Source: Acidobacteriota bacterium (GTDB taxonomy: Bacteria; Acidobacteriota; Terriglobia; 20CM-2-55-15). Taken from it: a stretch of 64,000 nucleotides of DNA. The stretch is taken from NCBI GenBank assembly GCA_022821145.1, contig JAJEEE010000009.1:62001-126000 (forward strand). The letters run 5' to 3'. Positions within the stretch are counted from its first letter, which is position 1; the number at the start of each line of letters is the position of its first letter. Made by a program: the position numbers and the translations under genes. The notes under the pieces were generated by a model. The model was not told the DNA's origin and searched no databases. It saw only the letters and a program-made list of their open reading frames with translations. Of this stretch, positions 1-64,000 are shown piece after piece.

Positions 1-750
1 CCAGATCGAGCCGCCGCCGGTTCGCCACGATTCATCGCCGCCCCAGGTTTCGTTGCCGGGCTCTCCCGGGCCGGGAACCGTATGGAATCGCCACGCCTCG
101 TCCCCGGTTTCGACGTCATAGGCCACGATGAACCCGCGAATGCCGTACTCGCCGCCGGCGGGCCCGACCACCACCCGGTCCTTCACGACCAGCGGCGCCA
201 GGGTCAGCGCGTATCCCAGCCGCGGATCTCCCACCTGGACGTCCCACAGGAGCCGGCCGGTCCGCGCGTCGATGGCCAGCAGGCGGGCGTCGATCGTGCC
301 CATGAACAGGGTGTTCCCGTGGATGGCCAGGCCCCGGTTGACGCGCCCGCAGCAGACGCGCGCATCCTGGGACGGCGTGTGGGAGTAGATCCAGAAGACC
401 CGTCCCGTCAAGGCGTCTAGCGCCACCACGTCGTTGGGGGGGGTCACGGTGTACATCACGCCGTCGACGACCAGCGGCGTCGCCTCGAACTTCTCCGCCG
501 CCCCGGCGCGGGAACGCACCTGGTAGACCCACTCCAACTGCAGGCCCGCGACGTTCTCGGGCGTGATCTCGGACAGCGTCGTGTGCCGCAGGCTGTCGTA
601 CCCGCCGGAATACATGAACCAGTTCTCGGGCTCCCCAGCGGCCTCGAGCAGCCGTTCCGGGGTCACCTGGGCGCGCGCCACGCCGGCCCCGGCGAATACC
701 AGGGCAACCACCGCGGCCCTGCGCGCGAACGCAACGACTCTTCGATTCAT
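1..750 (-). CDS. PQQ-dependent alcohol dehydrogenase, N-terminal part (runs off left edge)
   Basis: Periplasmic quinoprotein of the methanol/ethanol dehydrogenase family, which oxidises alcohols and passes electrons to a cytochrome c. Only about the first 250 residues lie in the window. The ATG at 750 gives MNRRVVAFARR followed by a hydrophobic signal peptide ending near ARAQ. Visible family marks are the vicinal cysteine pair (ARVCCGRVNRG), which forms the unusual disulfide near PQQ, and the NETWGGDESWRTGGG stretch carrying the metal-ligand Glu. The catalytic Asp, and the extra Asp that distinguishes lanthanide from calcium enzymes, lie beyond the left edge, so the metal type cannot be decided. 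The start overlaps the stop of the upstream diheme cytochrome c gene (ATGA), so the two are translationally coupled. Confidence 0.88.
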   Translation of the reverse strand, partial: MNRRVVAFARRAAVVALVFAGAGVARAQVTPERLLEAAGEPENWFMYSGGYDSLRHTTLSEITPENVAGLQLEWVYQVRSRAGAAEKFEATPLVVDGVMYTVTPPNDVVALDALTGRVFWIYSHTPSQDARVCCGRVNRGLAIHGNTLFMGTIDARLLAIDARTGRLLWDVQVGDPRLGYALTLAPLVVKDRVVVGPAGGEYGIRGFIVAYDVETGDEAWRFHTVPGPGEPGNETWGGDESWRTGGGSIW

Positions 751-1526
751 TGGGCGTTCTCGCCTCCAAGCGTCAAAAGGTAGGCGACCAGGTCGGCCAC
801 TTCGTCCTCGGACAACTCGTCGCGAAAGGACGGCATGGGCGACGGGGCGAACCCGAAAGCGCCCAGTTCGTCCTTCAGGAACGATGCGAGCCGCTCGCCC
901 CCGCTCATCATCTGGATCGAATGCGTATCCTGATTCAGGAGCCGTCCCGTCACGGTCTCGCCGGAGGGAAGCACCACGCGATAGAAACGGTTTCCGGCCC
1001 GGACTTCCGCCGACGGATCCAGAATCGCACGTTCGATCGCGCCCGGCCCCAGCTCGACGCCGACGCGGCCAAGGTCGGGCCCGAGCAGCGCGCCCTGCCC
1101 GTCGATCGCATGACACGTCGTGCATTCGCCGCGGCCCGTGAACACGGCGCGCCCGCGGGCCGCGTCCCCGACGCGGACCTCGCCGGCGTCCGCGGCGACG
1201 ACGCCGCCCACCGGCAGCGACCGCAGGAACGCCACGACCGTGCGCGCGTCGCCGACGGACAGGAATTCATGCGGCGGCATCGACGTGCCCGGAATTCCGG
1301 CCCGGATGACGCGGATCAGGTCCTCGTCCGTGCTGCCCCGGCGAAAACGGCCCGTGCCCAGTTCCGCGCCGGCGACGGCGTCGCCCGAAGGTCCATGGCA
1401 TCCGGCGCAGTTGCCCTGGTAGAGTCCCTGCCCGGCCTGGATGTCGGCCGGCGCGTAGCTGTGTTCCTGCGCCGGCGACGCCGCGCCCGCCAGCACGACG
1501 AGTGAAAGCGCGAAGGCTACCCGCAT
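747..1526 (-). CDS. Exported diheme cytochrome c
   Basis: 259 residues. A signal peptide (residues 1-19, ending SPAQ) is followed by two class-I cytochrome c domains. The first heme site is CAGCH at about residues 40-44, with a likely Met ligand in TSMPP near 83. The second is CTTCH at about 135-139, with a candidate Met in PMPSF near 230. The second domain has the layout seen in cytochromes fused or paired to acidobacterial and planctomycete quinoproteins (GxxLGPDL after the heme, then SGETVTGRLL). The gene is immediately upstream of the PQQ dehydrogenase and overlaps it by 4 nt, so it is very probably that enzyme's electron acceptor in the periplasm. Confidence 0.88.
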   Translation of the reverse strand: MRVAFALSLVVLAGAASPAQEHSYAPADIQAGQGLYQGNCAGCHGPSGDAVAGAELGTGRFRRGSTDEDLIRVIRAGIPGTSMPPHEFLSVGDARTVVAFLRSLPVGGVVAADAGEVRVGDAARGRAVFTGRGECTTCHAIDGQGALLGPDLGRVGVELGPGAIERAILDPSAEVRAGNRFYRVVLPSGETVTGRLLNQDTHSIQMMSGGERLASFLKDELGAFGFAPSPMPSFRDELSEDEVADLVAYLLTLGGENAQ

Positions 1527-1592
1527 TCCATGCCTCGAATCGGAGGTTTCGGCCCGTGACGGGCACCGTGTATTCGGCGCAAACCGGTCGAA

Positions 1593-2606
1593 TCAGCGGC
1601 CCTGGAGCGCCGCTTCGAGCTGTCCGCGCACGCGTTCGATGGCGTCTCGCTCCGGCGCGTCGGGGTTCTCGTCGATGAACAGGTTGGCCTGCTCCAGCGC
1701 GCGATCGTAAAGCCGCTGCCGGTTGTACACGTTGATCAACATCAATCGGGCCTGTGGGTAGCCGTCCCCGATGTCGACCGCCGCCTGGAGCTGAGCCGCG
1801 GCCTGCTCGAACTCCGCCAGGCGATAGAGCGTGGCGCCCATGTAGAATCGCCCCTCGACGGACACGGGATCGAGCTCGACGGCCCGTTCCAGCGCCGCAT
1901 GGGCCTCGAAGAAGGTTCCCATCGCCTCGACCGCGTTCTCCTCGGCCGCGTGGCGTTCCCCTTCCTGATAGTACAGAGCCCCGAGATTCACGTAGGCCAA
2001 GGCGCCGTTCGGGTTGAGATCGCGGGCCGACTCGTAGGCGCCTTTGGCGTCGTCGTAGTTCTCGAGCGCGTTCAGTTGTCCGCCCAGATCGATCCAGGCA
2101 TCGTAGAAGTCCGGCGCCAACTCGACGGCGCGCTCCAGGCGCTCGACGGCGTCGTCGTGATCCTCGTCCGCAATGTCCTCGAGCGCCCGCTCATACTCTT
2201 CGCGCGCCTCCTCGGGGATTTCAGCCAGCAACTGGCCGACGTCGATGGCGCCGCCCCCGGCGCCCGCGGCGGCGCCCCTCTCCGGCTCGAGGTAGATGGT
2301 GAACAAGCCCCCGCCCTGAATATCGGTCCGCGCGAGCCGTTGCCTGTACTCCTGGAAGCCCTCCGCCTCGACCACCAGGAAGGCGTAGCTGTCATTGGTT
2401 TCGGCCGACAGCGGGTCGGAAAACGTGAAGGCGCCCCGGCTGTCGGTCATCGCCTGGGCAAGGATCTGCCCGTTCTGGCGTTCCAGATTGACCACGATGC
2501 CGGCGTTCTCGACCCCCGCGACCACGCGGCCCCGAAAAAAGTCCTGCCCCATGGCCGTACCCGACACGGCCGTGCAGACAACCAGCGCTGCCAACTCCTT
2601 GCGCAT
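1593..2606 (-). CDS. Exported carboxypeptidase-regulatory-like domain + TPR protein (copy 2)
   Basis: 337 residues. The signal peptide MRKELAALVVCTAVSGTAMG is followed by a beta-sandwich of the carboxypeptidase-regulatory type (about residues 25-105: GRVVAG..., GQILAQAMTDSRGAFTFSD). The rest is tetratricopeptide helices (about 135-330), with TPR signatures such as APDFYDAWIDLGGQLNALENYDDAKGAY in the middle. It is a close paralogue of the gene just upstream (2619-3635): same domain order, nearly the same length, and shared phrases such as YDAWI[DE]LG, NLGALYYQEGER and VMLINVY-type repeats. No catalytic residues are visible. It is probably a periplasmic scaffold or binding protein; no specific function can be assigned. 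Confidence 0.8.
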   Translation of the reverse strand: MRKELAALVVCTAVSGTAMGQDFFRGRVVAGVENAGIVVNLERQNGQILAQAMTDSRGAFTFSDPLSAETNDSYAFLVVEAEGFQEYRQRLARTDIQGGGLFTIYLEPERGAAAGAGGGAIDVGQLLAEIPEEAREEYERALEDIADEDHDDAVERLERAVELAPDFYDAWIDLGGQLNALENYDDAKGAYESARDLNPNGALAYVNLGALYYQEGERHAAEENAVEAMGTFFEAHAALERAVELDPVSVEGRFYMGATLYRLAEFEQAAAQLQAAVDIGDGYPQARLMLINVYNRQRLYDRALEQANLFIDENPDAPERDAIERVRGQLEAALQGR

Positions 2607-2618
2607 CCGCTTGTCCCC

Positions 2619-3635
2619 CTAGCGTCCGAGCGCCGCCTCCAGTTGCGATACGACGCGCCCCACCGCCTCGCTCTCCGGGGCGTCCGGGTAGTCGCCCAGA
2701 AAGGCGACCGCTTCGTCCAAAGCGGCAGCGTATCGATTCTGGCGCACGTAGACGTTGATCAGCATGACCCGGGCCTCGGACGAGGCGTCATCCAGCGCCA
2801 TCGCGCCCGTCAACGTCTCTTCCGCCTCGGCATAGCGGTCCAGCCTGTAGAGCGCCGCGCCCAGAAGGAAACGGGCGTCGGCCGAGGCCGGGTTCCGATC
2901 GACCGCCATGCGCAGCCATTCCTCCGCCAGGGAATAGGTTCCGAACGCATCGGCGTCGCCCGCGGCGCGTTCGCGTTCGCCCTGCCGATAGTAGAGCGCT
3001 CCCAGGTTGACCGGCGCCAACGCGCCGGCCGGGTTCACGTCGTTCGCGTTCAGGTACGAGGCCTTCGCGTCCTCGTAGCGCCCGAGCTGGTCGTACCGGC
3101 CCCCCAGCTCGATCCAGGCGTCGTAGTAGTCGGGCGCGATCTCGACGGCGCGCTCCAGACGCTCGGCCGCCCGCTGGTAGTCGCCCTCTGCCGTCGCCTG
3201 TTGAGCCGACGTGTATTCCCGGAACGCGGATTCGGGGATCGCCGCTTGCAACTGGCGCACGTCGACGGCGGGGTCGTCGCCGTCCACGCCGGCGGCGAAC
3301 CTGTCTTCGGGCTCCAGAAAGACGGTGAACACGCTCCCGCCGCCGCGAAAATCCAACTGTTGCAGTCGGCGCCGGTAGGCCTTGTACCCCTCGTGCCTTA
3401 TGACGAGGTAATGCGGGTTGTTGTTGCTCACGCTGAAAAGGTTGACGCCCTCCAGGCGGAAGGTGCCGCGCGTGCTGGTGAACGTCTGGTGAACGATCTG
3501 ACCCGTTTCACGCTCCAGAGACACCAGGACGTCGATCAACTCGGCGCCGGACCCGACCACGCGGCCCTGAAGCTGGGCGGCGGCGGGCGTCCCGAGGACG
3601 AACCCGACCGCGACGACTCCCAATGCGTGACGCAT
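2619..3635 (-). CDS. Exported carboxypeptidase-regulatory-like domain + TPR protein (copy 1)
   Basis: 338 residues with the signal peptide MRHALGVVAVGFVLGTPAAA. A carboxypeptidase-regulatory-like fold follows (about 22-110, with TFTSTRGTFRLEGV in the position of DSRGAFTFSD in the neighbour), then TPR repeats (about 140-335, including PDYYDAWIELGGRYDQLGRYEDA). Only 12 nt separate its stop from the start of its paralogue at 2606, so the pair looks like a tandem duplication in one operon. The proteins diverge mainly at the N-terminus and in linkers. Function unknown; secreted TPR adaptors of this layout are common in acidobacterial surface and export systems, which is family context rather than evidence here. 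Confidence 0.8.
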   Translation of the reverse strand: MRHALGVVAVGFVLGTPAAAQLQGRVVGSGAELIDVLVSLERETGQIVHQTFTSTRGTFRLEGVNLFSVSNNNPHYLVIRHEGYKAYRRRLQQLDFRGGGSVFTVFLEPEDRFAAGVDGDDPAVDVRQLQAAIPESAFREYTSAQQATAEGDYQRAAERLERAVEIAPDYYDAWIELGGRYDQLGRYEDAKASYLNANDVNPAGALAPVNLGALYYRQGERERAAGDADAFGTYSLAEEWLRMAVDRNPASADARFLLGAALYRLDRYAEAEETLTGAMALDDASSEARVMLINVYVRQNRYAAALDEAVAFLGDYPDAPESEAVGRVVSQLEAALGR

Positions 3636-3697
3636 AATGCCGAACTCACATTCCAGTATTCGGGTCCACTATTCTATGCGCCTTTCAGGAACGCCGA

Positions 3698-5392
3698 TCA
3701 ATAAAACGGCCGCCGTTCCACGACTCCGAAACCTTCGTGGATCGTGAGTATCCCGCCGGCCTCGACGTCCTCAACGATATCGGCGCGGCCCGTCGGCCAC
3801 ACGATCTCCAACCGGTCGGCCCGCGCCCGGCGTCCCATGCCGAAGTGAACGCGCACGTCGTTCTGCCCCAGGTAACTGGACCCGGCCTTGACCTGGCGGA
3901 CCAGCACGCGGTCACCGATGGCCAGGCGCAGCCGGGCGCCGACGCCGTCCCGGTTGCTCTCGGAACCCATCAACCGGACCAGCAGCGAGTGGTTGCCGTT
4001 GTCGGCGTCGTTTCTGAGATAGTCCGCGCTCTGCCCGTTGTTGCCGATCACGATGTCGATGTCGCCGTCGTTGTCCAGGTCCCCCGCGGCCAGGCCCCGG
4101 CTGACTTTCTCGAGAGCGAAACCGGCGCCGGCGTATGGGCCGGCGTCCCGGAAGGCCCCGCCGCCGTCGTTCTCGAGCAGCAGGTTCCGTTGCGGGTAGG
4201 TCGTGTCCCGGAACTGGCCGATGTTGTCCAGGACCGCGCCGTTGGCGATCGCCAGGTCGAGGTCGGCGTCGTTGTCATGGTCCAGGAACGCCGTGCCCCA
4301 ACCCACGTAGGGCAGCGTGGCCTGGCCGACTCCGCTTGCGAACGTCACCTCCAGGAACAGGCCGCCGCCGTCGTTCGCGTACAGGTTGTGCGTCTCGCGG
4401 TCCATGTTGGTGACGAAGACGTCGGGCCGCCCGTCGCCGTTCATGTCCGCCATGTCGGTCCCCATTCCGGACATCGGGCGGCCGTCGCCGCCGAGCGCCA
4501 CGCCCGCCAACAGGCCGATCTCGTCGAAGACCCCGCCGCCGTCGTTGCGGAACAGGAAGTTGGCGACCAGGTCGTTGGCCACGTAGGCGTCCACCCTCCC
4601 GTCCAGGTCGTAGTCGGCGAAGACGACGCCCAATCCCTTGCCCGCGGCGAGGCCAACGCCGGATTCGCGGCTGACGTCGGTGAACACGCCCGCGCCGTCG
4701 TTGCGGTAGAGAACGTCGGGCGCGCCGCCATAGACGTTCGGGTCGCAGTAGATGCGTATGTCGAGAAGTCCGCAGTAGCGGTTGTCGTCCAACGAGTAAT
4801 CGAGGTAGCGCGCCACGTACAGGTCGACGTCGCCGTCGTTGTCGACGTCCGCGAACGCGCAACTGGAGCTCCATCCCTCGCCCGCGACGCCCGCCGCCGC
4901 GGTTGCGTCCTCGAAGCGTCCGCCGACGTTCCGGTAGAGGGCGTCGGGGCCGAAATACGTGACGAAGAGATCCGTCCATCCGTCGTTGTCGACGTCGGCC
5001 GCGCAGGCGCCCATCCCGTATCCGGAGCGTTCGATGCCGCTTTCCGCGATGGACTCGGAAAACGTCCCGTCCCGATCGTTCCGATAGAGCCGGTGTCCGG
5101 AGCCGTCGCGAGGCCCGCCCTCGCCCAGCGACCCGCTGTTGACGAAGAACAGGTCCGGCCACGCGTCGCCGTCGTAGTCGAAAATGACCACGCCGCCGCC
5201 CATGGTTTCGGGCAGGAATTTCTCGGGGGTCGCGCCGTTGACATGAACGAAGTCGATGCCCGCCTCGGCCGCGGCGCTCGTGAAACCAACGGCCTCCTGA
5301 GCCGCCGCCCCGCAGACGGTTCCGGCGCCTGGAAGGAGCAGGATCAGGACCGGAAGTCCGGCGGCGAACCCCCGATTCCCAGGGCGCCTCAC
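3698..5392 (-). CDS. CRTAC1-like FG-GAP/VCBS repeat protein with ASPIC/UnbV domain
   Basis: 564 residues from the GTG at 5392, chosen because it overlaps the upstream stop (GTGA) and directly opens a signal peptide (GLPVLILLLPGAG). At least seven calcium-binding FG-GAP/VCBS motifs of the form D-x-D-x-D-G/A-x-x-D are visible, including DYDGDAWPD, DVDNDGWTD, DVDNDGDVD, DYDLDGRVD, DMNGDGRPD, DHDNDADLD and DLDNDGDID, implying a seven-bladed beta-propeller. The C-terminal part (about 470-560: NRDGVGARLRL, SYLGQNDVRVHFGMG, IVWPTGR) is the ASPIC/UnbV domain. Family members are extracellular or periplasmic and often encoded beside TPR proteins, as here. Its ligand is unknown. Confidence 0.9.
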   Translation of the reverse strand: MRRPGNRGFAAGLPVLILLLPGAGTVCGAAAQEAVGFTSAAAEAGIDFVHVNGATPEKFLPETMGGGVVIFDYDGDAWPDLFFVNSGSLGEGGPRDGSGHRLYRNDRDGTFSESIAESGIERSGYGMGACAADVDNDGWTDLFVTYFGPDALYRNVGGRFEDATAAAGVAGEGWSSSCAFADVDNDGDVDLYVARYLDYSLDDNRYCGLLDIRIYCDPNVYGGAPDVLYRNDGAGVFTDVSRESGVGLAAGKGLGVVFADYDLDGRVDAYVANDLVANFLFRNDGGGVFDEIGLLAGVALGGDGRPMSGMGTDMADMNGDGRPDVFVTNMDRETHNLYANDGGGLFLEVTFASGVGQATLPYVGWGTAFLDHDNDADLDLAIANGAVLDNIGQFRDTTYPQRNLLLENDGGGAFRDAGPYAGAGFALEKVSRGLAAGDLDNDGDIDIVIGNNGQSADYLRNDADNGNHSLLVRLMGSESNRDGVGARLRLAIGDRVLVRQVKAGSSYLGQNDVRVHFGMGRRARADRLEIVWPTGRADIVEDVEAGGILTIHEGFGVVERRPFY

Positions 5393-6570
5393 GGGCGTGG
5401 CCGAACCGCGGGCCGGGCTTCGTACAACGCACGGTGCCGGTCGCTCGCCTCGATATCCCCGACGGACCGGTATTCCCGAGCCAGCTCCCGATGCGCCGTC
5501 GGAGCGTCGCCTCCGCTCTCCAGCATGGACAGGAACGCCGCGATCGCCTCCTGGTGACGCCCGGACTCGCTGAGAGCCTGACCGCGTGCCCCATGCAGTT
5601 CCGCGGCGTCCGGATACGCCGCGATGCCGGACTCGAAAGCCTCGATCGCATCGGCGCGCCGGCCCTCGAGCAGGTGACGCATTCCCTCCATTCGGAACGC
5701 GTTGACGGCGCGCGCCCGGTGCTCGTCGGCCTGCGCCTGGACCTCCAGGGCGGCGTAGGCCTCCAGGTCCGCGCGCCCGGCGGCGTCCTGTCCCACGCGG
5801 ATGCGCGCCGTGCCGCGGATGTAGAGGGCGCGGCGATGGTCGGGAACGCGCCGCAACACCTGGTCGGCGGCCGCCAGCGCTTCCTCGAACCGGCCGCGCC
5901 GGCGGTGGATCTCGCTGACGCCGTGGAGCGCGTCGACGCTGTCCGGGTGTGCGCCGAGGACCTGATCGAAGGCCGTGCGCGCTTCGTCCAGGCTGTTCCG
6001 GCGCAGGTGCAGGTTGCCCAGCGCCAATTGGACGGCCGCGTTGCCGGGATCGAGCGCCCACGCCGTCCGATAGGCGGCCAGCGCCGCGTCCAGCCTCAGG
6101 AGGTCCGCGCTGAAGTCGCCGAGCCGCCTGTGGATGATCGCCGGGTCGACGGGCCCCTCGAACCGTGCGGCCGCGGACATCGCCTCGGCGGCCCTCGAGA
6201 GCCGTCCCGTGCCGGCCCACGACTCCGCCAGGTCGTGGTACAGCAGGTTGTACGCCGGCACCGTGGATCCGGGGAAACGCCGGGAGGCTTCCCGCAGAAT
6301 GGCCTCGGCATCCTCGGGCGCGCCGGAAGCGAGATGGATGTCGGCCGATTCCAGGTACAGGCGCTCGTCGCCGGGCTCGATCTCGATGGCGCGGCGATAG
6401 GCGTCCAGCGCGGCTCCGAAACGCCCGTTCTCCAGGTGCTCCAGTCCGATCCGCCGCTCGGCCCCCGCGTCATCGGCCTGCGCCCCGGCAGCTCGAGTCG
6501 AGGCGGGATGAGCCGCAAGGAGGAGCAGCACGGCCACCAACGACCGAGCGCGTTTCAAGTATTCGAGCAA
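5389..6570 (-). CDS. Exported TPR-repeat protein paired with the CRTAC1-like protein
   Basis: About 393 residues of tandem TPR helices, for example GLEHLENGRFGAALDAYRRAIEI near the start and several ALDPGNAAVQLALGN-type repeats. The reading frame is open further upstream, but the signal peptide (LKRARSLVAVLLLLAAHPASTRAAGA) begins near 6570-6555 and the region before it is low in coding character. The start is therefore placed at a TTG at 6570; a TTG 12 nt later is an alternative. The stop overlaps the GTG start of the FG-GAP protein, so the two are translationally coupled. The combination of a TPR protein with an ASPIC/UnbV protein is recurrent in Acidobacteriota and Planctomycetota, but its role is not established. 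Confidence 0.75.
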   Translation of the reverse strand: MLEYLKRARSLVAVLLLLAAHPASTRAAGAQADDAGAERRIGLEHLENGRFGAALDAYRRAIEIEPGDERLYLESADIHLASGAPEDAEAILREASRRFPGSTVPAYNLLYHDLAESWAGTGRLSRAAEAMSAAARFEGPVDPAIIHRRLGDFSADLLRLDAALAAYRTAWALDPGNAAVQLALGNLHLRRNSLDEARTAFDQVLGAHPDSVDALHGVSEIHRRRGRFEEALAAADQVLRRVPDHRRALYIRGTARIRVGQDAAGRADLEAYAALEVQAQADEHRARAVNAFRMEGMRHLLEGRRADAIEAFESGIAAYPDAAELHGARGQALSESGRHQEAIAAFLSMLESGGDAPTAHRELAREYRSVGDIEASDRHRALYEARPAVRPRP

Positions 6571-6674
6571 CGCCGTTTCCGTCCCACCGAGGCTCCGGTG
6601 ATTATGGCATACGGCATGCCCGGACGAACCCGGTCTCCAAGGCCCGCAACCGGGCGGCGCGACCGAGCCGAGGG

Positions 6675-8531
6675 TCAGTCCGCAACCACGATCTCGATGA
6701 TCGAGCAGCGGGCGTTGCGATAGAGGACCGTCGCGTCGAGGCCGCGCCGCGGAGCTTCCCGCATGATGATCTCCACGGCGGGGAGATTCGGAGTGGGAAC
6801 GGCGCGCGGGTCGCCGTAGAGCAGCCATACCCGCCCGTCTTCCTTCAGGTGGCCGGCCAGCCCCGCCAGCATCGAGCGAAGAAGCACCCACCCGCTGTCC
6901 AGATAGGCGTACTCGGAAATCCGCTGCGGTTCGTGATCCTCCCACGGAGGGTTCGAAATGATCACGTCGAACCGTTCGTCCTCACCGATCACCGAAAAGG
7001 CCCCGGGTTCGTGGAGCGGCACGAGGCGTCCCTCGATCCGGTCCGCGTATCCCAGGCCGGCGGCGTTCAACTCGAAGTTCCGCACGGCGGCCGCGTTGAT
7101 GTCGGTGCCCACGACACGGCCGACACCCCGGTTCAACAATATGTAGCTGTTGACGCCCGAACCGACGCCGATCTCGAGCGCATCCGCCGCCCAGCTCAAG
7201 TCCCGGCTCGCCAGGAACTGGTAATACTGGTAGCAGTAACGGTTGGGCGGGAAGACGGTCGGCAGGACCTCCAGGCTGTCCAGCAGAGCGTCGATGTAGG
7301 CCGTTCGTTCCCGGGCCTCCGCGTTCCGCGTCGCAAGCTCTTCGATTCGCGAACCCTCGTCCCGGACGAACGCGTCCAGTCCGTCCAGCGAGCCGTACCG
7401 GGCCGCGTAGATGGTCTCCAGGTCCGCGCGCGCCTGCGGCTGCGGGATCTCCAGGTAGACGGCCCCCGCGTAGGCCGACAGCAGCGTGTCCACGTCGCCG
7501 AGCTCCCGGGCGGCCAGTCCGAGCATGATATGGGAGAGCGGTTCGCGTGGAGCGGCCCGGACCGCCGCCTGGAACGCCTCGGCGGCCGGCGGCCACGCCT
7601 CGCGTTGAGAGTGGACCAGGCCCAAGGTGACGTGGACGTCCGCGGCGAGCGCCTCCCGACGGCCCGCGTCCAACTCGGACAGGCCGGGTTCGGCGTAGTA
7701 GGCGTCGAGTTGGCCGAGCGCCCGGCGGGCGTATCCCTCGGCGCGTTCCAGGTACTCGGCCCGATCGACGTCGTCCGGCGGCGGCTCCTCGGCCATCATC
7801 CGGGCGGTCGCCGACAGTGTCTGCAGATCGTCCGGGATCAGCTCCAGAATCCGTTCACGGTAGGCGATCGCGCCCGGAAGGTCGTTCCGTGCCTCGTAGC
7901 CTTCCACGATGTTGAACAGGACGAACGCCCGGGTTTCGCGGTTCTCATCGAGGACCGCCCGAAACTCCGGTGCGCCCTCGTCGCCGAACGCGGTGTAATG
8001 GTCCCACGCCGCCGCGGCCGCGGCCAGGCACCGCTCGCCGTATTCCAGCACCTTGTCGAAGTCGCCCAGGTTCCGGTAGGCGTCGACGATGGACTGGTAG
8101 TAGCGCGCTTCGCGCGCGGCCATCGTGAACTGGAATTCCGCGAACCCCGCGATCCGGGACGGATCGGTAACGAAGCTCAGCTTGGCGTCCCGGAAGTGTC
8201 GCTGCGCCGCCAAACCCGACTCGGCGGCCTCGATGAGCCCGGCCCAATCGCCCTGTTCGTTGCGCACCTGCCATCGCGCCTCCAGAACCAGGTACAAGAA
8301 CTCGGACCCGGCATGAGCGGCCAGGAACTGGTTGACGAGCGCCATGCGCCGCATGGGATCGGTCTCGTCCCGAATGGCCTCATAGTCTTCGCGCTCGCCG
8401 GACGCGCTTTCCAGCGGCGACAGGGGCGCCGCGGGGTTGAACCGTATCAGCGGTTGCTGGAACGCGTGCGCGGCCTGGCAGACGACCAGCGCGCCTACGA
8501 TCGCTGCCAGACTTGTTCGTTGCATCGGCAT
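6675..8531 (-). CDS. Apparently exported helical-repeat protein with C-terminal HemK/PrmC-like methyltransferase domain
   Basis: 618 residues from ATG 8531 (a second ATG at 8525 is equally possible). The N-terminus MQRTSLAAIVGALVVCQAAHAFQ looks like a Sec signal peptide. About 350 residues of TPR-like helices follow (for example GYARRALGQLDAYYAE and VHVTLGLVHSQREAW). The C-terminal 200 residues form a Rossmann methyltransferase: ALEIGVGSGVNSYILL is SAM motif I, VVGTDINAAAV holds the acidic ribose-binding residue, and VIISNPPWEDHEP is the NPPY/W motif of HemK/PrmC-like and N6/N5-specific enzymes. A cytoplasmic SAM enzyme behind a signal peptide is unexpected. Either the peptide is a membrane anchor, or the domain has another role. 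Substrate unknown. Confidence 0.78.
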   Translation of the reverse strand: MPMQRTSLAAIVGALVVCQAAHAFQQPLIRFNPAAPLSPLESASGEREDYEAIRDETDPMRRMALVNQFLAAHAGSEFLYLVLEARWQVRNEQGDWAGLIEAAESGLAAQRHFRDAKLSFVTDPSRIAGFAEFQFTMAAREARYYQSIVDAYRNLGDFDKVLEYGERCLAAAAAAWDHYTAFGDEGAPEFRAVLDENRETRAFVLFNIVEGYEARNDLPGAIAYRERILELIPDDLQTLSATARMMAEEPPPDDVDRAEYLERAEGYARRALGQLDAYYAEPGLSELDAGRREALAADVHVTLGLVHSQREAWPPAAEAFQAAVRAAPREPLSHIMLGLAARELGDVDTLLSAYAGAVYLEIPQPQARADLETIYAARYGSLDGLDAFVRDEGSRIEELATRNAEARERTAYIDALLDSLEVLPTVFPPNRYCYQYYQFLASRDLSWAADALEIGVGSGVNSYILLNRGVGRVVGTDINAAAVRNFELNAAGLGYADRIEGRLVPLHEPGAFSVIGEDERFDVIISNPPWEDHEPQRISEYAYLDSGWVLLRSMLAGLAGHLKEDGRVWLLYGDPRAVPTPNLPAVEIIMREAPRRGLDATVLYRNARCSIIEIVVAD

Positions 8532-8807
8532 CGCTGTGGCAGGGTCACCGTCGAGCCAGGATACACGAAAGCCAAGGGAACGGCGCGCGCAGGGGGTTTT
8601 CGCAGACCGCCGATGAATCGCGGTCGGGAATGCCGGCTCTCAACCCTCGGTTCGGCGGCGCACGCGGCCCGACGCGGCGACGGCGCGTGCCACGAAGTTC
8701 TTCGCCCGTTCCCGCCGTTACCGGAATTCCCTAGGATCGGCATTTTGCGCCGTGCTAGCATTCGGGCTCGAAAACCCGTCGAACGATCCCTCGAAGGACG
8801 AACTGTC

Positions 8808-9200
8808 ATGGCGTTCACGCTTGTCCTTATCCTTGCGAGCACGGTTGCCGCGCCCATGCACCCCGTTCAGGAAGGGCATCCCATGAGCGGCACATGGGTG
8901 GGCGACTGGGGGCCGGACGCCGAGGAACGCCATCGGGTGGTCGTCGTGATGGAGTGGACCGGGCAGGCACTGGTCGGCACGATCAATCCCGGTCCGGACG
9001 CCATACCGATGAGAGTGGCGACCGTCGACCCGTCCGACTGGAGCGTCCACATCGAGGCGGACGCGACCGACGGCGAGGGCCGTCCCGTCACCTACGTGAT
9101 CGACGGGACCATCGACGACCTGGGAACCTACAACCGAACCATCGCGGGGACGTGGAACGCCGGCGCCACGCCCGGCGATTTCAGCATCACGCGGCAATGA
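8808..9200 (+). CDS. Small exported beta-sheet protein (paralogue of 11662-12072)
   Basis: 130 residues from ATG 8808 with a signal peptide (MAFTLVLILASTVAAP). The mature part opens with HPMSGTWVGDWGPDAEERHRV and continues with alternating short strands (INPGPDAIPMRVATVDPSDWSVHIEAD). It closes with TIAGTWNAGATPGDFSITR, a lipocalin-like or small beta-barrel layout. A near-identical architecture recurs 2.5 kb downstream at 11662-12072, so the module was duplicated together with its neighbours. It begins a run of exported genes on the plus strand and precedes the DUF6152 fusion protein by 19 nt. No function can be assigned. Confidence 0.78.
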   Translation: MAFTLVLILASTVAAPMHPVQEGHPMSGTWVGDWGPDAEERHRVVVVMEWTGQALVGTINPGPDAIPMRVATVDPSDWSVHIEADATDGEGRPVTYVIDGTIDDLGTYNRTIAGTWNAGATPGDFSITRQ

Positions 9201-9219
9201 CGTGCGGGGAGCCGTAATC

Positions 9220-10338
9220 GTGAGGAACGCCGCCTTCGGTCTGTCGGGTGTCGCCGTCCTGCTCCTGGCGGGCGGGCCGGGCTCGGCCCACCACCATCCG
9301 GCGGCCAAGTTCGACCCGGACCGTGCGGTGACGCTCCAGGGCAGCGTGTCGAAGATCGACTGGCTGAACCCGCATGTCCACCTCTTCATGGAAGTCACCG
9401 ACGGGGATGCGACGGTGAGTTGGGCCGTCGAGCTGGAAAGCACCGTCGACCTCCGGCGGAACGGGTGGGGTCCGGACACCGTCGATCTCGGCGATCGAAT
9501 CACGGTGGACGGCATGGCGGCCCGGGACGGAAGCCGCCAGATATGGGCGAACTCGGTAGTTCACGGCGACAGCGGCCGGGACGTCTTCACCGTCGCTCCC
9601 GCCGAACCGCCGGACGCGGCTGAAGCCGCAGCCCCGACGCCGCGCTGGCCGGACGGCCGGCCACGGCTGGGGCCGCCGGCCGGAGAGGCCGGAGGATACT
9701 GGGACTTCCCGAGCCGCTCCACGCTGGTCGAGGACGGGGCGACGGCCCCGGCCGACCGTCACGGCCTTTTGGCCGACATCGACGACGCCGCGGGCGTCGC
9801 GCCATTTCAGCCCTGGGCGCGCGACCTCTACCGATACCGGCAGCAGAATTTCCTGAAGGACGACCCCATGTTCCTGGGCTGCAAGCCCGCCGCCGGGCCG
9901 CGTGTGTTCCAGCGTCCCTACGGCGTGGTCTTCCTCGAGGAGCCGGAACGCGAACGCATTCGCGTCATCATGGGCGGCGGGAATCAGAACTGGCGGTTCA
10001 TCCATCTGGATGGACGCGAACAGACCGGTCTGCCCGAGGGCACCGCGGGCGATCCGCTCTACTTCGGCCACGCGGTCGGCGAGTGGGACGGCGATACGCT
10101 CGTCGTCGATACTCGCGGGTTCCACGACCGTTTCTGGTTTTCGAACGGCGGGCTCCCGCATACGCCGCAGCTTCACCTGGTCGAGCGTTTCACGCGAACG
10201 GATCTGAATACGCTGCGCTACGAGGTGACGATCGACGACCCGGGCGCGTACACGCGGACGTGGACGAGCAGTTGGACGCTTCGATGGGTTTCCGGAGAAG
10301 AGCTTCCGGTGTACTACTGTCAGGACAACAGACCATAG
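9220..10338 (+). CDS. Exported DUF6152 domain fused to a large conserved acidobacterial-type domain
   Basis: About 372 residues. The GTG at 9220 is preferred over the GTG at 9202 because GGGGAG lies 8 nt before it and a signal peptide (AAFGLSGVAVLLLAGGPGSA) follows at once. Residues about 25-115 form a DUF6152 domain beginning HHHPAAKFDPD and containing WLNPHVHLFMEV and RNGWGPDT. Residues about 145-370 match the separate protein encoded at 10805-11665: VAPFQPWARDLYRYRQ, a CKPA motif, YFGHAVGEWDGDTLVVDT, and a terminal ..CQDN. The gene is thus a fusion of two domains that also occur here as the neighbouring single-domain genes, implying that the two products work together in the periplasm. Biochemical role unknown. 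Confidence 0.8.
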   Translation: MRNAAFGLSGVAVLLLAGGPGSAHHHPAAKFDPDRAVTLQGSVSKIDWLNPHVHLFMEVTDGDATVSWAVELESTVDLRRNGWGPDTVDLGDRITVDGMAARDGSRQIWANSVVHGDSGRDVFTVAPAEPPDAAEAAAPTPRWPDGRPRLGPPAGEAGGYWDFPSRSTLVEDGATAPADRHGLLADIDDAAGVAPFQPWARDLYRYRQQNFLKDDPMFLGCKPAAGPRVFQRPYGVVFLEEPERERIRVIMGGGNQNWRFIHLDGREQTGLPEGTAGDPLYFGHAVGEWDGDTLVVDTRGFHDRFWFSNGGLPHTPQLHLVERFTRTDLNTLRYEVTIDDPGAYTRTWTSSWTLRWVSGEELPVYYCQDNRP

Positions 10339-10349
10339 GAGGATCCGCG

Positions 10350-10754
10350 ATGAGATCCCTCGTATCGAGAATCTGCGCGGTGGCCGTGGGCGTGCTGGTG
10401 GCGTCGGCCCCGGCCATCGCCCACCATTCGTTCGCGGCGGAGTTCGACGCCGACCAGCCGGTCACGCTGAGAGGCCGGGTCACGCGAATCGCGTGGAGCA
10501 ACCCTCACGTCTGGATCTACATGAACGTCGAGGACGAGACCGGCCAGCTCGTGAACTGGGGCTTCGAGATGGGCGCGCCGCACCAGGTGAGAAACCGGGG
10601 ATGGGACCGCGACACGTTGAAGGCCGGAGACGAGGTCATCGTCGAAGGGTCCCGGGCGCGCGACGGCAGCTTCCGCATGAACGCCAGAAGCGTGACGTGG
10701 GCCGAGACCGGCCTGAGTCTGGGAGCCGCATCCAGCCAGGGAATCACGCCCTAG
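10350..10754 (+). CDS. Exported DUF6152 family protein
   Basis: 134 residues from ATG 10350, preceded by AGGAGG 7 nt upstream. The signal peptide (residues 1-24, ending SAPAIA) is followed by HHSFAAEFDADQPVTLRGRVTRIAWSNPHV-type sequence, the hallmark opening of DUF6152. The conserved His-His immediately after cleavage, RNRGWDRDTLKAGDEV and SRARDGSFRMNA complete the domain. It resembles an OB-like beta-barrel with an N-terminal His pair that could bind metal; that is an inference. It lies between its fusion paralogue (12 nt upstream) and the 10805 gene, which encodes the other half of that fusion. Confidence 0.83.
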   Translation: MRSLVSRICAVAVGVLVASAPAIAHHSFAAEFDADQPVTLRGRVTRIAWSNPHVWIYMNVEDETGQLVNWGFEMGAPHQVRNRGWDRDTLKAGDEVIVEGSRARDGSFRMNARSVTWAETGLSLGAASSQGITP

Positions 10755-10804
10755 CGGAACAGGTTCGCCCGCCTGACGGGACGGCGGGCCTTGGAGGTAT
10801 ATCG

Positions 10805-11665
10805 ATGCGACGACACCGCTTGACCGTAAGCCTGACAGCGGCGCTGGCGCTGCTGTCTCCCGTGCTCTCCGAAACGCTGCAGGCACAGGATGCAGACACG
10901 CCCCGCCCCGCCCCGCGCCTGCCGAACGGCGAAGTGAGCTTCGGCCCGCCGCCGGGAGAGAAAGGCGTGTGGAACCGCGGCGACTACCGGTCCATGACGC
11001 CGGAGCGGCCGGAGGAGATCGCGCTCCGCGACGCCCGTGGCGGGCCGGACTTCAGTACGCACCCGTTGAAGCCCCGCGTCAGCGAAGTCCCGTTCCAGCC
11101 CTGGGCGAGGGAACTGTGGCTCTACCGCCAGACCCACGAGATCGAGCCGTACACGCGGTGCAAGCCGGCGGGCGGGTTTCGGAACATGGCCACGCCCTAT
11201 GGAACGGAGATCATCCAGGTGCCCGAACAGCAGCGACTCTACATCTTCCAGACGGGCGGACCGCACAGCTTCAGGCCCATCTACATGGACGGGCGTCCGC
11301 ACCCGGAAGATCTGGACCCCAGCTACTACGGCCACTCCGTCGGCCACTGGGAAGGCGATACGCTGGTGATCGACACGGTCGGTTTCAACGAACGCGGCTG
11401 GCTCGACGCGCGGGGCATACCCACGACGAAACAGCTTCGTCTGACCGAGCGGCTCACGCGCCTGGACATGAACACCCTGCGTTACGAGATGGCCGTCGAT
11501 GACCCCGGGGCCTATACCGCGCCGTGGACGACCGGCATGGACATGCGGTGGACGCCGGACAGGGAACAGTTCGAGTACATCTGCCAGGACGGCAACCTGG
11601 CGTCGGAGCTCATGATCGGCGGCGGCAACGCGCTGATCGACCGCGCGAGCCCGATCGTTCCATGA
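10805..11665 (+). CDS. Exported conserved protein (same family as C-terminus of 9220 gene and 18281 gene)
   Basis: 286 residues from ATG 10805, with GGAGG 9 nt upstream. The signal peptide (HRLTVSLTAALALLSPVL...LQAQ) precedes a proline-rich linker. The core contains VPFQPWARELWLYRQ, RCKPAGGFR, YYGHSVGHWEGDTLVIDT, LRLTERLTRLDMNTLRYEM and a C-terminal YICQDGN. These blocks recur in the 9220 and 18281 proteins. The family is abundant in Acidobacteriota secretomes and unassigned functionally. Conserved Cys (CKPAGG and ICQD) could form a disulfide. The stop overlaps the start of the next gene (ATGA), so translation is coupled. Confidence 0.8.
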   Translation: MRRHRLTVSLTAALALLSPVLSETLQAQDADTPRPAPRLPNGEVSFGPPPGEKGVWNRGDYRSMTPERPEEIALRDARGGPDFSTHPLKPRVSEVPFQPWARELWLYRQTHEIEPYTRCKPAGGFRNMATPYGTEIIQVPEQQRLYIFQTGGPHSFRPIYMDGRPHPEDLDPSYYGHSVGHWEGDTLVIDTVGFNERGWLDARGIPTTKQLRLTERLTRLDMNTLRYEMAVDDPGAYTAPWTTGMDMRWTPDREQFEYICQDGNLASELMIGGGNALIDRASPIVP

Positions 11666-12072
11666 TGGAGAGGCTCGGGACGGGCGCAGGGGTCGGGCTC
11701 CTGGTTTGGGCTCTGGCGGCGCCGGCCGCCGTGGCCCAGGAAGGCCACCCGCTCGTGGGCATCTGGTCCGGCGACTGGGGCCCGACGCCGGACGAGCGCC
11801 ATCCGGTCCTGATCGACATGTCCTGGGAAACGACCACGCTCAGCGGGATCATCAATCCCGGATTTCCCGATGCGGCGACGATCCGCGTCGGAACGCTCGA
11901 CTCCTCGGACTGGACCGTGCACCTCGAGGCGGACGGCGTGGACGGCGACGGCAACCCCGTTCGGATCGTCATCGACGGCGCGCTCGACGACCTCGGCTCG
12001 CCCAACCGCACCTTGAGCGGCACCTGGACGCGGGACGGCACGCAAGGCGACTTCGCGCTGACGCGGGAATAG
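11662..12072 (+). CDS. Small exported beta-sheet protein (paralogue of 8808-9200)
   Basis: 136 residues from ATG 11662 (a second ATG follows directly at 11665). The signal peptide (GAGVGLLVWALAAPAAVAQ) leads into EGHPLVGIWSGDWGPTPDERHPV, which aligns over its whole length with the 8808 protein: IINPGFPDAATIRVGTLDSSDWTVHLEAD and a closing TLSGTWTRDGTQGDFALTR. The gene overlaps the preceding stop by 4 nt. Its copy at 8808 lies before the fusion gene, so the two small genes bracket the DUF6152 and large-domain genes. Function unknown. Confidence 0.78.
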   Translation: MMERLGTGAGVGLLVWALAAPAAVAQEGHPLVGIWSGDWGPTPDERHPVLIDMSWETTTLSGIINPGFPDAATIRVGTLDSSDWTVHLEADGVDGDGNPVRIVIDGALDDLGSPNRTLSGTWTRDGTQGDFALTRE

Positions 12073-12097
12073 CGTCGCGAGCAACGGAGGGACGACC

Positions 12098-13102
12098 ATG
12101 AAACTGTCATTCGGCGCCGCACTGTTGCCGCTCATCCTGGTCGCGTGCGCGGCGCCGGACGCACCGGAAGCCGCCGGGGACGCCGTGCCGCACGTGGGCC
12201 CGGTGGAAGGCTTCCAGCCGGCCGAGAACTTCGACCCCGACGACGTGGCCTCGATCCGTGAAAGCCGCGACCGCTGGGTGAGAGCGTTCGCCGAGGGCGA
12301 CGCCGAGCCGCTGGCGTTCATCTTCCAGCAGGAAGCCGTCATGGCATGGCCGGAGGGGCTGCCGGCAGTGACGGGCGACGAGCTGTTCGCCGCGTACACG
12401 GCGGAACTCGCCTTCGACGTGCCGTCGGAGCAGTACATCACCGACGGCGGCGACCCCCGGACCATGACCCGGTTGCCGTGGGTGTCCTACTACGCCGATT
12501 ACACGTTGACGCTGACGCCCAGGGACGGCGGCGATCCCATGGCGAGCTCGGGGCGATTCATGACGCGGTTCCATCGACAACCCGACGGCTCCCTCGAAGT
12601 GATTCACGGCCCCGCGGTGGGAGACCCCGCTCCGCGGTTCGCCTTGAACGAGATGAGGGGCGGGGAGGAGACCGCGCTGGCCGACCTGCTCGGCGAGAAG
12701 CCGGTGGTGCTGGTCTTCGGGAGCTACACCTGAGGGCCCTTCATGAACAGTGTCGTGGACACTGAAGACTGGTACCAGGCTTCCAGGGATCGCGCCAACT
12801 TCCTGATGGTCTACATCGAGGAGGCCCATCCGGGCAACACGGTCGCGGGCATGGAGGTCCATGCCGCGACGACCATCGAGGAGAAACAGGCATTGGCGGA
12901 ACTCTGCACGAGCGGCAACCTGAGCCTGCCGACCGTTCTCGACAAGCTCGACAACGCGGTCGAGATCGCCTACGCGGCCTTCCCGGACCGCATTTACGTA
13001 CTCGACGCCGACGGCGTCATCCGGTACAAGACCACGCCCGGTCCCTTCGGCTGGGACGTGGCCGAATCGGCCGCCGCGCTGGAACGACTGCTGGCCGAAT
13101 AG
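12098..13102 (+). CDS. Deiodinase-like selenoprotein (lipoprotein, SnoaL-like + iodothyronine-deiodinase-type thioredoxin fold), in-frame TGA read as Sec212
   Basis: 334 residues if the TGA at 12731-12733 is read as selenocysteine; conventional calling would split it in two. The N-terminus is a lipoprotein signal with lipobox LVAC (Cys17). Residues about 55-185 resemble a SnoaL/DUF4440-like domain (SRDRWVRAFAEGDAEP, SGRFMTRFHRQPDGSLEVIHG). The C-terminal part is a T4-deiodinase-type thioredoxin fold: VLVFGSYT-U-GPFM matches the family's FGSxTU active site. Coding similarity continues past the TGA in the same frame with FLMVYIEEAHPG and DKLDNAVEIAYAAFPDRIYVLD, both family blocks. A hairpin follows at SECIS distance (12748-12764). 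selD lies elsewhere in the window. The protein is probably an envelope-anchored redox enzyme; iodothyronine is unlikely to be the natural substrate. Confidence 0.85.
12748..12764 (+). promoter_or_regulatory. Candidate bacterial SECIS hairpin
   Basis: CAGTGTC-GTG-GACACTG forms a perfect 7-bp stem with a three-base loop. It starts 15 nt after the TGA codon, and its loop begins 22 nt after it, inside the range known for bacterial SECIS elements. It lies within the coding sequence, as bacterial SECIS elements must. The GU in the loop fits the usual preference, but I do not see the bulged U of the E. coli fdhF element. An alternative pairing of the flanking CTTCA with TGAAG would lengthen the helix. 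Confidence 0.55.
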
Positions 13103-13114
13103 AACCGCGTGACG

Positions 13115-14428
13115 ATGAACCGCCGTGAATGGCTGTGGGGTCTGGCCGGACTCGGCGCCGCGGCATGCGTCCCCGACACCGGCGACGCGCCGGCCGACGG
13201 ACCGGTCCCGCTCGAGGGCATCGGCCGGGGGATCCGCCACGTCTCCTACAGCGACGTCGGCGGCAACCCGGACTGCGTCCAGGTGATGTCCAACCGCGGC
13301 CATCTGTACGTCGGCCACATGTTCGCCGACGGGCTGACGATCCTGGACGCCGCCGACCCGCGCGCCCTGCGTCCCGTGGGGTTCTTCACGGCCGGGGGAA
13401 ACACGCGAACGCATCATCTGCAAGTGGCCGACGACCTGCTCCTGCTGGCGAACGGCGCGAACATCGTCGCCATGCAGTCCTACGACGACCTGCGCGGCTA
13501 TTTCGAGAACACGCTGGCCGACAGCGTCACCGGCGAAGGCGTATTCCGGTCCGGCCTCAGCATCCACGACATATCCCGGCCGGACGAGGCGCGCGAGATC
13601 GCGTTCCTGGAAATGCCCGGCCTCGGCGTCAACCGCCTGTGGTGGACGGGCGGCCGGTACGCCTACGTCGCCGCGCACTTCGACGGCTTCACCGACACGA
13701 TTCTCGCCGTCGTCGACCTCAACGACGTCACGAGGCCCGAAATCGTCTCGCGCTGGTGGCTGCCGGGGATGAACCGCGAGGCGGGCGAGACGCCGGTCGC
13801 CACCGAGGGGCGCCGGGTGGCCCTGCATCACATGATCACGTCCGGCGACTACGGATACGCCGCATGGCGCGACGGCGGCCTGACGATCCACGACATCGGC
13901 GACCCCGGCGCGCCCGCGTTGCTGTCCCACATCAACTGGTCCCCGCCGTTTCCGGGCGGCACGCACACCGCGCTGCCGCTGCCCGGGCGCGACCTGGTCG
14001 TGGTGGCCGACGAGGCGAACGCGGAACGCTGCGAGAAGGGGATCTTCCACACGTTCGTCGTCGACGCGCGCGTCAAGGAAAACCCGGTCCCGATCGCGAC
14101 GCTGCCCACGCCCCGCGACCGCGACTACTGCGGCCTGGGCACGTTCGGACCGCACAACCTGCACGAAAACCGGCCGGGCGCCTTCGTCAGCGAGGAAACG
14201 ATCTTCGCGACGTACAACAACGCGGGCGTGCGCGTGTTCGACATCCGCGACGCGTTCGCGCCCACGGAAATCGCCTACTGGGCGCCGCCCGTCCCCGCAC
14301 GGATGGTCGATCCCCGTCCGATGGTCGCCCACGCGGCCAAGACGTGCGACGTCCTCGTCCGGACGGACGGCCTGATGTATGTCACAGACTGGAACGGCGG
14401 ACTTCACGTCCTGGAATACGAGGGATAA
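13115..14428 (+). CDS. LVIVD-repeat beta-propeller, exported (Tat-like or lipoprotein)
   Basis: About 437 residues. ATG 13115 is preferred over the GTG at 13109 because it opens a signal sequence directly: MNRREWLWGLAGLGAAAC, with a twin-arginine start and a Cys at 18 that could be lipidated. The body repeats LVIVD-like blades such as LYVGHMFADGLTILDAADPRAL, LSIHDISRPDEAREIAFLEM, LTIHDIGDPGAPALLSHI and VRVFDIRDAFAPTEIAYW. Conserved His residues (TRTHHLQV, ALHHMITSG, GPHNLHEN) are typical of family members resembling selenium-binding-protein or copper-linked propellers; whether metal binds here is an inference. It starts 12 nt after the selenoprotein gene and precedes the sugar dehydrogenase, suggesting one transcript. 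Confidence 0.8.
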   Translation: MNRREWLWGLAGLGAAACVPDTGDAPADGPVPLEGIGRGIRHVSYSDVGGNPDCVQVMSNRGHLYVGHMFADGLTILDAADPRALRPVGFFTAGGNTRTHHLQVADDLLLLANGANIVAMQSYDDLRGYFENTLADSVTGEGVFRSGLSIHDISRPDEAREIAFLEMPGLGVNRLWWTGGRYAYVAAHFDGFTDTILAVVDLNDVTRPEIVSRWWLPGMNREAGETPVATEGRRVALHHMITSGDYGYAAWRDGGLTIHDIGDPGAPALLSHINWSPPFPGGTHTALPLPGRDLVVVADEANAERCEKGIFHTFVVDARVKENPVPIATLPTPRDRDYCGLGTFGPHNLHENRPGAFVSEETIFATYNNAGVRVFDIRDAFAPTEIAYWAPPVPARMVDPRPMVAHAAKTCDVLVRTDGLMYVTDWNGGLHVLEYEG

Positions 14429-14433
14429 CGACA

Positions 14434-15948
14434 ATGCGCACCGTATCCGCCTGGCCGGTATGGCTCGGCCTGCTGGCGCCGGGGGCGACCTGGGCCCAGG
14501 TCGCCAATCCGATCGACGATCCGATCGTCCATCGCGGGCTCGAGGTCCGCATCGAAACACTGGCGCGCCTGCCCGAAACCGGCAGCCTGCACGCTGACGA
14601 CCGGGACCCGGCGACGTGGGCGCGGGTGAGCTTCGTCCGCGACCGCGCCGACGGACGGCGTTTCGCGAACGACTCGCGCGGCTTTCTCTACGAGCTCCAC
14701 GCCGGCGGCGAACCCACGTTGTACGCCGACGTCGACGCGGCGTTCCCGCACGCGATCTACGACAGCCTGGCCAGCGGGTTCATCGGTTTCGACTTCCACC
14801 CGGAATTCGCCGCGAACGGCCTGTTCTACACCGTGCACGGCGAGCGCGCGGCGGGGAACCCCGCCGTGGCCGACTTCGTTCCGCCCGGCTTCGGTTCATC
14901 CGACGTGACGTACCACAGCGTGATCACCGAATGGCGGGCAACGGATCCGGCCGCGGACGCCTTCGATGGTTCGCGGCGCGAGTTGCTCCGCATCGGCCAT
15001 ATCGTCGATCTCTTCCGGCACCCCTTCGGCTACGTCGGCTTCAATCCGACCGCGGAGCCGGGAGATCCCGATTACGGGTTGCTGTACGCCAGCGGCAGCG
15101 ATCTGGGATTCTCCAACGGCGGCGGCCCCCACGAAGCCGACCCCGCCCAGATGCAGCGGCTGGACACGGTGGTGGGCGCCATCCTGCGCATCGATCCCCG
15201 GTCACCGTCGGAATCGGGCGGCGTGGAAGGGATCGGCGACTATACCGTCCCGGCCGTCAACATGTACGCCGATGACGGCGACCCCGAGACACTGGGCGAA
15301 ATCTACGCCTCGGGCTTCCGGAACGCGCACCGGCTGTCGTGGGACCTCGACGACGGCACGTTGTTCGCCGCCGACATCGGCATGAGCCACATCGAGGAAA
15401 TCAATATCGTCCACGAGGGCGGCAACTACGGCTGGATGCAGCGCGAGGGCTACTTCGACAACGGCGTCTCCCGGCGCGGCGGGGTCCTCGGCGACGTCTT
15501 TCTCCTGCCGTCGGAGGTCCTGAACGGACGCTACCCCGACGGGTTCGCCTATCCCGTGGCCATGTACGACCACGACGACGGCGAGGCCGTCGCGGCGGGG
15601 TTCACCTACCACGGCGCCATCCCGGCCCTTCAGGGCAAGTTCATCTTCGGCGACGTCGCTCGCGGCCGTCTGTTCGCCGCCGACACGGCGGCGATGAAGG
15701 CGGCCGACGACGGCGTTCCGGAGACCGTCGCCGCGATCGAGGAGATCCAGCTTTATGCCCGCGACGCGGACGGGAATCGCCGGGACGTGACGATGGGAGA
15801 CCTCGTGGCCGAGGCTCTCGGCCGCGACATCGAGCGGGTCGACCTGCACTTGAGCCGCAGCGCCGACGGCGAGATCTTCATCACGTCGCGCCACGACGGC
15901 TATATCCGGATGCTCGTCCCGGATCGCCCGGCGGACGGTGCGCGTTAA
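14434..15948 (+). CDS. PQQ-type glucose/sorbosone dehydrogenase family protein
   Basis: 504 residues from ATG 14434, 5 nt after the preceding stop. The signal peptide (MRTVSAWPVWLGLLAPGATWA) is followed by a six-bladed soluble-quinoprotein propeller. Visible marks are FIGFDFHPEFAANGLFYTVH (the classic GSDH blade), RIDP after LDTVVGAILRI, IYASGFRNAHRLSWD (the catalytic-site region of soluble glucose dehydrogenase-like proteins), ADIGMSHIEEINIVHEGGNYGWM and GKFIFGDVARGRLF. Members oxidise sugars or aldoses in the periplasm or are structural relatives without PQQ. It is co-oriented with the LVIVD propeller and the selenoprotein. Substrate undetermined. Confidence 0.85.
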   Translation: MRTVSAWPVWLGLLAPGATWAQVANPIDDPIVHRGLEVRIETLARLPETGSLHADDRDPATWARVSFVRDRADGRRFANDSRGFLYELHAGGEPTLYADVDAAFPHAIYDSLASGFIGFDFHPEFAANGLFYTVHGERAAGNPAVADFVPPGFGSSDVTYHSVITEWRATDPAADAFDGSRRELLRIGHIVDLFRHPFGYVGFNPTAEPGDPDYGLLYASGSDLGFSNGGGPHEADPAQMQRLDTVVGAILRIDPRSPSESGGVEGIGDYTVPAVNMYADDGDPETLGEIYASGFRNAHRLSWDLDDGTLFAADIGMSHIEEINIVHEGGNYGWMQREGYFDNGVSRRGGVLGDVFLLPSEVLNGRYPDGFAYPVAMYDHDDGEAVAAGFTYHGAIPALQGKFIFGDVARGRLFAADTAAMKAADDGVPETVAAIEEIQLYARDADGNRRDVTMGDLVAEALGRDIERVDLHLSRSADGEIFITSRHDGYIRMLVPDRPADGAR

Positions 15949-16013
15949 CCCGATCTCGGAATAACCGGTCTCCGGCGGCTGTTCGCCGCCCGGATCGCGG
16001 CCGGATTCGCCGG

Positions 16014-16019
16014 TATAAT
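16014..16019 (+). promoter_or_regulatory. Candidate -10 box (TATAAT) for a leaderless transcript
   Basis: A perfect TATAAT lies only 6 nt before the GTG at 16026, so transcription would start about at the initiation codon. I see no good -35 hexamer at 16-18 bp. A leaderless mRNA is therefore suggested by the sequence but not shown. Confidence 0.45.
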
Positions 16020-16025
16020 TCACGG

Positions 16026-16289
16026 GTGACGTCCAACAGCTTGAAGTCGCCCGATCGGACCGCGGATGAGCTGGCCGCGGTCGAGCGTTGGGTGCGCACG
16101 TGGAAGAAGGCGGGGCCGAGGCTGGAAGCCATCCGGCGGGCCGAGCTTCGCCGCCTGGATCCGATTCAGGCGATCACCTGTCTCTGCCGCCCGGCCGACT
16201 ACACGGTCCCGCCCCGGGCGCCCCGTCCGACATCGGGTCTCGTCGAACAGCAACGGTGGTTCAGGAAGGCCTTCGGACACCGTGACTGA
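16026..16289 (+). CDS. Small hypothetical protein, probable partner (antitoxin-like) of the decayed nucleotidyltransferase
   Basis: 87 residues from GTG 16026: a helical, basic protein (ELAAVERWVRTWKKAGPRLEAIRRAELRRL). Its stop overlaps the GTG of the following nucleotidyltransferase remnant by several bases, as in toxin-antitoxin pairs. Comparable short proteins are encoded directly before AbiEii-type nucleotidyltransferases in other bacteria; I recall this from the family and could not check it. No promoter apart from the TATAAT immediately before the start is seen. The frame is intact although its partner is broken. Confidence 0.6.
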   Translation: MTSNSLKSPDRTADELAAVERWVRTWKKAGPRLEAIRRAELRRLDPIQAITCLCRPADYTVPPRAPRPTSGLVEQQRWFRKAFGHRD

Positions 16290-16380
16290 GCTGATCCGAA
16301 CGGCTTCCGACCTCCAGGCATTCTTCGAGTCCCGCTAGTGGAGCTACTGCTTCATCGGCGGGTTGGCCGTCGAGCGATAA
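16282..16380 (+). pseudogene. Remnant of an AbiEii/DUF1814-like nucleotidyltransferase toxin
   Basis: Starting at the GTG at 16282, the frame reads TELIRTASDLQAFFESR, then TAG (16336-16338), then WSYCFIGGLAVER, then TAA (16378-16380). FESR-x-WSYCFIGGLA followed by an RWG segment is the typical N-terminus of these nucleotidyltransferases, up to the GG of the first catalytic motif. Everything after that point is missing or scrambled before the next gene at 16443. The toxin is therefore dead: one nonsense codon plus a large deletion. The intact upstream 87-residue gene is a possible orphan antitoxin. Confidence 0.65.
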
Positions 16381-16442
16381 TCGGCAGGCAGGGTCGTCCG
16401 GGTGCGGCCTCAGGCGCTCGGCCGCGAGAGGCGCGGATCGGA

Positions 16443-16907
16443 GTGAACGAATCGCCGGGAAAGAGGTTCAAGAAGTCAACGCGGACCGCCCGCCACGGCG
16501 ACGCGACGCCGGTCCTCCTCGCAGGCGGCAACCCTCAGATCGCCAAGGCCGATGGTGACATCCCCGTCCAGGCCTACATCGCGGCCATGCCCGGTTGGAA
16601 AAGCGCGGCCGGGCGCCGCCTCGACGACCTCATCGTGCGCACCGTGCCCCACGTGCGCAAGGCCGTGAGGTGGAACTCGCCCTGGTATGGCGTCGAGGGC
16701 CATGGTTGGTTCTTGAGCTTCCACGTATTCACGCGCTACATAAAGGTGACCTTCCTGAACGGTGCGTCGCTGCGCCCCGCCCCACCCGGCTCCGGCAAGG
16801 ACAAGGACTCGCGCTGGATCGACATCTACGAGGCCGAACTCGACGAGGATCGGATGGAAGCCTGGATCCGGCAATCGGCCGCCCTGCCCGGTTGGCGCGG
16901 ATTCTGA
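16443..16907 (+). CDS. DUF1801 family protein
   Basis: 154 residues from GTG 16443. The core reads VQAYIAAMPGWKSAAGRRLDDLIVRTVPHVRKAVRWNSPWYG, the recognisable DUF1801 pattern, in which a helix is followed by the conserved WNSPWYG. FTRYIKVTFLNGASLRP and a C-terminal IRQSAALPGW follow. The fold is frataxin-like (YdhG/YjbR relatives), and members are cytosolic with poorly defined roles. The first 25 residues are low-complexity and basic, so a later start is possible. It is not obviously linked to the pseudogene before it. Confidence 0.8.
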   Translation: MNESPGKRFKKSTRTARHGDATPVLLAGGNPQIAKADGDIPVQAYIAAMPGWKSAAGRRLDDLIVRTVPHVRKAVRWNSPWYGVEGHGWFLSFHVFTRYIKVTFLNGASLRPAPPGSGKDKDSRWIDIYEAELDEDRMEAWIRQSAALPGWRGF

Positions 16908-17052
16908 GGACCTGCCGACCCCGATTCGCATCGTTCGCGAAACCGGAGCGGCGGAGGACTCCCGTTGCCGGAGCCGAAGGGGCCCGACAAGGCTCTGGTC
17001 GATGGCCGGGGAAACACGCATCGCGTTGCCGGTCCGGAGCATGACGCCACCT

Positions 17053-17601
17053 TCAACGGAAGTGAATCCAGAACATCAACCCGCCGGTCGACGACGTCTC
17101 CTCGCGCAGCAGAACCTGGTACGCCCGGTCCTCGACCTGATGGATCCCGAGCAGGTACAGCCGGGTCGAGCGCGGACCGCCCTGGTCCACCTCGTCGAGC
17201 GCACTATCCGCCAGACGCTCCGCTTCCGGCTCGGACTCGGGATCGAGCAGGACGTGCACCATGTCGACCGCGTCGGCGGCCGTGTCGATGGTCAACGTCA
17301 GCGACTGGACGGCCGAGGCGGACGGGTCCGTCGGAAGGAACTCATCGATGGTGACATCTCCCGCCGGCCGGCCGATCAGAAAGGAAAACTCGCCCGCGTC
17401 GCCGGCCAGCGCCGCGTGCAACTCCTCGCGGGACGCCGAGTCGTGAAGAAACCCGATCGCTCGATCCATGTAGAACCGCTCCCGGAGCAGTGCGTACACG
17501 GCGTCGGGCAGGGCGGACGTCGGCGCCTGGCGCTCGGCTCCCTGGGCGGATAGTGAAGCCAAGCAGAAGAACAACGCTGCCGGTCGCCGAAGCCGATTCA
17601 T
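17053..17601 (-). CDS. Exported protein of unknown function
   Basis: 182 residues from ATG 17601 (a TTG at 17604 precedes it). A short signal peptide (MNRLRRPAALFFCLASLSAQGA) is followed by a mixed helical/strand domain: LPDAVYALLRERFYMDRAIGFLHDSASREEL, GEFSFLIGRPAGDVTIDEFLP and VHVLLDPESEPEAERL. The end is rich in strands (STRLYLLGIHQVEDRAYQVLLREE). No motif is recognised. It is a single gene transcribed towards the DUF1801 gene, with which it converges. Confidence 0.6.
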   Translation of the reverse strand: MNRLRRPAALFFCLASLSAQGAERQAPTSALPDAVYALLRERFYMDRAIGFLHDSASREELHAALAGDAGEFSFLIGRPAGDVTIDEFLPTDPSASAVQSLTLTIDTAADAVDMVHVLLDPESEPEAERLADSALDEVDQGGPRSTRLYLLGIHQVEDRAYQVLLREETSSTGGLMFWIHFR

Positions 17602-17681
17602 CAACTCGGGCGGAGTGTAACGCAGTTGGGGTGACGGACGCAGGGAATTACCGGGCGCACGCGGCGCGACGCCGAGATCCG

Positions 17682-18284
17682 TCAGGCCGCGCCTTCGCCG
17701 CCGAGCCGGCCGGCGCTCCAGCGTTGGATGACGACGAACAGGGCGACGACGGCCGCGGCGAGGGCCAGTCCTACGCCGACGTTCTCCCTGAAGAGGTCCA
17801 TTGTCCGGTCCCCGTATCGCAGCGCGACGAACGCTTCCCCGAAGTAGCGAACGATACGGCCGAACGCGACCGCGCCGACGAAGGAGAGGGGCCTCATCTG
17901 AAACACCCCGGCGCCGATCACGAACAGCTTCGTCGGAAGCGGCAGGGGGATCATCGTCGGAAGGATCAGCACCAGCCCGCCGTACCGGTCGATCTGGCGG
18001 CGGATCTTCGCGGCGCCCGCGCCGGACGCCCTCTTGCGCAACATCAGCTCACCGCCGCGCCGCGCCATGGAATAGAGAACGTACGAACCGATCAGGGAGC
18101 CGGCCACGGCAAGGGCCGCGGCCGGATACGCCGTGGACGGCGCGGCGATCGCCTGCGTAATCAGGAGAAAATCGACGCCCTGCGGCAGGGGGACGAACGC
18201 GGAATCGCCCAGCGCCACCAGGAAGAGGCCCCAGGGCCCGAGTGTCGTCACGCTTTGTGTCAGCCAGTTCGCGACGCTGCTCAC
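17682..18284 (-). CDS. VTT/DedA-family membrane protein
   Basis: 200 residues from GTG 18284, which overlaps the upstream stop (GTGA). The domain order matches SNARE-associated/VTT proteins: an N-terminal re-entrant segment with DSAFVPLPQGVDFLLI, transmembrane helices near 40-65 and 135-150, and the conserved PTMIPLPLPTKLFVIGAGVFQM block with prolines and a basic residue. The C-terminal helix is near 170-190. Family members act in lipid scrambling or undecaprenyl-phosphate recycling at the inner membrane; the specific substrate here is not evident. It is slightly shorter than typical DedA proteins (about 200-220). Confidence 0.83.
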   Translation of the reverse strand: MSSVANWLTQSVTTLGPWGLFLVALGDSAFVPLPQGVDFLLITQAIAAPSTAYPAAALAVAGSLIGSYVLYSMARRGGELMLRKRASGAGAAKIRRQIDRYGGLVLILPTMIPLPLPTKLFVIGAGVFQMRPLSFVGAVAFGRIVRYFGEAFVALRYGDRTMDLFRENVGVGLALAAAVVALFVVIQRWSAGRLGGEGAA

Positions 18285-19255
18285 CTGCCCGCGGCGGCTT
18301 GCCGGTCCCTCTCGCGGGCGCCGGCCAACGCTCCGGCCATGCCGTAGTTGCCCTCGTGGCAGGCGTACTCGTAGACGAGGCCGTCGATTCGCGTCAGCGG
18401 CACCTCGGCCGTCCACGGCCGCTCATAGGTGTCCGGATCGTCGACGGTGAACTGGTAGATCAGCGTGTCCTCGTCCTGCCGCGTGAAGCGCTCGGTCAAC
18501 TTCATGTTCGGGCTCGTCCCGCGCCATGCCGCCTTGTCGGAGAAATTCGCCGTCTCGACGACGAGAGTGTCTCCTTCCCATCGGCCGCGCGAGTCGCCCT
18601 TCCAGAGCCGGACGCTGTCGTCGAGATGCGGCCGGTCATCCAACGGGATGATCCGTGTCTCGTGCCCCATCTCGATCAGCAACGCGACGTGGCCGGGGCT
18701 CTGGACGATCTGCGTATTGTTGTTGTAGGCCGTGGGCGTGATCGGCGGCCCCGAACCCTGCATCACGAGGCAGCGTTCCGGCAACGGGCGGTTCTCCGGT
18801 CCGTCGAACTCACGTCCGATATTGGCTTCGCGCCTCGCCTCGTTGCGCGCACGGCCCTCTTCGGTCATCGCGGGAATCCGCCCGTCGGCCGGGTCGATCA
18901 CCAGCGAGGTCCGCAGCGTCTTGACGACCCGCGTGCCCGGATCCCACCAGAAGTCGTTGTACGCGCGGCTCACGTCGGCCGCGGCCGGGCCGTCGCGGCG
19001 ATCCTTGTTCGTCCGCTCGCGATACGCGATCTCGTACTCGCGTGCTTCCTCGGGCGTGAAGAACTCCTTGTCGGCGAGCTCTCGCGGCCGTTCCAGCGGC
19101 GTGATCGTGGCGAAGGACCAGACACCCTGCAGGTCCGGCTGGCCGTCGGGCGTCCGGAGCGTCGTCGATTGCCCGGCCGCGCCTCCCGCCATGAGAACCA
19201 CCCCGGCGGCCGTAGCCCCCCAACCCCGCGTCCACGCATGCAGTCGATCCCTCAT
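18281..19255 (-). CDS. Exported conserved protein (family of 10805 and the C-terminus of 9220)
   Basis: 324 residues from ATG 19255, with GGGAGG 8 nt upstream. After the signal peptide (GWGATAAGVVLMAGGAAGQ) it has LRTPDGQPDLQGVWSFATITPLERP, a family opening. DDRPHLDDSVRLWKGDSRGRWEGDTLVVET, LTERFTRQDEDTLIYQFTVDDPDTY and a C-terminal YEYACHEGN follow. The RWEGDTLVVET, LTERF and DDP..Y blocks match the 9220 and 10805 proteins; the sequence is otherwise diverged. It overlaps the VTT gene by 4 nt. Function unknown. Confidence 0.78.
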   Translation of the reverse strand: MRDRLHAWTRGWGATAAGVVLMAGGAAGQSTTLRTPDGQPDLQGVWSFATITPLERPRELADKEFFTPEEAREYEIAYRERTNKDRRDGPAAADVSRAYNDFWWDPGTRVVKTLRTSLVIDPADGRIPAMTEEGRARNEARREANIGREFDGPENRPLPERCLVMQGSGPPITPTAYNNNTQIVQSPGHVALLIEMGHETRIIPLDDRPHLDDSVRLWKGDSRGRWEGDTLVVETANFSDKAAWRGTSPNMKLTERFTRQDEDTLIYQFTVDDPDTYERPWTAEVPLTRIDGLVYEYACHEGNYGMAGALAGARERDRQAAAGR

Positions 19256-19331
19256 CGAAAAACCTCCCAACAACCTCGGCGAATCCCTCGCCCGAATTCA
19301 GGTCTGCGCCACCCGGATTTCAAGGGTCGGG

Positions 19332-19709
19332 TCACTCCTCGGCGCCGGGACGAAACGGCCGACCGTTCGCGGCCAGCCGTGCTTCGAGCTTGTCCGTGCA
19401 GTCGCAGCGGCCGCAGGCCCAGGGCTCGGCGCCGCTCAGATCGCGGCAGCGGCTCCGGGCGTGGGCGTCCTGCACCTTCAGCAAGTCGAAATACTCGTCC
19501 CAATATGGGCGCTCTTCCTCCAGCGGCGTCGGGCAATAGCATACTTCAACCCACTGCACCCGGCCGTCGGCCAATTCGCGCGCCTGGTCCATGTTGCGCA
19601 GGTATTCTCCGCCGGCGACCGAGCCGCGTCCCAGCGTTCCCCGCGCGATCGCCGTCGCCAGCGCGGCGGGCCGGCCGCGCTTGACCTTGGCTGTCACCAG
19701 GTATCGCAC
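19332..19709 (-). CDS. Conserved cysteine-rich small protein of unknown function
   Basis: 125 residues from GTG 19709 (MRYLVTAKVKRGRPAALATAI). After a possible ferredoxin-like alpha/beta start come GTLGRGSVAGGEYLRNMDQAREL, RVQWVEVCYCPTPLEEERPYWDEYFDLLKVQDAH and a C-terminal cysteine cluster (CRDLSG..WACGRCDCTDKLEARL). Six cysteines in the second half suggest metal binding, perhaps zinc or an Fe-S site; that is inferred from spacing only. No signal peptide is seen. I have a memory of similar proteins in cyanobacteria and other phyla but cannot name a family. Confidence 0.68.
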   Translation of the reverse strand: MRYLVTAKVKRGRPAALATAIARGTLGRGSVAGGEYLRNMDQARELADGRVQWVEVCYCPTPLEEERPYWDEYFDLLKVQDAHARSRCRDLSGAEPWACGRCDCTDKLEARLAANGRPFRPGAEE

Positions 19710-19750
19710 GCGCGTTGCCCGGCTATTCGATCCGCGTCGCCCGCATCCCG

Positions 19751-20716
19751 CTATCTCAGGAAATCGCTCCAGCCGTTGCCCGACATGTACGGCATGGAGA
19801 ACCCCATCGCCTCGATTTCGTGAATGCGGTAGTCCCGGATCTTGTAGACGTGCGCCGCCGGTAAATCGAACGGGTCGAATTCCATCGTCCGTGTCGATCG
19901 GGCCCCGTCCGGGCCGACGATCGTGAACTCGTTGGTCTCGAACCCGTGCCGGAACTGCGACAGGCCGAACACGAGACCCGTGACGGGATCGGCGATCCAC
20001 ACGCGGCGCAGATCGATGTCGTCGATGTAGGTGAACGTCCGCGTGTTCATCTGGTCGAAGCAGCCGGCCCGCGGTTGGCCGCCGCGTCCCAGGCCGCTGC
20101 CGCCGGCGGTGATCATCCCGTTCTCGCGCCGCTCGCAATCGTCGGCGAACAGCGTCGCGCTTCCGTCGCTCTGCTCGATCGAGTCGTAGTACGACGCGCC
20201 GATGATGAGCATGAGCTCACGGGGTATCCGGTCGCCGGGCGGCAACTCCGACACCAGCCCGGGGCGCGGCGTCTCGACGTTCCCGAGCGCGTTCTGGCCG
20301 ACGTTGGCCACCATGTGCTCGGCCTCGACGATCCGGCCGTCGTCGACCTTCAATCGAAGCGCCAGCATGCCGGCGCCGTCACCGGTTTCGACGACGCCCA
20401 TGAAACCCACCTGTCGAGCCACCGGATCCGGAACGTAGATGCGGAAGGCGGCCGAGACGGAGACCGCGTTCTCCCAGAGACCTTCGCCGATACTGAGCAG
20501 CTCGGTGTTCTCGGTGTACCGAACCCGCTCGGAGAGCGGGGCCGCCGCCGGGTCGTTCTCGGCCATGGCTTCCAGGTACGCGTCCACGATGCCCCGCAGA
20601 CACTCGCGGTCACACGGACCGGGATCGTCCCAGAGGCGGGCCTGCGCCGCCACCGGGACGGCCGTCGCGGCGCCGATCAGGCAGGCCGCGGCCGCGTACG
20701 CAGACAGTCCTCTCAT
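19751..20716 (-). CDS. Exported hypothetical protein
   Basis: 321 residues from ATG 20716, with GGAGG 8 nt upstream. The signal peptide (LSAYAAAACLIGAATAVPVAAQA) is followed by PCDRECLRGIVDAYLEAMAENDPAAAPLSERVRYTENTELL, resembling the opening of NTF2/SnoaL-type domains. A second half includes DDCERRENGMITAGG, CFDQMNTRTFTYIDDIDLRRVWIAD and a final WSDFLR. Internal cysteine pairs suggest disulfides in the periplasm. Actual function cannot be assigned. Confidence 0.7.
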   Translation of the reverse strand: MRGLSAYAAAACLIGAATAVPVAAQARLWDDPGPCDRECLRGIVDAYLEAMAENDPAAAPLSERVRYTENTELLSIGEGLWENAVSVSAAFRIYVPDPVARQVGFMGVVETGDGAGMLALRLKVDDGRIVEAEHMVANVGQNALGNVETPRPGLVSELPPGDRIPRELMLIIGASYYDSIEQSDGSATLFADDCERRENGMITAGGSGLGRGGQPRAGCFDQMNTRTFTYIDDIDLRRVWIADPVTGLVFGLSQFRHGFETNEFTIVGPDGARSTRTMEFDPFDLPAAHVYKIRDYRIHEIEAMGFSMPYMSGNGWSDFLR

Positions 20717-20750
20717 CGCACGAACCTCCAGGAGCCAGCGTGCCGCTCGA

Positions 20751-21380
20751 TCAGTCGGCCGAAAAGCAGTAGTACATGCCGGCGCCCCCGGTCGGCGTCA
20801 GGTTCTCCATCGCGCAGCCCTGGGACGGATGAACGGCATTCCAGGAGTTGACGCCGGGGTTCCGGCCGATTCGGTCGGCGTGGCCCAGCATCGCCGTGCT
20901 GTCGGCGGAACCGTCGGTCCAGTCGTTGCACGTCATGTCCGACGCGGTGCCGTCTTCGTTCGTGCCGGTCAGGACGTCGTGCTCGAGCGGCTGCGGCCCA
21001 CCGATGTAGTTGGGCGATTCGTTCCGCTCGTTCAGCGCGGTCTCGGCCGTCAGGTTGTTCTCGCCGTGCAGATTGTCGACATCCGACGCGATCATGACGC
21101 CCGCGGCGTTGTACCAGGGTCCGCCGCCGATGCGGTCCCGCGCATCGACGGCGCTCGTGCTCAGATACGCGCGCCAGGTCTTGCCGCCCTGCCCGACGGC
21201 CTCCGCCAAAGCTTCACAATGGGCGTCGGCGCCGTCGAGACCGCCGAGGTTCCCGCCGGTTCCCGGATTGCTGCTGGTCACGAAGAAACTCATGTTGTCC
21301 GCCTGTCCGCGTACGAACGCCGGAAAGGCGCCCAGAGCCACGACGGCGGCTGCGGTCACAAGAAATCTGCTCCGAATCAT
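20751..21380 (-). CDS. Exported lectin-like / collagen-endostatin-fold protein (DUF1554-like)
   Basis: 209 residues from ATG 21380 (GGAGACGAGC precedes it). After a signal peptide (SRFLVTAAAVVALGAFPAFVRGQ) come MSFFVTSSNPGTGGNLGGLDGADAHCEALA, GKTWRAYLSTSAVDARDRIGGGPWYNAAG and DMTCNDWTDGSADSTAMLGHADR. The pattern of 'GADAHC...', 'WRAYLST', 'RI..GPWYN' and 'NDWT' followed by a terminal YYCFSAD fits the C-type-lectin/endostatin-like family found in secreted bacterial proteins. Three to four cysteines would form disulfides. Ligand unknown. Confidence 0.75.
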   Translation of the reverse strand: MIRSRFLVTAAAVVALGAFPAFVRGQADNMSFFVTSSNPGTGGNLGGLDGADAHCEALAEAVGQGGKTWRAYLSTSAVDARDRIGGGPWYNAAGVMIASDVDNLHGENNLTAETALNERNESPNYIGGPQPLEHDVLTGTNEDGTASDMTCNDWTDGSADSTAMLGHADRIGRNPGVNSWNAVHPSQGCAMENLTPTGGAGMYYCFSAD

Positions 21381-21508
21381 GCTCGTCTCCTCTTCGAGTC
21401 GCCTGCGATGCCGCTGTCGGAGCGGCATGGGACACCCATGGTACACCGCCGCCCGCCGCAACCGAACGGATTCTCCCCCGGCTCCGTGCGGCGCCGGCGA
21501 AGGAAGAC

Positions 21509-21547
21509 CCCCGCCGCCGTTCCCGTCAGGGGTGGCCGGCGGCGGGG
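21509..21547. repeat. Inverted repeat (11-bp arms) between divergent genes
   Basis: CCCCGCCGCCG (21509-21519) and CGGCGGCGGGG (21537-21547) pair perfectly around a 17-base loop. It sits in the 216-bp gap between the divergently transcribed 20751 and 21597 genes. A short TTT follows on the plus strand, which is weak for a terminator. It could be an mRNA leader structure or chance in GC-rich DNA. Confidence 0.4.
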
Positions 21548-21596
21548 TTTCCGTGAAATACTGTCGCACCCGTACTTGCATTCGACAGGAGGAACG

Positions 21597-22253
21597 ATGA
21601 CATCAACGGCGCCGAACGGACGGACCCAGTTCCCGGCCCCCGCTTTCGTCGGGCTGTCCCTGGCCGTCGGTCTGACGCTCGCGGGCTTGGGTGCGCCCGT
21701 TGCGGGTGCGCAGACAACGGATGAGCGCGTCGCCGACTTGCGGGCGCGGTTCGCTGGAGGCGACGACGTCACCATCAATATCTTCAGGTGGTCCACCGAC
21801 GAGGAACGCGATGAACTGATTGCCGGTATGGACCCCGCCGCCCGAGCCGAGGCCGCGGCGCAAGCCGAGGCCGGCGGCGGCGGGCGCGGCGGACGGGGCG
21901 GACGCGGCGGTGGCGACGATCCGCCCGAGGATCCACTGGTGGTGGCGATCGATGCGCTGCCGACGCTGGGATACATCTGGACGCAAAGCGTTTCCGGGTT
22001 CGCGATCAAGTACGCGGCTCTCGACGACGCACCGGGCGGCGGGGAACGCATCGTCCTGGTCACGAGGCGCCGCCTGGAGCCGCGAACACCGTCCGACGAC
22101 GAGTTCACCCTCATCGAGGTCCGGCTCGGCAACGACGGGACGGGAATAGCGAAGGCCGCGCCGCTCGAAGACGCCGGGCTCGACCGTCCGCCGATCGCCC
22201 TTGCCGACTACGACGCGCTCCCGGGCGTGCTCGAGGGCGTTCGGCGCGAGTAG
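21597..22253 (+). CDS. Exported protein with Gly/Arg-rich linker, unknown function
   Basis: 218 residues from ATG 21597 with ACAGGAGG 5 nt upstream. The signal peptide (FVGLSLAVGLTLAGLGAPVAGA) leads to a helical part (VADLRARFAGGDDVTINIFRWSTDEERDELI). A glycine-arginine tract (GGGGRGGRGGRGGGDD) follows, then a strand-rich domain with SVSGFAIKYAALDDAPGGGERIVLVTRRRLEP. The repetitive tract is a flexible linker. It is transcribed alone, divergently from the lectin-like gene and convergent with the DUF6644 genes. Homologues seem confined to Acidobacteriota from memory; unchecked. Confidence 0.65.
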   Translation: MTSTAPNGRTQFPAPAFVGLSLAVGLTLAGLGAPVAGAQTTDERVADLRARFAGGDDVTINIFRWSTDEERDELIAGMDPAARAEAAAQAEAGGGGRGGRGGRGGGDDPPEDPLVVAIDALPTLGYIWTQSVSGFAIKYAALDDAPGGGERIVLVTRRRLEPRTPSDDEFTLIEVRLGNDGTGIAKAAPLEDAGLDRPPIALADYDALPGVLEGVRRE

Positions 22254-22278
22254 CGGGATCGCCGGGGAACGCGTCCGT

Positions 22279-22815
22279 TCAGAAGAACCGGAAGCTCGGC
22301 CTGTAGAACGTCAGCAACCGTCCGGCGCACATGACGCCGATCCACATCAGCAGGGAGACGCCTCCGATGATGCGCGCCGGCCACGGCGCCTGCTCTCCCG
22401 CGCCCAGCGGGACGATCTTGCGGTAGAACAGCAGGTAGAACACGGCGACGTTGACGCCCGCCACGCTCAGGAAGGTCGCCTTGAAGTAGAACGACTCGTT
22501 GTAGAGATACTGGAACGGCGCGGCGGCCATGAAGAGCGAGCCGGTCGCGGCATTGATCGAGAAACCCGCGATCCCCCACGGGATCAAGCGATGCAGTTGG
22601 GGCAACGGGATCTGCCGTGCGAACCCCAGTAGCCGCAAGTCGAAAAGACCCACCGTGCCGAGGAGGAGACAGAGCCCGACGAAGTGAAACGATTCGGCGA
22701 TGGGCCACGCCCACGTGTACGTGTTGACGAAATCGCCGGCGGGGGTCGATTCGAGCCACAGGACGAGTTGTTGCCGCCACGATTCGAGCCACGACGCCCA
22801 GTCCCCCCGCGACAT
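22279..22815 (-). CDS. DUF6644-like integral membrane protein (second copy)
   Basis: 178 residues with about five hydrophobic segments. The first half reads TWAWPIAESFHFVGLCLLLGTVGLFDLRLLGFARQIPLPQLHRLIPWGIAGFSINAATG, and paired helices near the end include IIGGVSLLMWIGVMCAGRLLTFYR. The H-F-x-G and LRLLGFAR motifs also occur in the upstream neighbour (LRILGFARRV), so the two are diverged paralogues. The conserved His in a membrane helix might bind a cofactor, but no heme motif is evident. The genes are 4 nt apart and probably make a heteromeric complex. Function unknown. Confidence 0.75.
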   Translation of the reverse strand: MSRGDWASWLESWRQQLVLWLESTPAGDFVNTYTWAWPIAESFHFVGLCLLLGTVGLFDLRLLGFARQIPLPQLHRLIPWGIAGFSINAATGSLFMAAAPFQYLYNESFYFKATFLSVAGVNVAVFYLLFYRKIVPLGAGEQAPWPARIIGGVSLLMWIGVMCAGRLLTFYRPSFRFF

Positions 22816-22819
22816 CGGC

Positions 22820-23320
22820 TCAGAAGTCGGACGCCAGCAGGCGGCTGTGCGTATATGCGAGGAAGCGGCCGGCGGTCACCGAAACCACCCAGAACCCAAG
22901 GGTCAGGCTCGCCAGCACACGGTCTCCGGGCCACCCGCGGACGGGCCGAAACGACAGGTCGGCCACTCGTCTGCCCAAGGCCCGTACCGCCAGCAACGCC
23001 AGAGCGATCGTCGTCAGCTTCAGATAGAACACGGGGTTCGTCAACGCCTTCGTCGGATACGCCAACAACAGCAAGAATCCGGATACCAGATTCAGAAAGA
23101 ACCCGAACCACACCACGGGTACGAGCTTGAGCATTTCCGGCGCGGGAACGCGCCGCGCGAAGCCCAGTATCCGAAGGCTGAATGCCGATGTCAGGCCCAC
23201 CAGGAACGCCATTCCGATCGTATGCAGCGTCAGGATTCCCGGAAACGCGAACATCGACGGCGATTCGCGCACCCACACGCTCAACGCTGTTTGCTCCAGC
23301 CAGATGAATACGGGATCCAT
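22820..23320 (-). CDS. DUF6644-like integral membrane protein (first copy)
   Basis: 166 residues with four to five membrane segments: FAFPGILTLHTIGMAFLVGLTSAFSLRILGFARRV, LVPVVWFGFFLNLVSGFLLLLAY, LKLTTIALALLAVRAL and LASLTLGFWVVSVTAGRFLAYT. It shares the His-containing first helix, LRILGFAR and a C-terminal GRFL-Y block with the downstream paralogue. It follows an ABC ATPase gene by 14 nt on the same strand. Such proteins could be membrane partners of a transporter or a quinone-linked module; neither is shown. Confidence 0.75.
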   Translation of the reverse strand: MDPVFIWLEQTALSVWVRESPSMFAFPGILTLHTIGMAFLVGLTSAFSLRILGFARRVPAPEMLKLVPVVWFGFFLNLVSGFLLLLAYPTKALTNPVFYLKLTTIALALLAVRALGRRVADLSFRPVRGWPGDRVLASLTLGFWVVSVTAGRFLAYTHSRLLASDF

Positions 23321-23334
23321 GGCGCGTCCACGCG

Positions 23335-24051
23335 CTAGCCGACCGGGAGCGCTTCACCCTGGACGACGTGTTCGTCGCTGGCGATCTTCCCGTCCAGGAT
23401 GCTGACGACACGCTGCGCGCACTCGGCCACTTCGCGCTCATGCGTCACGAGGATGATCGTGTTGCCCTCCCGGTGCAAGAGCCCGAACAGTTGCATGATC
23501 TCGCGGCCGGTCTTGGAATCGAGGTTGCCCGTCGGCTCGTCGGCCAGGAGTATGGAAGGCCGGTTCACCAGCGCCCGCGCGATGGCCACGCGCTGACGTT
23601 GCCCGCCGGACAACTCCGCCGGGCGATGGTCCTGCCGATCGGACAGCTCCACCATCGATATCGCCTCCTCGGCCCTCCGGCGCCGCGCCGCGCCGCGCAT
23701 GCCGCTGTAGATCAACGGAAGCTCCACGTTGTGCAGCGCCGTCGCACGCGCCAGCAGGTTGAACGTCTGGAAGACGAAACCGATCTCCTTGTTTCGAATG
23801 CGGGCCAGTTCGTCGTCGTCCATGTCGCTGACGAGCCGGCCGTTCAACCAATACTGCCCGCGCGTGGGCGTGTCGAGGCAGCCGATCACGTTCATCAGCG
23901 TCGACTTGCCCGAACCCGACGGTCCCATGATCGCCACGTACTCGTTGCGCTGGATCTGGAAGCTCACGCCGCTCAAGGCGTGAATCTCGTTGTCGACGCC
24001 CATCGCGTACGTCTTCCACAGATCGTGGGTTCGAATGAGCGGCTCGGGCAT
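23335..24051 (-). CDS. ABC transporter ATP-binding protein, MacB/LolD type
   Basis: 238 residues. Walker [10 protein letters not shown] near 43-51, Q-loop FVFQTFNLL, signature [15 protein letters not shown], Walker [13 protein letters not shown] and the H-loop THEREVAE are all present, so it should hydrolyse ATP. The length and DEPTGNLD layout fit the MacB/LolD subgroup that serves FtsX-type permeases for lipoprotein or macrolide transport. Its gene lies 6 nt after the membrane-fusion gene, but no FtsX-like permease is encoded near it: the next genes are two DUF6644 proteins. The usual MacAB operon is thus incomplete here, or the permease is elsewhere. Confidence 0.9.
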
Positions 24052-24057
24052 GCGGCC

Positions 24058-25467
24058 CTACGACTCCGCGTCCTCGTCGGAGCTCTCGATGCGGATGTCC
24101 GTCTCGTCCTCGAGTGTGCGAAGAACGCGGTACGGCCCGATAACGATCTCATCGTCTTCGCGAAGGCCTGCGACGATCTGGATGTCCGTCGTGCCCACGA
24201 TGCCGGTGCGGACCGGCCGGAACCGGGCCGTACCGGACTCGATGACGAAAACACCTTCGACCTCGGCCATCGCTTCGTCACCGGGCCTCGGCTCGTTGAC
24301 CACCGGATTCTCGATGTAGTCGGGAACGTCCGCTTCGGGGATCTCGCGAATCGTCAACGCCTGAATCGGCACGGCCAGCGTCCGGTCTTCCCGCGCGGTC
24401 TCGATCGTGGCAGTACAGGACAGGCCCGGCCGGAGCTGAACCGGCGGACTGTCCAGGGTGACGACGACCCTGAAGTCCCGGGCCTGATCCGTGTTGGTCG
24501 TGGTCGTCGAGATGCCGCCGCTCCCGCTCGCGGTCAACGCCGAGCTGCCGATCTCGGACACGTAACCCGTCAGTACTTCGTCGACCAGGGCGTCGACTCG
24601 CACTTCGGCCCGTTGATTCAGACGCAACTCGACGATGTCGGTTTCGTCCACGAGCACTTCCGCGGTGATTTGCGACATGTCGGCGATCTGCATCAGCGTC
24701 GTGCCGGGCTGACTCTGGAGGCCCATCACGGCGATCTCACCGACGTTGACCGGCAGGTACGTGATGACGCCGGACAGCGGCGCCGTCCGGCGTGTTTTCT
24801 CCAGACCGTCGCGCGCGCGCATCAACGTCGCCTCCTGCTGTCCGATCCGCAGGCGTGTCCCTTCGCGCTGTTGGAGAGACTGCGCCAGTTGCGCATCGGC
24901 CTGCGCGATTCGGGCGTCGGCGGATTCCACCTGCACGCGCGCGACCTCGTACGCCGACTGCTGGCGCTCGAACTGCTCTCGCGAAACCAGCCCTTCGTCG
25001 AACATCTCCCGCGCCCGCTCGAAGTCCTGACGGCTCAATTCGAAGTCGGCCTCGACGCGCCGCTTGTCGACGCGGGCGCTCTCGAGCGACGCCTGCGCGG
25101 CCCGGATCGACGCCTCCATCCCTTCAAGCTCGGACAGGGCCGCGTCGAGGCTGGCCTGCGCGCTCTGAACCTCTGCCTCGTTCTGAATGGATTCGATCTG
25201 CACGAGGAGGTCGCCTTGCTCCACCCGGTCGCCTTCGGCCAAGTCCATGTGCGTGATGCGCCCCATCACGTCCGCGCTGATGTTGACGTAGTCCTTGGGC
25301 TTGATCTCGCCGTTGGCCGTCACGGACTGGACAATGTCCTGCAGCGTTACGCGGCCGGCCTCGACGGCGAGCAAGCCGCGGTTTCGGGTGGCAATCGCGT
25401 AGCCCACCATACCCAGCATGACGACCACCACGGTGAATGCGATCAAGGCTTTCTTCAACGGGCTCAT
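24058..25467 (-). CDS. Periplasmic adaptor (HlyD/MacA-like membrane-fusion protein)
   Basis: 469 residues. An N-terminal anchor (LIAFTVVVVMLGMVGYAIATR) is followed by a lipoyl-like half (VTANGEIKPKDYVNISADVMGRITHMDLAEGDRVEQGDLLVQIE). A long coiled-coil hairpin follows (about 90-215, rich in Gln/Glu/Arg heptads such as AALSELEGMEASIRAAQASLESARV). The second lipoyl half is GVITYLPVNVGEIA, and the beta-barrel and membrane-proximal domains complete it. It bridges an inner-membrane ABC exporter to the outer membrane. The ABC ATPase gene follows by 6 nt. Confidence 0.9.
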   Translation of the reverse strand: MSPLKKALIAFTVVVVMLGMVGYAIATRNRGLLAVEAGRVTLQDIVQSVTANGEIKPKDYVNISADVMGRITHMDLAEGDRVEQGDLLVQIESIQNEAEVQSAQASLDAALSELEGMEASIRAAQASLESARVDKRRVEADFELSRQDFERAREMFDEGLVSREQFERQQSAYEVARVQVESADARIAQADAQLAQSLQQREGTRLRIGQQEATLMRARDGLEKTRRTAPLSGVITYLPVNVGEIAVMGLQSQPGTTLMQIADMSQITAEVLVDETDIVELRLNQRAEVRVDALVDEVLTGYVSEIGSSALTASGSGGISTTTTNTDQARDFRVVVTLDSPPVQLRPGLSCTATIETAREDRTLAVPIQALTIREIPEADVPDYIENPVVNEPRPGDEAMAEVEGVFVIESGTARFRPVRTGIVGTTDIQIVAGLREDDEIVIGPYRVLRTLEDETDIRIESSDEDAES

Positions 25468-25935
25468 GCGTTCTCCTACGAAAGCGCGCCGACTAAAGTT
25501 GCCGGAAACTTGCCATCCGAGGCGTCACGCCGGAACCGCGGACCGGGACGCCGGAAACCGCGCGTTCAATCGGAGGCGCCCGCAGCTCGGGTCCGCATTG
25601 CCGGGGCCGACGGCATCTTGTGGGGAAGATCGAAAGCCGCGGGCAAGCACGTCCAGCGCGATTCGTATCCAGGGTACGCCAACACCGCGCCCGGCGAACA
25701 GGACTTTGTGCGTCGGCGCTGCCGGGCGCCACACAGATTGGACGGCCTTTCGTAAAATTTTGTTTTGAATTTTCTTGGCAGTTGCCTTAAAAAGGTTGGC
25801 AACGATTTGCTGACCCACGAAGGTAAGCAAGAGTTGTAAAGAGAAACTGAAGCCCCGCCGGCCGGCGGGGCTTTTTTTGCATGTCCCGGCCGGCGGCCCG
25901 CCGGAGAACGCCGCGACGCACCGCCGTTCCCAACG
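25468..25935. other. 468-bp intergenic region; possible small RNA upstream of a terminator
   Basis: No plausible protein gene is visible. The left two thirds are GC-rich and featureless. From about 25745 the DNA becomes AT-richer (TAAAATTTTGTTTTGAATTTTC) and contains GTTGCC...GGCAAC as a short inverted repeat. A strong plus-strand terminator ends at 25878. Flanking genes are both on the minus strand, so a plus-strand terminator has no gene to serve. A short plus-strand transcript (roughly 25800-25878) is therefore possible. No known RNA family is recognised. Confidence 0.4.
25851..25878 (+). terminator. Rho-independent terminator
   Basis: AGCCCCGCCGG and CCGGCGGGGCT form an uninterrupted palindrome followed by a run of seven T on the plus strand. 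It is a strong intrinsic terminator for plus-strand transcripts. It may also work on the minus strand for the VWA gene ending at 25936, but there the following bases (TTCAGTTTC) are a poor T-tract. Confidence 0.8.
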
Positions 25936-27174
25936 TCAGTGAACGGTTTCCACCGTCTTTCGGAGATAGTCCAGCAACAGGTATCGGCCGAGCGTGGACG
26001 GCGACGTGAAGTACGCCTTACCGCGCGCGATCTCGGCCACCTTCTTCACGAAAGCCATCAGGTGCGGATCGCCGGCCAGCATGAACGTGTTGATCCGGAT
26101 GTCGGATCGGCGGCAAGTCTGCACTTCCCGGAACGTCGCATCGAGGATCGCCGGATCCAGGCCGAACGAGTTCTTGTAGATGCGCCCGTCGTCCAGCGTG
26201 ATCGCCGACGGCTTGCCGTCGGTGATCATGACGATCTGCCGCGTGTCCTTCCGCTCCGACATCAGAATCCGTCGAGCCAGGCGCAGACCCTCGCGCGTGT
26301 TCGTGTGGTACGGCCCGACGGCGACGCGTGCGAGCTTCCGGATCGGGATCTCCTCGGCGGAGTCGTGAAACAGGACCAACCGGAGCGAGTCGCCGGGGTA
26401 CTGCGTTCGAATCAGGTGCGCCAGCGCGAGCGCGACGCGCTTGGCCGGCGTGAAACGGTCTTCGCCGTACAGGATCATGCTGTGACTGAGGTCAAGCATG
26501 ACGACCGTCGCGCACGAGCTCTCGTAGTCGGCCTGGCGCACCTGGAGATCGTCGGCTTCCAGTTCGATCGGGATTCCCGTCCCGCCGCGCGCCACGGCGC
26601 TCAGCAGCGTCGCGCCGACGTCCAGATTGAGCGCATCGCCGAACTCGTACGGCCGCGACGCCTGAAACGCCTCGACGCCGGTCGCCAGATGCGCGGTCTC
26701 ATGCCGCCCGACGCTGCTCTTGCCAAACGAGCCCAACAACTCGCGAAGCGCGCGGAACCCGAGGAAGTCGATCGACTTGTCGGTGATCTCGAATCGCGCC
26801 TGCCCGATCGCGTCGTCGAGGGAGCCGCTTCGCATCGGGGCGGCGGGATCGGTCCCGGCCCCGGTCTTCAGCCAACCTTCGTCGATCATTCGCTGGATGA
26901 GCGCGTCCAGCATCGCGTCCATTCGCCGTGCGTCGCCCCGGCCGGCGTCATCGAGCCACTCGTCCAGCAACCGCCTCGGAATCCGCTCCATGGCGGCGAG
27001 GCGCTCCATGATCGCGCGGCGCAAGGCTTCCATCCCCCGCGCGGCGCCGGGACGATCGAACGCCGGCTCGAACCCGCTCTGCAGAAAGAAGTCCGACAAC
27101 GCATCGAGCAGGTCCTCGATGCCGAGCCCATCCAGCGGCGACGGGACATGCCGGCTGTATCGGATGCGGGGCAT
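25936..27174 (-). CDS. VWA-domain protein partnered with the MoxR-type ATPase
   Basis: 412 residues from ATG 27174 (CAGGGA just before), 11 nt after the ATPase stop. The C-terminal von Willebrand A domain has a MIDAS motif ([10 protein letters not shown]), later TNTREGL and an MITDGKPS strand. The N-terminal half is helical and charged ([33 protein letters not shown]). MoxR ATPases and VWA proteins typically act together as a chaperone or metal-insertion machine, with the VWA protein as adaptor. The substrate here is not indicated by any neighbour. Confidence 0.85.
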
Positions 27175-27185
27175 TCCCTGATCGA

Positions 27186-28685
27186 CTAGTTCAGCGTCTT
27201 CTTTCGATACCGCCGGGGATCGCTCGCGTAGTCGCGATACAGGTCCTCGATTTCCGGCGGCGTTTCGGACTTCTTCTCGGTGGCGCTGTAGCCGAACTCC
27301 TCGGTGCGGCTGATCTTGTCCATCGAATACAGGCCCTCGAGAACGAACTCGGCGGCCGCCGCGCGGGCCGCCGCAGCCGATCTCTTGCGGACGCCGAACG
27401 CGGCGGCCAAGTCCATCAGACCTTGTATCCCCTCCAGGTAATGCAGCGTCGTCTCGGCCGAATCGAGATCGGAATACTTCAACGTGCCGCCCATGTCGAA
27501 CCACTCCGTGACCTTGGCGAAGTCATCGCGGTTCACGTACTTTCGAAAGACCATCCGCACAGCCTGCCGGATCAGGTCTCGCGCCACCGGTAACACGCCT
27601 TTCAACTCTCCCTCGTATTCCAGCTCCAGCTTCCCCGTGATGGCCGGAAGCGCCGCGTAGACGTCCACGATTCGCGCAACGGTCCTGGATTCGCCGGTGA
27701 GGATGCGTCGCCGCTCGGCGTTGCTGGCGACATTCTCGAGGCACGAGATCGGCAGACGCTGGCTGACGCCCGACCGCCTGTCGACCCGTTCATCGCCGCG
27801 CGCCCTGAAAGCGACGCCCTCGACCACTTCGCGGATGTAGCGCGGAATCGCCACCCCGTCGCGCTCCGTCCAGGCCTCCAGCTCCGTGATGGCCACCCCG
27901 TGGTCCAGATCCGGAGGATAGTGCGTGTGGATCTCCGAGCCGATCCGGTCCTTGAGGGGAGTCACGATCTTCCCCCGGGCCGTATAGTCCTCGGGGTTCG
28001 CCGAGAACACGAGGACGACATCGATGGGGAGCCGCACGGGATATCCCTTGATCTGCACGTCGCCTTCCTGCATGACGTTGAACAGGCCGACTTGAATCTT
28101 CGCCGCCAGGTCCGGCAGTTCGTTGATGGCGAATATCCCCCTGTTGGCGCGCGGCAGCAAGCCATAGTGCATGGTCGATGCGCTCGCCAGCGCGTGGCCC
28201 CCCTTGGCTGCCTTGATGGGATCGATGTCGCCGATCATGTCCGCTATCGTCACGTCCGGGGTCGCGAGTTTCTCGACGTAGCGTTCTTCGGGTCCGCGGA
28301 AACCGACGGGCGTGGCGTCGCCCCGCTCGGCGACCAGCGCGCGGCAGCGGGAGCATATCGGGCGGAACGGGTTGTCGTTGATCTCACATCCCGCGATGAT
28401 GGGGCTCTGGGGGTCGAGAAGATCGGCAAGTTGGCGGAGGAGGCGGCTCTTGGCCTGGCCGCGCAGCCCGAGCAGAATCATGTGGTGCCGGGAGAGAATC
28501 GCATTGACGATGTGCGGCACGACGGTCTCGGAGTATCCCAGCACTCGGTCGAAGACCGCCTCGCCGGCGCGAAGCCTCTTCAGCAGATTCTCACGCATTT
28601 CTTGCTTGACGGAGCGGTCCCGGCGCCGGACCTGCCCGAACGGACTCGATCGAAGTTCCCCCAGCGTCTCAGGCCGAACGTTCAT
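27186..28685 (-). CDS. MoxR/magnesium-chelatase-like AAA+ ATPase
   Basis: 499 residues from ATG 28685. Walker A is slightly unusual: GLRGQAKSRL (an A-K-S core) near residues 72-81. Other marks are ANRGIFAINELPDL (Walker B region with NE replacing the usual DE), the sensor stretch VLVFSANPEDYTARGKIVTPLKDRIGSEIHTHYP and a helical C-terminus with FVLEGLYSMDKISRTEEFGY. A cysteine pair (PICSRCRAL) sits in an insertion. Close relatives are the magnesium chelatase subunit I-like proteins. It precedes the VWA partner gene by 11 nt and follows the CPBP gene; all three are on the minus strand. Confidence 0.88.
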   Translation of the reverse strand: MNVRPETLGELRSSPFGQVRRRDRSVKQEMRENLLKRLRAGEAVFDRVLGYSETVVPHIVNAILSRHHMILLGLRGQAKSRLLRQLADLLDPQSPIIAGCEINDNPFRPICSRCRALVAERGDATPVGFRGPEERYVEKLATPDVTIADMIGDIDPIKAAKGGHALASASTMHYGLLPRANRGIFAINELPDLAAKIQVGLFNVMQEGDVQIKGYPVRLPIDVVLVFSANPEDYTARGKIVTPLKDRIGSEIHTHYPPDLDHGVAITELEAWTERDGVAIPRYIREVVEGVAFRARGDERVDRRSGVSQRLPISCLENVASNAERRRILTGESRTVARIVDVYAALPAITGKLELEYEGELKGVLPVARDLIRQAVRMVFRKYVNRDDFAKVTEWFDMGGTLKYSDLDSAETTLHYLEGIQGLMDLAAAFGVRKRSAAAARAAAAEFVLEGLYSMDKISRTEEFGYSATEKKSETPPEIEDLYRDYASDPRRYRKKTLN

Positions 28686-28744
28686 GGTTCCAGTCCCCGA
28701 AGCGCGGCGGCGCGGGCCACTCCCGCGCGTTCCGGCGCCGGACG

Positions 28745-29464
28745 TCACAACAAGTAGGACGCGCTGAAGAACAACACGTTGGCCGCGCAATGCGCGGCGA
28801 TCGCGGATTCGATGCCAGTACGAACATAGATCACCCCCAACAGCACGCCTCCCGTGAAGGCCGCCGTGAAACCGGTGACGCTGTGCGCGATCCCGAACAA
28901 CAGTGACGAGACGACGATGGCCAGCGTCGCGGGAAGCAACGATACGAGCACGGGTTTCTCGCGGCGCATGCCGCGGTAGAGGTGCCGGAACAGAAAGAGG
29001 AGCCCCGACAAAAGGAACAGCCGGTAGATGACCTCTTCGAAGATCCCCGTGTCCAGCGAAACGATCACGGCGTCGTAGGCGCTGGAGATTCCGCGAATCC
29101 TCGCGTCGACGAAGGGGCTGTAGCGTTCGTAGAAGAAGAAGAGGTAGTTCACCAGACCGAGGACCAACCCCGGCAGGACGCCGTGGTTCACGATGTCCTG
29201 GAAGGCGCGGCGCCCATCCGGCGCCGTCATGATGACCGAGCCTCTCAACCCGCCCCCTTGGGCGGCGATGATCCCGAAGACGCCCAACAGCATCACCTCG
29301 GCGAGGCGTGATACCATCACGCGGAAGACATCGCCCCCGCCTGTCTGATGATCGATGTCCGCGAGGACCGCGATTCCCGCGGCTCCGAACGCCAACGGAG
29401 CGCAGAAAAGAAACACGGCCGCGGGGGTCATCGCGATCATCATAACACCGGGAAATGGGCGCAT
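28745..29464 (-). CDS. CPBP-family intramembrane metalloprotease-like protein
   Basis: About 239 residues if translation starts at ATG 29464 (a cluster of ATGs follows near 29443). There are six or more hydrophobic segments. The conserved EExxxR motif (FEEVIYRLFLLSG), a His in SLLFGIAHSVTGF, and the final AAHCAANVLFF helix are the catalytic CPBP/Abi motifs. Members cleave prenylated or signal-related proteins in bacteria, or act in bacteriocin immunity. No target is evident. It lies head-to-head with the phosphoesterase gene, with a 47-bp gap to its start. Confidence 0.82.
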   Translation of the reverse strand: MRPFPGVMMIAMTPAAVFLFCAPLAFGAAGIAVLADIDHQTGGGDVFRVMVSRLAEVMLLGVFGIIAAQGGGLRGSVIMTAPDGRRAFQDIVNHGVLPGLVLGLVNYLFFFYERYSPFVDARIRGISSAYDAVIVSLDTGIFEEVIYRLFLLSGLLFLFRHLYRGMRREKPVLVSLLPATLAIVVSSLLFGIAHSVTGFTAAFTGGVLLGVIYVRTGIESAIAAHCAANVLFFSASYLL

Positions 29465-29511
29465 TTGGGCGCGCGGGTTCGCGTCCCGACGGCGTCGCAT
29501 CGCCGCCCACC

Positions 29512-30258
29512 ATGAGACACCTTCTCATCAGCGACATCCATTCCAACGTGGAGGCTCTGGACGCGTGCATCGAACGCGCGGCCGCGGCGGGTTTCGATTC
29601 CGTGCTGTGCTGCGGCGACATCGTCGGGTACGGACCGGATCCGAACGCCGCGGTCGCGCGAGTGCGCGCGCTCGAACCCCGGTCCGTGCGCGGGAACCAC
29701 GACCGGGTCGCGGCGGGTCTGGGCGCGGCCGACGACTTCAACCTTCACGCGAAGACGGCGGTGCCTTGGACGCGCGACGCCTTGTCGCACGAGGCCGCGG
29801 CCTACCTGCGGGACTTGCCGGCGGGGCCGCGCGGCCTGGGGGGCGGCGCGCAACTCGTCCACGGCGCCGTCACCGGCGAGGACGACTACATACTGTCCTC
29901 CGCCGACGCCGCGGAGAGCTTCCGTTCAACCGGCGCGCGCCTCACCTTCTTCGGGCATACGCACCACGCGTGCGTGTTCTCGCTCGGCCCGGCCGGCGGC
30001 GTCCGGCTCGAAACACCCCGGGGACCGGACGAGCGGTGGGTGGCCGCGTTGGACGCGTCCGTCCCGTACCTCATCAACCCGGGATCCGTGGGCCAACCCC
30101 GGGACCACGACGCGCGCGCCGCGTTCGCGATCTGGGACACCGCGACATCCCGCGTCGAGTTCCACCGCGTGGCGTACCCGCTCGAGACGACCCAAAGGAA
30201 GATGCGGGCAGCCGGGTTGCCGACGCCGCTGATCGAACGGCTGCGGCACGGCCGCTGA
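29512..30258 (+). CDS. Calcineurin-like metallophosphoesterase (YfcE/ MJ0936-type)
   Basis: 248 residues from ATG 29512. The binuclear metal motifs are all present: D-x-H (ISDIHSN), GD (CGDIVGYGPDP), GNHD (RGNHDRV), a His in LVHGAV, and GHTHH (FFGHTHHA). The NPGSVGQPRD block near the end is typical of the phosphodiesterase subfamily that contains MJ0936 and YfcE. It should hydrolyse phosphodiesters in the cytoplasm. The gene is transcribed alone, divergently from the CPBP gene and converging with the 30261 gene. Confidence 0.9.
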   Translation: MRHLLISDIHSNVEALDACIERAAAAGFDSVLCCGDIVGYGPDPNAAVARVRALEPRSVRGNHDRVAAGLGAADDFNLHAKTAVPWTRDALSHEAAAYLRDLPAGPRGLGGGAQLVHGAVTGEDDYILSSADAAESFRSTGARLTFFGHTHHACVFSLGPAGGVRLETPRGPDERWVAALDASVPYLINPGSVGQPRDHDARAAFAIWDTATSRVEFHRVAYPLETTQRKMRAAGLPTPLIERLRHGR

Positions 30259-30260
30259 CG

Positions 30261-30701
30261 TCAATATCCGACGCGGCGGACGCGAACGCGGGGAATGCTG
30301 TAATTCCAGCCCGCGGGCAACTCCTCGAAGCGGAACTCGTAGCCGCGGCTCTCTCCCGCGGGCAGGGACGCCCTCAACGCCTCTCCGGCAAACTCGTGAA
30401 CGGTCTCGCCCTCGAAGTCCTCGAACTCCAGGACCAGCTCGACGGAACGCAGCGGCCGGTCGCCGGCGTTGCGGACCCGGCCGCTGACGATCCGGGTCTG
30501 GTGACCGATGAAGTTTTCGGCGGTCGACACCGCGGGGACGTCCAGCTCGATCCAGTGTTCCGCCTCGGCCGCCTCTTCCACATAGACTATCGGCGTCCGC
30601 TCGCTCGCCGGCGGCCGAGACACAGTCGCCCATAGCACGATCAGCCCCAGCCCGACGACAACGGAGCCGCCGATGATCACCACGGAACGCATCATGTTCA
30701 T
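30261..30701 (-). CDS. Membrane-anchored FxLYD/DUF3426-like protein
   Basis: 146 residues from ATG 30701. One N-terminal transmembrane helix (VVIIGGSVVVGLGLIVLWATV) precedes an acidic linker and a beta-sandwich: TRIVSGRVRNAGDRPLRSVELVLEFEDFEGETVHEFAGEAL, then RASLPAGESRGYEFRFEELPAGWNYS. The GRVRN..D.PL..VEL..EF.D..G block is the FxLYD-like pattern of periplasmic proteins. It overlaps nothing and ends 2 nt from the phosphoesterase stop. Function unknown. Confidence 0.7.
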   Translation of the reverse strand: MNMMRSVVIIGGSVVVGLGLIVLWATVSRPPASERTPIVYVEEAAEAEHWIELDVPAVSTAENFIGHQTRIVSGRVRNAGDRPLRSVELVLEFEDFEGETVHEFAGEALRASLPAGESRGYEFRFEELPAGWNYSIPRVRVRRVGY

Positions 30702-30771
30702 GGTGACGACAGGATACCGAACGGGCGCCGGGAGAACCAAGACTTCCGACGCCGAGGCCCCGGCGCCGCGG

Positions 30772-32058
30772 CTACAACGTGTCGATGTCGACGGCTCCTT
30801 CCGGCCCGGCCACCACCAGCGAGTACGCGCGCGTCGTCAGGTGGGCGGCGGCCGCACGGCGGACGGCGTCGGGCGTAACGGCTTCGATGTACCGCGGATA
30901 CGTCTCGACGTAGTCGAAACCCAGGCCGAACACTTCGGCGTTTATCAGGAAGCGGGCGATCTGTGCGTTGGATTCGAACCCGAAGACGAAGCTGCCCGTG
31001 AGGTACGCCTGGGCGTCGGCCAGCTCCGGGGCCGTGACCGGCTCGTCGATGATTCGCTCCACCTCGTCGACAAAGCCGGCGACGGCCTTGGGAACGTTGT
31101 CGGGTGCGGTCCCGATGTAGGCGATGAATTTCCCGGGTTCCACGCCCGCCGATCCGGTGATGCTGGCGAACGTGCTGTAGGCCAGACCCTGTTCGTCACG
31201 CAACGCGCGGGGAATCCGCGCGGTCAGCCCGGCGCCGGCGCCGAGGATCGTATCGAGCACCTGCAACGCGTAGAAATCCGGGTCGCGGCGCCGGATTCCA
31301 AGGTGCCCGAAGTAGACGTGGGCCTGCTCGCTCGACACCGGGAGGAAGCGGCGGCGAATGTCGCGCTGGCGCGCGGGCGTCGGGGTCTGGACCGAGGCCG
31401 CGTCGCCGGCCGGCCACGGGCCGAAGGCGCCCTCCAGCCGCCGGCGCATATCGTCGTGCTCGAAGTCGCCCACAACGGACACGACGGCGTTGCCCGGCAC
31501 GAAACGGTCCGCGTGAAAGCCTTCGATGTTCGCCCGCCGGATCCGCCGGATGCTGTCCGGGTAACCGTGCGCCGGCCGGTGGAGCGGATGTCCCCGGTAG
31601 ACCAGTTCGTTGAATTCCCAACCCGCGACGACCTGCGGGCGGTCCTGGGCGCTACGGATCTCGGAGAGCACCCGCTCCCGTTCGTGCTCGATCCGTTCCG
31701 GAGAGAACGCCGGGTTTCGAACGATGTCGGACACGAGATCGAGCCCCAGGTCGATATCCTTGCCCAGAACGCCCAGGTGAATGGTCGTGCGATCGTGCGA
31801 GCCGTCGCAATCGATCGATCCGCCGACGGATTCGATGGCGTCCGCGATCTGCAGCGATGTCCGGTGAGTGGTTCCTTCGTCCAGGAGGCGCGACGTCATG
31901 ATCGCCGTGCCGGCGAACTCCTCCGAATCCGCGATGGCGCCGGACAGCACGGCCAGATTCATGGAAACCGAAGGCAGGGCCCGGTTCTCGGCGAGAATGG
32001 CCGTCAACCCGTTCGAAAGGACGACGCGCTCCGCGTGGAAACGGCCGGGACCCTTCAA
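30772..32058 (-). CDS. M16-family peptidase-like protein, non-catalytic partner
   Basis: About 428 residues. The TTG at 32058 is chosen: it overlaps the upstream stop (TTGA), AGGAG lies 10 nt before it, and the fold starts at once (RVVLSNGLTAILAENRALP). It has the M16 two-domain form, but the HxxEH zinc motif is absent: the equivalent is GTAIMTSRLLDEGT. Other family blocks are present (VRNPAFSPERIEHERERVLSEI; DRPQVVAGWEFNELVYRGHPLHRP; GPW and GLAYSTFASI). This matches the inactive subunit of a heteromeric M16 protease, like the alpha subunit of mitochondrial processing peptidase. It is cotranscribed with the active partner. Confidence 0.85.
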   Translation of the reverse strand: MKGPGRFHAERVVLSNGLTAILAENRALPSVSMNLAVLSGAIADSEEFAGTAIMTSRLLDEGTTHRTSLQIADAIESVGGSIDCDGSHDRTTIHLGVLGKDIDLGLDLVSDIVRNPAFSPERIEHERERVLSEIRSAQDRPQVVAGWEFNELVYRGHPLHRPAHGYPDSIRRIRRANIEGFHADRFVPGNAVVSVVGDFEHDDMRRRLEGAFGPWPAGDAASVQTPTPARQRDIRRRFLPVSSEQAHVYFGHLGIRRRDPDFYALQVLDTILGAGAGLTARIPRALRDEQGLAYSTFASITGSAGVEPGKFIAYIGTAPDNVPKAVAGFVDEVERIIDEPVTAPELADAQAYLTGSFVFGFESNAQIARFLINAEVFGLGFDYVETYPRYIEAVTPDAVRRAAAAHLTTRAYSLVVAGPEGAVDIDTL

Positions 32059-33344
32059 TCCGGCGTCTCCTGCGCCCCGTCGACCAGCCACCCGACGGTC
32101 CGGTTCGCGCGCGACAGGTATTCGCCGGCCGCGCGGGCCAGCTCGGCGGCGTCGACGGCCCGAATCCGCTCGAGATACGTGTCGACGTATTCGAGCCGAT
32201 CCAGCGTCTCGATCTGGCCGAACAGCAGGGCCTGATCCATGGCGCGCTCCATCGAGAAGACGAAACGGGCCTCGATCTGGCGCTGGGCGCGGTCCAGGGC
32301 GCCGTGGCCGATCGATCCGCCGGCGATGCGATCGATCTCCTCGTCGATGCCGGCCTCGATCGCGTCCCGGGACGCATCCCCGCGGCCCTCCGCGCGGACG
32401 TGGAACAGCGTCGCGTCCCGCGATTCGCCGTACTCGGCGGTGACGAACGTGACTGTGCGGTCGCGCTCGACGAGCCGCTGATACAGGCGGGACGCCTTTC
32501 CCTCGGCCAATACGACGGCCAGCACCTGGAGCGCGTAGGAATCCGGATGGCCGATGCCCGGGGCGCGATATGCGACAGCCAGACGGGGAACGTCGGAGCG
32601 CCATGCGAGTCGAAATCGCCGCTCGGCGGTCTGTTCGGGCTCGGCCGCTACGGTGTCGCCGGCCGGGGCGCGGGAATCGATGGCGCCGAACCGTTCCCGG
32701 ACCCGCGCCAACGCGCCGGCAGTCCGGAAATCGCCCACCAGGACGAGCGTCGCGTTCGCGGGATGGTAGTGCCGCCGGTAGTACGCTTCGATCCGGTCCG
32801 GGGTCGCGGCCTCCACGTCCGCCTGCCACCCGATCACGGGATTGCGGTAGGGATGTGTCCGGAACGCGGTCGCGTGCAATTCCTGCATCAGCGCGCCCCA
32901 CGGCTGGTCCAGCCCTGCTTTCAGCTCTTCGATCACGACCTTCTTCTCGGCCGCGAACTCGACGGGATCGAAGACCGTGTTGACCATGCGGTCGGCTTCG
33001 ATGTCCAGGGCCGTCTCCCAGCGATCCGACGCGAAGTTGAAGTAGTAGGCGGTGAAATCGTGGGAAGTGAACGCGTTGTTGCTGCCGCCGTTCCGCATCG
33101 TGATCCGGTCGATGTCGCCTTTCGCATATCGCCGGGTGCCCTTGAACAACATGTGCTCGAGGAAGTGCGAGCACCCCGTCTCGCCGGCGGCTTCGTGGCG
33201 CGACCCCACTCCGTACCAGACCATGCAGGTGACCGTGGGCGAGAAACGAAGCTCGCGGGTCAGGACCGTCAGTCCGTTGTCGAGCACGGTGCGCCCGACA
33301 TCGCGCGTATACGGCACGTTGGGAGACGTCAGCGGCGGCGGCAT
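32055..33344 (-). CDS. M16-family zinc peptidase (catalytic subunit)
   Basis: 429 residues from ATG 33344. The inverted zinc motif HFLEH is visible (GETGCSHFLEHMLFKGT, near 55-70), with the downstream Glu-containing VEFAAEKKVVIEELKAG region. The C-terminal domain includes AYRAPGIGHPDSYALQVL and LAEGKASRLYQRLV, as expected for an M16B peptidase. The product probably degrades short peptides or processes precursors; no signal peptide is seen, so it is likely cytoplasmic or weakly exported. Its stop overlaps the start of the non-catalytic partner, making a translationally coupled pair. Confidence 0.92.
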   Translation of the reverse strand: MPPPLTSPNVPYTRDVGRTVLDNGLTVLTRELRFSPTVTCMVWYGVGSRHEAAGETGCSHFLEHMLFKGTRRYAKGDIDRITMRNGGSNNAFTSHDFTAYYFNFASDRWETALDIEADRMVNTVFDPVEFAAEKKVVIEELKAGLDQPWGALMQELHATAFRTHPYRNPVIGWQADVEAATPDRIEAYYRRHYHPANATLVLVGDFRTAGALARVRERFGAIDSRAPAGDTVAAEPEQTAERRFRLAWRSDVPRLAVAYRAPGIGHPDSYALQVLAVVLAEGKASRLYQRLVERDRTVTFVTAEYGESRDATLFHVRAEGRGDASRDAIEAGIDEEIDRIAGGSIGHGALDRAQRQIEARFVFSMERAMDQALLFGQIETLDRLEYVDTYLERIRAVDAAELARAAGEYLSRANRTVGWLVDGAQETPD

Positions 33345-33455
33345 TCGATACCGAAGGCGGTTTCCCGCAGGGAATTACAGGTCCGAAAACGAGCGCAAAC
33401 GCTAGCACGCCGCGGCGCGGCGAGTCAACGCAGGCCGCACCCCAACGGCGAACCA

Positions 33456-33878
33456 CTAAGAATGTAGTACTTGCCGGTTTCCCCGCGCCACCGCGGACCG
33501 CGTTCGCGCGCGCTCCAGCGCCGCCTGCGCGCGTGTGCGGTCCACGCCGCCGTCGCCGTCGCCGAGACGTTCTTCGGCGCGTTTCCCGGAAGCCTCGGCG
33601 CGCGCGACGTCGACGTCCGGAGGGGCTTCGGCCACGTCGGCCAGCACGCGTACGGCGTCGTCCCGGATTTCGACGAACCCGCCGGCGATCGCGAACGTCT
33701 CGACCCCACCGTCCCGCGTGGCCGTGAGCACGCCCGTCCCCAACTCGGAAAACAACGCCGCATGCCCGGGGAGCACGCCGAAGTACCCGCCGAGCCCGGG
33801 GATCCGGACCTCGTCGACGCGTTCGTCGGCCAGCGCTCGTTCGGGTGTCACCAACGTGAGTTGAAGAGTCTGTGCCAT
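33456..33878 (-). CDS. atpC: ATP synthase epsilon subunit
   Basis: 140 residues: MAQTLQLTLVTPERALADERVDEVRIPGLGGYFGVLPGHAALFSELG is the canonical epsilon start, with the PGLGGYFGVLPGHA loop. The C-terminal helices are rich in Ala/Arg/Glu (SGKRAEERLGDGDGGVDRTRAQAALERA). It regulates and couples the F1 motor with gamma. It is the last gene of the atpHAGDC run, 13 nt after atpD. Confidence 0.95.
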   Translation of the reverse strand: MAQTLQLTLVTPERALADERVDEVRIPGLGGYFGVLPGHAALFSELGTGVLTATRDGGVETFAIAGGFVEIRDDAVRVLADVAEAPPDVDVARAEASGKRAEERLGDGDGGVDRTRAQAALERARTRSAVARGNRQVLHS

Positions 33879-33891
33879 CGCGTGCGCCCCG

Positions 33892-36188
<2,297 letters not shown>

Positions 36189-36213
36189 GCTCGATCGATC
36201 CTCGAACCGGGCG

Positions 36214-37737
36214 CTAGGTCACGCCGCGATCGGCGAGAAACCGCTGCTTCGCCTCGTTCACGGCGGCGGAGAGCTGCTCGGTCAACTCATCGTCGAGAAT
36301 CTTCTTTTCCGCGATGCCGGCGAGCAGTTCCGGTTGGCTGGTGTCCAGGTAATCGAACAACACCTGTTCGAACGGCCGCAACGATGACACGTCCATGTCA
36401 TCGAGGAAGCCCTTCGTCCCGGCGAAGATGATCACGACCTGCTTGGCGACCGGGAGCGGCACGTATTGATCCTGCTTGAGGATCTCGGTCAGGCGCTGGC
36501 CGCGATTGAGCTGAGCCTGGGTCGCCTTGTCCAGGTCGGATCCGAACTGGGCGAACGCGGCCAGCTCGCGGTACTGCGCCAGGTCGAGCCGCAGGCTGCC
36601 CGCCACCTGCCGCATGGCGCGAATCTGGGCGCTGCCGCCGACGCGGGACACCGAAAGGCCGACGTTGACCGCCGGACGTATGCCGGAGTGGAACAGGTCC
36701 GACTCCAGGTAGATCTGTCCGTCGGTGATCGATATCACGTTCGTCGGAATGTAGGCCGACACGTCCCCGGCCTGCGTCTCGATGACGGGAAGCGAGGTGA
36801 GCGAGCCGCCGCCCTGGGCCGAGCTGAGCTTGGCCGCGCGTTCGAGCAACCGCGAGTGCAGGTAGAAGACGTCGCCGGGATAGGCTTCGCGACCGGGCGG
36901 CCGGCGCAACAGGAGCGAGATCTCCCGGTAGGCCGCGGCGTGCTTGGACAGGTCGTCGTAGATGCACAGCACGTGCTTGCCGGAATCGCGGAAGTACTCC
37001 CCGATGGCGGTCCCCGCGTAGGGCGCCAGAAACTGCATGGGCGCCGGCTCGCTCGCCGACGCCGAAACGACGATGGTGTACGCCATCGCCCCCGCGTCGT
37101 CCAGCGTCTTGACCACCTGCGCCACCGTCGACCGCTTCTGACCGATCGCCACGTAGATGCAGATCACGTCCTGGCCCGCCTGGTTGATGATCGTGTCGAT
37201 GGCCACCGCGGTCTTCCCGGTCTGACGGTCGCCGATGATCAACTCCCGTTGCCCGCGGCCGATCGGAATCATGGCGTCGATCGGTTTCAGCCCCGTCTGC
37301 AGGGGCTCCTTGACGGGCTGGCGGTCGACCACGCCCGGGGCGATTCTCTCGACCGGGTTCGCCTTGTCCGTGACGATGGGACCCTTGCCGTCGATGGGTT
37401 GCGCGAGGGCGTTGACGACACGGCCGACGAGGACGTCGCCGACGGGCACCTCCATGATCCGGCTCGTCCGCTTGACCGGGTCGCCTTCCTTGATCTCGGT
37501 CGTGTCGCCGAGCAGAACGGCGCCGACCTGGGCCTCCTCGAGGTTCAGCGCGAGGCCCATGACGCTCCGCGGGAACTCGAGCAACTCCCCGGCCATCGCC
37601 CGCTCGAGGCCGTATACGCGCGCGATGCCGTCGCCGACCGAGATGACACTGCCGACCTCGCTGACTTCCAGGCCCGGTCGATACTCCTCGATCTGCTCCC
37701 GGATGATCTTGCTGATCTCTTCTGCCTTGATCTCCAT
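36214..37737 (-). CDS. atpA: ATP synthase alpha subunit
   Basis: 507 residues: [19 protein letters not shown] start, Walker [23 protein letters not shown], and the [44 protein letters not shown] block. The alpha subunit is the non-catalytic nucleotide-binding part of F1. It follows atpH by 54 nt and precedes atpG by 25 nt. Confidence 0.98.
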
Positions 37738-37791
37738 GCGGCTCCTGATCGCCCGGGCCGCGACGGACGCGGCCCGGCCGGCGAATAGTTG

Positions 37792-38334
37792 TCAGACCTC
37801 GGCGAGCCTCGCCCGGAAACCCGCCAGGCACTGGCGCACCGAACCGTCGTATACCGTTCCTCCGATGCGGACCACCAGGCCTCCGAGCAGTGACGGATCT
37901 TCCCGGATCTCCAAGACGATGCGCTTCCCGAGCGACGCCTCCAATCGCCGGCCGATGGCCTCGCGCTCCGCTTCGCCCAGACCCGCCGCCGAAGTGACGA
38001 CGGCCCGGACGACGCCGGACTCCTCGTCCAGCAGCTCGCGGTAGTCCTGTATGACGTCGTTCAGCATGTCGACGCGGCGGCGGTCGACAAGCAGCGAGAC
38101 GAGCTTGCGCGCGCGGGAATCCAGCCCCAAAGCGTCCGCGAGCCGCTGAATGAACCGTTCGCGCTGTTCCGGGGAAATCGCGGGGTTCATCAGGACTTGG
38201 CGGGCCACGCCCTCCTTGGCCAGAGCCGCGGCGAACCGCTCCAACTGGTCCAGGCCCTCGCCGGCCTTGCCGGGTCCGTCGGCGAGGAGGGCCTGGAAAA
38301 GCGCCCGTGCATAGCGTGTAGATACTACAGACAT
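37792..38334 (-). CDS. atpH: ATP synthase delta subunit
   Basis: 180 residues. The start MSVVSTRYARALFQALLADG matches the YA.ALF.. motif of delta; later ILMNPAISPEQRERFI- and LVSLLVDRRRVDMLNDVIQDYREL-type blocks are present. The final VRIGGTVYDGSVRQCLAGFRARL is the conserved C-terminus. It joins F1 to the Fo b subunits. It is the first gene of the run: no atpB, atpE or atpF gene is found before it in this window. Confidence 0.93.
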   Translation of the reverse strand: MSVVSTRYARALFQALLADGPGKAGEGLDQLERFAAALAKEGVARQVLMNPAISPEQRERFIQRLADALGLDSRARKLVSLLVDRRRVDMLNDVIQDYRELLDEESGVVRAVVTSAAGLGEAEREAIGRRLEASLGKRIVLEIREDPSLLGGLVVRIGGTVYDGSVRQCLAGFRARLAEV

Positions 38335-38421
38335 AGTAAATCTGTCGTTCCGTCCGTCAATCGTGCCGTTTCGGAAGGCGAGAGGGGGAGATGCCGGCCC
38401 GAACGCCTATCGAAACCGGCC

Positions 38422-38451
38422 AGATTAGCATCGCTCGCGCGCGAGTGTCAA
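38422..38451 (-). promoter_or_regulatory. Candidate sigma70 promoter for atpHAGDC
   Basis: Read on the minus strand, TTGACA (38446-38451) is a perfect -35 and TAATCT (38422-38427) a weak -10 at 18-bp spacing. It lies 88 bp before the atpH start, in the gap after selD. The spacer contains the palindrome CTCGCGCGCGAG. A leader of about 80 nt would result. Confidence 0.55.
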
Positions 38452-38476
38452 CCGGCGCCGAGGGATCGCCCGTCCG

Positions 38477-39505
38477 TCAGAGAATCTCGATCGAGGCCGG
38501 GCCCGGGGGCCGAACCTCGCCGATCTCCGATGCAGGCACCCCCGCCTCGGCCAGCGCTTTCCGCAGGTGCCCCGCGCAGTCGTCGCCGGCGAACACGAGT
38601 AATCCGCCCGACGTCTGCGGGTCGAAGACGAGGTCCTTGTAGTCGGGGGTCACCGGGTTCTTCCACTCCACTTCGGGCCCGAAGAACTCGCGATTGCTAT
38701 GGAGTCCTCCCGCGCAATGGCCCGCCGCGCTCGCGGCGAGCGCGCCGTCCAGAACCGGGAGCCGCGCGTGATCGATCGCTATCGTCACGCGGCTCGCCCG
38801 CGCCACCTCGACGGCGTGCCCGACGAGACCGAAGCCGGTCACGTCCGTCATCGCCCTTACGGGGAAACTCACGATCGTCTCGGCAGCCACGCGGTTGGTG
38901 GCCGTCATGCCGCGCACGGCGGCATCCAGATGGGCCGTCGCCACCTGCCCCTTCTTCAACGCCGTCGTGATCAGCCCCGCCCCCAACGGCTTGGTCAGCA
39001 GGACCCTGTCGCCAACGGCGGCGTGGCTGTTGTCCAGAACCCGGTCCGGATCGATGGTCCCGGTGACCGCATACCCGAACTTCACCTCTTCGTCCCGCAA
39101 GGAATGGCCGCCCATCAGCGCGACACCACACTCATCGAGCTTCGCGAGACCGCCGTCCATGATCTGTCTCAAGACGCCGGGCTCGATTCCCTGCGTGGGA
39201 AAACCGACGATCGACAAGGCCGTGATGGGCCGGCCGCCCATCGCATAAATGTCGCTCAGCGCGTTCGCCGCGGCCACTTGCCCGAACAGCGTGGGATCGT
39301 CAACCATCGGCGGGAAGAAGTCCACGGTCTGGACCAGCGCCAAGTCGTCGGAAAGCCGGTACACGCCGGCGTCGTCGGACCGGTCGAAGCCCACCAGGAT
39401 CTCCGGCATGGTCTGTCGACGGATGCCGTTCAGCGCGGCGCTGAGATCCTTGGGGCTGAGCTTGCCGGCGCATCCGGCCGACTTGGCGAAGCGGGTCAGC
39501 CGCAT
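38477..39505 (-). CDS. selD: Selenophosphate synthetase (selenide, water dikinase), Cys form
   Basis: 342 residues from ATG 39505, overlapping the parB stop by one base (TGATG). It makes monoselenophosphate from selenide and ATP, the selenium donor for tRNA-Sec and 2-selenouridine. The catalytic pair is SAGCAGKL with Cys12 and Lys15; a Sec is common at this position in other bacteria. Further marks are TVDFFPPMVDDP (metal site), GGHS and FDPQTSGGLL. It supports the selenoprotein candidate at 12098. It sits oddly between parB and the F1 operon. selA, selB and tRNA-Sec are not in this window. Confidence 0.95.
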   Translation of the reverse strand: MRLTRFAKSAGCAGKLSPKDLSAALNGIRRQTMPEILVGFDRSDDAGVYRLSDDLALVQTVDFFPPMVDDPTLFGQVAAANALSDIYAMGGRPITALSIVGFPTQGIEPGVLRQIMDGGLAKLDECGVALMGGHSLRDEEVKFGYAVTGTIDPDRVLDNSHAAVGDRVLLTKPLGAGLITTALKKGQVATAHLDAAVRGMTATNRVAAETIVSFPVRAMTDVTGFGLVGHAVEVARASRVTIAIDHARLPVLDGALAASAAGHCAGGLHSNREFFGPEVEWKNPVTPDYKDLVFDPQTSGGLLVFAGDDCAGHLRKALAEAGVPASEIGEVRPPGPASIEIL

Positions 39506-40362
39506 CAAATACGCGCTTCCGCCAGCCCGCGGTACAAGCGATCGAGTTCCGCTTCGGAATGGTAGTGAATCTCGATCCGACCTTTCGCGACCGACCCCTG
39601 TATACGGACCTTTGTTCCCAGGGCCCGCTCGAGAGCGTCGACGGCGGCCCGGACATTGGGATCGGCGCTTCCCGAAGCGGCGCCCTTGGACCGGCCGGCG
39701 CCGCTCGCCCGCGCGACCAGCGTCTCGGCCTGGCGGACCGAGTATTTCCCACGAATGATGGCGCGCGCGGCATCGAGAACGCTCTCGGTTTCCGGCAAGG
39801 AAAGCAGCACCTTGGCGTGGCCCACCGACAACCGCCCCTCGCGCAGCCACTCGAGCACCTCTCCTGGCAACTTCAATAGCCGCAACATGTTGGCCACGCT
39901 CGCGCGGCTCTTGCCGACACGCTCGGCAATCTGGTCTTGCGTCAGGTGAAACTCGGATCCGAGGCGGTCGTAGGCGTGCGCCTCGTCCACCGGGTTGAGG
40001 TTCTCGCGCTGCAGGTTCTCGACCAGCGCCAATTCCAGGGACTGGTGTTCCCGCGTTTCCCGGACCACCGCCGGAACGCGTGTCAACCCGGCCTTTTGCG
40101 CGGCCCGCCACCGGCGTTCCCCCGCGACGATCTGGAACACGCCGTCCTGTAACGGCCGGACCACCAGCGGCTGGACAACGCCGTGCGCGGCGATCGAGGA
40201 CGCCAGCTCCGCCAGACTGTCGTCGTCGAACGATTGGCGCGGCTGATCCGCGTTGGGGATCAACCGGTCAACGTCGATTTCACGCAGACGATCCGGTTCG
40301 AGATCGGGTGTCCCGAGCAACGCGCTCAGGCCCCGGCCCAACGCTTTCCTCTGTTCGGGCAT
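39505..40362 (-). CDS. parB: Chromosome partitioning protein ParB
   Basis: 285 residues from ATG 40362 with GGAGG upstream. KALGRGLSALLG is the ParA-interacting start; QPRQSFDDDSLAELASSI and GERRWRAA are the CTPase/ParB-N motifs. ENLQREN and the helix-turn-helix TQDQIAERVGKSRASVANMLRLL complete the parS-binding part. It binds parS and spreads along DNA as a clamp. The start lies 83 nt inside parA; the stop overlaps selD. Confidence 0.97.
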   Translation of the reverse strand: MPEQRKALGRGLSALLGTPDLEPDRLREIDVDRLIPNADQPRQSFDDDSLAELASSIAAHGVVQPLVVRPLQDGVFQIVAGERRWRAAQKAGLTRVPAVVRETREHQSLELALVENLQRENLNPVDEAHAYDRLGSEFHLTQDQIAERVGKSRASVANMLRLLKLPGEVLEWLREGRLSVGHAKVLLSLPETESVLDAARAIIRGKYSVRQAETLVARASGAGRSKGAASGSADPNVRAAVDALERALGTKVRIQGSVAKGRIEIHYHSEAELDRLYRGLAEARI

Positions 40363-41113
40363 GAATCACCTCCTTGGCCAACCGGATATAGCTCTCGGCC
40401 CCCTTGGACCGGATGTCGTAGAGCAGAATCGGCTTGCCATGGCTCGGCGCCTCGCCGAGCCGAATGTTCCGTGGAATCTTCGTGTCGAACATCCGCGGGC
40501 CGAAAAACGACTGGAGGTCGGCGTGAACCTGCCTCGCCAGGTTGGTCCGCTCGTCGAACATCGTGATCAAGACGCCCTCGATTTCCAGCTCCGGATTGCA
40601 TTGACGCCGGATCTGCCGGACCGTCTCGATCAGCTCCGAAACCCCTTCCAGCGCGAAGTACTCACACGGGATCGGTATGAGGACGCTGTCGGCCGCCACG
40701 AGCGCGTTGACCGTCAACAGGTCCAGGGCCGGCGGGCAGTCGATGAGAATGAAGTCGAACTCGACGGCGACCGGCTCGAGCAACTCGGCGAGCCGGCGTT
40801 CCCGGCCCTCCATCTGGCCCAGCTCCATCGTCACGCCGACCAACTCCCGGCCTGCCGGCGCCAACAGCAGCGAGTCCATTTCCGTGGGCAACAGAATCGA
40901 GGACAACGGCTCGCCGAAAACGAGCGCGTGGTATGTCGACCGGTCGTAACTGTTCTTCCGGACTCCGAGGCCCGACGTGGCATTCCCCTGGGGATCCGCG
41001 TCGACGACCAGCGTTCGCATCTCGGCCGCGGCCAGCGACGCCGCCAGGTTGATGGCGGTCGTCGTCTTACCGACTCCGCCCTTCTGGTTCGAAACTGCGA
41101 TCACTCGCGCCAT
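40280..41113 (-). CDS. parA: Chromosome partitioning ATPase ParA (Soj)
   Basis: 277 residues from ATG 41113. It has the deviant Walker A KGGVGKTTTAINLA, DADPQGNATSGLG, DFILIDCPPALDLLTVNAL and the PIPCEYFALEGVSELIET block. It moves ParB-parS complexes. The C-terminal 27 residues are encoded over the first part of parB (83-nt overlap), longer than usual. The start lies about 20 nt after the parS site. Confidence 0.97.
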   Translation of the reverse strand: MARVIAVSNQKGGVGKTTTAINLAASLAAAEMRTLVVDADPQGNATSGLGVRKNSYDRSTYHALVFGEPLSSILLPTEMDSLLLAPAGRELVGVTMELGQMEGRERRLAELLEPVAVEFDFILIDCPPALDLLTVNALVAADSVLIPIPCEYFALEGVSELIETVRQIRRQCNPELEIEGVLITMFDERTNLARQVHADLQSFFGPRMFDTKIPRNIRLGEAPSHGKPILLYDIRSKGAESYIRLAKEVIHARTEESVGPGPERVARDTRSRTGSSA

Positions 41114-41134
41114 GCTCGTGGCCCTGGGTCTGGG

Positions 41135-41150
41135 TGTTCCACGTGGAACA
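41135..41150. promoter_or_regulatory. parS centromere site
   Basis: TGTTCCACGTGGAACA is a perfect 16-bp palindrome matching the parS consensus (TGTTNCACGTGNAACA). It lies 22 bp before the parA start, in the short gap after rsmG, the usual origin-proximal location. No other copy was noticed in the window. Confidence 0.93.
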
Positions 41151-41210
41151 TCCGGCGCCCGCTCTTGAATACTGACTCCGGCGAAACCCAGATGCGGTCC
41201 CCGCGCACGT

Positions 41211-41801
41211 CTAAATCCGAAAAACCATCGCACAGCGGTCCGAGTGCGGGATTTCCAGGGTGTCGGACGGCGGCGCGGGCGCTTCGCCAGGCCGAGAAAA
41301 CCATACGATCCGTGCGCCCGGCAACCGTTCGGCGATCCTGTCCCACAGGTCCCGCGTTAGGCGCACGCCCTGAAGCGTGATCCAGTCCGCCGGCCGGACC
41401 GGCGCGAAATCGTCGAAGCGCTCGGCGTGGACCGACACGGCCGGGAGTTGCAGCGCGCGGGTCAGCCGACGCAGAAAAACCGCGCGGCGGCCCCTCGCCT
41501 CCACCAGCGCCGCATGCGTGAAATCGGCAGCCAGGAGCCAGGGGACGGCAGGCGAGCCGTTGCCCGAGCCGATGTCCAGGTACGCTCCTCGGGGCGACAC
41601 CCGCTGGGCGACCCAGAGCGGTTCCGCCACCAGGCGCCGCGCCAGCGCGTCTCCGGCGAGCGCCGTGAGGTTCATGGTCCGATTCCAGCGTTCGACCGTT
41701 TCGATGTACTGCCGCAGGCGGGACCGCGTTCCCGGCTCCACGGTGACGTCCAGGTCGTCGAGGACCCGATCGAGTACGGCGCCGGCCGCCGTTCGCGTCA
41801 T
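41211..41801 (-). CDS. rsmG: 16S rRNA (guanine527-N7)-methyltransferase
   Basis: 196 residues from ATG 41801, overlapping the mnmG stop (ATGA). Motifs are [35 protein letters not shown] (SAM motif I) and [14 protein letters not shown]. The protein is slightly short (typical 200-215), and the last part (DRCAMVFRI) is normal for GidB. It acts on 16S rRNA in the cytoplasm. The order mnmE-mnmG-rsmG-parA-parB is the classical origin-region arrangement. Confidence 0.93.
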
Positions 41802-43696
41802 CGCGAGACGGGTTCGGTCGTCACGCTGCGCGCGTCGCGGCCGCGCAACTCCAGGTGCATCAGGATGACGGAGACCGCGGCCGGTGTCACACCCGGGATG
41901 CGTCCCGCCTGTGCCAGCGAACGCGGCCGCACGCGCGTCAGTTTCTCCACGATCTCGGCGGATAACCCCGGCATTCGCGCGTACTCCAGGTCCTCGGGCA
42001 GCCGTCTCGACTCCGCGGTGCGCAGACGAGCGACCTGGCGGTCCTGTTGTCGGAGGTAGCCCTCGTACTTGATGGCGGTCTCGATCGAGACGAGATCCTC
42101 GCGGCGCAAGCCGGCGTCCGGAACGATCCCGGCCCGGCGCAGGGCTTCGATCCGTATCTCCGGGCGCTTCAACAGCGTGGCCCACGTCGGGCGGTCTCGC
42201 AAGCGGATCGCCTGCGCCGCGAGGAACGGGTCGCCCGCGTCGACACGCGTCCGCGCCAACCGCTCACGAACCGCGCGGATGCGGCGGCCCCGCTCCAGAT
42301 ACGACGCCCACTGGCGATCCCCGACCGTTCCGGTCTTCCGTCCGATCGGGGTCAGGCGCAGATCCGCGTTGTCGATGCGAAGGTTGAGCCGGAACTCCGC
42401 GCGTGAGGTGAACATCCGGTACGGCTCGTTCGTGCCCTTCGTCACCAGATCGTCGATCATGGTCCCGATGTAGGCCTCGGACCGGTGCAGCACCAGCGCG
42501 TCGCGGCCCTGGACCTGCAACGCCGCGTTGATCCCCGCCATCAGCCCCTGGGCCGCCGCTTCCTCGTAGCCCGTCGTGCCGTTGATCTGGCCGGCCAGGA
42601 AGAGACCCCCGCAGCGTTTCGTTTCCAGCGTCGGCCGCAGTTGGATCGGCTGAACGAAGTCGTATTCGATCGCATACCCCGGCCGGAGCATCGTGGCGGC
42701 CTCCAACCCGGGTATTCGCTCCAGGATCGCCTTCTGGACGTCGGCCGGCAGGCTCGTGGACAAACCGTTGACGTAGACTTCGTCGGTTCCCAGCCCTTCC
42801 GGCTCCAACACGACCGGGTGGTGTTCCCGGTCGGCGAACTTGACCACCTTGTCCTCGATCGAAGGGCAATACCGCGGACCCAACCCCTGGATCTGTCCAC
42901 TGTAGAGCGGTGACCGCTCGATGTTGCGCCGGATCAACGCATGGATCTCCGGATTCGTGCTCGTCCGGTAACAATCGATCCTGTTCTCGAGCGGCGTTTC
43001 GGTACGGAACGAGAACGGTGTGGGCTCGGCGTCGCCGGGCTGCCGCTCGAACCGCTCGAAATCGATGGTGCGTCCGTCCAGACGCGGCGGCGTTCCGGTC
43101 TTCAGGCGTCCGCAATCGAAACCCAGGTCCCGGAGCGCATCGCCCAATGCCGTGGAAGCCGGCTCCCCTCTCCGTCCGGACGCGAACTGCGTTTCGCCGA
43201 TGTGAATGCGTCCGTTGAGGAAAGTTCCGGTCGTCACGACGACCGCCTTCCCCCGGACGCGACGCCCGTGCGGCAACGCCACTCCACCGCACCGACCACC
43301 GCTCATGAGCAGTCCGGTCACTTCCGCCTCGACAATGTGCAGCCCGCTCCGGTCGTCCAGGATGCGGCGCATCTCGCGCCGATAGCGGGCCTTGTCGGCC
43401 TGGGCCCGAGGCGACCGGACGGCCGGGCCCCGGCTCGTGTTCAACAGGCGAAAATGAATCCCCGCCCTGTCCGCGACGAGGCCCATGAGACCGCCGAGCG
43501 CATCGATTTCGCGCACCAGGTGCCCCTTGGCGACGCCCCCGACCGCCGGGTTGCACGACATCTGCGCGATCGTGTCGGCATTCATCGTGCAGAGCGCGGT
43601 CGACAGGCCCATGCGCGAGGCGGCGTACGCCGCCTCGCAACCGGCGTGCCCGGCCCCGACCACGATCACGTCATAATCGTCGATGGCTGGCGTCAT
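41798..43696 (-). CDS. mnmG: tRNA uridine 5-carboxymethylaminomethyl modification enzyme, FAD-binding
   Basis: 632 residues from ATG 43696. The dinucleotide-binding fold [18 protein letters not shown] and the catalytic-cysteine region [27 protein letters not shown] are clear. [12 protein letters not shown] and [28 protein letters not shown] are also present. With MnmE it modifies wobble U34 of certain tRNAs. It starts 2 nt after the mnmE stop and overlaps rsmG by 4 nt. Length is normal. Confidence 0.98.
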
Positions 43697-43698
43697 CG

Positions 43699-45060
43699 TC
43701 ACTTGCCGATGCAGAACGTCGAAAACACCCGGTCCAGTATATCGTCGGTCGTCACTTCGCCCGTCAACTCGCCCAGCGACGACAACGCGGCGTACAGGTC
43801 CAGCAGAATCATTTCGTGGGGCACATCCGACGCCAGGCCCTCCGCCGCGGCGCCGAGCCTTTCGATCGCGCTCGCGAGCGTCTCGCTCTGCCGCCGGCTC
43901 GTAATCGCGAATTCCTCGGCGCTCGGCGTCCGGCGCTGCGTCACCGCGTGTGCGATAGCGGCTTTCAACGCCTCGACGCCTTCGCCCGTCAACGCGCTCA
44001 CGGCGACGCTTCCCGGAAAACGCGACGGATCCCACCGGCGCGGAAGGTCCCGCTTGTTGGCCACGACCAGCCGGGGACGCCCGGCGGTCCGCGACAGGAG
44101 GTTCTCGTCGTCGCCGTCGATCGGCCTCGAGACGTCGAGGACCACCAGCATCAAGTCCGCTTCGGACAACACTTCCAGCGTGCGGTCCACGCCGATCGCC
44201 TCGACGCGATCCGCCGTCGTCCGGATTCCGGCCGTGTCGGAAAACCGGAGCGGCACGCCGCCCAGGGTGGCCGTCTCCGTTACTACGTCACGTGTAGTAC
44301 CCGGGACATCGGTGACGATCGCGCGGCCGTCGACGGTCAATCTGTTGAAAAGGCTGGACTTTCCTGTATTCGGCTTTCCGGTGATCGCCACGGAAAGCCC
44401 CTCGACGATCAGCCTTCCGTACGCGAAGGTGTCCGCCAGAAGCCCCAGGTTGGAAGCCGTTGAGGCGACGCGTTCGGCCAGAACCGCCGCGTCCGGCAAC
44501 GGAACATCGTCCTCAGCGAAGTCGATGGCGGCTTCCAACCCGGCGACGAGGGCCACGATCGCGTCCTTTTCGGGATGGATACGCTTGGCCAGCGCACCGG
44601 CCTTCTGTCCCATGGCCAACCGGGCCTGCGATTCGGTCCGTGCCGCGATGAAATCCCGGACCGCCTCGGCCTGGGCGAGGTCGAGCTTCCCGTGCGCCAC
44701 GGCGCGGAGCGTGAATTCTCCGGGCTCCGCGCGACGCGCCCCCGCCCCGACGAGCGTGTCGAGAATCCGGTGCAGGACGACGGGGTTGCCGTGCGCGCTG
44801 ATCTCGGCGACATCCTCTCCCGTGTAGGATCGGGGCGCCCGAAACACGGTCACGACAACATCGTCGAGCGGTTCCTTGTCCGGACCGCGAAAGACGCCGT
44901 AACGCGCCAGACGATCCCGGACGGGCTCCCGCGAATCGAAGCAACCGTCGACCACGGCGACGGCGGCGTCTCCGGAGACCCGAATCACACCGATACCGCC
45001 GCGGCCCGGCGGAGTGGAGACGGCCGCGATCGTGTCGCCCGCCTCCGGCGGGACCGTCAC
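43699..45060 (-). CDS. mnmE: tRNA modification GTPase MnmE
   Basis: 453 residues from GTG 45060, overlapping the yidC stop (GTGA). The N-terminal tetrahydrofolate domain starts [28 protein letters not shown]. The G domain has [12 protein letters not shown] (G1), DVPGTTRDV (G2), DTAG (G3) and NKRDL (G4), and the C-terminus is FCIGK with the conserved Cys. It works with MnmG. In most family members the end is C-[IL]-G-K, as here. Confidence 0.97.
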
Positions 45061-46844
45061 TTCCGCCGCCGGCGACGGCGGCGCCCACCCGGCTCGCCGG
45101 CGGGTTCCTCGCTTGCGGACGCGTCGGCGCCCGGCGCATCGGCGGGCGCCGTACCCGTCTTGGCCGACCCGTCCGGTTTCCGCGCCGCCTCGCGTTTCGG
45201 ACTCGACGCCGGGGCCCAGTACTTGCGGATCATCGCCTGCTGGCCCACGCCGAACACGTTGCTGGTCAGCCAGTACAGCATCAGCCCGCTCTGGCTGTTG
45301 AGAAACAGTACCGTGAGCATCGGCGGCATGATCATCATGATTCGCGCCTGCGTGGGGTCGGGCGACGTGGGCATCATTTTCTGCTGCACGAACATGGATA
45401 CACCGAACAGGATCGGCAGGATGTAATACGGGTCGGGCGCCGCGAGATCCTGGATCCATAACGCCCACGGGGCCTGTCGGAGCTCGATCGACACCTGCAG
45501 CAACCAGAAAACGGCGATCAGGAACGGCATCTGGAGGAGCAGCGGCAAGCATCCCCCCAGCGGGTTCACCCCGTGCTTCTTGTACAACCCGACCATCTCG
45601 GCCTGCACCTCCGGCCGGCGCGGATCGTTCGGCTTGAGCTTCTTGTACTTGTCCTGCAGGGTCCGCATCTGGGGCTGGATCTTCTGCATCTTCTGCATCG
45701 ACAGTTGTTGCTTCAGCCGCAGAGGGAAAAAAGCGATGTTGATGACGATCGTCAGAAGAATGATCGCCCAGCCCCAATTGCCGACGACGGAATCGTGGAT
45801 CAGAACCAGTCCCAACATCATCGGCCGGGACAGGAACCCGAAAAATCCGTAATCGATGACGTCGGTCAGCCGCGGGTCCACATCGGCCAGGTGCCGCTCC
45901 TGCTGCGGGCCGATATAGATGCCGACCGGACCGTTCGGATACGCCAACTCGATTCTCGGCGCAGTTTCCTCTTCGCCGTCATCGGATGCGACGGCCACCC
46001 CCTCCACGCGCGGGGCCACGGGGCCGGGAAGCAGGAAAACGGCCATGAAGTACCGGTCCGCGACCCCGGCCAACGCCGCCGGCGGCACGTCGTCGGGAGA
46101 TTCGATGTCGCCGGCCGCCAACCGCTCGAACGCCTCGCCCTCCAGGTAGACGACGCTGGCGCCCGCGCCGCCGGCGAAGGGCACGCCCGCGCTGTAGCGC
46201 TCTCCGAATCCGCCCTGCCAGACCACCGAGAAGGGCACGGCCGCGCCGTTGCGCAGGACATTGATCTCGGCTTCCAGCCGGTACCGGTCCGGATCGACAC
46301 GGAACGCCTTCACGACTTCGAGACCTGCGGCGGCGTACCGCATCCGCACCTCGCCGGCCCCTTCCTCAACGGCGAACAACGCGTCCCGGATCTCGGCGTC
46401 CGTGGCCGGGTCTCCGGTCCGGATCTCGAGCGGCCAGCCCGAGACCTCGCTCGCACGGATCAACTCGAGCGGCTGGCCCGTTCCATCGACATAGTCCGGC
46501 AACGCCACGCTTCGCAGCACCGCGCCACGGTTGCTGAAAGCCAGCGCGTAACGGTCGGTTGCGAGCGTGACCTCGACCGGCGCCTCCGCCCGGACTTCCG
46601 CGGCCGGAAGAGCGGCGTCGGGCGCCTCCTCGTCCGGGACCTCCGGGCCTGCGGCCTGTACGGGGGCCGCGGGCGGCGCGGGCGATGTGGCGGCCGGGGC
46701 TTCAGGGGCGGACGCGGGAGCCTCCACCGCCGGGCCGTCGGCCTGTTCCGGCCCGGTCGGGGAGAAGAACCAACTGAAGGCGAAAAGAACCAGGATCGAC
46801 AGCGCGAACGACAGCAGGAGGCGCTTCTCCATACCCTCTTCCAC
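45057..46844 (-). CDS. yidC: Membrane protein insertase YidC
   Basis: 595 residues. The GTG at 46844 is preferred (GGAGG 5 nt before); ATG 46832 is an alternative. A first helix (LLLSFALSILVLFAFSWFF) precedes an Ala/Pro-rich linker and the large periplasmic beta domain (about 70-350). The Oxa1 core follows: WGWAIILLTIVINIAFFPLRLKQQLSMQKMQKIQPQM, FLIAVFWLLQVSIELRQAPWALWIQDL and further helices. The C-terminus ends with a basic tail (RRRRRRK) that may contact the ribosome. It inserts proteins into the inner membrane. Confidence 0.97.
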   Translation of the reverse strand: MEEGMEKRLLLSFALSILVLFAFSWFFSPTGPEQADGPAVEAPASAPEAPAATSPAPPAAPVQAAGPEVPDEEAPDAALPAAEVRAEAPVEVTLATDRYALAFSNRGAVLRSVALPDYVDGTGQPLELIRASEVSGWPLEIRTGDPATDAEIRDALFAVEEGAGEVRMRYAAAGLEVVKAFRVDPDRYRLEAEINVLRNGAAVPFSVVWQGGFGERYSAGVPFAGGAGASVVYLEGEAFERLAAGDIESPDDVPPAALAGVADRYFMAVFLLPGPVAPRVEGVAVASDDGEEETAPRIELAYPNGPVGIYIGPQQERHLADVDPRLTDVIDYGFFGFLSRPMMLGLVLIHDSVVGNWGWAIILLTIVINIAFFPLRLKQQLSMQKMQKIQPQMRTLQDKYKKLKPNDPRRPEVQAEMVGLYKKHGVNPLGGCLPLLLQMPFLIAVFWLLQVSIELRQAPWALWIQDLAAPDPYYILPILFGVSMFVQQKMMPTSPDPTQARIMMIMPPMLTVLFLNSQSGLMLYWLTSNVFGVGQQAMIRKYWAPASSPKREAARKPDGSAKTGTAPADAPGADASASEEPAGEPGGRRRRRRRK

Positions 46845-46854
46845 ACGCGCCTCC

Positions 46855-47103
46855 TCAGTCGACGAGATCCACGCCGCCCGGACTGAAGGGGTGGCAACGC
46901 AACAGGCGCGAGGCGGCGCGCCGAAGGCCGCCCAACGGGCCGTACCTTTCGACAGCTTCGCCCGCGTACTCCGAGCACGTTGGAACGAACCGGCACGCCG
47001 GCCGCAACCAGGGCGAGACCGCCCACCGGTAACAGGACAGCGCAGTCAGCACAACCGCCGTCGCCGGCCGCCGCGCTCCGGTCCCTGGAGCCCGCTCCCT
47101 CAT
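46855..47103 (-). CDS. yidD: Membrane protein insertion efficiency factor YidD
   Basis: 82 residues: VVLTALSCYRWAVSPWLRPACRFVPTCSEYAGEAVERYGPLGG with the conserved C-R-F-x-P-T-C-S-x-Y block, and RLLRCHPFSPGGVDLV at the end. It starts inside the rnpA stop (ATGA) and ends just before yidC. It helps membrane insertion at the inner membrane. Confidence 0.94.
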   Translation of the reverse strand: MRERAPGTGARRPATAVVLTALSCYRWAVSPWLRPACRFVPTCSEYAGEAVERYGPLGGLRRAASRLLRCHPFSPGGVDLVD

Positions 47104-47468
47104 TCCGCCCCGAGGAGCGTCACCAGCTCTGCACGCAACGTTTCCCAGTCACGCGTGAGCACCGAACGCCGCGGGTTCAGCACGATGTCCCGGCCTCCGC
47201 CGATGCGTTGGCGGTCGCGCCGCAGAATCTCGCGAACGCGCCGCCGTATCCGGTTCCGGTCATGCGCCTTCCCGACCCGGCGCGGCGTCGTCAGGCCGAA
47301 CCGGCTCACGGACTCGGCGTTCGGCAGAATGAAGGCGACGAACGAACGGGAGCGCTTCCGCGCGCCTTTGGCGTAGACGGCACGGAACTCGCGGGCGTTG
47401 CGAAGGCGAAGAGTCTTGGGGAACGGAGCGCCGGCCAGCTCACCGCTCCTGGGATCAGTAGTGGTCAA
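47100..47468 (-). CDS. rnpA: Ribonuclease P protein component
   Basis: 122 residues from a TTG at 47468 inside the end of rpm[32 protein letters not shown] is the N-terminal part. The signature [10 protein letters not shown] ([21 protein letters not shown]) and IVLNPR strand follow. It is the protein cofactor of the RNA enzyme that matures tRNA 5' ends. It overlaps rpmH by 14 nt and yidD by 4 nt. Alternative starts could shorten the first 15 residues. Confidence 0.93.
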
Positions 47469-47601
47469 CGGAGAGCCGCTGCCGCCCCTTGGCGCGGCGG
47501 CGTTTCAAGATCGTTCGGCCGGCCTTCGTCCGCATACGACGGCGAAAACCGTGCTTCTTCGCCCGGCGGCGGTTGTTCGGTTGAAACGTCCGTAGCGGCA
47601 T
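47455..47601 (-). CDS. rpmH: Ribosomal protein bL34
   Basis: 48 residues from ATG 47601: [40 protein letters not shown] then a short tail. The core [26 protein letters not shown] is the bL34 signature. It is a small basic protein of the large ribosomal subunit. It is the first gene of the minus-strand operon and is preceded by a good promoter. The C-terminal codons overlap the rnpA start by 14 nt. Confidence 0.97.
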
Positions 47602-47628
47602 GGCAGCCGGAACTCCACAGAAACCAGC

Positions 47629-47657
47629 AATGTACCACCGGGGGTCCGCCCGGTCAA
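47629..47657 (-). promoter_or_regulatory. Promoter of the rpmH-rnpA-yidD-yidC-mnmEG-rsmG run
   Basis: On the minus strand TTGACC (47652-47657) and TACATT (47629-47634) are separated by exactly 17 bp. Five of six and four of six bases match the sigma70 consensus. It lies 28 bp before the rpmH start. Confidence 0.75.
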
Positions 47658-47838
47658 GCCGCCCGGCCGCGTCAGGAGTCCGCGCCTGCTGCGCCCAAAC
47701 GTAAAACTTTCGCGGCGCCCCGGGCGCGCTGGCGTGCTAACCTGCGCCCTCGCCTTGGCGGGTCTTCTGGAGCCGTCCCGGTGTTGGAAACCGTTACCTG
47801 CCGCGGCCCGGCAGACGACAACTCGACAGAGACCGCTG

Positions 47839-49140
47839 ATGGATACCTGGCAACAAGTTCTTTCCGTAATCGAAACTCAAGTCAACAAACAGAATTACGA
47901 AACATGGTTCAAGCCGACCCGCCTCGTCCGGCGGGACGGGGATGCGCTCTACGTCCGCGTTCCCAACGCGTATTTCCAGGATTGGTTGAACGAACACATC
48001 GACGTGGTCGTTGCGGCCGCTCGGAGCGCGGGCCTGGGCGATATCCGCGTCGTCTACGTGATCGAGCAGAAACCCGCCCCCGATACGGCCGGCCTCCAGC
48101 GACAGCTCGACTTCGGCTCCCGCGACAACATGTTGAACCGGAAGTACACTTTCGACTCCTTCATCGTCGGCTCCTCGAACCAGTTCGCGCACGCCGCCGC
48201 GATGGCCGTCGCCGAGCGGCCCTCCCTGGCGTACAACCCCCTGTTCCTGTACGGCGGCGTGGGCCTTGGAAAGACGCACCTCATGCACGCCGTCGGCCAG
48301 GCCATCGCCGCCAAGGACCGCTCCTTGCGGGTCGCTTACGTCTCGACCGAGACGTTCACGAACGAATTGATCGACGCGATCCGCTACGACCGGCTCCCAG
48401 CCTTTCGCGAGCGGTACCGCAGCCACGATGTCCTTCTCATCGACGACATACAGTTCATCGCCGGCAAGGACCGCACGCAGGAGGAGTTCTTCCACACGTT
48501 CAACGCCCTTTATGACACGCAGAAGCAGATCGTCATTTCCGCCGACTGCCGTCCCCGCGAGATCCCCACCCTCCAGGAACGCCTCCACTCACGTTTCGAG
48601 TGGGGCCTGATCGCCGACATCCAGCCGCCGGATCTGGAGACCAAGATCGCCATACTCCACAACAAGGCCGAACAGGAAGGCACGTCGCTCCCGGACAATG
48701 TCGCCCTCTACATCGCCACCAACGTCAAGTCCAACATCCGGGAACTTGAGGGCGCCTTGATCCGCGTCGCAGCCTTCTCATCCCTGAGCGGCGCCGAGAT
48801 AACGCTTCCGATGGCGCAGGAATCCCTGCGGGAGCAGTTTCACGCCGAGGAAAGACCCGTCTCGATCGAGATGATCCAGAAAACCGTTTCCGACCACTAC
48901 GGCCTCCGGGTCCAGGAAATCAAGTCGCGGAGCCACGCCCGCGCCATCGCGCTGCCCCGACAGGTGTGCATGTACCTCTGCAAGCAGATCACCGGCTCGT
49001 CACTGCCGCAAATCGGGCGCGAGTTCGGCGGCAAGCACCACACGACCGTCCTGCACTCGGTCGCGAAGATCGACCAGATGCGAAAGAAGGATTCAGAATT
49101 CAACCGGCTGATTCAGGGTTTTCTCGATTCGCTGAAATAG
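47839..49140 (+). CDS. dnaA: Chromosomal replication initiator DnaA
   Basis: 433 residues from ATG 47839 (MDTWQQVLSVIETQVNKQNYETWF is domain I). The AAA+ core has GGVGLGKTHLMHAVG, LLIDDIQFIAGKDRTQEEFFHTFN and NIRELEGALIRV. The DNA-binding domain IV contains GREFGGKHHTTVLHSV. It is shorter than the E. coli form because the linker domain II is short. It opens the origin. A further upstream ATG in the same frame would add a stretch of no homology and is rejected. Confidence 0.98.
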   Translation: MDTWQQVLSVIETQVNKQNYETWFKPTRLVRRDGDALYVRVPNAYFQDWLNEHIDVVVAAARSAGLGDIRVVYVIEQKPAPDTAGLQRQLDFGSRDNMLNRKYTFDSFIVGSSNQFAHAAAMAVAERPSLAYNPLFLYGGVGLGKTHLMHAVGQAIAAKDRSLRVAYVSTETFTNELIDAIRYDRLPAFRERYRSHDVLLIDDIQFIAGKDRTQEEFFHTFNALYDTQKQIVISADCRPREIPTLQERLHSRFEWGLIADIQPPDLETKIAILHNKAEQEGTSLPDNVALYIATNVKSNIRELEGALIRVAAFSSLSGAEITLPMAQESLREQFHAEERPVSIEMIQKTVSDHYGLRVQEIKSRSHARAIALPRQVCMYLCKQITGSSLPQIGREFGGKHHTTVLHSVAKIDQMRKKDSEFNRLIQGFLDSLK

Positions 49141-49353
49141 CCGTCCAGGCTGCCGGGGCGCTCGTTTCCACAGCGCCAGGTGGTCCTGATGTGGACATCC
49201 TGTGAGTATCATCTCCAGAGTCATGCATGCACAGCCGTTGCACCGGGAATCCGCCGTGCGCTTCACAGCGTCCACGCAACGCAACGCCCAGTCAGCACAC
49301 GGGTTGGACCGAGCTTCCACGGATTTCACAATGCCGACGATTCCGAGATAGAG
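49141..49353. other. dnaA-dnaN intergenic region, weak oriC candidate
   Basis: The 213-bp gap contains two DnaA-box-like sequences in opposite orientation, GTTTCCACA near 49167 and TGTGGACAT near 49191, each matching TTATCCACA or its complement in seven of nine positions. A few weaker variants follow. No AT-rich unwinding element is obvious. Origins next to dnaA are common, so this is a location candidate only. Confidence 0.35.
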
Positions 49354-50475
49354 ATGAAACGTATGGAATTTACCGTTCGAAAATTCGACCTGCTCCAGCA
49401 ATTGACGCTCGTTCAAGGCGTCGTCGAACGCAAGGTGACGCTGCCGATCCTGAAGAACGTGCTCCTCCGGGGTGGGGATGAGCACCTGGAAATGCTGGCG
49501 ACGGATCTGGAGATCGGGTTCAAGTCCACGTGCCCGGCCGTGGTGACGCATGGCGGAACGCTGACGTTGCCGGCCAAGCCGTTGTACGAGATCGTTCGCG
49601 CGCTTCCGGACAAGGACGTCCGGTTCAAGGAAGGTGAGCGGCACCAGATGACGGTGACATGCGGAACGAGTCGGTTCCGGATCGCCGGGCTGCCCCAGGA
49701 AGATTTCCCGCAACTTCCGGAACCGAAGGCGGCGGGCGTCGCCATCCCCGCCCAGGTCATGTCGCAACTGATCGCCCGGACCGTGTACGCCATCAGCGCC
49801 GAGGATTCCAAGTACACGTTCAGCGGCGCGCTGCTCGTGCTCCGGCCCGGGTCCCTGATCATGCTGGCGACGGACGGACATCGTCTGTCGTACGTCGAAA
49901 AGAGCGGGGAACTCGCCGGGGTGGCCGAAGAGTCCAAGGTTCTGATACCGAAGAAGGCGATGAGCGAGCTGTCGAGGATTCTCGTCGATGGGGGCGGGGA
50001 GGGAGACGTCGTGTTCTCGCGGCATGAGAATCACCTCTTCTTCGACATGAGCGGCTGCCTGCTCGTCTCCCGCGTCCTGAGCGGTCAGTTTCCGAATTGG
50101 GAGTCCGTGCTGCCGCGAGGGAACAACCGGCGATTCGAGATCCCGCGAGACGCGGTAACCTCGGCCATTCGCCGGGTGGCCATTCTTGCGGACGAGTTCT
50201 CCAAGAGCGTACGGTTCTCGCTGGGGAAGGGGGCGCTGCAGGTTTCGGCGAGCCATTCCGACCTGGGTGACGCGAGCGAAACGCTCGATGTGGACTACGA
50301 CGACGCCGAGTTTCAGATCGGCTTCAACTACCAGTACCTCGTCGACTTCCTGTCGACGATTCCGGAGACGGACGTGTCGTTCGAGTTCAAGGACGGCGAA
50401 AGCGCGACCGAACTTCGGGCGCTCCCCCGCGAGGACTACAATCACCGCTACGTCGTGATGCCGATGCGGATCTGA
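49354..50475 (+). CDS. dnaN: DNA polymerase III beta subunit (sliding clamp)
   Basis: 373 residues from ATG 49354 (MKRMEFTVRKFDLLQQLTLVQGVVERKVTLPILKNVLL). Three clamp domains can be followed, with LATDGHRLSYVEKSG, the central DGGGEGDVVFSRHENHLFF and a final VVMPMRI, the canonical M-P-[ML] ending. It forms the ring that tethers the polymerase. A second ATG at 49363 is a possible start. The next gene is gyrB, not recF. Confidence 0.97.
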   Translation: MKRMEFTVRKFDLLQQLTLVQGVVERKVTLPILKNVLLRGGDEHLEMLATDLEIGFKSTCPAVVTHGGTLTLPAKPLYEIVRALPDKDVRFKEGERHQMTVTCGTSRFRIAGLPQEDFPQLPEPKAAGVAIPAQVMSQLIARTVYAISAEDSKYTFSGALLVLRPGSLIMLATDGHRLSYVEKSGELAGVAEESKVLIPKKAMSELSRILVDGGGEGDVVFSRHENHLFFDMSGCLLVSRVLSGQFPNWESVLPRGNNRRFEIPRDAVTSAIRRVAILADEFSKSVRFSLGKGALQVSASHSDLGDASETLDVDYDDAEFQIGFNYQYLVDFLSTIPETDVSFEFKDGESATELRALPREDYNHRYVVMPMRI

Positions 50476-53207
<2,732 letters not shown>

Positions 53208-53220
53208 TCAAGATCTGAGA

Positions 53221-55707
53221 ATGGCGGACGACAGCATTCCGGCGCGCGAGCCCGACCTGCCCATCAACATCGAAGAGGAGATGCGCCGGTCGTATCTCGA
53301 CTATTCGATGAGCGTCATCATCGGCCGGGCCCTGCCGGACGTCCGCGACGGGCTCAAGCCGGTACATCGCCGAATCCTCTACGGCATGCGCGACATGGGG
53401 CTGGCGTCGAACCGCCCCTACCGCAAGTGCTCCAAGATAGTCGGCGACGTCATGGGGAATTACCACCCGCACGGCGATTCGGCGATCTACGACTCGGTCG
53501 TCCGCATGGCGCAGGCCTTTTCCTACCGTTATCCGCTTGTGGACGGCCAAGGCAACTTCGGCTCCGTCGACGGCGATCCGCCGGCGGCGATGCGGTATAC
53601 CGAAGCCCGGATGGCGGCGACATCCGAGGCGTTGCTCCAGGACATCGACAAGGACACCGTCGACTTCGTTCCCACCTACGACGAGTCGGGTCTCGAGCCG
53701 ACGTATCTTCCCGCAAAAGCCCCCAACCTCCTCGTGAACGGATCCGGCGGCATCGCCGTCGGGATGGCCACGAACATGCCGCCGCACAACATGCGCGAGG
53801 TATGCGAGGCCGCGATACTGATGATCGGAAAGAAGTCGGCGACCTTCGACGAGGTGCACGCGTTGGTTCCCGGACCCGACTTTCCGACCGCCGGCTTCAT
53901 TTATGGGCGGTCGGGGATCCGGCAAGCCTATCTCGAGGGTCGGGGTCAGCTCACGATACGGGCGCGCGCCACGATCGAGCCCGAAGCCGTCAAGGATCGG
54001 GACGCGATCGTCGTGACGGAGCTTCCTTATCAGGTCAACAAGGCCCGGTTGATCGAGAAGATCGCCGAGTTGGTGCAGGCCAAGCGTATCGAGGGGATCT
54101 CCGATATTCGCGACGAGAGCGACCGCGACGGCCTTCGCGTCGTCATCGAGGTCAAGCGCGGCGAGCAGCCCACGATCATCCTGAACAAGCTGTACAAGAT
54201 GACGCCGATGCAAACCACGTTCGGCGTCATCAACCTGGCGATCGTCAACGGACAGCCGCGCGTGCTGACGCTGATGGAGCTGCTCCGGCATTTCATCGAT
54301 CACCGCATCGACGTGGTTCGCCGCCGGACCGGCTACCTGCTGACGCAGGCGGAGGAGCGCGCCCACATTCTCGAGGGATTGCGGAAGGCGCTGGACAATA
54401 TCGACGCGATCGTGGCGCTCATCCGGGCCGCGGCGACGCCGGCCGACGCCCGCGACGGCCTGATCGCCCGTTTCGAGTTCACGGAGCGGCAGGCCAAGTC
54501 GATTCTCGAAATGCAGCTCCAACGGCTGACCAGCCTGGAGAGGCGGAAGATCGAGGACGAGTTGAAGGACCTGCTGGAGAAGATCGCCGACTACAGGGAG
54601 ATTCTTGCCAACGAGGAGCGCCTGCGCAAAGTCATCGTCGGGGAACTCCGGGAGGTGGTCCGGACGTTCGGAGACGAGCGCCGCACCCGGATCGTCGACG
54701 AAGAGGCCGAGCTGAACATCGAGGATCTGATCGCTGACGAAGACGTGGTCATCACGCTCAGCCATACCGGGTACATCAAGCGGACGCCGTTGTCGATCTA
54801 CCGGAACCAGGGGCGCGGCGGCAAGGGCCGGATCGGAATGAAGACGCGCGACGAGGATCCGGTGACCAACGTCTGGGTGGCCAGCACGCACAGCTACATG
54901 CTCGTGTTCACGGATCGCGGCAAACTGCACTGGCTGAAGGTTTACGAGATCCCCGACGTCGGCGCCAGCGGACGGGGCAAGGCCGTCGTCAACCTGGTCA
55001 GCATCGCGCCCGGCGAGCGGGTCGCCGCCGTCGTGTCGGTCCGCAGCTTCGAGGACGCGGCGTCGGTCGCGATGGCGACGCGGCGCGGGCAGGTGAAGAA
55101 GACGGCGCTGGGCGCGTTCAGCAACCCGCGCGCGAAGGGAATCATCGCGATCACGCTGCCTGAAGACGACGAGGTGATTGCCGCGCACCTGATTTCCGGA
55201 GACGAGACCGTCGTGCTCGGCACCCGCAACGGGCTCTGTATCCGTTTCGGACACGAGGCCGTTCGCGAAATGGGCCGCATCGCCTACGGCGTTCGCGGGA
55301 TCCGCCTCGCGCCGGACGATCACATCGTGGGCATGATCGCGACGAGCGAGGCCGGCATGATCCTGAGCGTGACGGAACGGGGTTTCGGGAAGCGGACCCG
55401 CATCGGGCAATACCGGATCACCAGCCGCGGAGGCAAGGGAATCATCAACGTCAAGACGACGAAGCGGAACGGAAAGGTCGTCGCCCTCATGCAGGTCACC
55501 GACGACTCGGGCCTCCTGGTGATGACCCACAATGGGAAGCTGATTCGCGTACGCGCGAACGACATTCGGAGCGTGGGCCGCAGCACGCAGGGCGTCAAGC
55601 TCATCGATCTCGACGAAGACGACAGCGTGTCGGACGCGTCCGTGGTCGAAAGCGACGGCGACAAGCTGGGGAGTCTTCCTCTCGGCCCCGGTGAACTGAT
55701 TCACTGA
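53221..55707 (+). CDS. gyrA: DNA gyrase subunit A
   Basis: 828 residues. The breakage-reunion domain starts [41 protein letters not shown], with the catalytic Tyr in [11 protein letters not shown] (about residue 124) and [17 protein letters not shown]. The DNA-wrapping domain has the GyrA box QGRGGKG near residue 535 and pinwheel blades such as [13 protein letters not shown]. The GyrA box distinguishes it from ParC. It is cotranscribed with gyrB. Confidence 0.98.
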
Positions 55708-55792
55708 CCGGACCCCGGTTTCCGCCCCGGTTCCGCGGATCGGCTCCGCACGGTGCGCCGCGGCCGCCTTCCAACGCTTCGAGACGGCCTGC

Positions 55793-55798
55793 TACAAT
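55793..55798 (+). promoter_or_regulatory. Candidate -10 box before mqnA
   Basis: TACAAT lies 10 nt before the GTG start of mqnA, so the mRNA would have almost no leader. A -35 is not convincing (TTCCAA region). It would separate mqnA-mqnC and the C1 genes from gyrA. Confidence 0.4.
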
Positions 55799-55808
55799 AG
55801 CGCCCGCT

Positions 55809-56654
55809 GTGAGCAACGCCAGAATCTCCGTCGTTCAATACCTGAACTCCGTGCCCCTGGCCTGGGGCATCCTCGACGGCCCCCAGAAGGACCGCTTCGA
55901 CGCCGTATATTCCACGCCGGCGGAATGCGCCGAGCATCTCGCGTCGGGCAAGGTGGATGTCGGCCTGATCCCGTCCATCGAGTACCAGAGGATCGCGGGG
56001 GCCCGCGTCGTGCCCGGTCCGGCTATCGCGTCGCGGTATCGCGCGGGCAGCGTCCTGTTGCTGAGCAAGGTTCCGCTGGCGCAGATCCGTACGGTGGCCT
56101 GTGACCACGGGTCACGGTCGTCGGCAACGCTCACGCGGGTCGTTCTGGACGCCTTCTATCGGAACCGGCCCGAGTTTCGCGACGCGGAGCCGGACGCCGC
56201 CGCCATGCTGGCATCGAGCGACGCGGCGCTGTTGATCGGCGACGCGGCGCTCCGCTTCAACGCGGAAAACCGGTTCGGGACGTCGTTCAGCGTCGGCGAC
56301 TACGGTCAGGAGGGGCCGCAGCCCATCCAGGTGTTCGACCTGGTCGAACGATGGAACAACCTGACGGGGCTTCCCTTCGTCTTTGCTTTCTGGGCGACGC
56401 GCCAGGGTTTCTCCGACGACGCCGTGGTGGAGGACCTGGCGGCGTCGCGCGCGTTCGGTCTCGCGAACCTCGACGCGATCGCCGACCGCTACTCCCAGTC
56501 GCTCGGGCTGGAGAAAGACTTCGTCCTGAATTACCTTGAAAGGAACATGCAGTACGAGATGGATGCCGACGGCATGGAGTCGCTCGGCCAGTACTACCGC
56601 AACGCGGCTCGGCTGGGCGCGATCCGGTCCGCACGGAGCATCGACTTCCTGTGA
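55809..56654 (+). CDS. mqnA: Chorismate dehydratase MqnA (menaquinone biosynthesis)
   Basis: 281 residues from GTG 55809. RISVVQYLNSVPLAWGIL, AVYSTPAECAEHLASGKVDVGLIPSIEYQRI and GLPFVFAFWATRQGF are MqnA-type blocks. The enzyme turns chorismate into 3-enolpyruvyl-benzoate, the first step of the futalosine route. It overlaps mqnC by 4 nt (GTGA). The last 15 residues differ from typical members only slightly. Confidence 0.92.
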   Translation: MSNARISVVQYLNSVPLAWGILDGPQKDRFDAVYSTPAECAEHLASGKVDVGLIPSIEYQRIAGARVVPGPAIASRYRAGSVLLLSKVPLAQIRTVACDHGSRSSATLTRVVLDAFYRNRPEFRDAEPDAAAMLASSDAALLIGDAALRFNAENRFGTSFSVGDYGQEGPQPIQVFDLVERWNNLTGLPFVFAFWATRQGFSDDAVVEDLAASRAFGLANLDAIADRYSQSLGLEKDFVLNYLERNMQYEMDADGMESLGQYYRNAARLGAIRSARSIDFL

Positions 56655-57727
56655 CGGCGTGCCGCGACATCCTGGAAGGGGCCGCCGAGGGGCAGCGCAT
56701 CGACGACTCGGAAGCCGCGCGGCTGTTCACCGAGGCCAGCCTCCTGGAGATCGGCGAGGCGGCGGACCGGGCGCGCCGGCGGCGCCATCCCGGCGGGGTC
56801 ATCAGCTACATCATCGACCGGAACATCAACTACACGAACGTCTGCAACGAGTATTGCTCGTTCTGCGCGTTCTATCGGCCGCCGGGGCATCCCGAAGCCT
56901 ATGTCCTGCCCAACGAGACCATTTACGCCAAGATCCGGGAAACCGTGGACCGCGGCGGGACCGGCATCCTGATGCAGGGCGGCGTCCATCCGGATCTCCG
57001 GATCGACTACTACGAAGACCTGCTCGCCGGAATGCGGGAACGCTTTCCCGATGTCCATCGGCATTGCTTTTCCCCGTCCGAGATCCTGAACATCGCCAAG
57101 GTTTCCGGACTGACCGTGGCCGAAACGTTCCGCCGGCTCAAGGCCGCCGGGCTGGATTCGATGCCCGGGGGCGGCGCCGAGATGCTGGACGACGAGATCC
57201 GACGCGCCATCAGCCCTCTGAAGTGCTCCACCGACGACTGGTTGATGGTCAACCGGGTCGCGCACGAGGCGGGCCTGAGAACGTCGGCGACGATGATGGT
57301 CGGCGTGGGCGAGACACTCGAACACCGCGTGCGGCACCTGCGGCGGCTGCGGGATCTTCAGGACGCGACGGGCGGGTTCACGGCGTTCATCCCCTGGACG
57401 TTCCAGAAAGAGAACACGCCGCTGGGGAAGCGTCCGCTCCCCGACGTGACCGCGACGGAGTACCTGCGCCTGCTGGCCTTGTCGCGCGTCTACCTCGACA
57501 ACTTCGACAACATCCAGGTGTCATGGCTGACGGTCGGTCTGAAGCTCGGCGCGGTCGCGCTCCGGTTCGGCGTCAACGACATGGGCAGCATCATGATCGA
57601 GGAGAACGTCATCAGCGCGGCCGGAGCGAACCACCGGGCCACGGATGACGTCCTCCGCAGAGTCATTTCCGACGCCGGGTTCACGCCCAGACAACGGACG
57701 ACGCTTTACGAACGCTACGTCAATTGA
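56651..57727 (+). CDS. mqnC: Cyclic dehypoxanthine futalosine synthase MqnC
   Basis: 358 residues from GTG 56651. The radical-SAM cluster is CNEYCSFC (CxxxCxxC). Other marks are YIIDRNINYTNVC, ILMQGGVHPDL and HCFSPSEILNIAK, and a conserved SMPGGGAEML. The protein closes the ring of dehypoxanthine futalosine in menaquinone formation. It is related to CofH and MqnE, but the context (directly after mqnA) and GGGAE block favour MqnC. No other menaquinone gene lies in the window. Confidence 0.93.
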   Translation: MTACRDILEGAAEGQRIDDSEAARLFTEASLLEIGEAADRARRRRHPGGVISYIIDRNINYTNVCNEYCSFCAFYRPPGHPEAYVLPNETIYAKIRETVDRGGTGILMQGGVHPDLRIDYYEDLLAGMRERFPDVHRHCFSPSEILNIAKVSGLTVAETFRRLKAAGLDSMPGGGAEMLDDEIRRAISPLKCSTDDWLMVNRVAHEAGLRTSATMMVGVGETLEHRVRHLRRLRDLQDATGGFTAFIPWTFQKENTPLGKRPLPDVTATEYLRLLALSRVYLDNFDNIQVSWLTVGLKLGAVALRFGVNDMGSIMIEENVISAAGANHRATDDVLRRVISDAGFTPRQRTTLYERYVN

Positions 57728-57746
57728 GACCGCCGCCCGGGAACCG

Positions 57747-58796
57747 ATGCGGATTCTGGCGTACGAGTTCTTCAGCGGCGGCGGATTGGCGGGCCGCGAC
57801 GCGCCGGCGTCGCTGGCCGTGGAGGGCGCGGCCATGCGCGACGCGCTGGTGGCGGACCTGGCCGCGGTTCCGGGGCTGGAGGTCGTGACCACGGCCGATT
57901 CGCGATTCCCAGTCGACGCGCCGAGCGGGGTGGAGGTCGTGCCGATGCCCGAGAACGGCGCCGCGAGCCTGGATTCGTTGATCGCCTCGGCCGGAGCCGC
58001 TTGGGTTGTGGCGCCCGAAACGGGCGGTTGCCTGGAAGCGCTCGCCTCCCGCGTCGAACGGCTCGGCACGCGGCTGATCGGCCCTGGCTCGGCGGCCGTC
58101 CGCCGCGCCGCGGACAAGGCGGGGCTGGCTCGGCGCCTCGCCGGTCACGGGCTGTCGGCGCCGGAGACGCGCGTTCTCGGCCCGCGCTCGGCGTGGGCGC
58201 GGTGGGAACGCGAGGCGGCGAGCATCGGGTTCCCGGTTGTCGTCAAGCCGCGTCGCGGCGCCGGGTGCGGGGGCGTCAGCCTCGCACGGGACACGGGCGA
58301 GTTGAGGTCGGCCGTGGCCGCGGCGCGCCGGGCGGCGCCGGGAGAATCGCTGCTGATCCAGGAATTCGTTCCGGGGGCCGCGGCGAGCGTGTCGCTGCTG
58401 GCGGCGGAACACGGATCCGCGCCCCTGGCCGTCAACGCCCAGGCGGTGATTACGGGGGGACCGTTCCGTTACACCGGCGGCGCGACCCCCTTCGACCACC
58501 CCCTGGCGGGCCGGGCCGTCGACGCCGCATGCCGCGCGGCCGCCGCCACGGGCGGCTTGCGGGGCTACGTCGGCGTGGACCTCGTACTCGCGGATTCGGA
58601 CGCGGTCGTCATCGAGATCAACCCGCGCCTGACGACGGCGTACCTCGGCGTGCGTTCCGCGCTGGGCGGCAACGTCGCGGCGACTGCGATCGCCGCTTGC
58701 GACGGACGGCTGCCGCGGGCCGGCCGGGCGCGCAGCCATGTGCGTTTCACGTCGGACGGACGGGTCGTCGCCGCGTCGTCCAAGCCGGCCCCGTAA
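57747..58796 (+). CDS. ATP-grasp ligase, MfnD / H4MPT-cluster type
   Basis: 349 residues from ATG 57747: MRILAYEFFSGGGLAGRD, where the YEF-SGGG start is typical of ATP-grasp proteins in tetrahydromethanopterin gene clusters. The ATP-grasp fold has KPRRGAGCGGVSLA, LLIQEFVPG and VVIEINPRLTTAY. Relatives include the tyramine-glutamate ligase MfnD of methanofuran synthesis. The next gene starts 3 nt later, and the cluster is that of H4MPT-linked C1 transfer. The exact substrate is inferred from context. Confidence 0.8.
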   Translation: MRILAYEFFSGGGLAGRDAPASLAVEGAAMRDALVADLAAVPGLEVVTTADSRFPVDAPSGVEVVPMPENGAASLDSLIASAGAAWVVAPETGGCLEALASRVERLGTRLIGPGSAAVRRAADKAGLARRLAGHGLSAPETRVLGPRSAWARWEREAASIGFPVVVKPRRGAGCGGVSLARDTGELRSAVAAARRAAPGESLLIQEFVPGAAASVSLLAAEHGSAPLAVNAQAVITGGPFRYTGGATPFDHPLAGRAVDAACRAAAATGGLRGYVGVDLVLADSDAVVIEINPRLTTAYLGVRSALGGNVAATAIAACDGRLPRAGRARSHVRFTSDGRVVAASSKPAP

Positions 58797-58798
58797 CC

Positions 58799-59821
58799 GT
58801 GAACCGGGTGATCGGATGGGACGTCGGTGGGGCCAACATCAAGTGCGCGCGGCTCGATGGCCGGCGCCCGGCGATGCCGGTCCACGTTTCCGAGCGCCCG
58901 TTTCCGCTCTGGCGCGAGCCGGACCGGCTGCCCGACATCCTGGCCGGAATGGCGCGTACGGAAGGTGTCGCCGCCGAGATGGCGGTCACGATGACCGCGG
59001 AGCTGGCCGACTGTTTCGCGACGAAGCGGGAAGGCGTCCGTTTTGTCCTGGATGCGTTCGGTCAGGCGTTTCCGCGCGCGGCCGTCCACGTATACGGAGT
59101 CGACGGCCGGTTCCGGTCCCCCGAGGCGGCGCGCGCCGAGCCGTGGACGGTGGCGGCGGCCAACTGGATGGCGAGCGCCACGCTCGCGGGCCTGGAGTTC
59201 CCCGACGCGCTGTTCCTGGACGTGGGCAGCACGACCACCGATATCGTTCCGATCGCCGGGGGGCGCGTCATAGCGCGCGGCCGCCACGATACCGAGCGGT
59301 TGGCGGCCGGCGAGCTCGTCTATACGGGCGCGTTGCGTACACCCGTCTGCGCGATCGTGCAGACGGTGCCGGTCGGTGGCGAACCGTGCCGCGTAGCGGC
59401 CGAGCACTTCGCCGTCGCGGCGGATGCGCACCTCTGGCTGCGCACGCTCCGCGAGAGCGACTACACGTGCGAGACGCCGGATGGGAGGGGCCGGAGCCGC
59501 CGCGAGGCCGGCGCGCGATTGGCCCGGGTCGTTTGCGCCGACAGCGAGTTGCTGGGCGAAGCGGACATCACGGCGATCGCCGCCGCCGTCGCCGCCGCAC
59601 AGGCGCGGCAGATCGCGGCAGGAATCGCACAGGTCCTGGACCGAGCCCGGCCACGGAATTCGCGTCTCGCCCTTGTCGCCGGAAGCGGGGCCTTTCTGGC
59701 GCGGACCGCCGCTCGGGACGCGGGCCTGGATCCACGCGAGCGCGGACTGGACGCGAGCCCCGCCGCCGCCGTGGCCCGCCTGTGGGTCGACGCGGGCTTG
59801 AGACGGCGAACGAGCGAATGA
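58799..59821 (+). CDS. Hydantoinase/oxoprolinase-like H4MPT-linked C1-transfer protein
   Basis: 340 residues from GTG 58799. The start VIGWDVGGANIKCARLDG, then AVTMTAELADCFATKREGV, and LFLDVGSTTTDIVPI with GELVYTGALRTPVCAIVQTVP are all typical of the ASKHA-fold protein that accompanies tetrahydromethanopterin genes in methylotrophs and methanogens (annotated there as probable H4MPT-linked C1 transfer pathway protein). A role in cofactor synthesis is suspected. Reaction unknown. It lies between the ATP-grasp gene and mch. Confidence 0.85.
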   Translation: MNRVIGWDVGGANIKCARLDGRRPAMPVHVSERPFPLWREPDRLPDILAGMARTEGVAAEMAVTMTAELADCFATKREGVRFVLDAFGQAFPRAAVHVYGVDGRFRSPEAARAEPWTVAAANWMASATLAGLEFPDALFLDVGSTTTDIVPIAGGRVIARGRHDTERLAAGELVYTGALRTPVCAIVQTVPVGGEPCRVAAEHFAVAADAHLWLRTLRESDYTCETPDGRGRSRREAGARLARVVCADSELLGEADITAIAAAVAAAQARQIAAGIAQVLDRARPRNSRLALVAGSGAFLARTAARDAGLDPRERGLDASPAAAVARLWVDAGLRRRTSE

Positions 59822-59825
59822 TCTA

Positions 59826-60797
59826 ATGTGCGAAACCATGAACGACCTCGGCATGAACGAGCGGGCCTGGCGGTTGGCCGACGCGTCGGCGGAGCGGATG
59901 TCCGAGTTGCGGCTCGCCGTCCGCCGCCTCGGGAATGGCGCGCGGGTGATCGACGCGGGCGTCGAGGCGCGCGGCGGTCTGGGCGCCGGCCTGATGCTGG
60001 CCCGCCTGTGCATGGGCGGTCTGGGACAAGTCGGGCTCACGTCGCTCGTCATCGGCGGGAAGGCATGGCCCGGCGTGGACGTATGGACCGACCATCCGGC
60101 GGCGGCGTGCATGGCCGCGCAGTACGCCGGATGGGCGATCAACCCGAACGGCTACTTCGCGATGGGTTCCGGGCCGTTGCGGGCGAAAGCGAGGGTGGAG
60201 ACGGAGCTGTACGCGAAGCTCGATTACTCCGAGGACGCCCGACGGGGCGTCCTCGTCCTGGAAGGCGGCCGATTGCCCACGGAGGAGACCGCGGACTGGG
60301 TGGCCGGGAAGGCGGGCGTCGCGCCCGGGAGCGTGACGTTCGCCGTGGCCCCCACGGCGAGTCTCGCCGGCGGCGTGCAGATCTCGGCGCGGGTTCTGGA
60401 AACCGGGCTGCACAAGATGGAGACCCTCGGCTTCGACGTGCGGCGAGTCGTGAGCGCCGTCGGCACGGCGCCGCTTCCGCCGGTTGCCGAGAACGATTTG
60501 GCCGCGATCGGCCGAACCAACGATTGCGTGCTCTACGGCGGTCAGGCCCACTACACGGTGGAGGCGGACGACGATGAGCTCGCCGACCTCGTCGAGCGGC
60601 TACCGGCTTCCGCCTCGGAGGACTACGGAGCGCCGTTCTACGACGTCTTCAAGCGATACGAGCACGACTTCTACAAGATCGATCCGATGTTGTTCAGCCC
60701 CGGCGAGGTCTGGTTGACGAGCGTCGCCGGCGGGCGGACGTTCCACGCGGGGAGGCTGGATCCGGACGTGCTGAGGACATCGCTCTACGGGAGTTGA
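59826..60797 (+). CDS. mch: Methenyltetrahydromethanopterin cyclohydrolase
   Basis: 323 residues from ATG 59826. LGNGARVIDAGVEARGGLGAGLMLARLCMGGLGQV, WTDHPAAACMAAQYAGWAI, YFAMGSGPLRA and VLYGGQAHYTVEADDDELADLVERLPASASEDYGAPF are Mch blocks. The enzyme interconverts methenyl-H4MPT and 5-formyl-H4MPT in the cytoplasm. Its presence shows an H4MPT-linked C1 pathway. Genes for fae, mtdB and the Fhc complex are not seen in the window. Confidence 0.95.
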   Translation: MCETMNDLGMNERAWRLADASAERMSELRLAVRRLGNGARVIDAGVEARGGLGAGLMLARLCMGGLGQVGLTSLVIGGKAWPGVDVWTDHPAAACMAAQYAGWAINPNGYFAMGSGPLRAKARVETELYAKLDYSEDARRGVLVLEGGRLPTEETADWVAGKAGVAPGSVTFAVAPTASLAGGVQISARVLETGLHKMETLGFDVRRVVSAVGTAPLPPVAENDLAAIGRTNDCVLYGGQAHYTVEADDDELADLVERLPASASEDYGAPFYDVFKRYEHDFYKIDPMLFSPGEVWLTSVAGGRTFHAGRLDPDVLRTSLYGS

Positions 60798-60798
60798 T

Positions 60799-61653
60799 GT
60801 GGCGTCGAGCGCCCCGGGCGACATCGCCGCGGCCGCCCAGTTGGCCTGCCTGCTCGAAGCCGCCGCGCCCAAGCCCGGGAACGTGTATCCGGGCCGGTCC
60901 TTCCGCGACCTCCGGCACGAGGATTTCCTGTGCGCCGCGGCCGCGATCGGAGCGCCGTTCGCCGAGGCCGGAGATCGGCCGGTGGGCGAAATCGTGCGGC
61001 GCGCCATCGAGGCGACGCGGCGGTGGACCCGTTCCAACGCGAATCTCGGGATCGTCCTGCTCCTGGCGCCGCTCGCGCGGGCGGCGATTGTCGACCCGGC
61101 GGCGGCGCTTCGATCCGGAGCGCGGCGCGTGCTGGACGAGACCACCGTCGAGGATGCGCGCGACGTGTACCGGGCGATCCGCATGGCCTCGCCGGGCGGT
61201 CTCGGCCGAGTGGAAAAACAGGACGTCGCCCGCGAACCCGACGTGCGGTTGATCGACGCCATGCGGTTGGCCGCCGGACGTGACGGAATCGCACGGGAAT
61301 ACGCCACGGCCTACGCGGTGACGTTCGAGGCCGGGGCTCCGGCAATCGCGAGGGCGCGCCGCGACGGCCTGGAATGGAACGACGCGATCGTCGAAGCGTT
61401 CCTGACGTTGCTGGCGGCGACACCGGACACGCACATCGCGCGCCGCGGCGGCGCCGTACGCGCCCGGGAAGCGTCCGCGCTTGCCGGTGACGCGATGGCC
61501 GCCGGCGGCGTGCGCTCCGACCAGGGACGGGCCGCCATCGAACGCATGGACCGGCGGCTCCGCGACCCGAAGAACACCGCGAATCCGGGCACGACCGCCG
61601 ACATCATCGCGGCGGCGCTCTTCGTCGTGCTGCTTGACGAGAATCGGCGCTAG
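60799..61653 (+). CDS. Triphosphoribosyl-dephospho-CoA synthase-like protein (CitG/MdcB family) of the H4MPT cluster
   Basis: 284 residues from GTG 60799, 1 nt after the mch stop. AAQLACLLEAAAPKPGNVYPGRSFRDLRHEDFL resembles the CitG start (A..AL.EV...PKPG.V). SNANLGIVLLLAPLARA and PGGLGRVEKQDV continue the family. In H4MPT clusters of methylotrophs a CitG-like gene is recurrent; its reaction is unknown to me and could be a phosphoribosyl transfer in cofactor synthesis. The last 50 nt overlap the end of the convergent HisA-like gene. Confidence 0.8.
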   Translation: MASSAPGDIAAAAQLACLLEAAAPKPGNVYPGRSFRDLRHEDFLCAAAAIGAPFAEAGDRPVGEIVRRAIEATRRWTRSNANLGIVLLLAPLARAAIVDPAAALRSGARRVLDETTVEDARDVYRAIRMASPGGLGRVEKQDVAREPDVRLIDAMRLAAGRDGIAREYATAYAVTFEAGAPAIARARRDGLEWNDAIVEAFLTLLAATPDTHIARRGGAVRAREASALAGDAMAAGGVRSDQGRAAIERMDRRLRDPKNTANPGTTADIIAAALFVVLLDENRR

Positions 61654-62374
61654 GCGCGGGCGCCGGGAAGCGGCCATCGTGGAGCGCGGTCGCCACCAGG
61701 ACGGCGTCGCATCCGGATCCCGCCATGCGGGTCAAGTCCTGCGGTCCCCGGATGCCGCCTCCCGAAACCAGCGTCAGATGGGGAACCCGCCGGCGCACGC
61801 GGCGGATCAGCGCCCGGTCCGGTCCCCGGCCCGTACCCACTCGACTCAGGTCGATGACGATGAGGGCGCCGACGCCGGCGGCGGCGGCGCGCTCGGCCAG
61901 ACGCTCGGGAGGCTCATCTCCGGGCACGGCGGCTCCCGGCGCGGTGAGCGGCTTCCCCTCGCGCAGATCGAGGCTGAAAGCGACGCGGTCCACGCCGAGC
62001 GCGCCCGAGATCCGTCGAAGGACGTCGAAGGACGGGAGGGTTTCCAGGCCCACGACGACGCGCGTTGCGCCCAGCGCCCGCGCGGCGCGCGCCTGTTCCA
62101 CGGAGGCGGCCCCGCAGTCCAGCCACATGGGTACGCCGATGGCGGCCAATTCCCGAACGGGCGCGGCCTGTGGGTCTTGCCCGAGAATCGCGTCGAGATC
62201 GGCGACGTAGATTTCGGCCAAGCCGAAATCCTCCACGTAGATGCGCGCCAGCGCCGAGGCGTCGCCCGGCTCGATGGGGCGGCCCGCCACGGTCGTGACC
62301 GGCCGGTACGCTTCGCGCCGTCCTGCGACGGCGTGCACCGCGCGCCCGCCGCGCAGGTCCAGGACGCCGATCAT
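61604..62374 (-). CDS. HisA/HisF-family protein of the H4MPT cluster
   Basis: 256 residues from ATG 62374 (a TTG at 62380 is possible). MIGVLDLRGGRAVHAVAGRREAYRPV is the (beta-alpha)8 barrel start. DFGLAEIYVADLDAI, MWLDCGAAS, VVVGLET and ALIVIDLSRVGTGRGPD, followed by LTLVSGGGIRGPQDL, are HisA-like. The context indicates the paralogue found in H4MPT and methanofuran gene clusters, not histidine biosynthesis. Convergent with the CitG-like gene (50-nt overlap), divergent from the kinase gene. Confidence 0.8.
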   Translation of the reverse strand: MIGVLDLRGGRAVHAVAGRREAYRPVTTVAGRPIEPGDASALARIYVEDFGLAEIYVADLDAILGQDPQAAPVRELAAIGVPMWLDCGAASVEQARAARALGATRVVVGLETLPSFDVLRRISGALGVDRVAFSLDLREGKPLTAPGAAVPGDEPPERLAERAAAAGVGALIVIDLSRVGTGRGPDRALIRRVRRRVPHLTLVSGGGIRGPQDLTRMAGSGCDAVLVATALHDGRFPAPAPSADSRQAARRRAPPR

Positions 62375-62412
62375 TCGCAACGCAATCGCCCCGGGGCGGC
62401 GCCCGTGTCAGA

Positions 62413-63039
62413 ATGACCCGGTTCATGGAGTCCACGGGAAGCGTCGACGCTGTTGTCAAGGTGGGAGGCCGCGCGCTGGCCGACCGGCGTCTGTGCGACC
62501 GCGTGATGCGGGCCGTGCGCGCGGCGGCGGCCGGCCGGCGGCTCCTGGTGGTTCCCGGCGGCGGGCCCCTGGCCGATGCGGTGCGGCTCATCGACCGCAC
62601 TCATGAACCGAGCGTGGACGCGGCCCATTGGATGGCCGTACTGGCGATGGACCAGTGGGCGCACCTGGTGAGCGAGCGGCTGGAGCGCGGCGCCGTCGTG
62701 GACGGTCCGCGGGCGATCGCGCGCGCGCTGGACAGCGGCCGGATCCCGGTCCTGGCGCCGGCCCGGTGGCTGCAGGACTCCGATCCCCTGCCGCACGGTT
62801 GGGAGGTGACCGCCGACAGCATCGCCGCCTGGGCGGCCGGCGTCACGGGAGCCGAACGCCTGGTGTTGATCAAGCCGCCCAAGGCGGCGCCGCCCTTCGT
62901 GGACGCCTACTTCGGGCGGGCCGTGCCGTCCGGCGTTGCCTGGAGAATAGTGATGGCCGATCACGTGGAGGCTTTGGCCGAGGCCGTCGCCGGTCCGGAG
63001 AGCGCCCGCAGGGCGCGAACCCGCTCTGCGACCACGTGA
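62413..63039 (+). CDS. Amino-acid-kinase-fold protein, MfnE-like
   Basis: 208 residues from ATG 62413. VDAVVKVGGRALADRRLCDRVM and RRLLVVPGGGPLADAVRLID are the kinase start. Later WEVTADSIAAWAAGVTGAERLVLIKPPK matches the nucleotide-binding half of the short aspartokinase-like enzymes. MfnE phosphorylates aminomethylfuran phosphate in methanofuran synthesis. The 3' end overlaps convergent mfnB by 79 nt. Confidence 0.8.
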   Translation: MTRFMESTGSVDAVVKVGGRALADRRLCDRVMRAVRAAAAGRRLLVVPGGGPLADAVRLIDRTHEPSVDAAHWMAVLAMDQWAHLVSERLERGAVVDGPRAIARALDSGRIPVLAPARWLQDSDPLPHGWEVTADSIAAWAAGVTGAERLVLIKPPKAAPPFVDAYFGRAVPSGVAWRIVMADHVEALAEAVAGPESARRARTRSATT

Positions 63040-63674
63040 CCGCGGCGTCCGCCGTCGCAAGCGGCGCCCCGGACGCCGGCGATGTCGGCGCCCGCGTCCC
63101 GGACCACGGGGAGGTCCCCGGCCGTGAGTCTGCCGGCCAGCGCGACGAAAAGCCCCGCCCGCCGCGCCGCGCGCACCCACGCGGCGAGCTTCGCCGGATC
63201 CACGATGTCGACGAGGCCCGGACCGCGCTTATCCGCGGTGTCGATGAGTAAACCGGCGATGCCGGCCGGGGCGGCCGACTCGATCAGCGCGGCCGGCGCG
63301 ATGCCGAACCCGTCGGCGTACGCGACGGCCACGACGCCGGCGCGGCTTGGCGCAGCGCCGCGCACGGCCGCCTCCGACAACGCGCGAACGCGCCGCGCGT
63401 CGCCGATCCCGCCGAACCCCACCTTCACGAACGCCGCCCCGGCCGCGGCGAACGCCCGCGCGCGGCGTTCGAGGGCGGCGCCGTCCGCGGCGTCTCCCAG
63501 GGCCGCCGTTACCGGACGTCGACCGGCCACCTCGGCGCACAAGCCGCGGAAGGAGTCCAGTGACACCGGGCCCAGCGCGCCGGATCGCGGATCCTTGGCG
63601 TCGACGATCTCGGCGCCGCCGCGACGGGCGGCGCGCGCCTCGATCGTGTTCTCGACGCTCACCAACAACCGCAC
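62961..63674 (-). CDS. mfnB: (5-formylfuran-3-yl)methyl phosphate synthase
   Basis: 237 residues from GTG 63674. The N-terminal MRLLVSVENTIEARAARRGGAEIVDAKDPRSGALGPVS has the conserved AEI[VL]DAKDPRxGALGP block with the active-site Lys. AAGAAFVKVGFGG, VVAVAYADGFG and GLLIDTADKRG follow (TIM barrel). It makes the furan precursor of methanofuran from two glyceraldehyde-3-phosphates. The overlap with the kinase gene is long but both frames look coding. Confidence 0.9.
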   Translation of the reverse strand: MRLLVSVENTIEARAARRGGAEIVDAKDPRSGALGPVSLDSFRGLCAEVAGRRPVTAALGDAADGAALERRARAFAAAGAAFVKVGFGGIGDARRVRALSEAAVRGAAPSRAGVVAVAYADGFGIAPAALIESAAPAGIAGLLIDTADKRGPGLVDIVDPAKLAAWVRAARRAGLFVALAGRLTAGDLPVVRDAGADIAGVRGAACDGGRRGHVVAERVRALRALSGPATASAKAST

Positions 63675-63778
63675 TGAACACGCCCCGGATCCATGCTGGG
63701 AGTCTCCGAAAATCGGTTAGTGTAAGATGCCGTGAGCAGGTTGTCCAACCGGCGCGGACCCATGGGACGGGGAGCCAA

Positions 63779-64000
63779 ATGACCGATGCGGCCTTGCCGC
63801 TCGCGGGCCGGGGCGTCCTCGTGACGGGCGCGTCGAGTGGGATCGGACGCGCCATCGCGCTCGCGGCCGCCCGCGCCGGCGCCGACGTCGCGGTCACCTA
63901 CCGCGTGAACCGGGCCGGAGCGAGCGACGTGGAACGCGGCATTCGGGCGCTCGACCGCCGGGCCGCCGCGATTCGGTTGGACGTGACGGACTACGACTCC
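63779..64000 (+). CDS. Short-chain dehydrogenase/reductase, N-terminal part (cut by right edge)
   Basis: First 74 residues from ATG 63779, with GGGAG just upstream. The Rossmann motif TGASSGIGRAIALAAARAGADVAVTYR is complete; IRLDVTDYDS continues it. The active-site residues are outside the window. As a neighbour of H4MPT cofactor genes it could be a pteridine or dihydromethanopterin reductase, but a FabG-like oxidoreductase is equally consistent. Confidence 0.85.
   Translation, partial: MTDAALPLAGRGVLVTGASSGIGRAIALAAARAGADVAVTYRVNRAGASDVERGIRALDRRAAAIRLDVTDYDS

Follow-up and report, generated by a model that had tools for sequence, protein, structure and literature searches.

A gene in the 64,000-nucleotide stretch of DNA analyzed here (the window) very probably encodes an exported lipoprotein of the deiodinase family that contains selenocysteine (Sec). 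Decoding of its in-frame TGA (12731) as Sec is very strongly supported by comparison with homologues. As the preliminary description had claimed, the reading frame runs from ATG 12098 through a single in-frame TGA (12731-12733) to TAG 13100-13102, and the residues around the TGA read FGSYT-U-GPFM. The TGA is codon 212, and the product is 334 amino acids long if the TGA is Sec; annotation without TGA recoding would cut the gene (12098-13102) in two. The Shine-Dalgarno sequence upstream of ATG 12098 is good. The lipobox reported earlier was also present, as LVAC ending at Cys17 in the window protein and as LSGC in the same-genus homologue; Cys17, the last residue of LVAC, is the predicted lipidation site, and both export and lipid anchoring of the selenoprotein are likely. 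The features located in the window are listed in Table 1.

Table 1. Features of the selenoprotein gene, and selD, with positions in the window.
Feature	Position	Strand	Basis or remark
Shine-Dalgarno-like GGAGGG	12086..12091	+	6 nt upstream of ATG; read from the sequence
Selenoprotein gene	12098..13102	+	334 codons including Sec, TAG stop; orthologue of the same length in L024/L025
Predicted signal peptide with lipobox LVAC	12098..12148	+	Sequence; LSGC in the orthologue
DUF4440 (NTF2/SnoaL-like) domain, residues 53-163	12254..12586	+	Pfam PF14534, E = 2e-5
Iodothyronine deiodinase/thioredoxin-fold domain, residues 173-331	12614..13090	+	PF00837, E = 4.2e-24; Dio3 4tr3, E = 1.4e-16
56-nt stretch without differences from the orthologue (88% identical)	12722..12777	+	Covers the TGA and the hairpin
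TGA as selenocysteine, residue 212	12731..12733	+	Homologue comparison, aligned column
bSECIS hairpin, stem CAGTGTC/GACACTG, loop GTG	12748..12764	+	Fits the bSECIS model; unchanged in the orthologue; rare codons
Relay residues Tyr239, Glu242, His244 (Dio3 Tyr197, Glu200, His202)	12812..12829	+	Alignment
Cys270, candidate partner of Sec212	12905..12907	+	Cys in 52/67 Sec-type rows
selD (selenide, water dikinase)	38588..39502	-	TIGR00476, 360 bits; confirmed with NCBIfam

Conservation of the TGA was assessed in homologues at increasing distance. In a same-genus relative the protein was 88% identical and the TGA was at the same codon. Because 28 of the 34 codons that had changed 3' of the TGA between these orthologues were synonymous (6 were not), selection at the protein level acts downstream of the TGA. 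Eighteen consecutive codons spanning the TGA and the hairpin were unchanged; the P value of so long a run at the TGA was 0.006. In the class sample, 132 of 399 genomes had homologues and 115 had a homologue with an in-frame TGA, one of which (G078) showed other stops too; TGA-type homologues also occurred in further classes of the phylum. The TGA fell in a single alignment column in every TGA-type homologue aligned, and homologues without a stop had Cys at that column (FGSYTCPNFR, FGSATCPM), so that Sec or Cys was found at the aligned position, as expected from the preliminary description, with the sole exception of a weak homologue (L115) carrying Ser. Relatives were found neither on plasmids nor in viral contigs, and the same-genus orthologue was the only match in the search of genome contigs. 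That the gene is a pseudogene, or the TGA an error of sequencing or assembly, is hardly credible: the stop codon itself is all that speaks for it, whereas an independent genome carries this TGA and differs downstream of it mainly by synonymous changes, and the TGA is present in over a hundred further genomes.

The genes for decoding Sec that the preliminary description had proposed to look for (selA, selB, and tRNA-Sec) were all found, together with selD: the genome has tRNA-Sec (75 bits, anticodon TCA), SelA (545 bits), SelB (380 bits), and SelD (360 bits), and selD sits inside the same 64-kb window as the selenoprotein gene. In the class sample, selA was detected in 110 of the 115 TGA genomes versus 180 of the 284 others (P = 7e-13 by Fisher's test, uncorrected for relatedness). 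Three of the five TGA genomes without a selA match were <80% complete. The other two, G259 (98% complete) and G392 (94%), have a TGA-type homologue, but selA was not matched; possible reasons are a gap in the assembly, a selA that has diverged, or decay of the gene. The nine other genomes of the host's family had no homologue at the threshold, though most have selA. On the minus strand, selD adjoins parB- and parA-like genes (39505-40362 and 40280-41233; region 38477-41233), as read from translations only.

The published model of the bacterial SECIS (bSECIS) has a loop of 3 to 9 nt, a stem of 4 to 16 bp, and G in the first two loop positions, with the loop 16 to 37 nt after the UGA (PMC13188914). 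The hairpin downstream of TGA 12731, with a 7-bp stem and a GTG loop 21 nt after the TGA, agreed with all published constraints. All 50 Sec loci examined, which represent 47 distinct genes, had hairpins fitting the model, and the mean hairpin score was 15.9 at Sec loci versus 8.2 in 18 Cys homologues. The sequence of the window hairpin is unrelated to that of the main-clade hairpin (CGGGAGGTTCCCG), and shape and position therefore recur in different letters. Codons within the main-clade hairpin were locked, with CGG for Arg in 40 of 40 cases and GTT for Val in 38 of 40, against 21% of Arg and 15% of Val codons in the rest of the same genes. The stem in the window uses AGT and ACT, which make up only 5% of the Ser and 2% of the Thr codons, respectively, in nearby genes; both fall within the 56-nt segment that the two species share without a difference. 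Folding energy alone was not significant (z of -0.9 to +0.5 for segments downstream of the TGA and -2.2 for a wider segment), and a scan of the window gave dozens of other TGAs with a similar hairpin, mostly in arginine-rich shadow frames. The hairpin alone therefore proves nothing, and since it is not significant by itself, the Sec reading rests on comparative evidence.

SelB with Sec-tRNA would be recruited by the hairpin at 12748-12764 and the TGA read as Sec; without recruitment of SelB, translation would end and leave a truncated product of 211 residues. An in-frame ATG 9 nt past the TGA raises the alternative that two proteins are made, a lipoprotein of 211 amino acids that stops at the TGA and a second protein of 119 amino acids that starts at ATG 12743. 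This arrangement would split the thioredoxin fold at the catalytic residue and would leave the rare-codon hairpin unexplained; moreover, the TGA is kept at one column across genera and classes and the Cys homologues are single chains. We consider two separate proteins highly improbable.

With the TGA read as Sec, the product is a two-domain protein. Membership in the deiodinase family, as proposed earlier, was supported by the Pfam T4_deiodinase domain (PF00837; 85.6 bits, cut-off 27) and by a phmmer match to mouse Dio3 (E = 1.4e-16), and the Pfam match spans the TGA, in line with the claim that homology continues beyond it in the same frame. An AhpC-TSA profile also matched the selenoprotein (E = 5e-7). 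DUF4440 and SnoaL both belong to the NTF2-like superfamily, and the SnoaL-like fusion of the preliminary description was recovered as DUF4440 at residues 53 to 163, a borderline match barely over the curated cut-off (25.4 versus 25.2 bits). Against the PDB, the N-terminal domain had weak matches only, to MonBI-type isomerases (E = 0.03). The architecture had been called unusual, and in the phylum sample the N-terminal part indeed aligned in two same-genus genomes only; DUF4440 was absent from ten further homologues scanned. In one Cys-type homologue (L056), TPR repeats fill the extra N-terminal part. Many Cys-type deiodinase-like proteins (L056, L106, and similar ones) are 480 to 585 amino acids long.

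Gene order around the selenoprotein gene was the same in the contig of the orthologue, the neighbors being genes for DUF6152 proteins upstream, an LVIVD-repeat protein (13109-14428), and a GSDH-like protein. The LVIVD-repeat gene starts with GTG 7 nt past the TAG, or with ATG 13115, and has its own lipobox-like signal; it probably forms an operon with the selenoprotein gene. By blastn, positions 8720 to 22054 of the window were a mosaic relative to L025, in which stretches of ~99% identity, at about 10450-12070 and 15090-18840, are interspersed with stretches of ~74 to 90%, and the selenoprotein and LVIVD genes (12098-14590) fall in the latter. This mosaic suggests recombination between the lineages of the window and L025.

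Active-site residues were compared in an alignment of 91 bacterial sequences with mouse Dio2 and Dio3. Ser167, Thr169, Sec170, Tyr197, Glu200, and His202 of Dio3, which have been proposed to form a relay or loop-anchor network (PMC7506546, PMC11592359), corresponded to S209, T211, Sec212, Y239, E242, and H244 of the window protein. The relay Glu and His were invariant (65/65 Sec-type and 26/26 Cys-type rows), and the relay Tyr was present in 65/65 Sec-type and 25/26 Cys-type rows; the alignment suggests that the Ser/Thr/Tyr/Glu/His network is common to bacteria and animals. Further residues of the animal deiodinases, which control thyroid hormone, differed in the window protein. It has Ala257 at the position of Dio3 His219 and Pro314 at that of Arg275 (Lys in Dio2), has neither the proximal Cys168 nor the distal Cys239 of Dio3 in the alignment, and has an omega loop that is ~8 residues shorter and lacks the Trp of AHxxDGW (Trp207) and Asp211. 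In Dio1/Dio3, His219, Arg275, and the Cys and loop features are important for the binding of thyroxine or for recycling (PMC7506546, PMC9141512), and the alignment suggests that the proximal Cys, the omega-loop Trp and Asp, His219, and the clamp belong to the animal enzymes and are linked to thyroid hormone. Of the earlier designation "deiodinase-like," family membership therefore stands, but deiodination of thyroid hormone is unsupported, as the substrate-binding loop and the clamp residues are missing. Judged from the sequence, "deiodinase" is a label of ancestry and not of activity, because the parts specific for thyroid hormone are not conserved.

The same comparison bears on whether the protein is a genuine reductive dehalogenase. 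Like the animal deiodinases, which act on thyroid hormones, it would then use its selenolate to remove the halogen (iodine or bromine) of small phenolic compounds. It belongs to the same family and all relay residues, including Sec, are identical to those of Dio3; against this stand the Ala and Pro at His219 and Arg275, the missing Cys at 168 and 239, the shortened omega loop without its Trp and Asp, and neighboring genes that indicate neither a substrate nor halogen chemistry. We regard dehalogenation as unlikely.

On balance, the protein is probably a membrane-anchored reductase of the selenol/thiol peroxidase type that acts through Sec212 and perhaps Cys270. In the periplasm, the selenolate would be activated by the network of Ser209, Thr211, Tyr239, Glu242, and His244 and may reduce a small oxidized substrate, either a peroxide or an oxidized or halogenated organic compound near DUF4440, with DUF4440 possibly serving as a binding module. 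Either Cys270 or an external thiol would then resolve the oxidized Sec212. The recycling bond with Sec in human DIO1 is made by the proximal Cys124 (PMC9141512); we propose that in the window protein this role would fall to Cys270 or the external thiol. At the Cys270 column, Cys was absent in 15 of 67 Sec-type rows, which include mouse Dio2 and Dio3, both without Cys. A peroxiredoxin-like Sec peroxidase would call for a resolving Cys close enough to the peroxidatic Sec or Cys; an AlphaFold model from two sequences (pLDDT of 34) was too poor for the distance between Sec212 and Cys270.

In the phylogenetic tree, the window protein was an isolated lineage that joined Dio2/Dio3 at a support of 0.71, and this grouping with the animal enzymes is possibly due to long-branch attraction. 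A reading in which a separate deiodinase branch lies nearer to the animal than to the common bacterial enzymes and the membrane-anchored DUF4440 binds a small aromatic substrate and passes it to the adjacent Sec for reductive dehalogenation or deoxygenation seems to us very unlikely.

Bacterial deiodinase-like selenoproteins were already known from the Sargasso Sea survey of Zhang and Gladyshev in 2005 (PMC1088965; in PMC13188914). The window protein shares with these PF00837 selenoproteins the Pfam domain, the place of the catalytic Sec, the occurrence of Sec and Cys forms, and a bacterial SECIS after the UGA, but differs from them in being a lipoprotein, in carrying DUF4440 at the N-terminus, and in having a shortened loop. 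The family is listed with the motif UxxC (PMC13188914), a detail of that listing rather than a curated criterion; the window protein has UGPF, the other Sec-type homologues that we read had UPPF, UPPY, UPSF, or UAPY, and none had UxxC. The C-terminal half matched positions 160 to 341 of the 347 positions of NCBIfam NF038285 (deiodinase_rel; E = 2e-44), but with 152.4 bits against a cut-off of 250 and the N-terminal half unmatched, the protein is a nonmember by NCBI's rule. With the vertebrate deiodinases (mouse Dio3, 4tr3; mouse Dio2, 9h48) it shares domain homology and identical relay residues; unlike them it has Cys270 and is without the proximal and distal Cys, His219, Arg275, and the loop Trp and Asp. 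A deiodinase-like protein with an EF-hand (PMC9402790) is also a bacterial domain fusion, but its partner is the EF-hand and not DUF4440. The window protein is a compact, exported, two-domain version of the family that is amenable to biochemical testing, and what is new relative to these systems is the lipoprotein-DUF4440 fusion, limited to this genus among the genomes searched, together with the isolated lineage and the reduced substrate loop.
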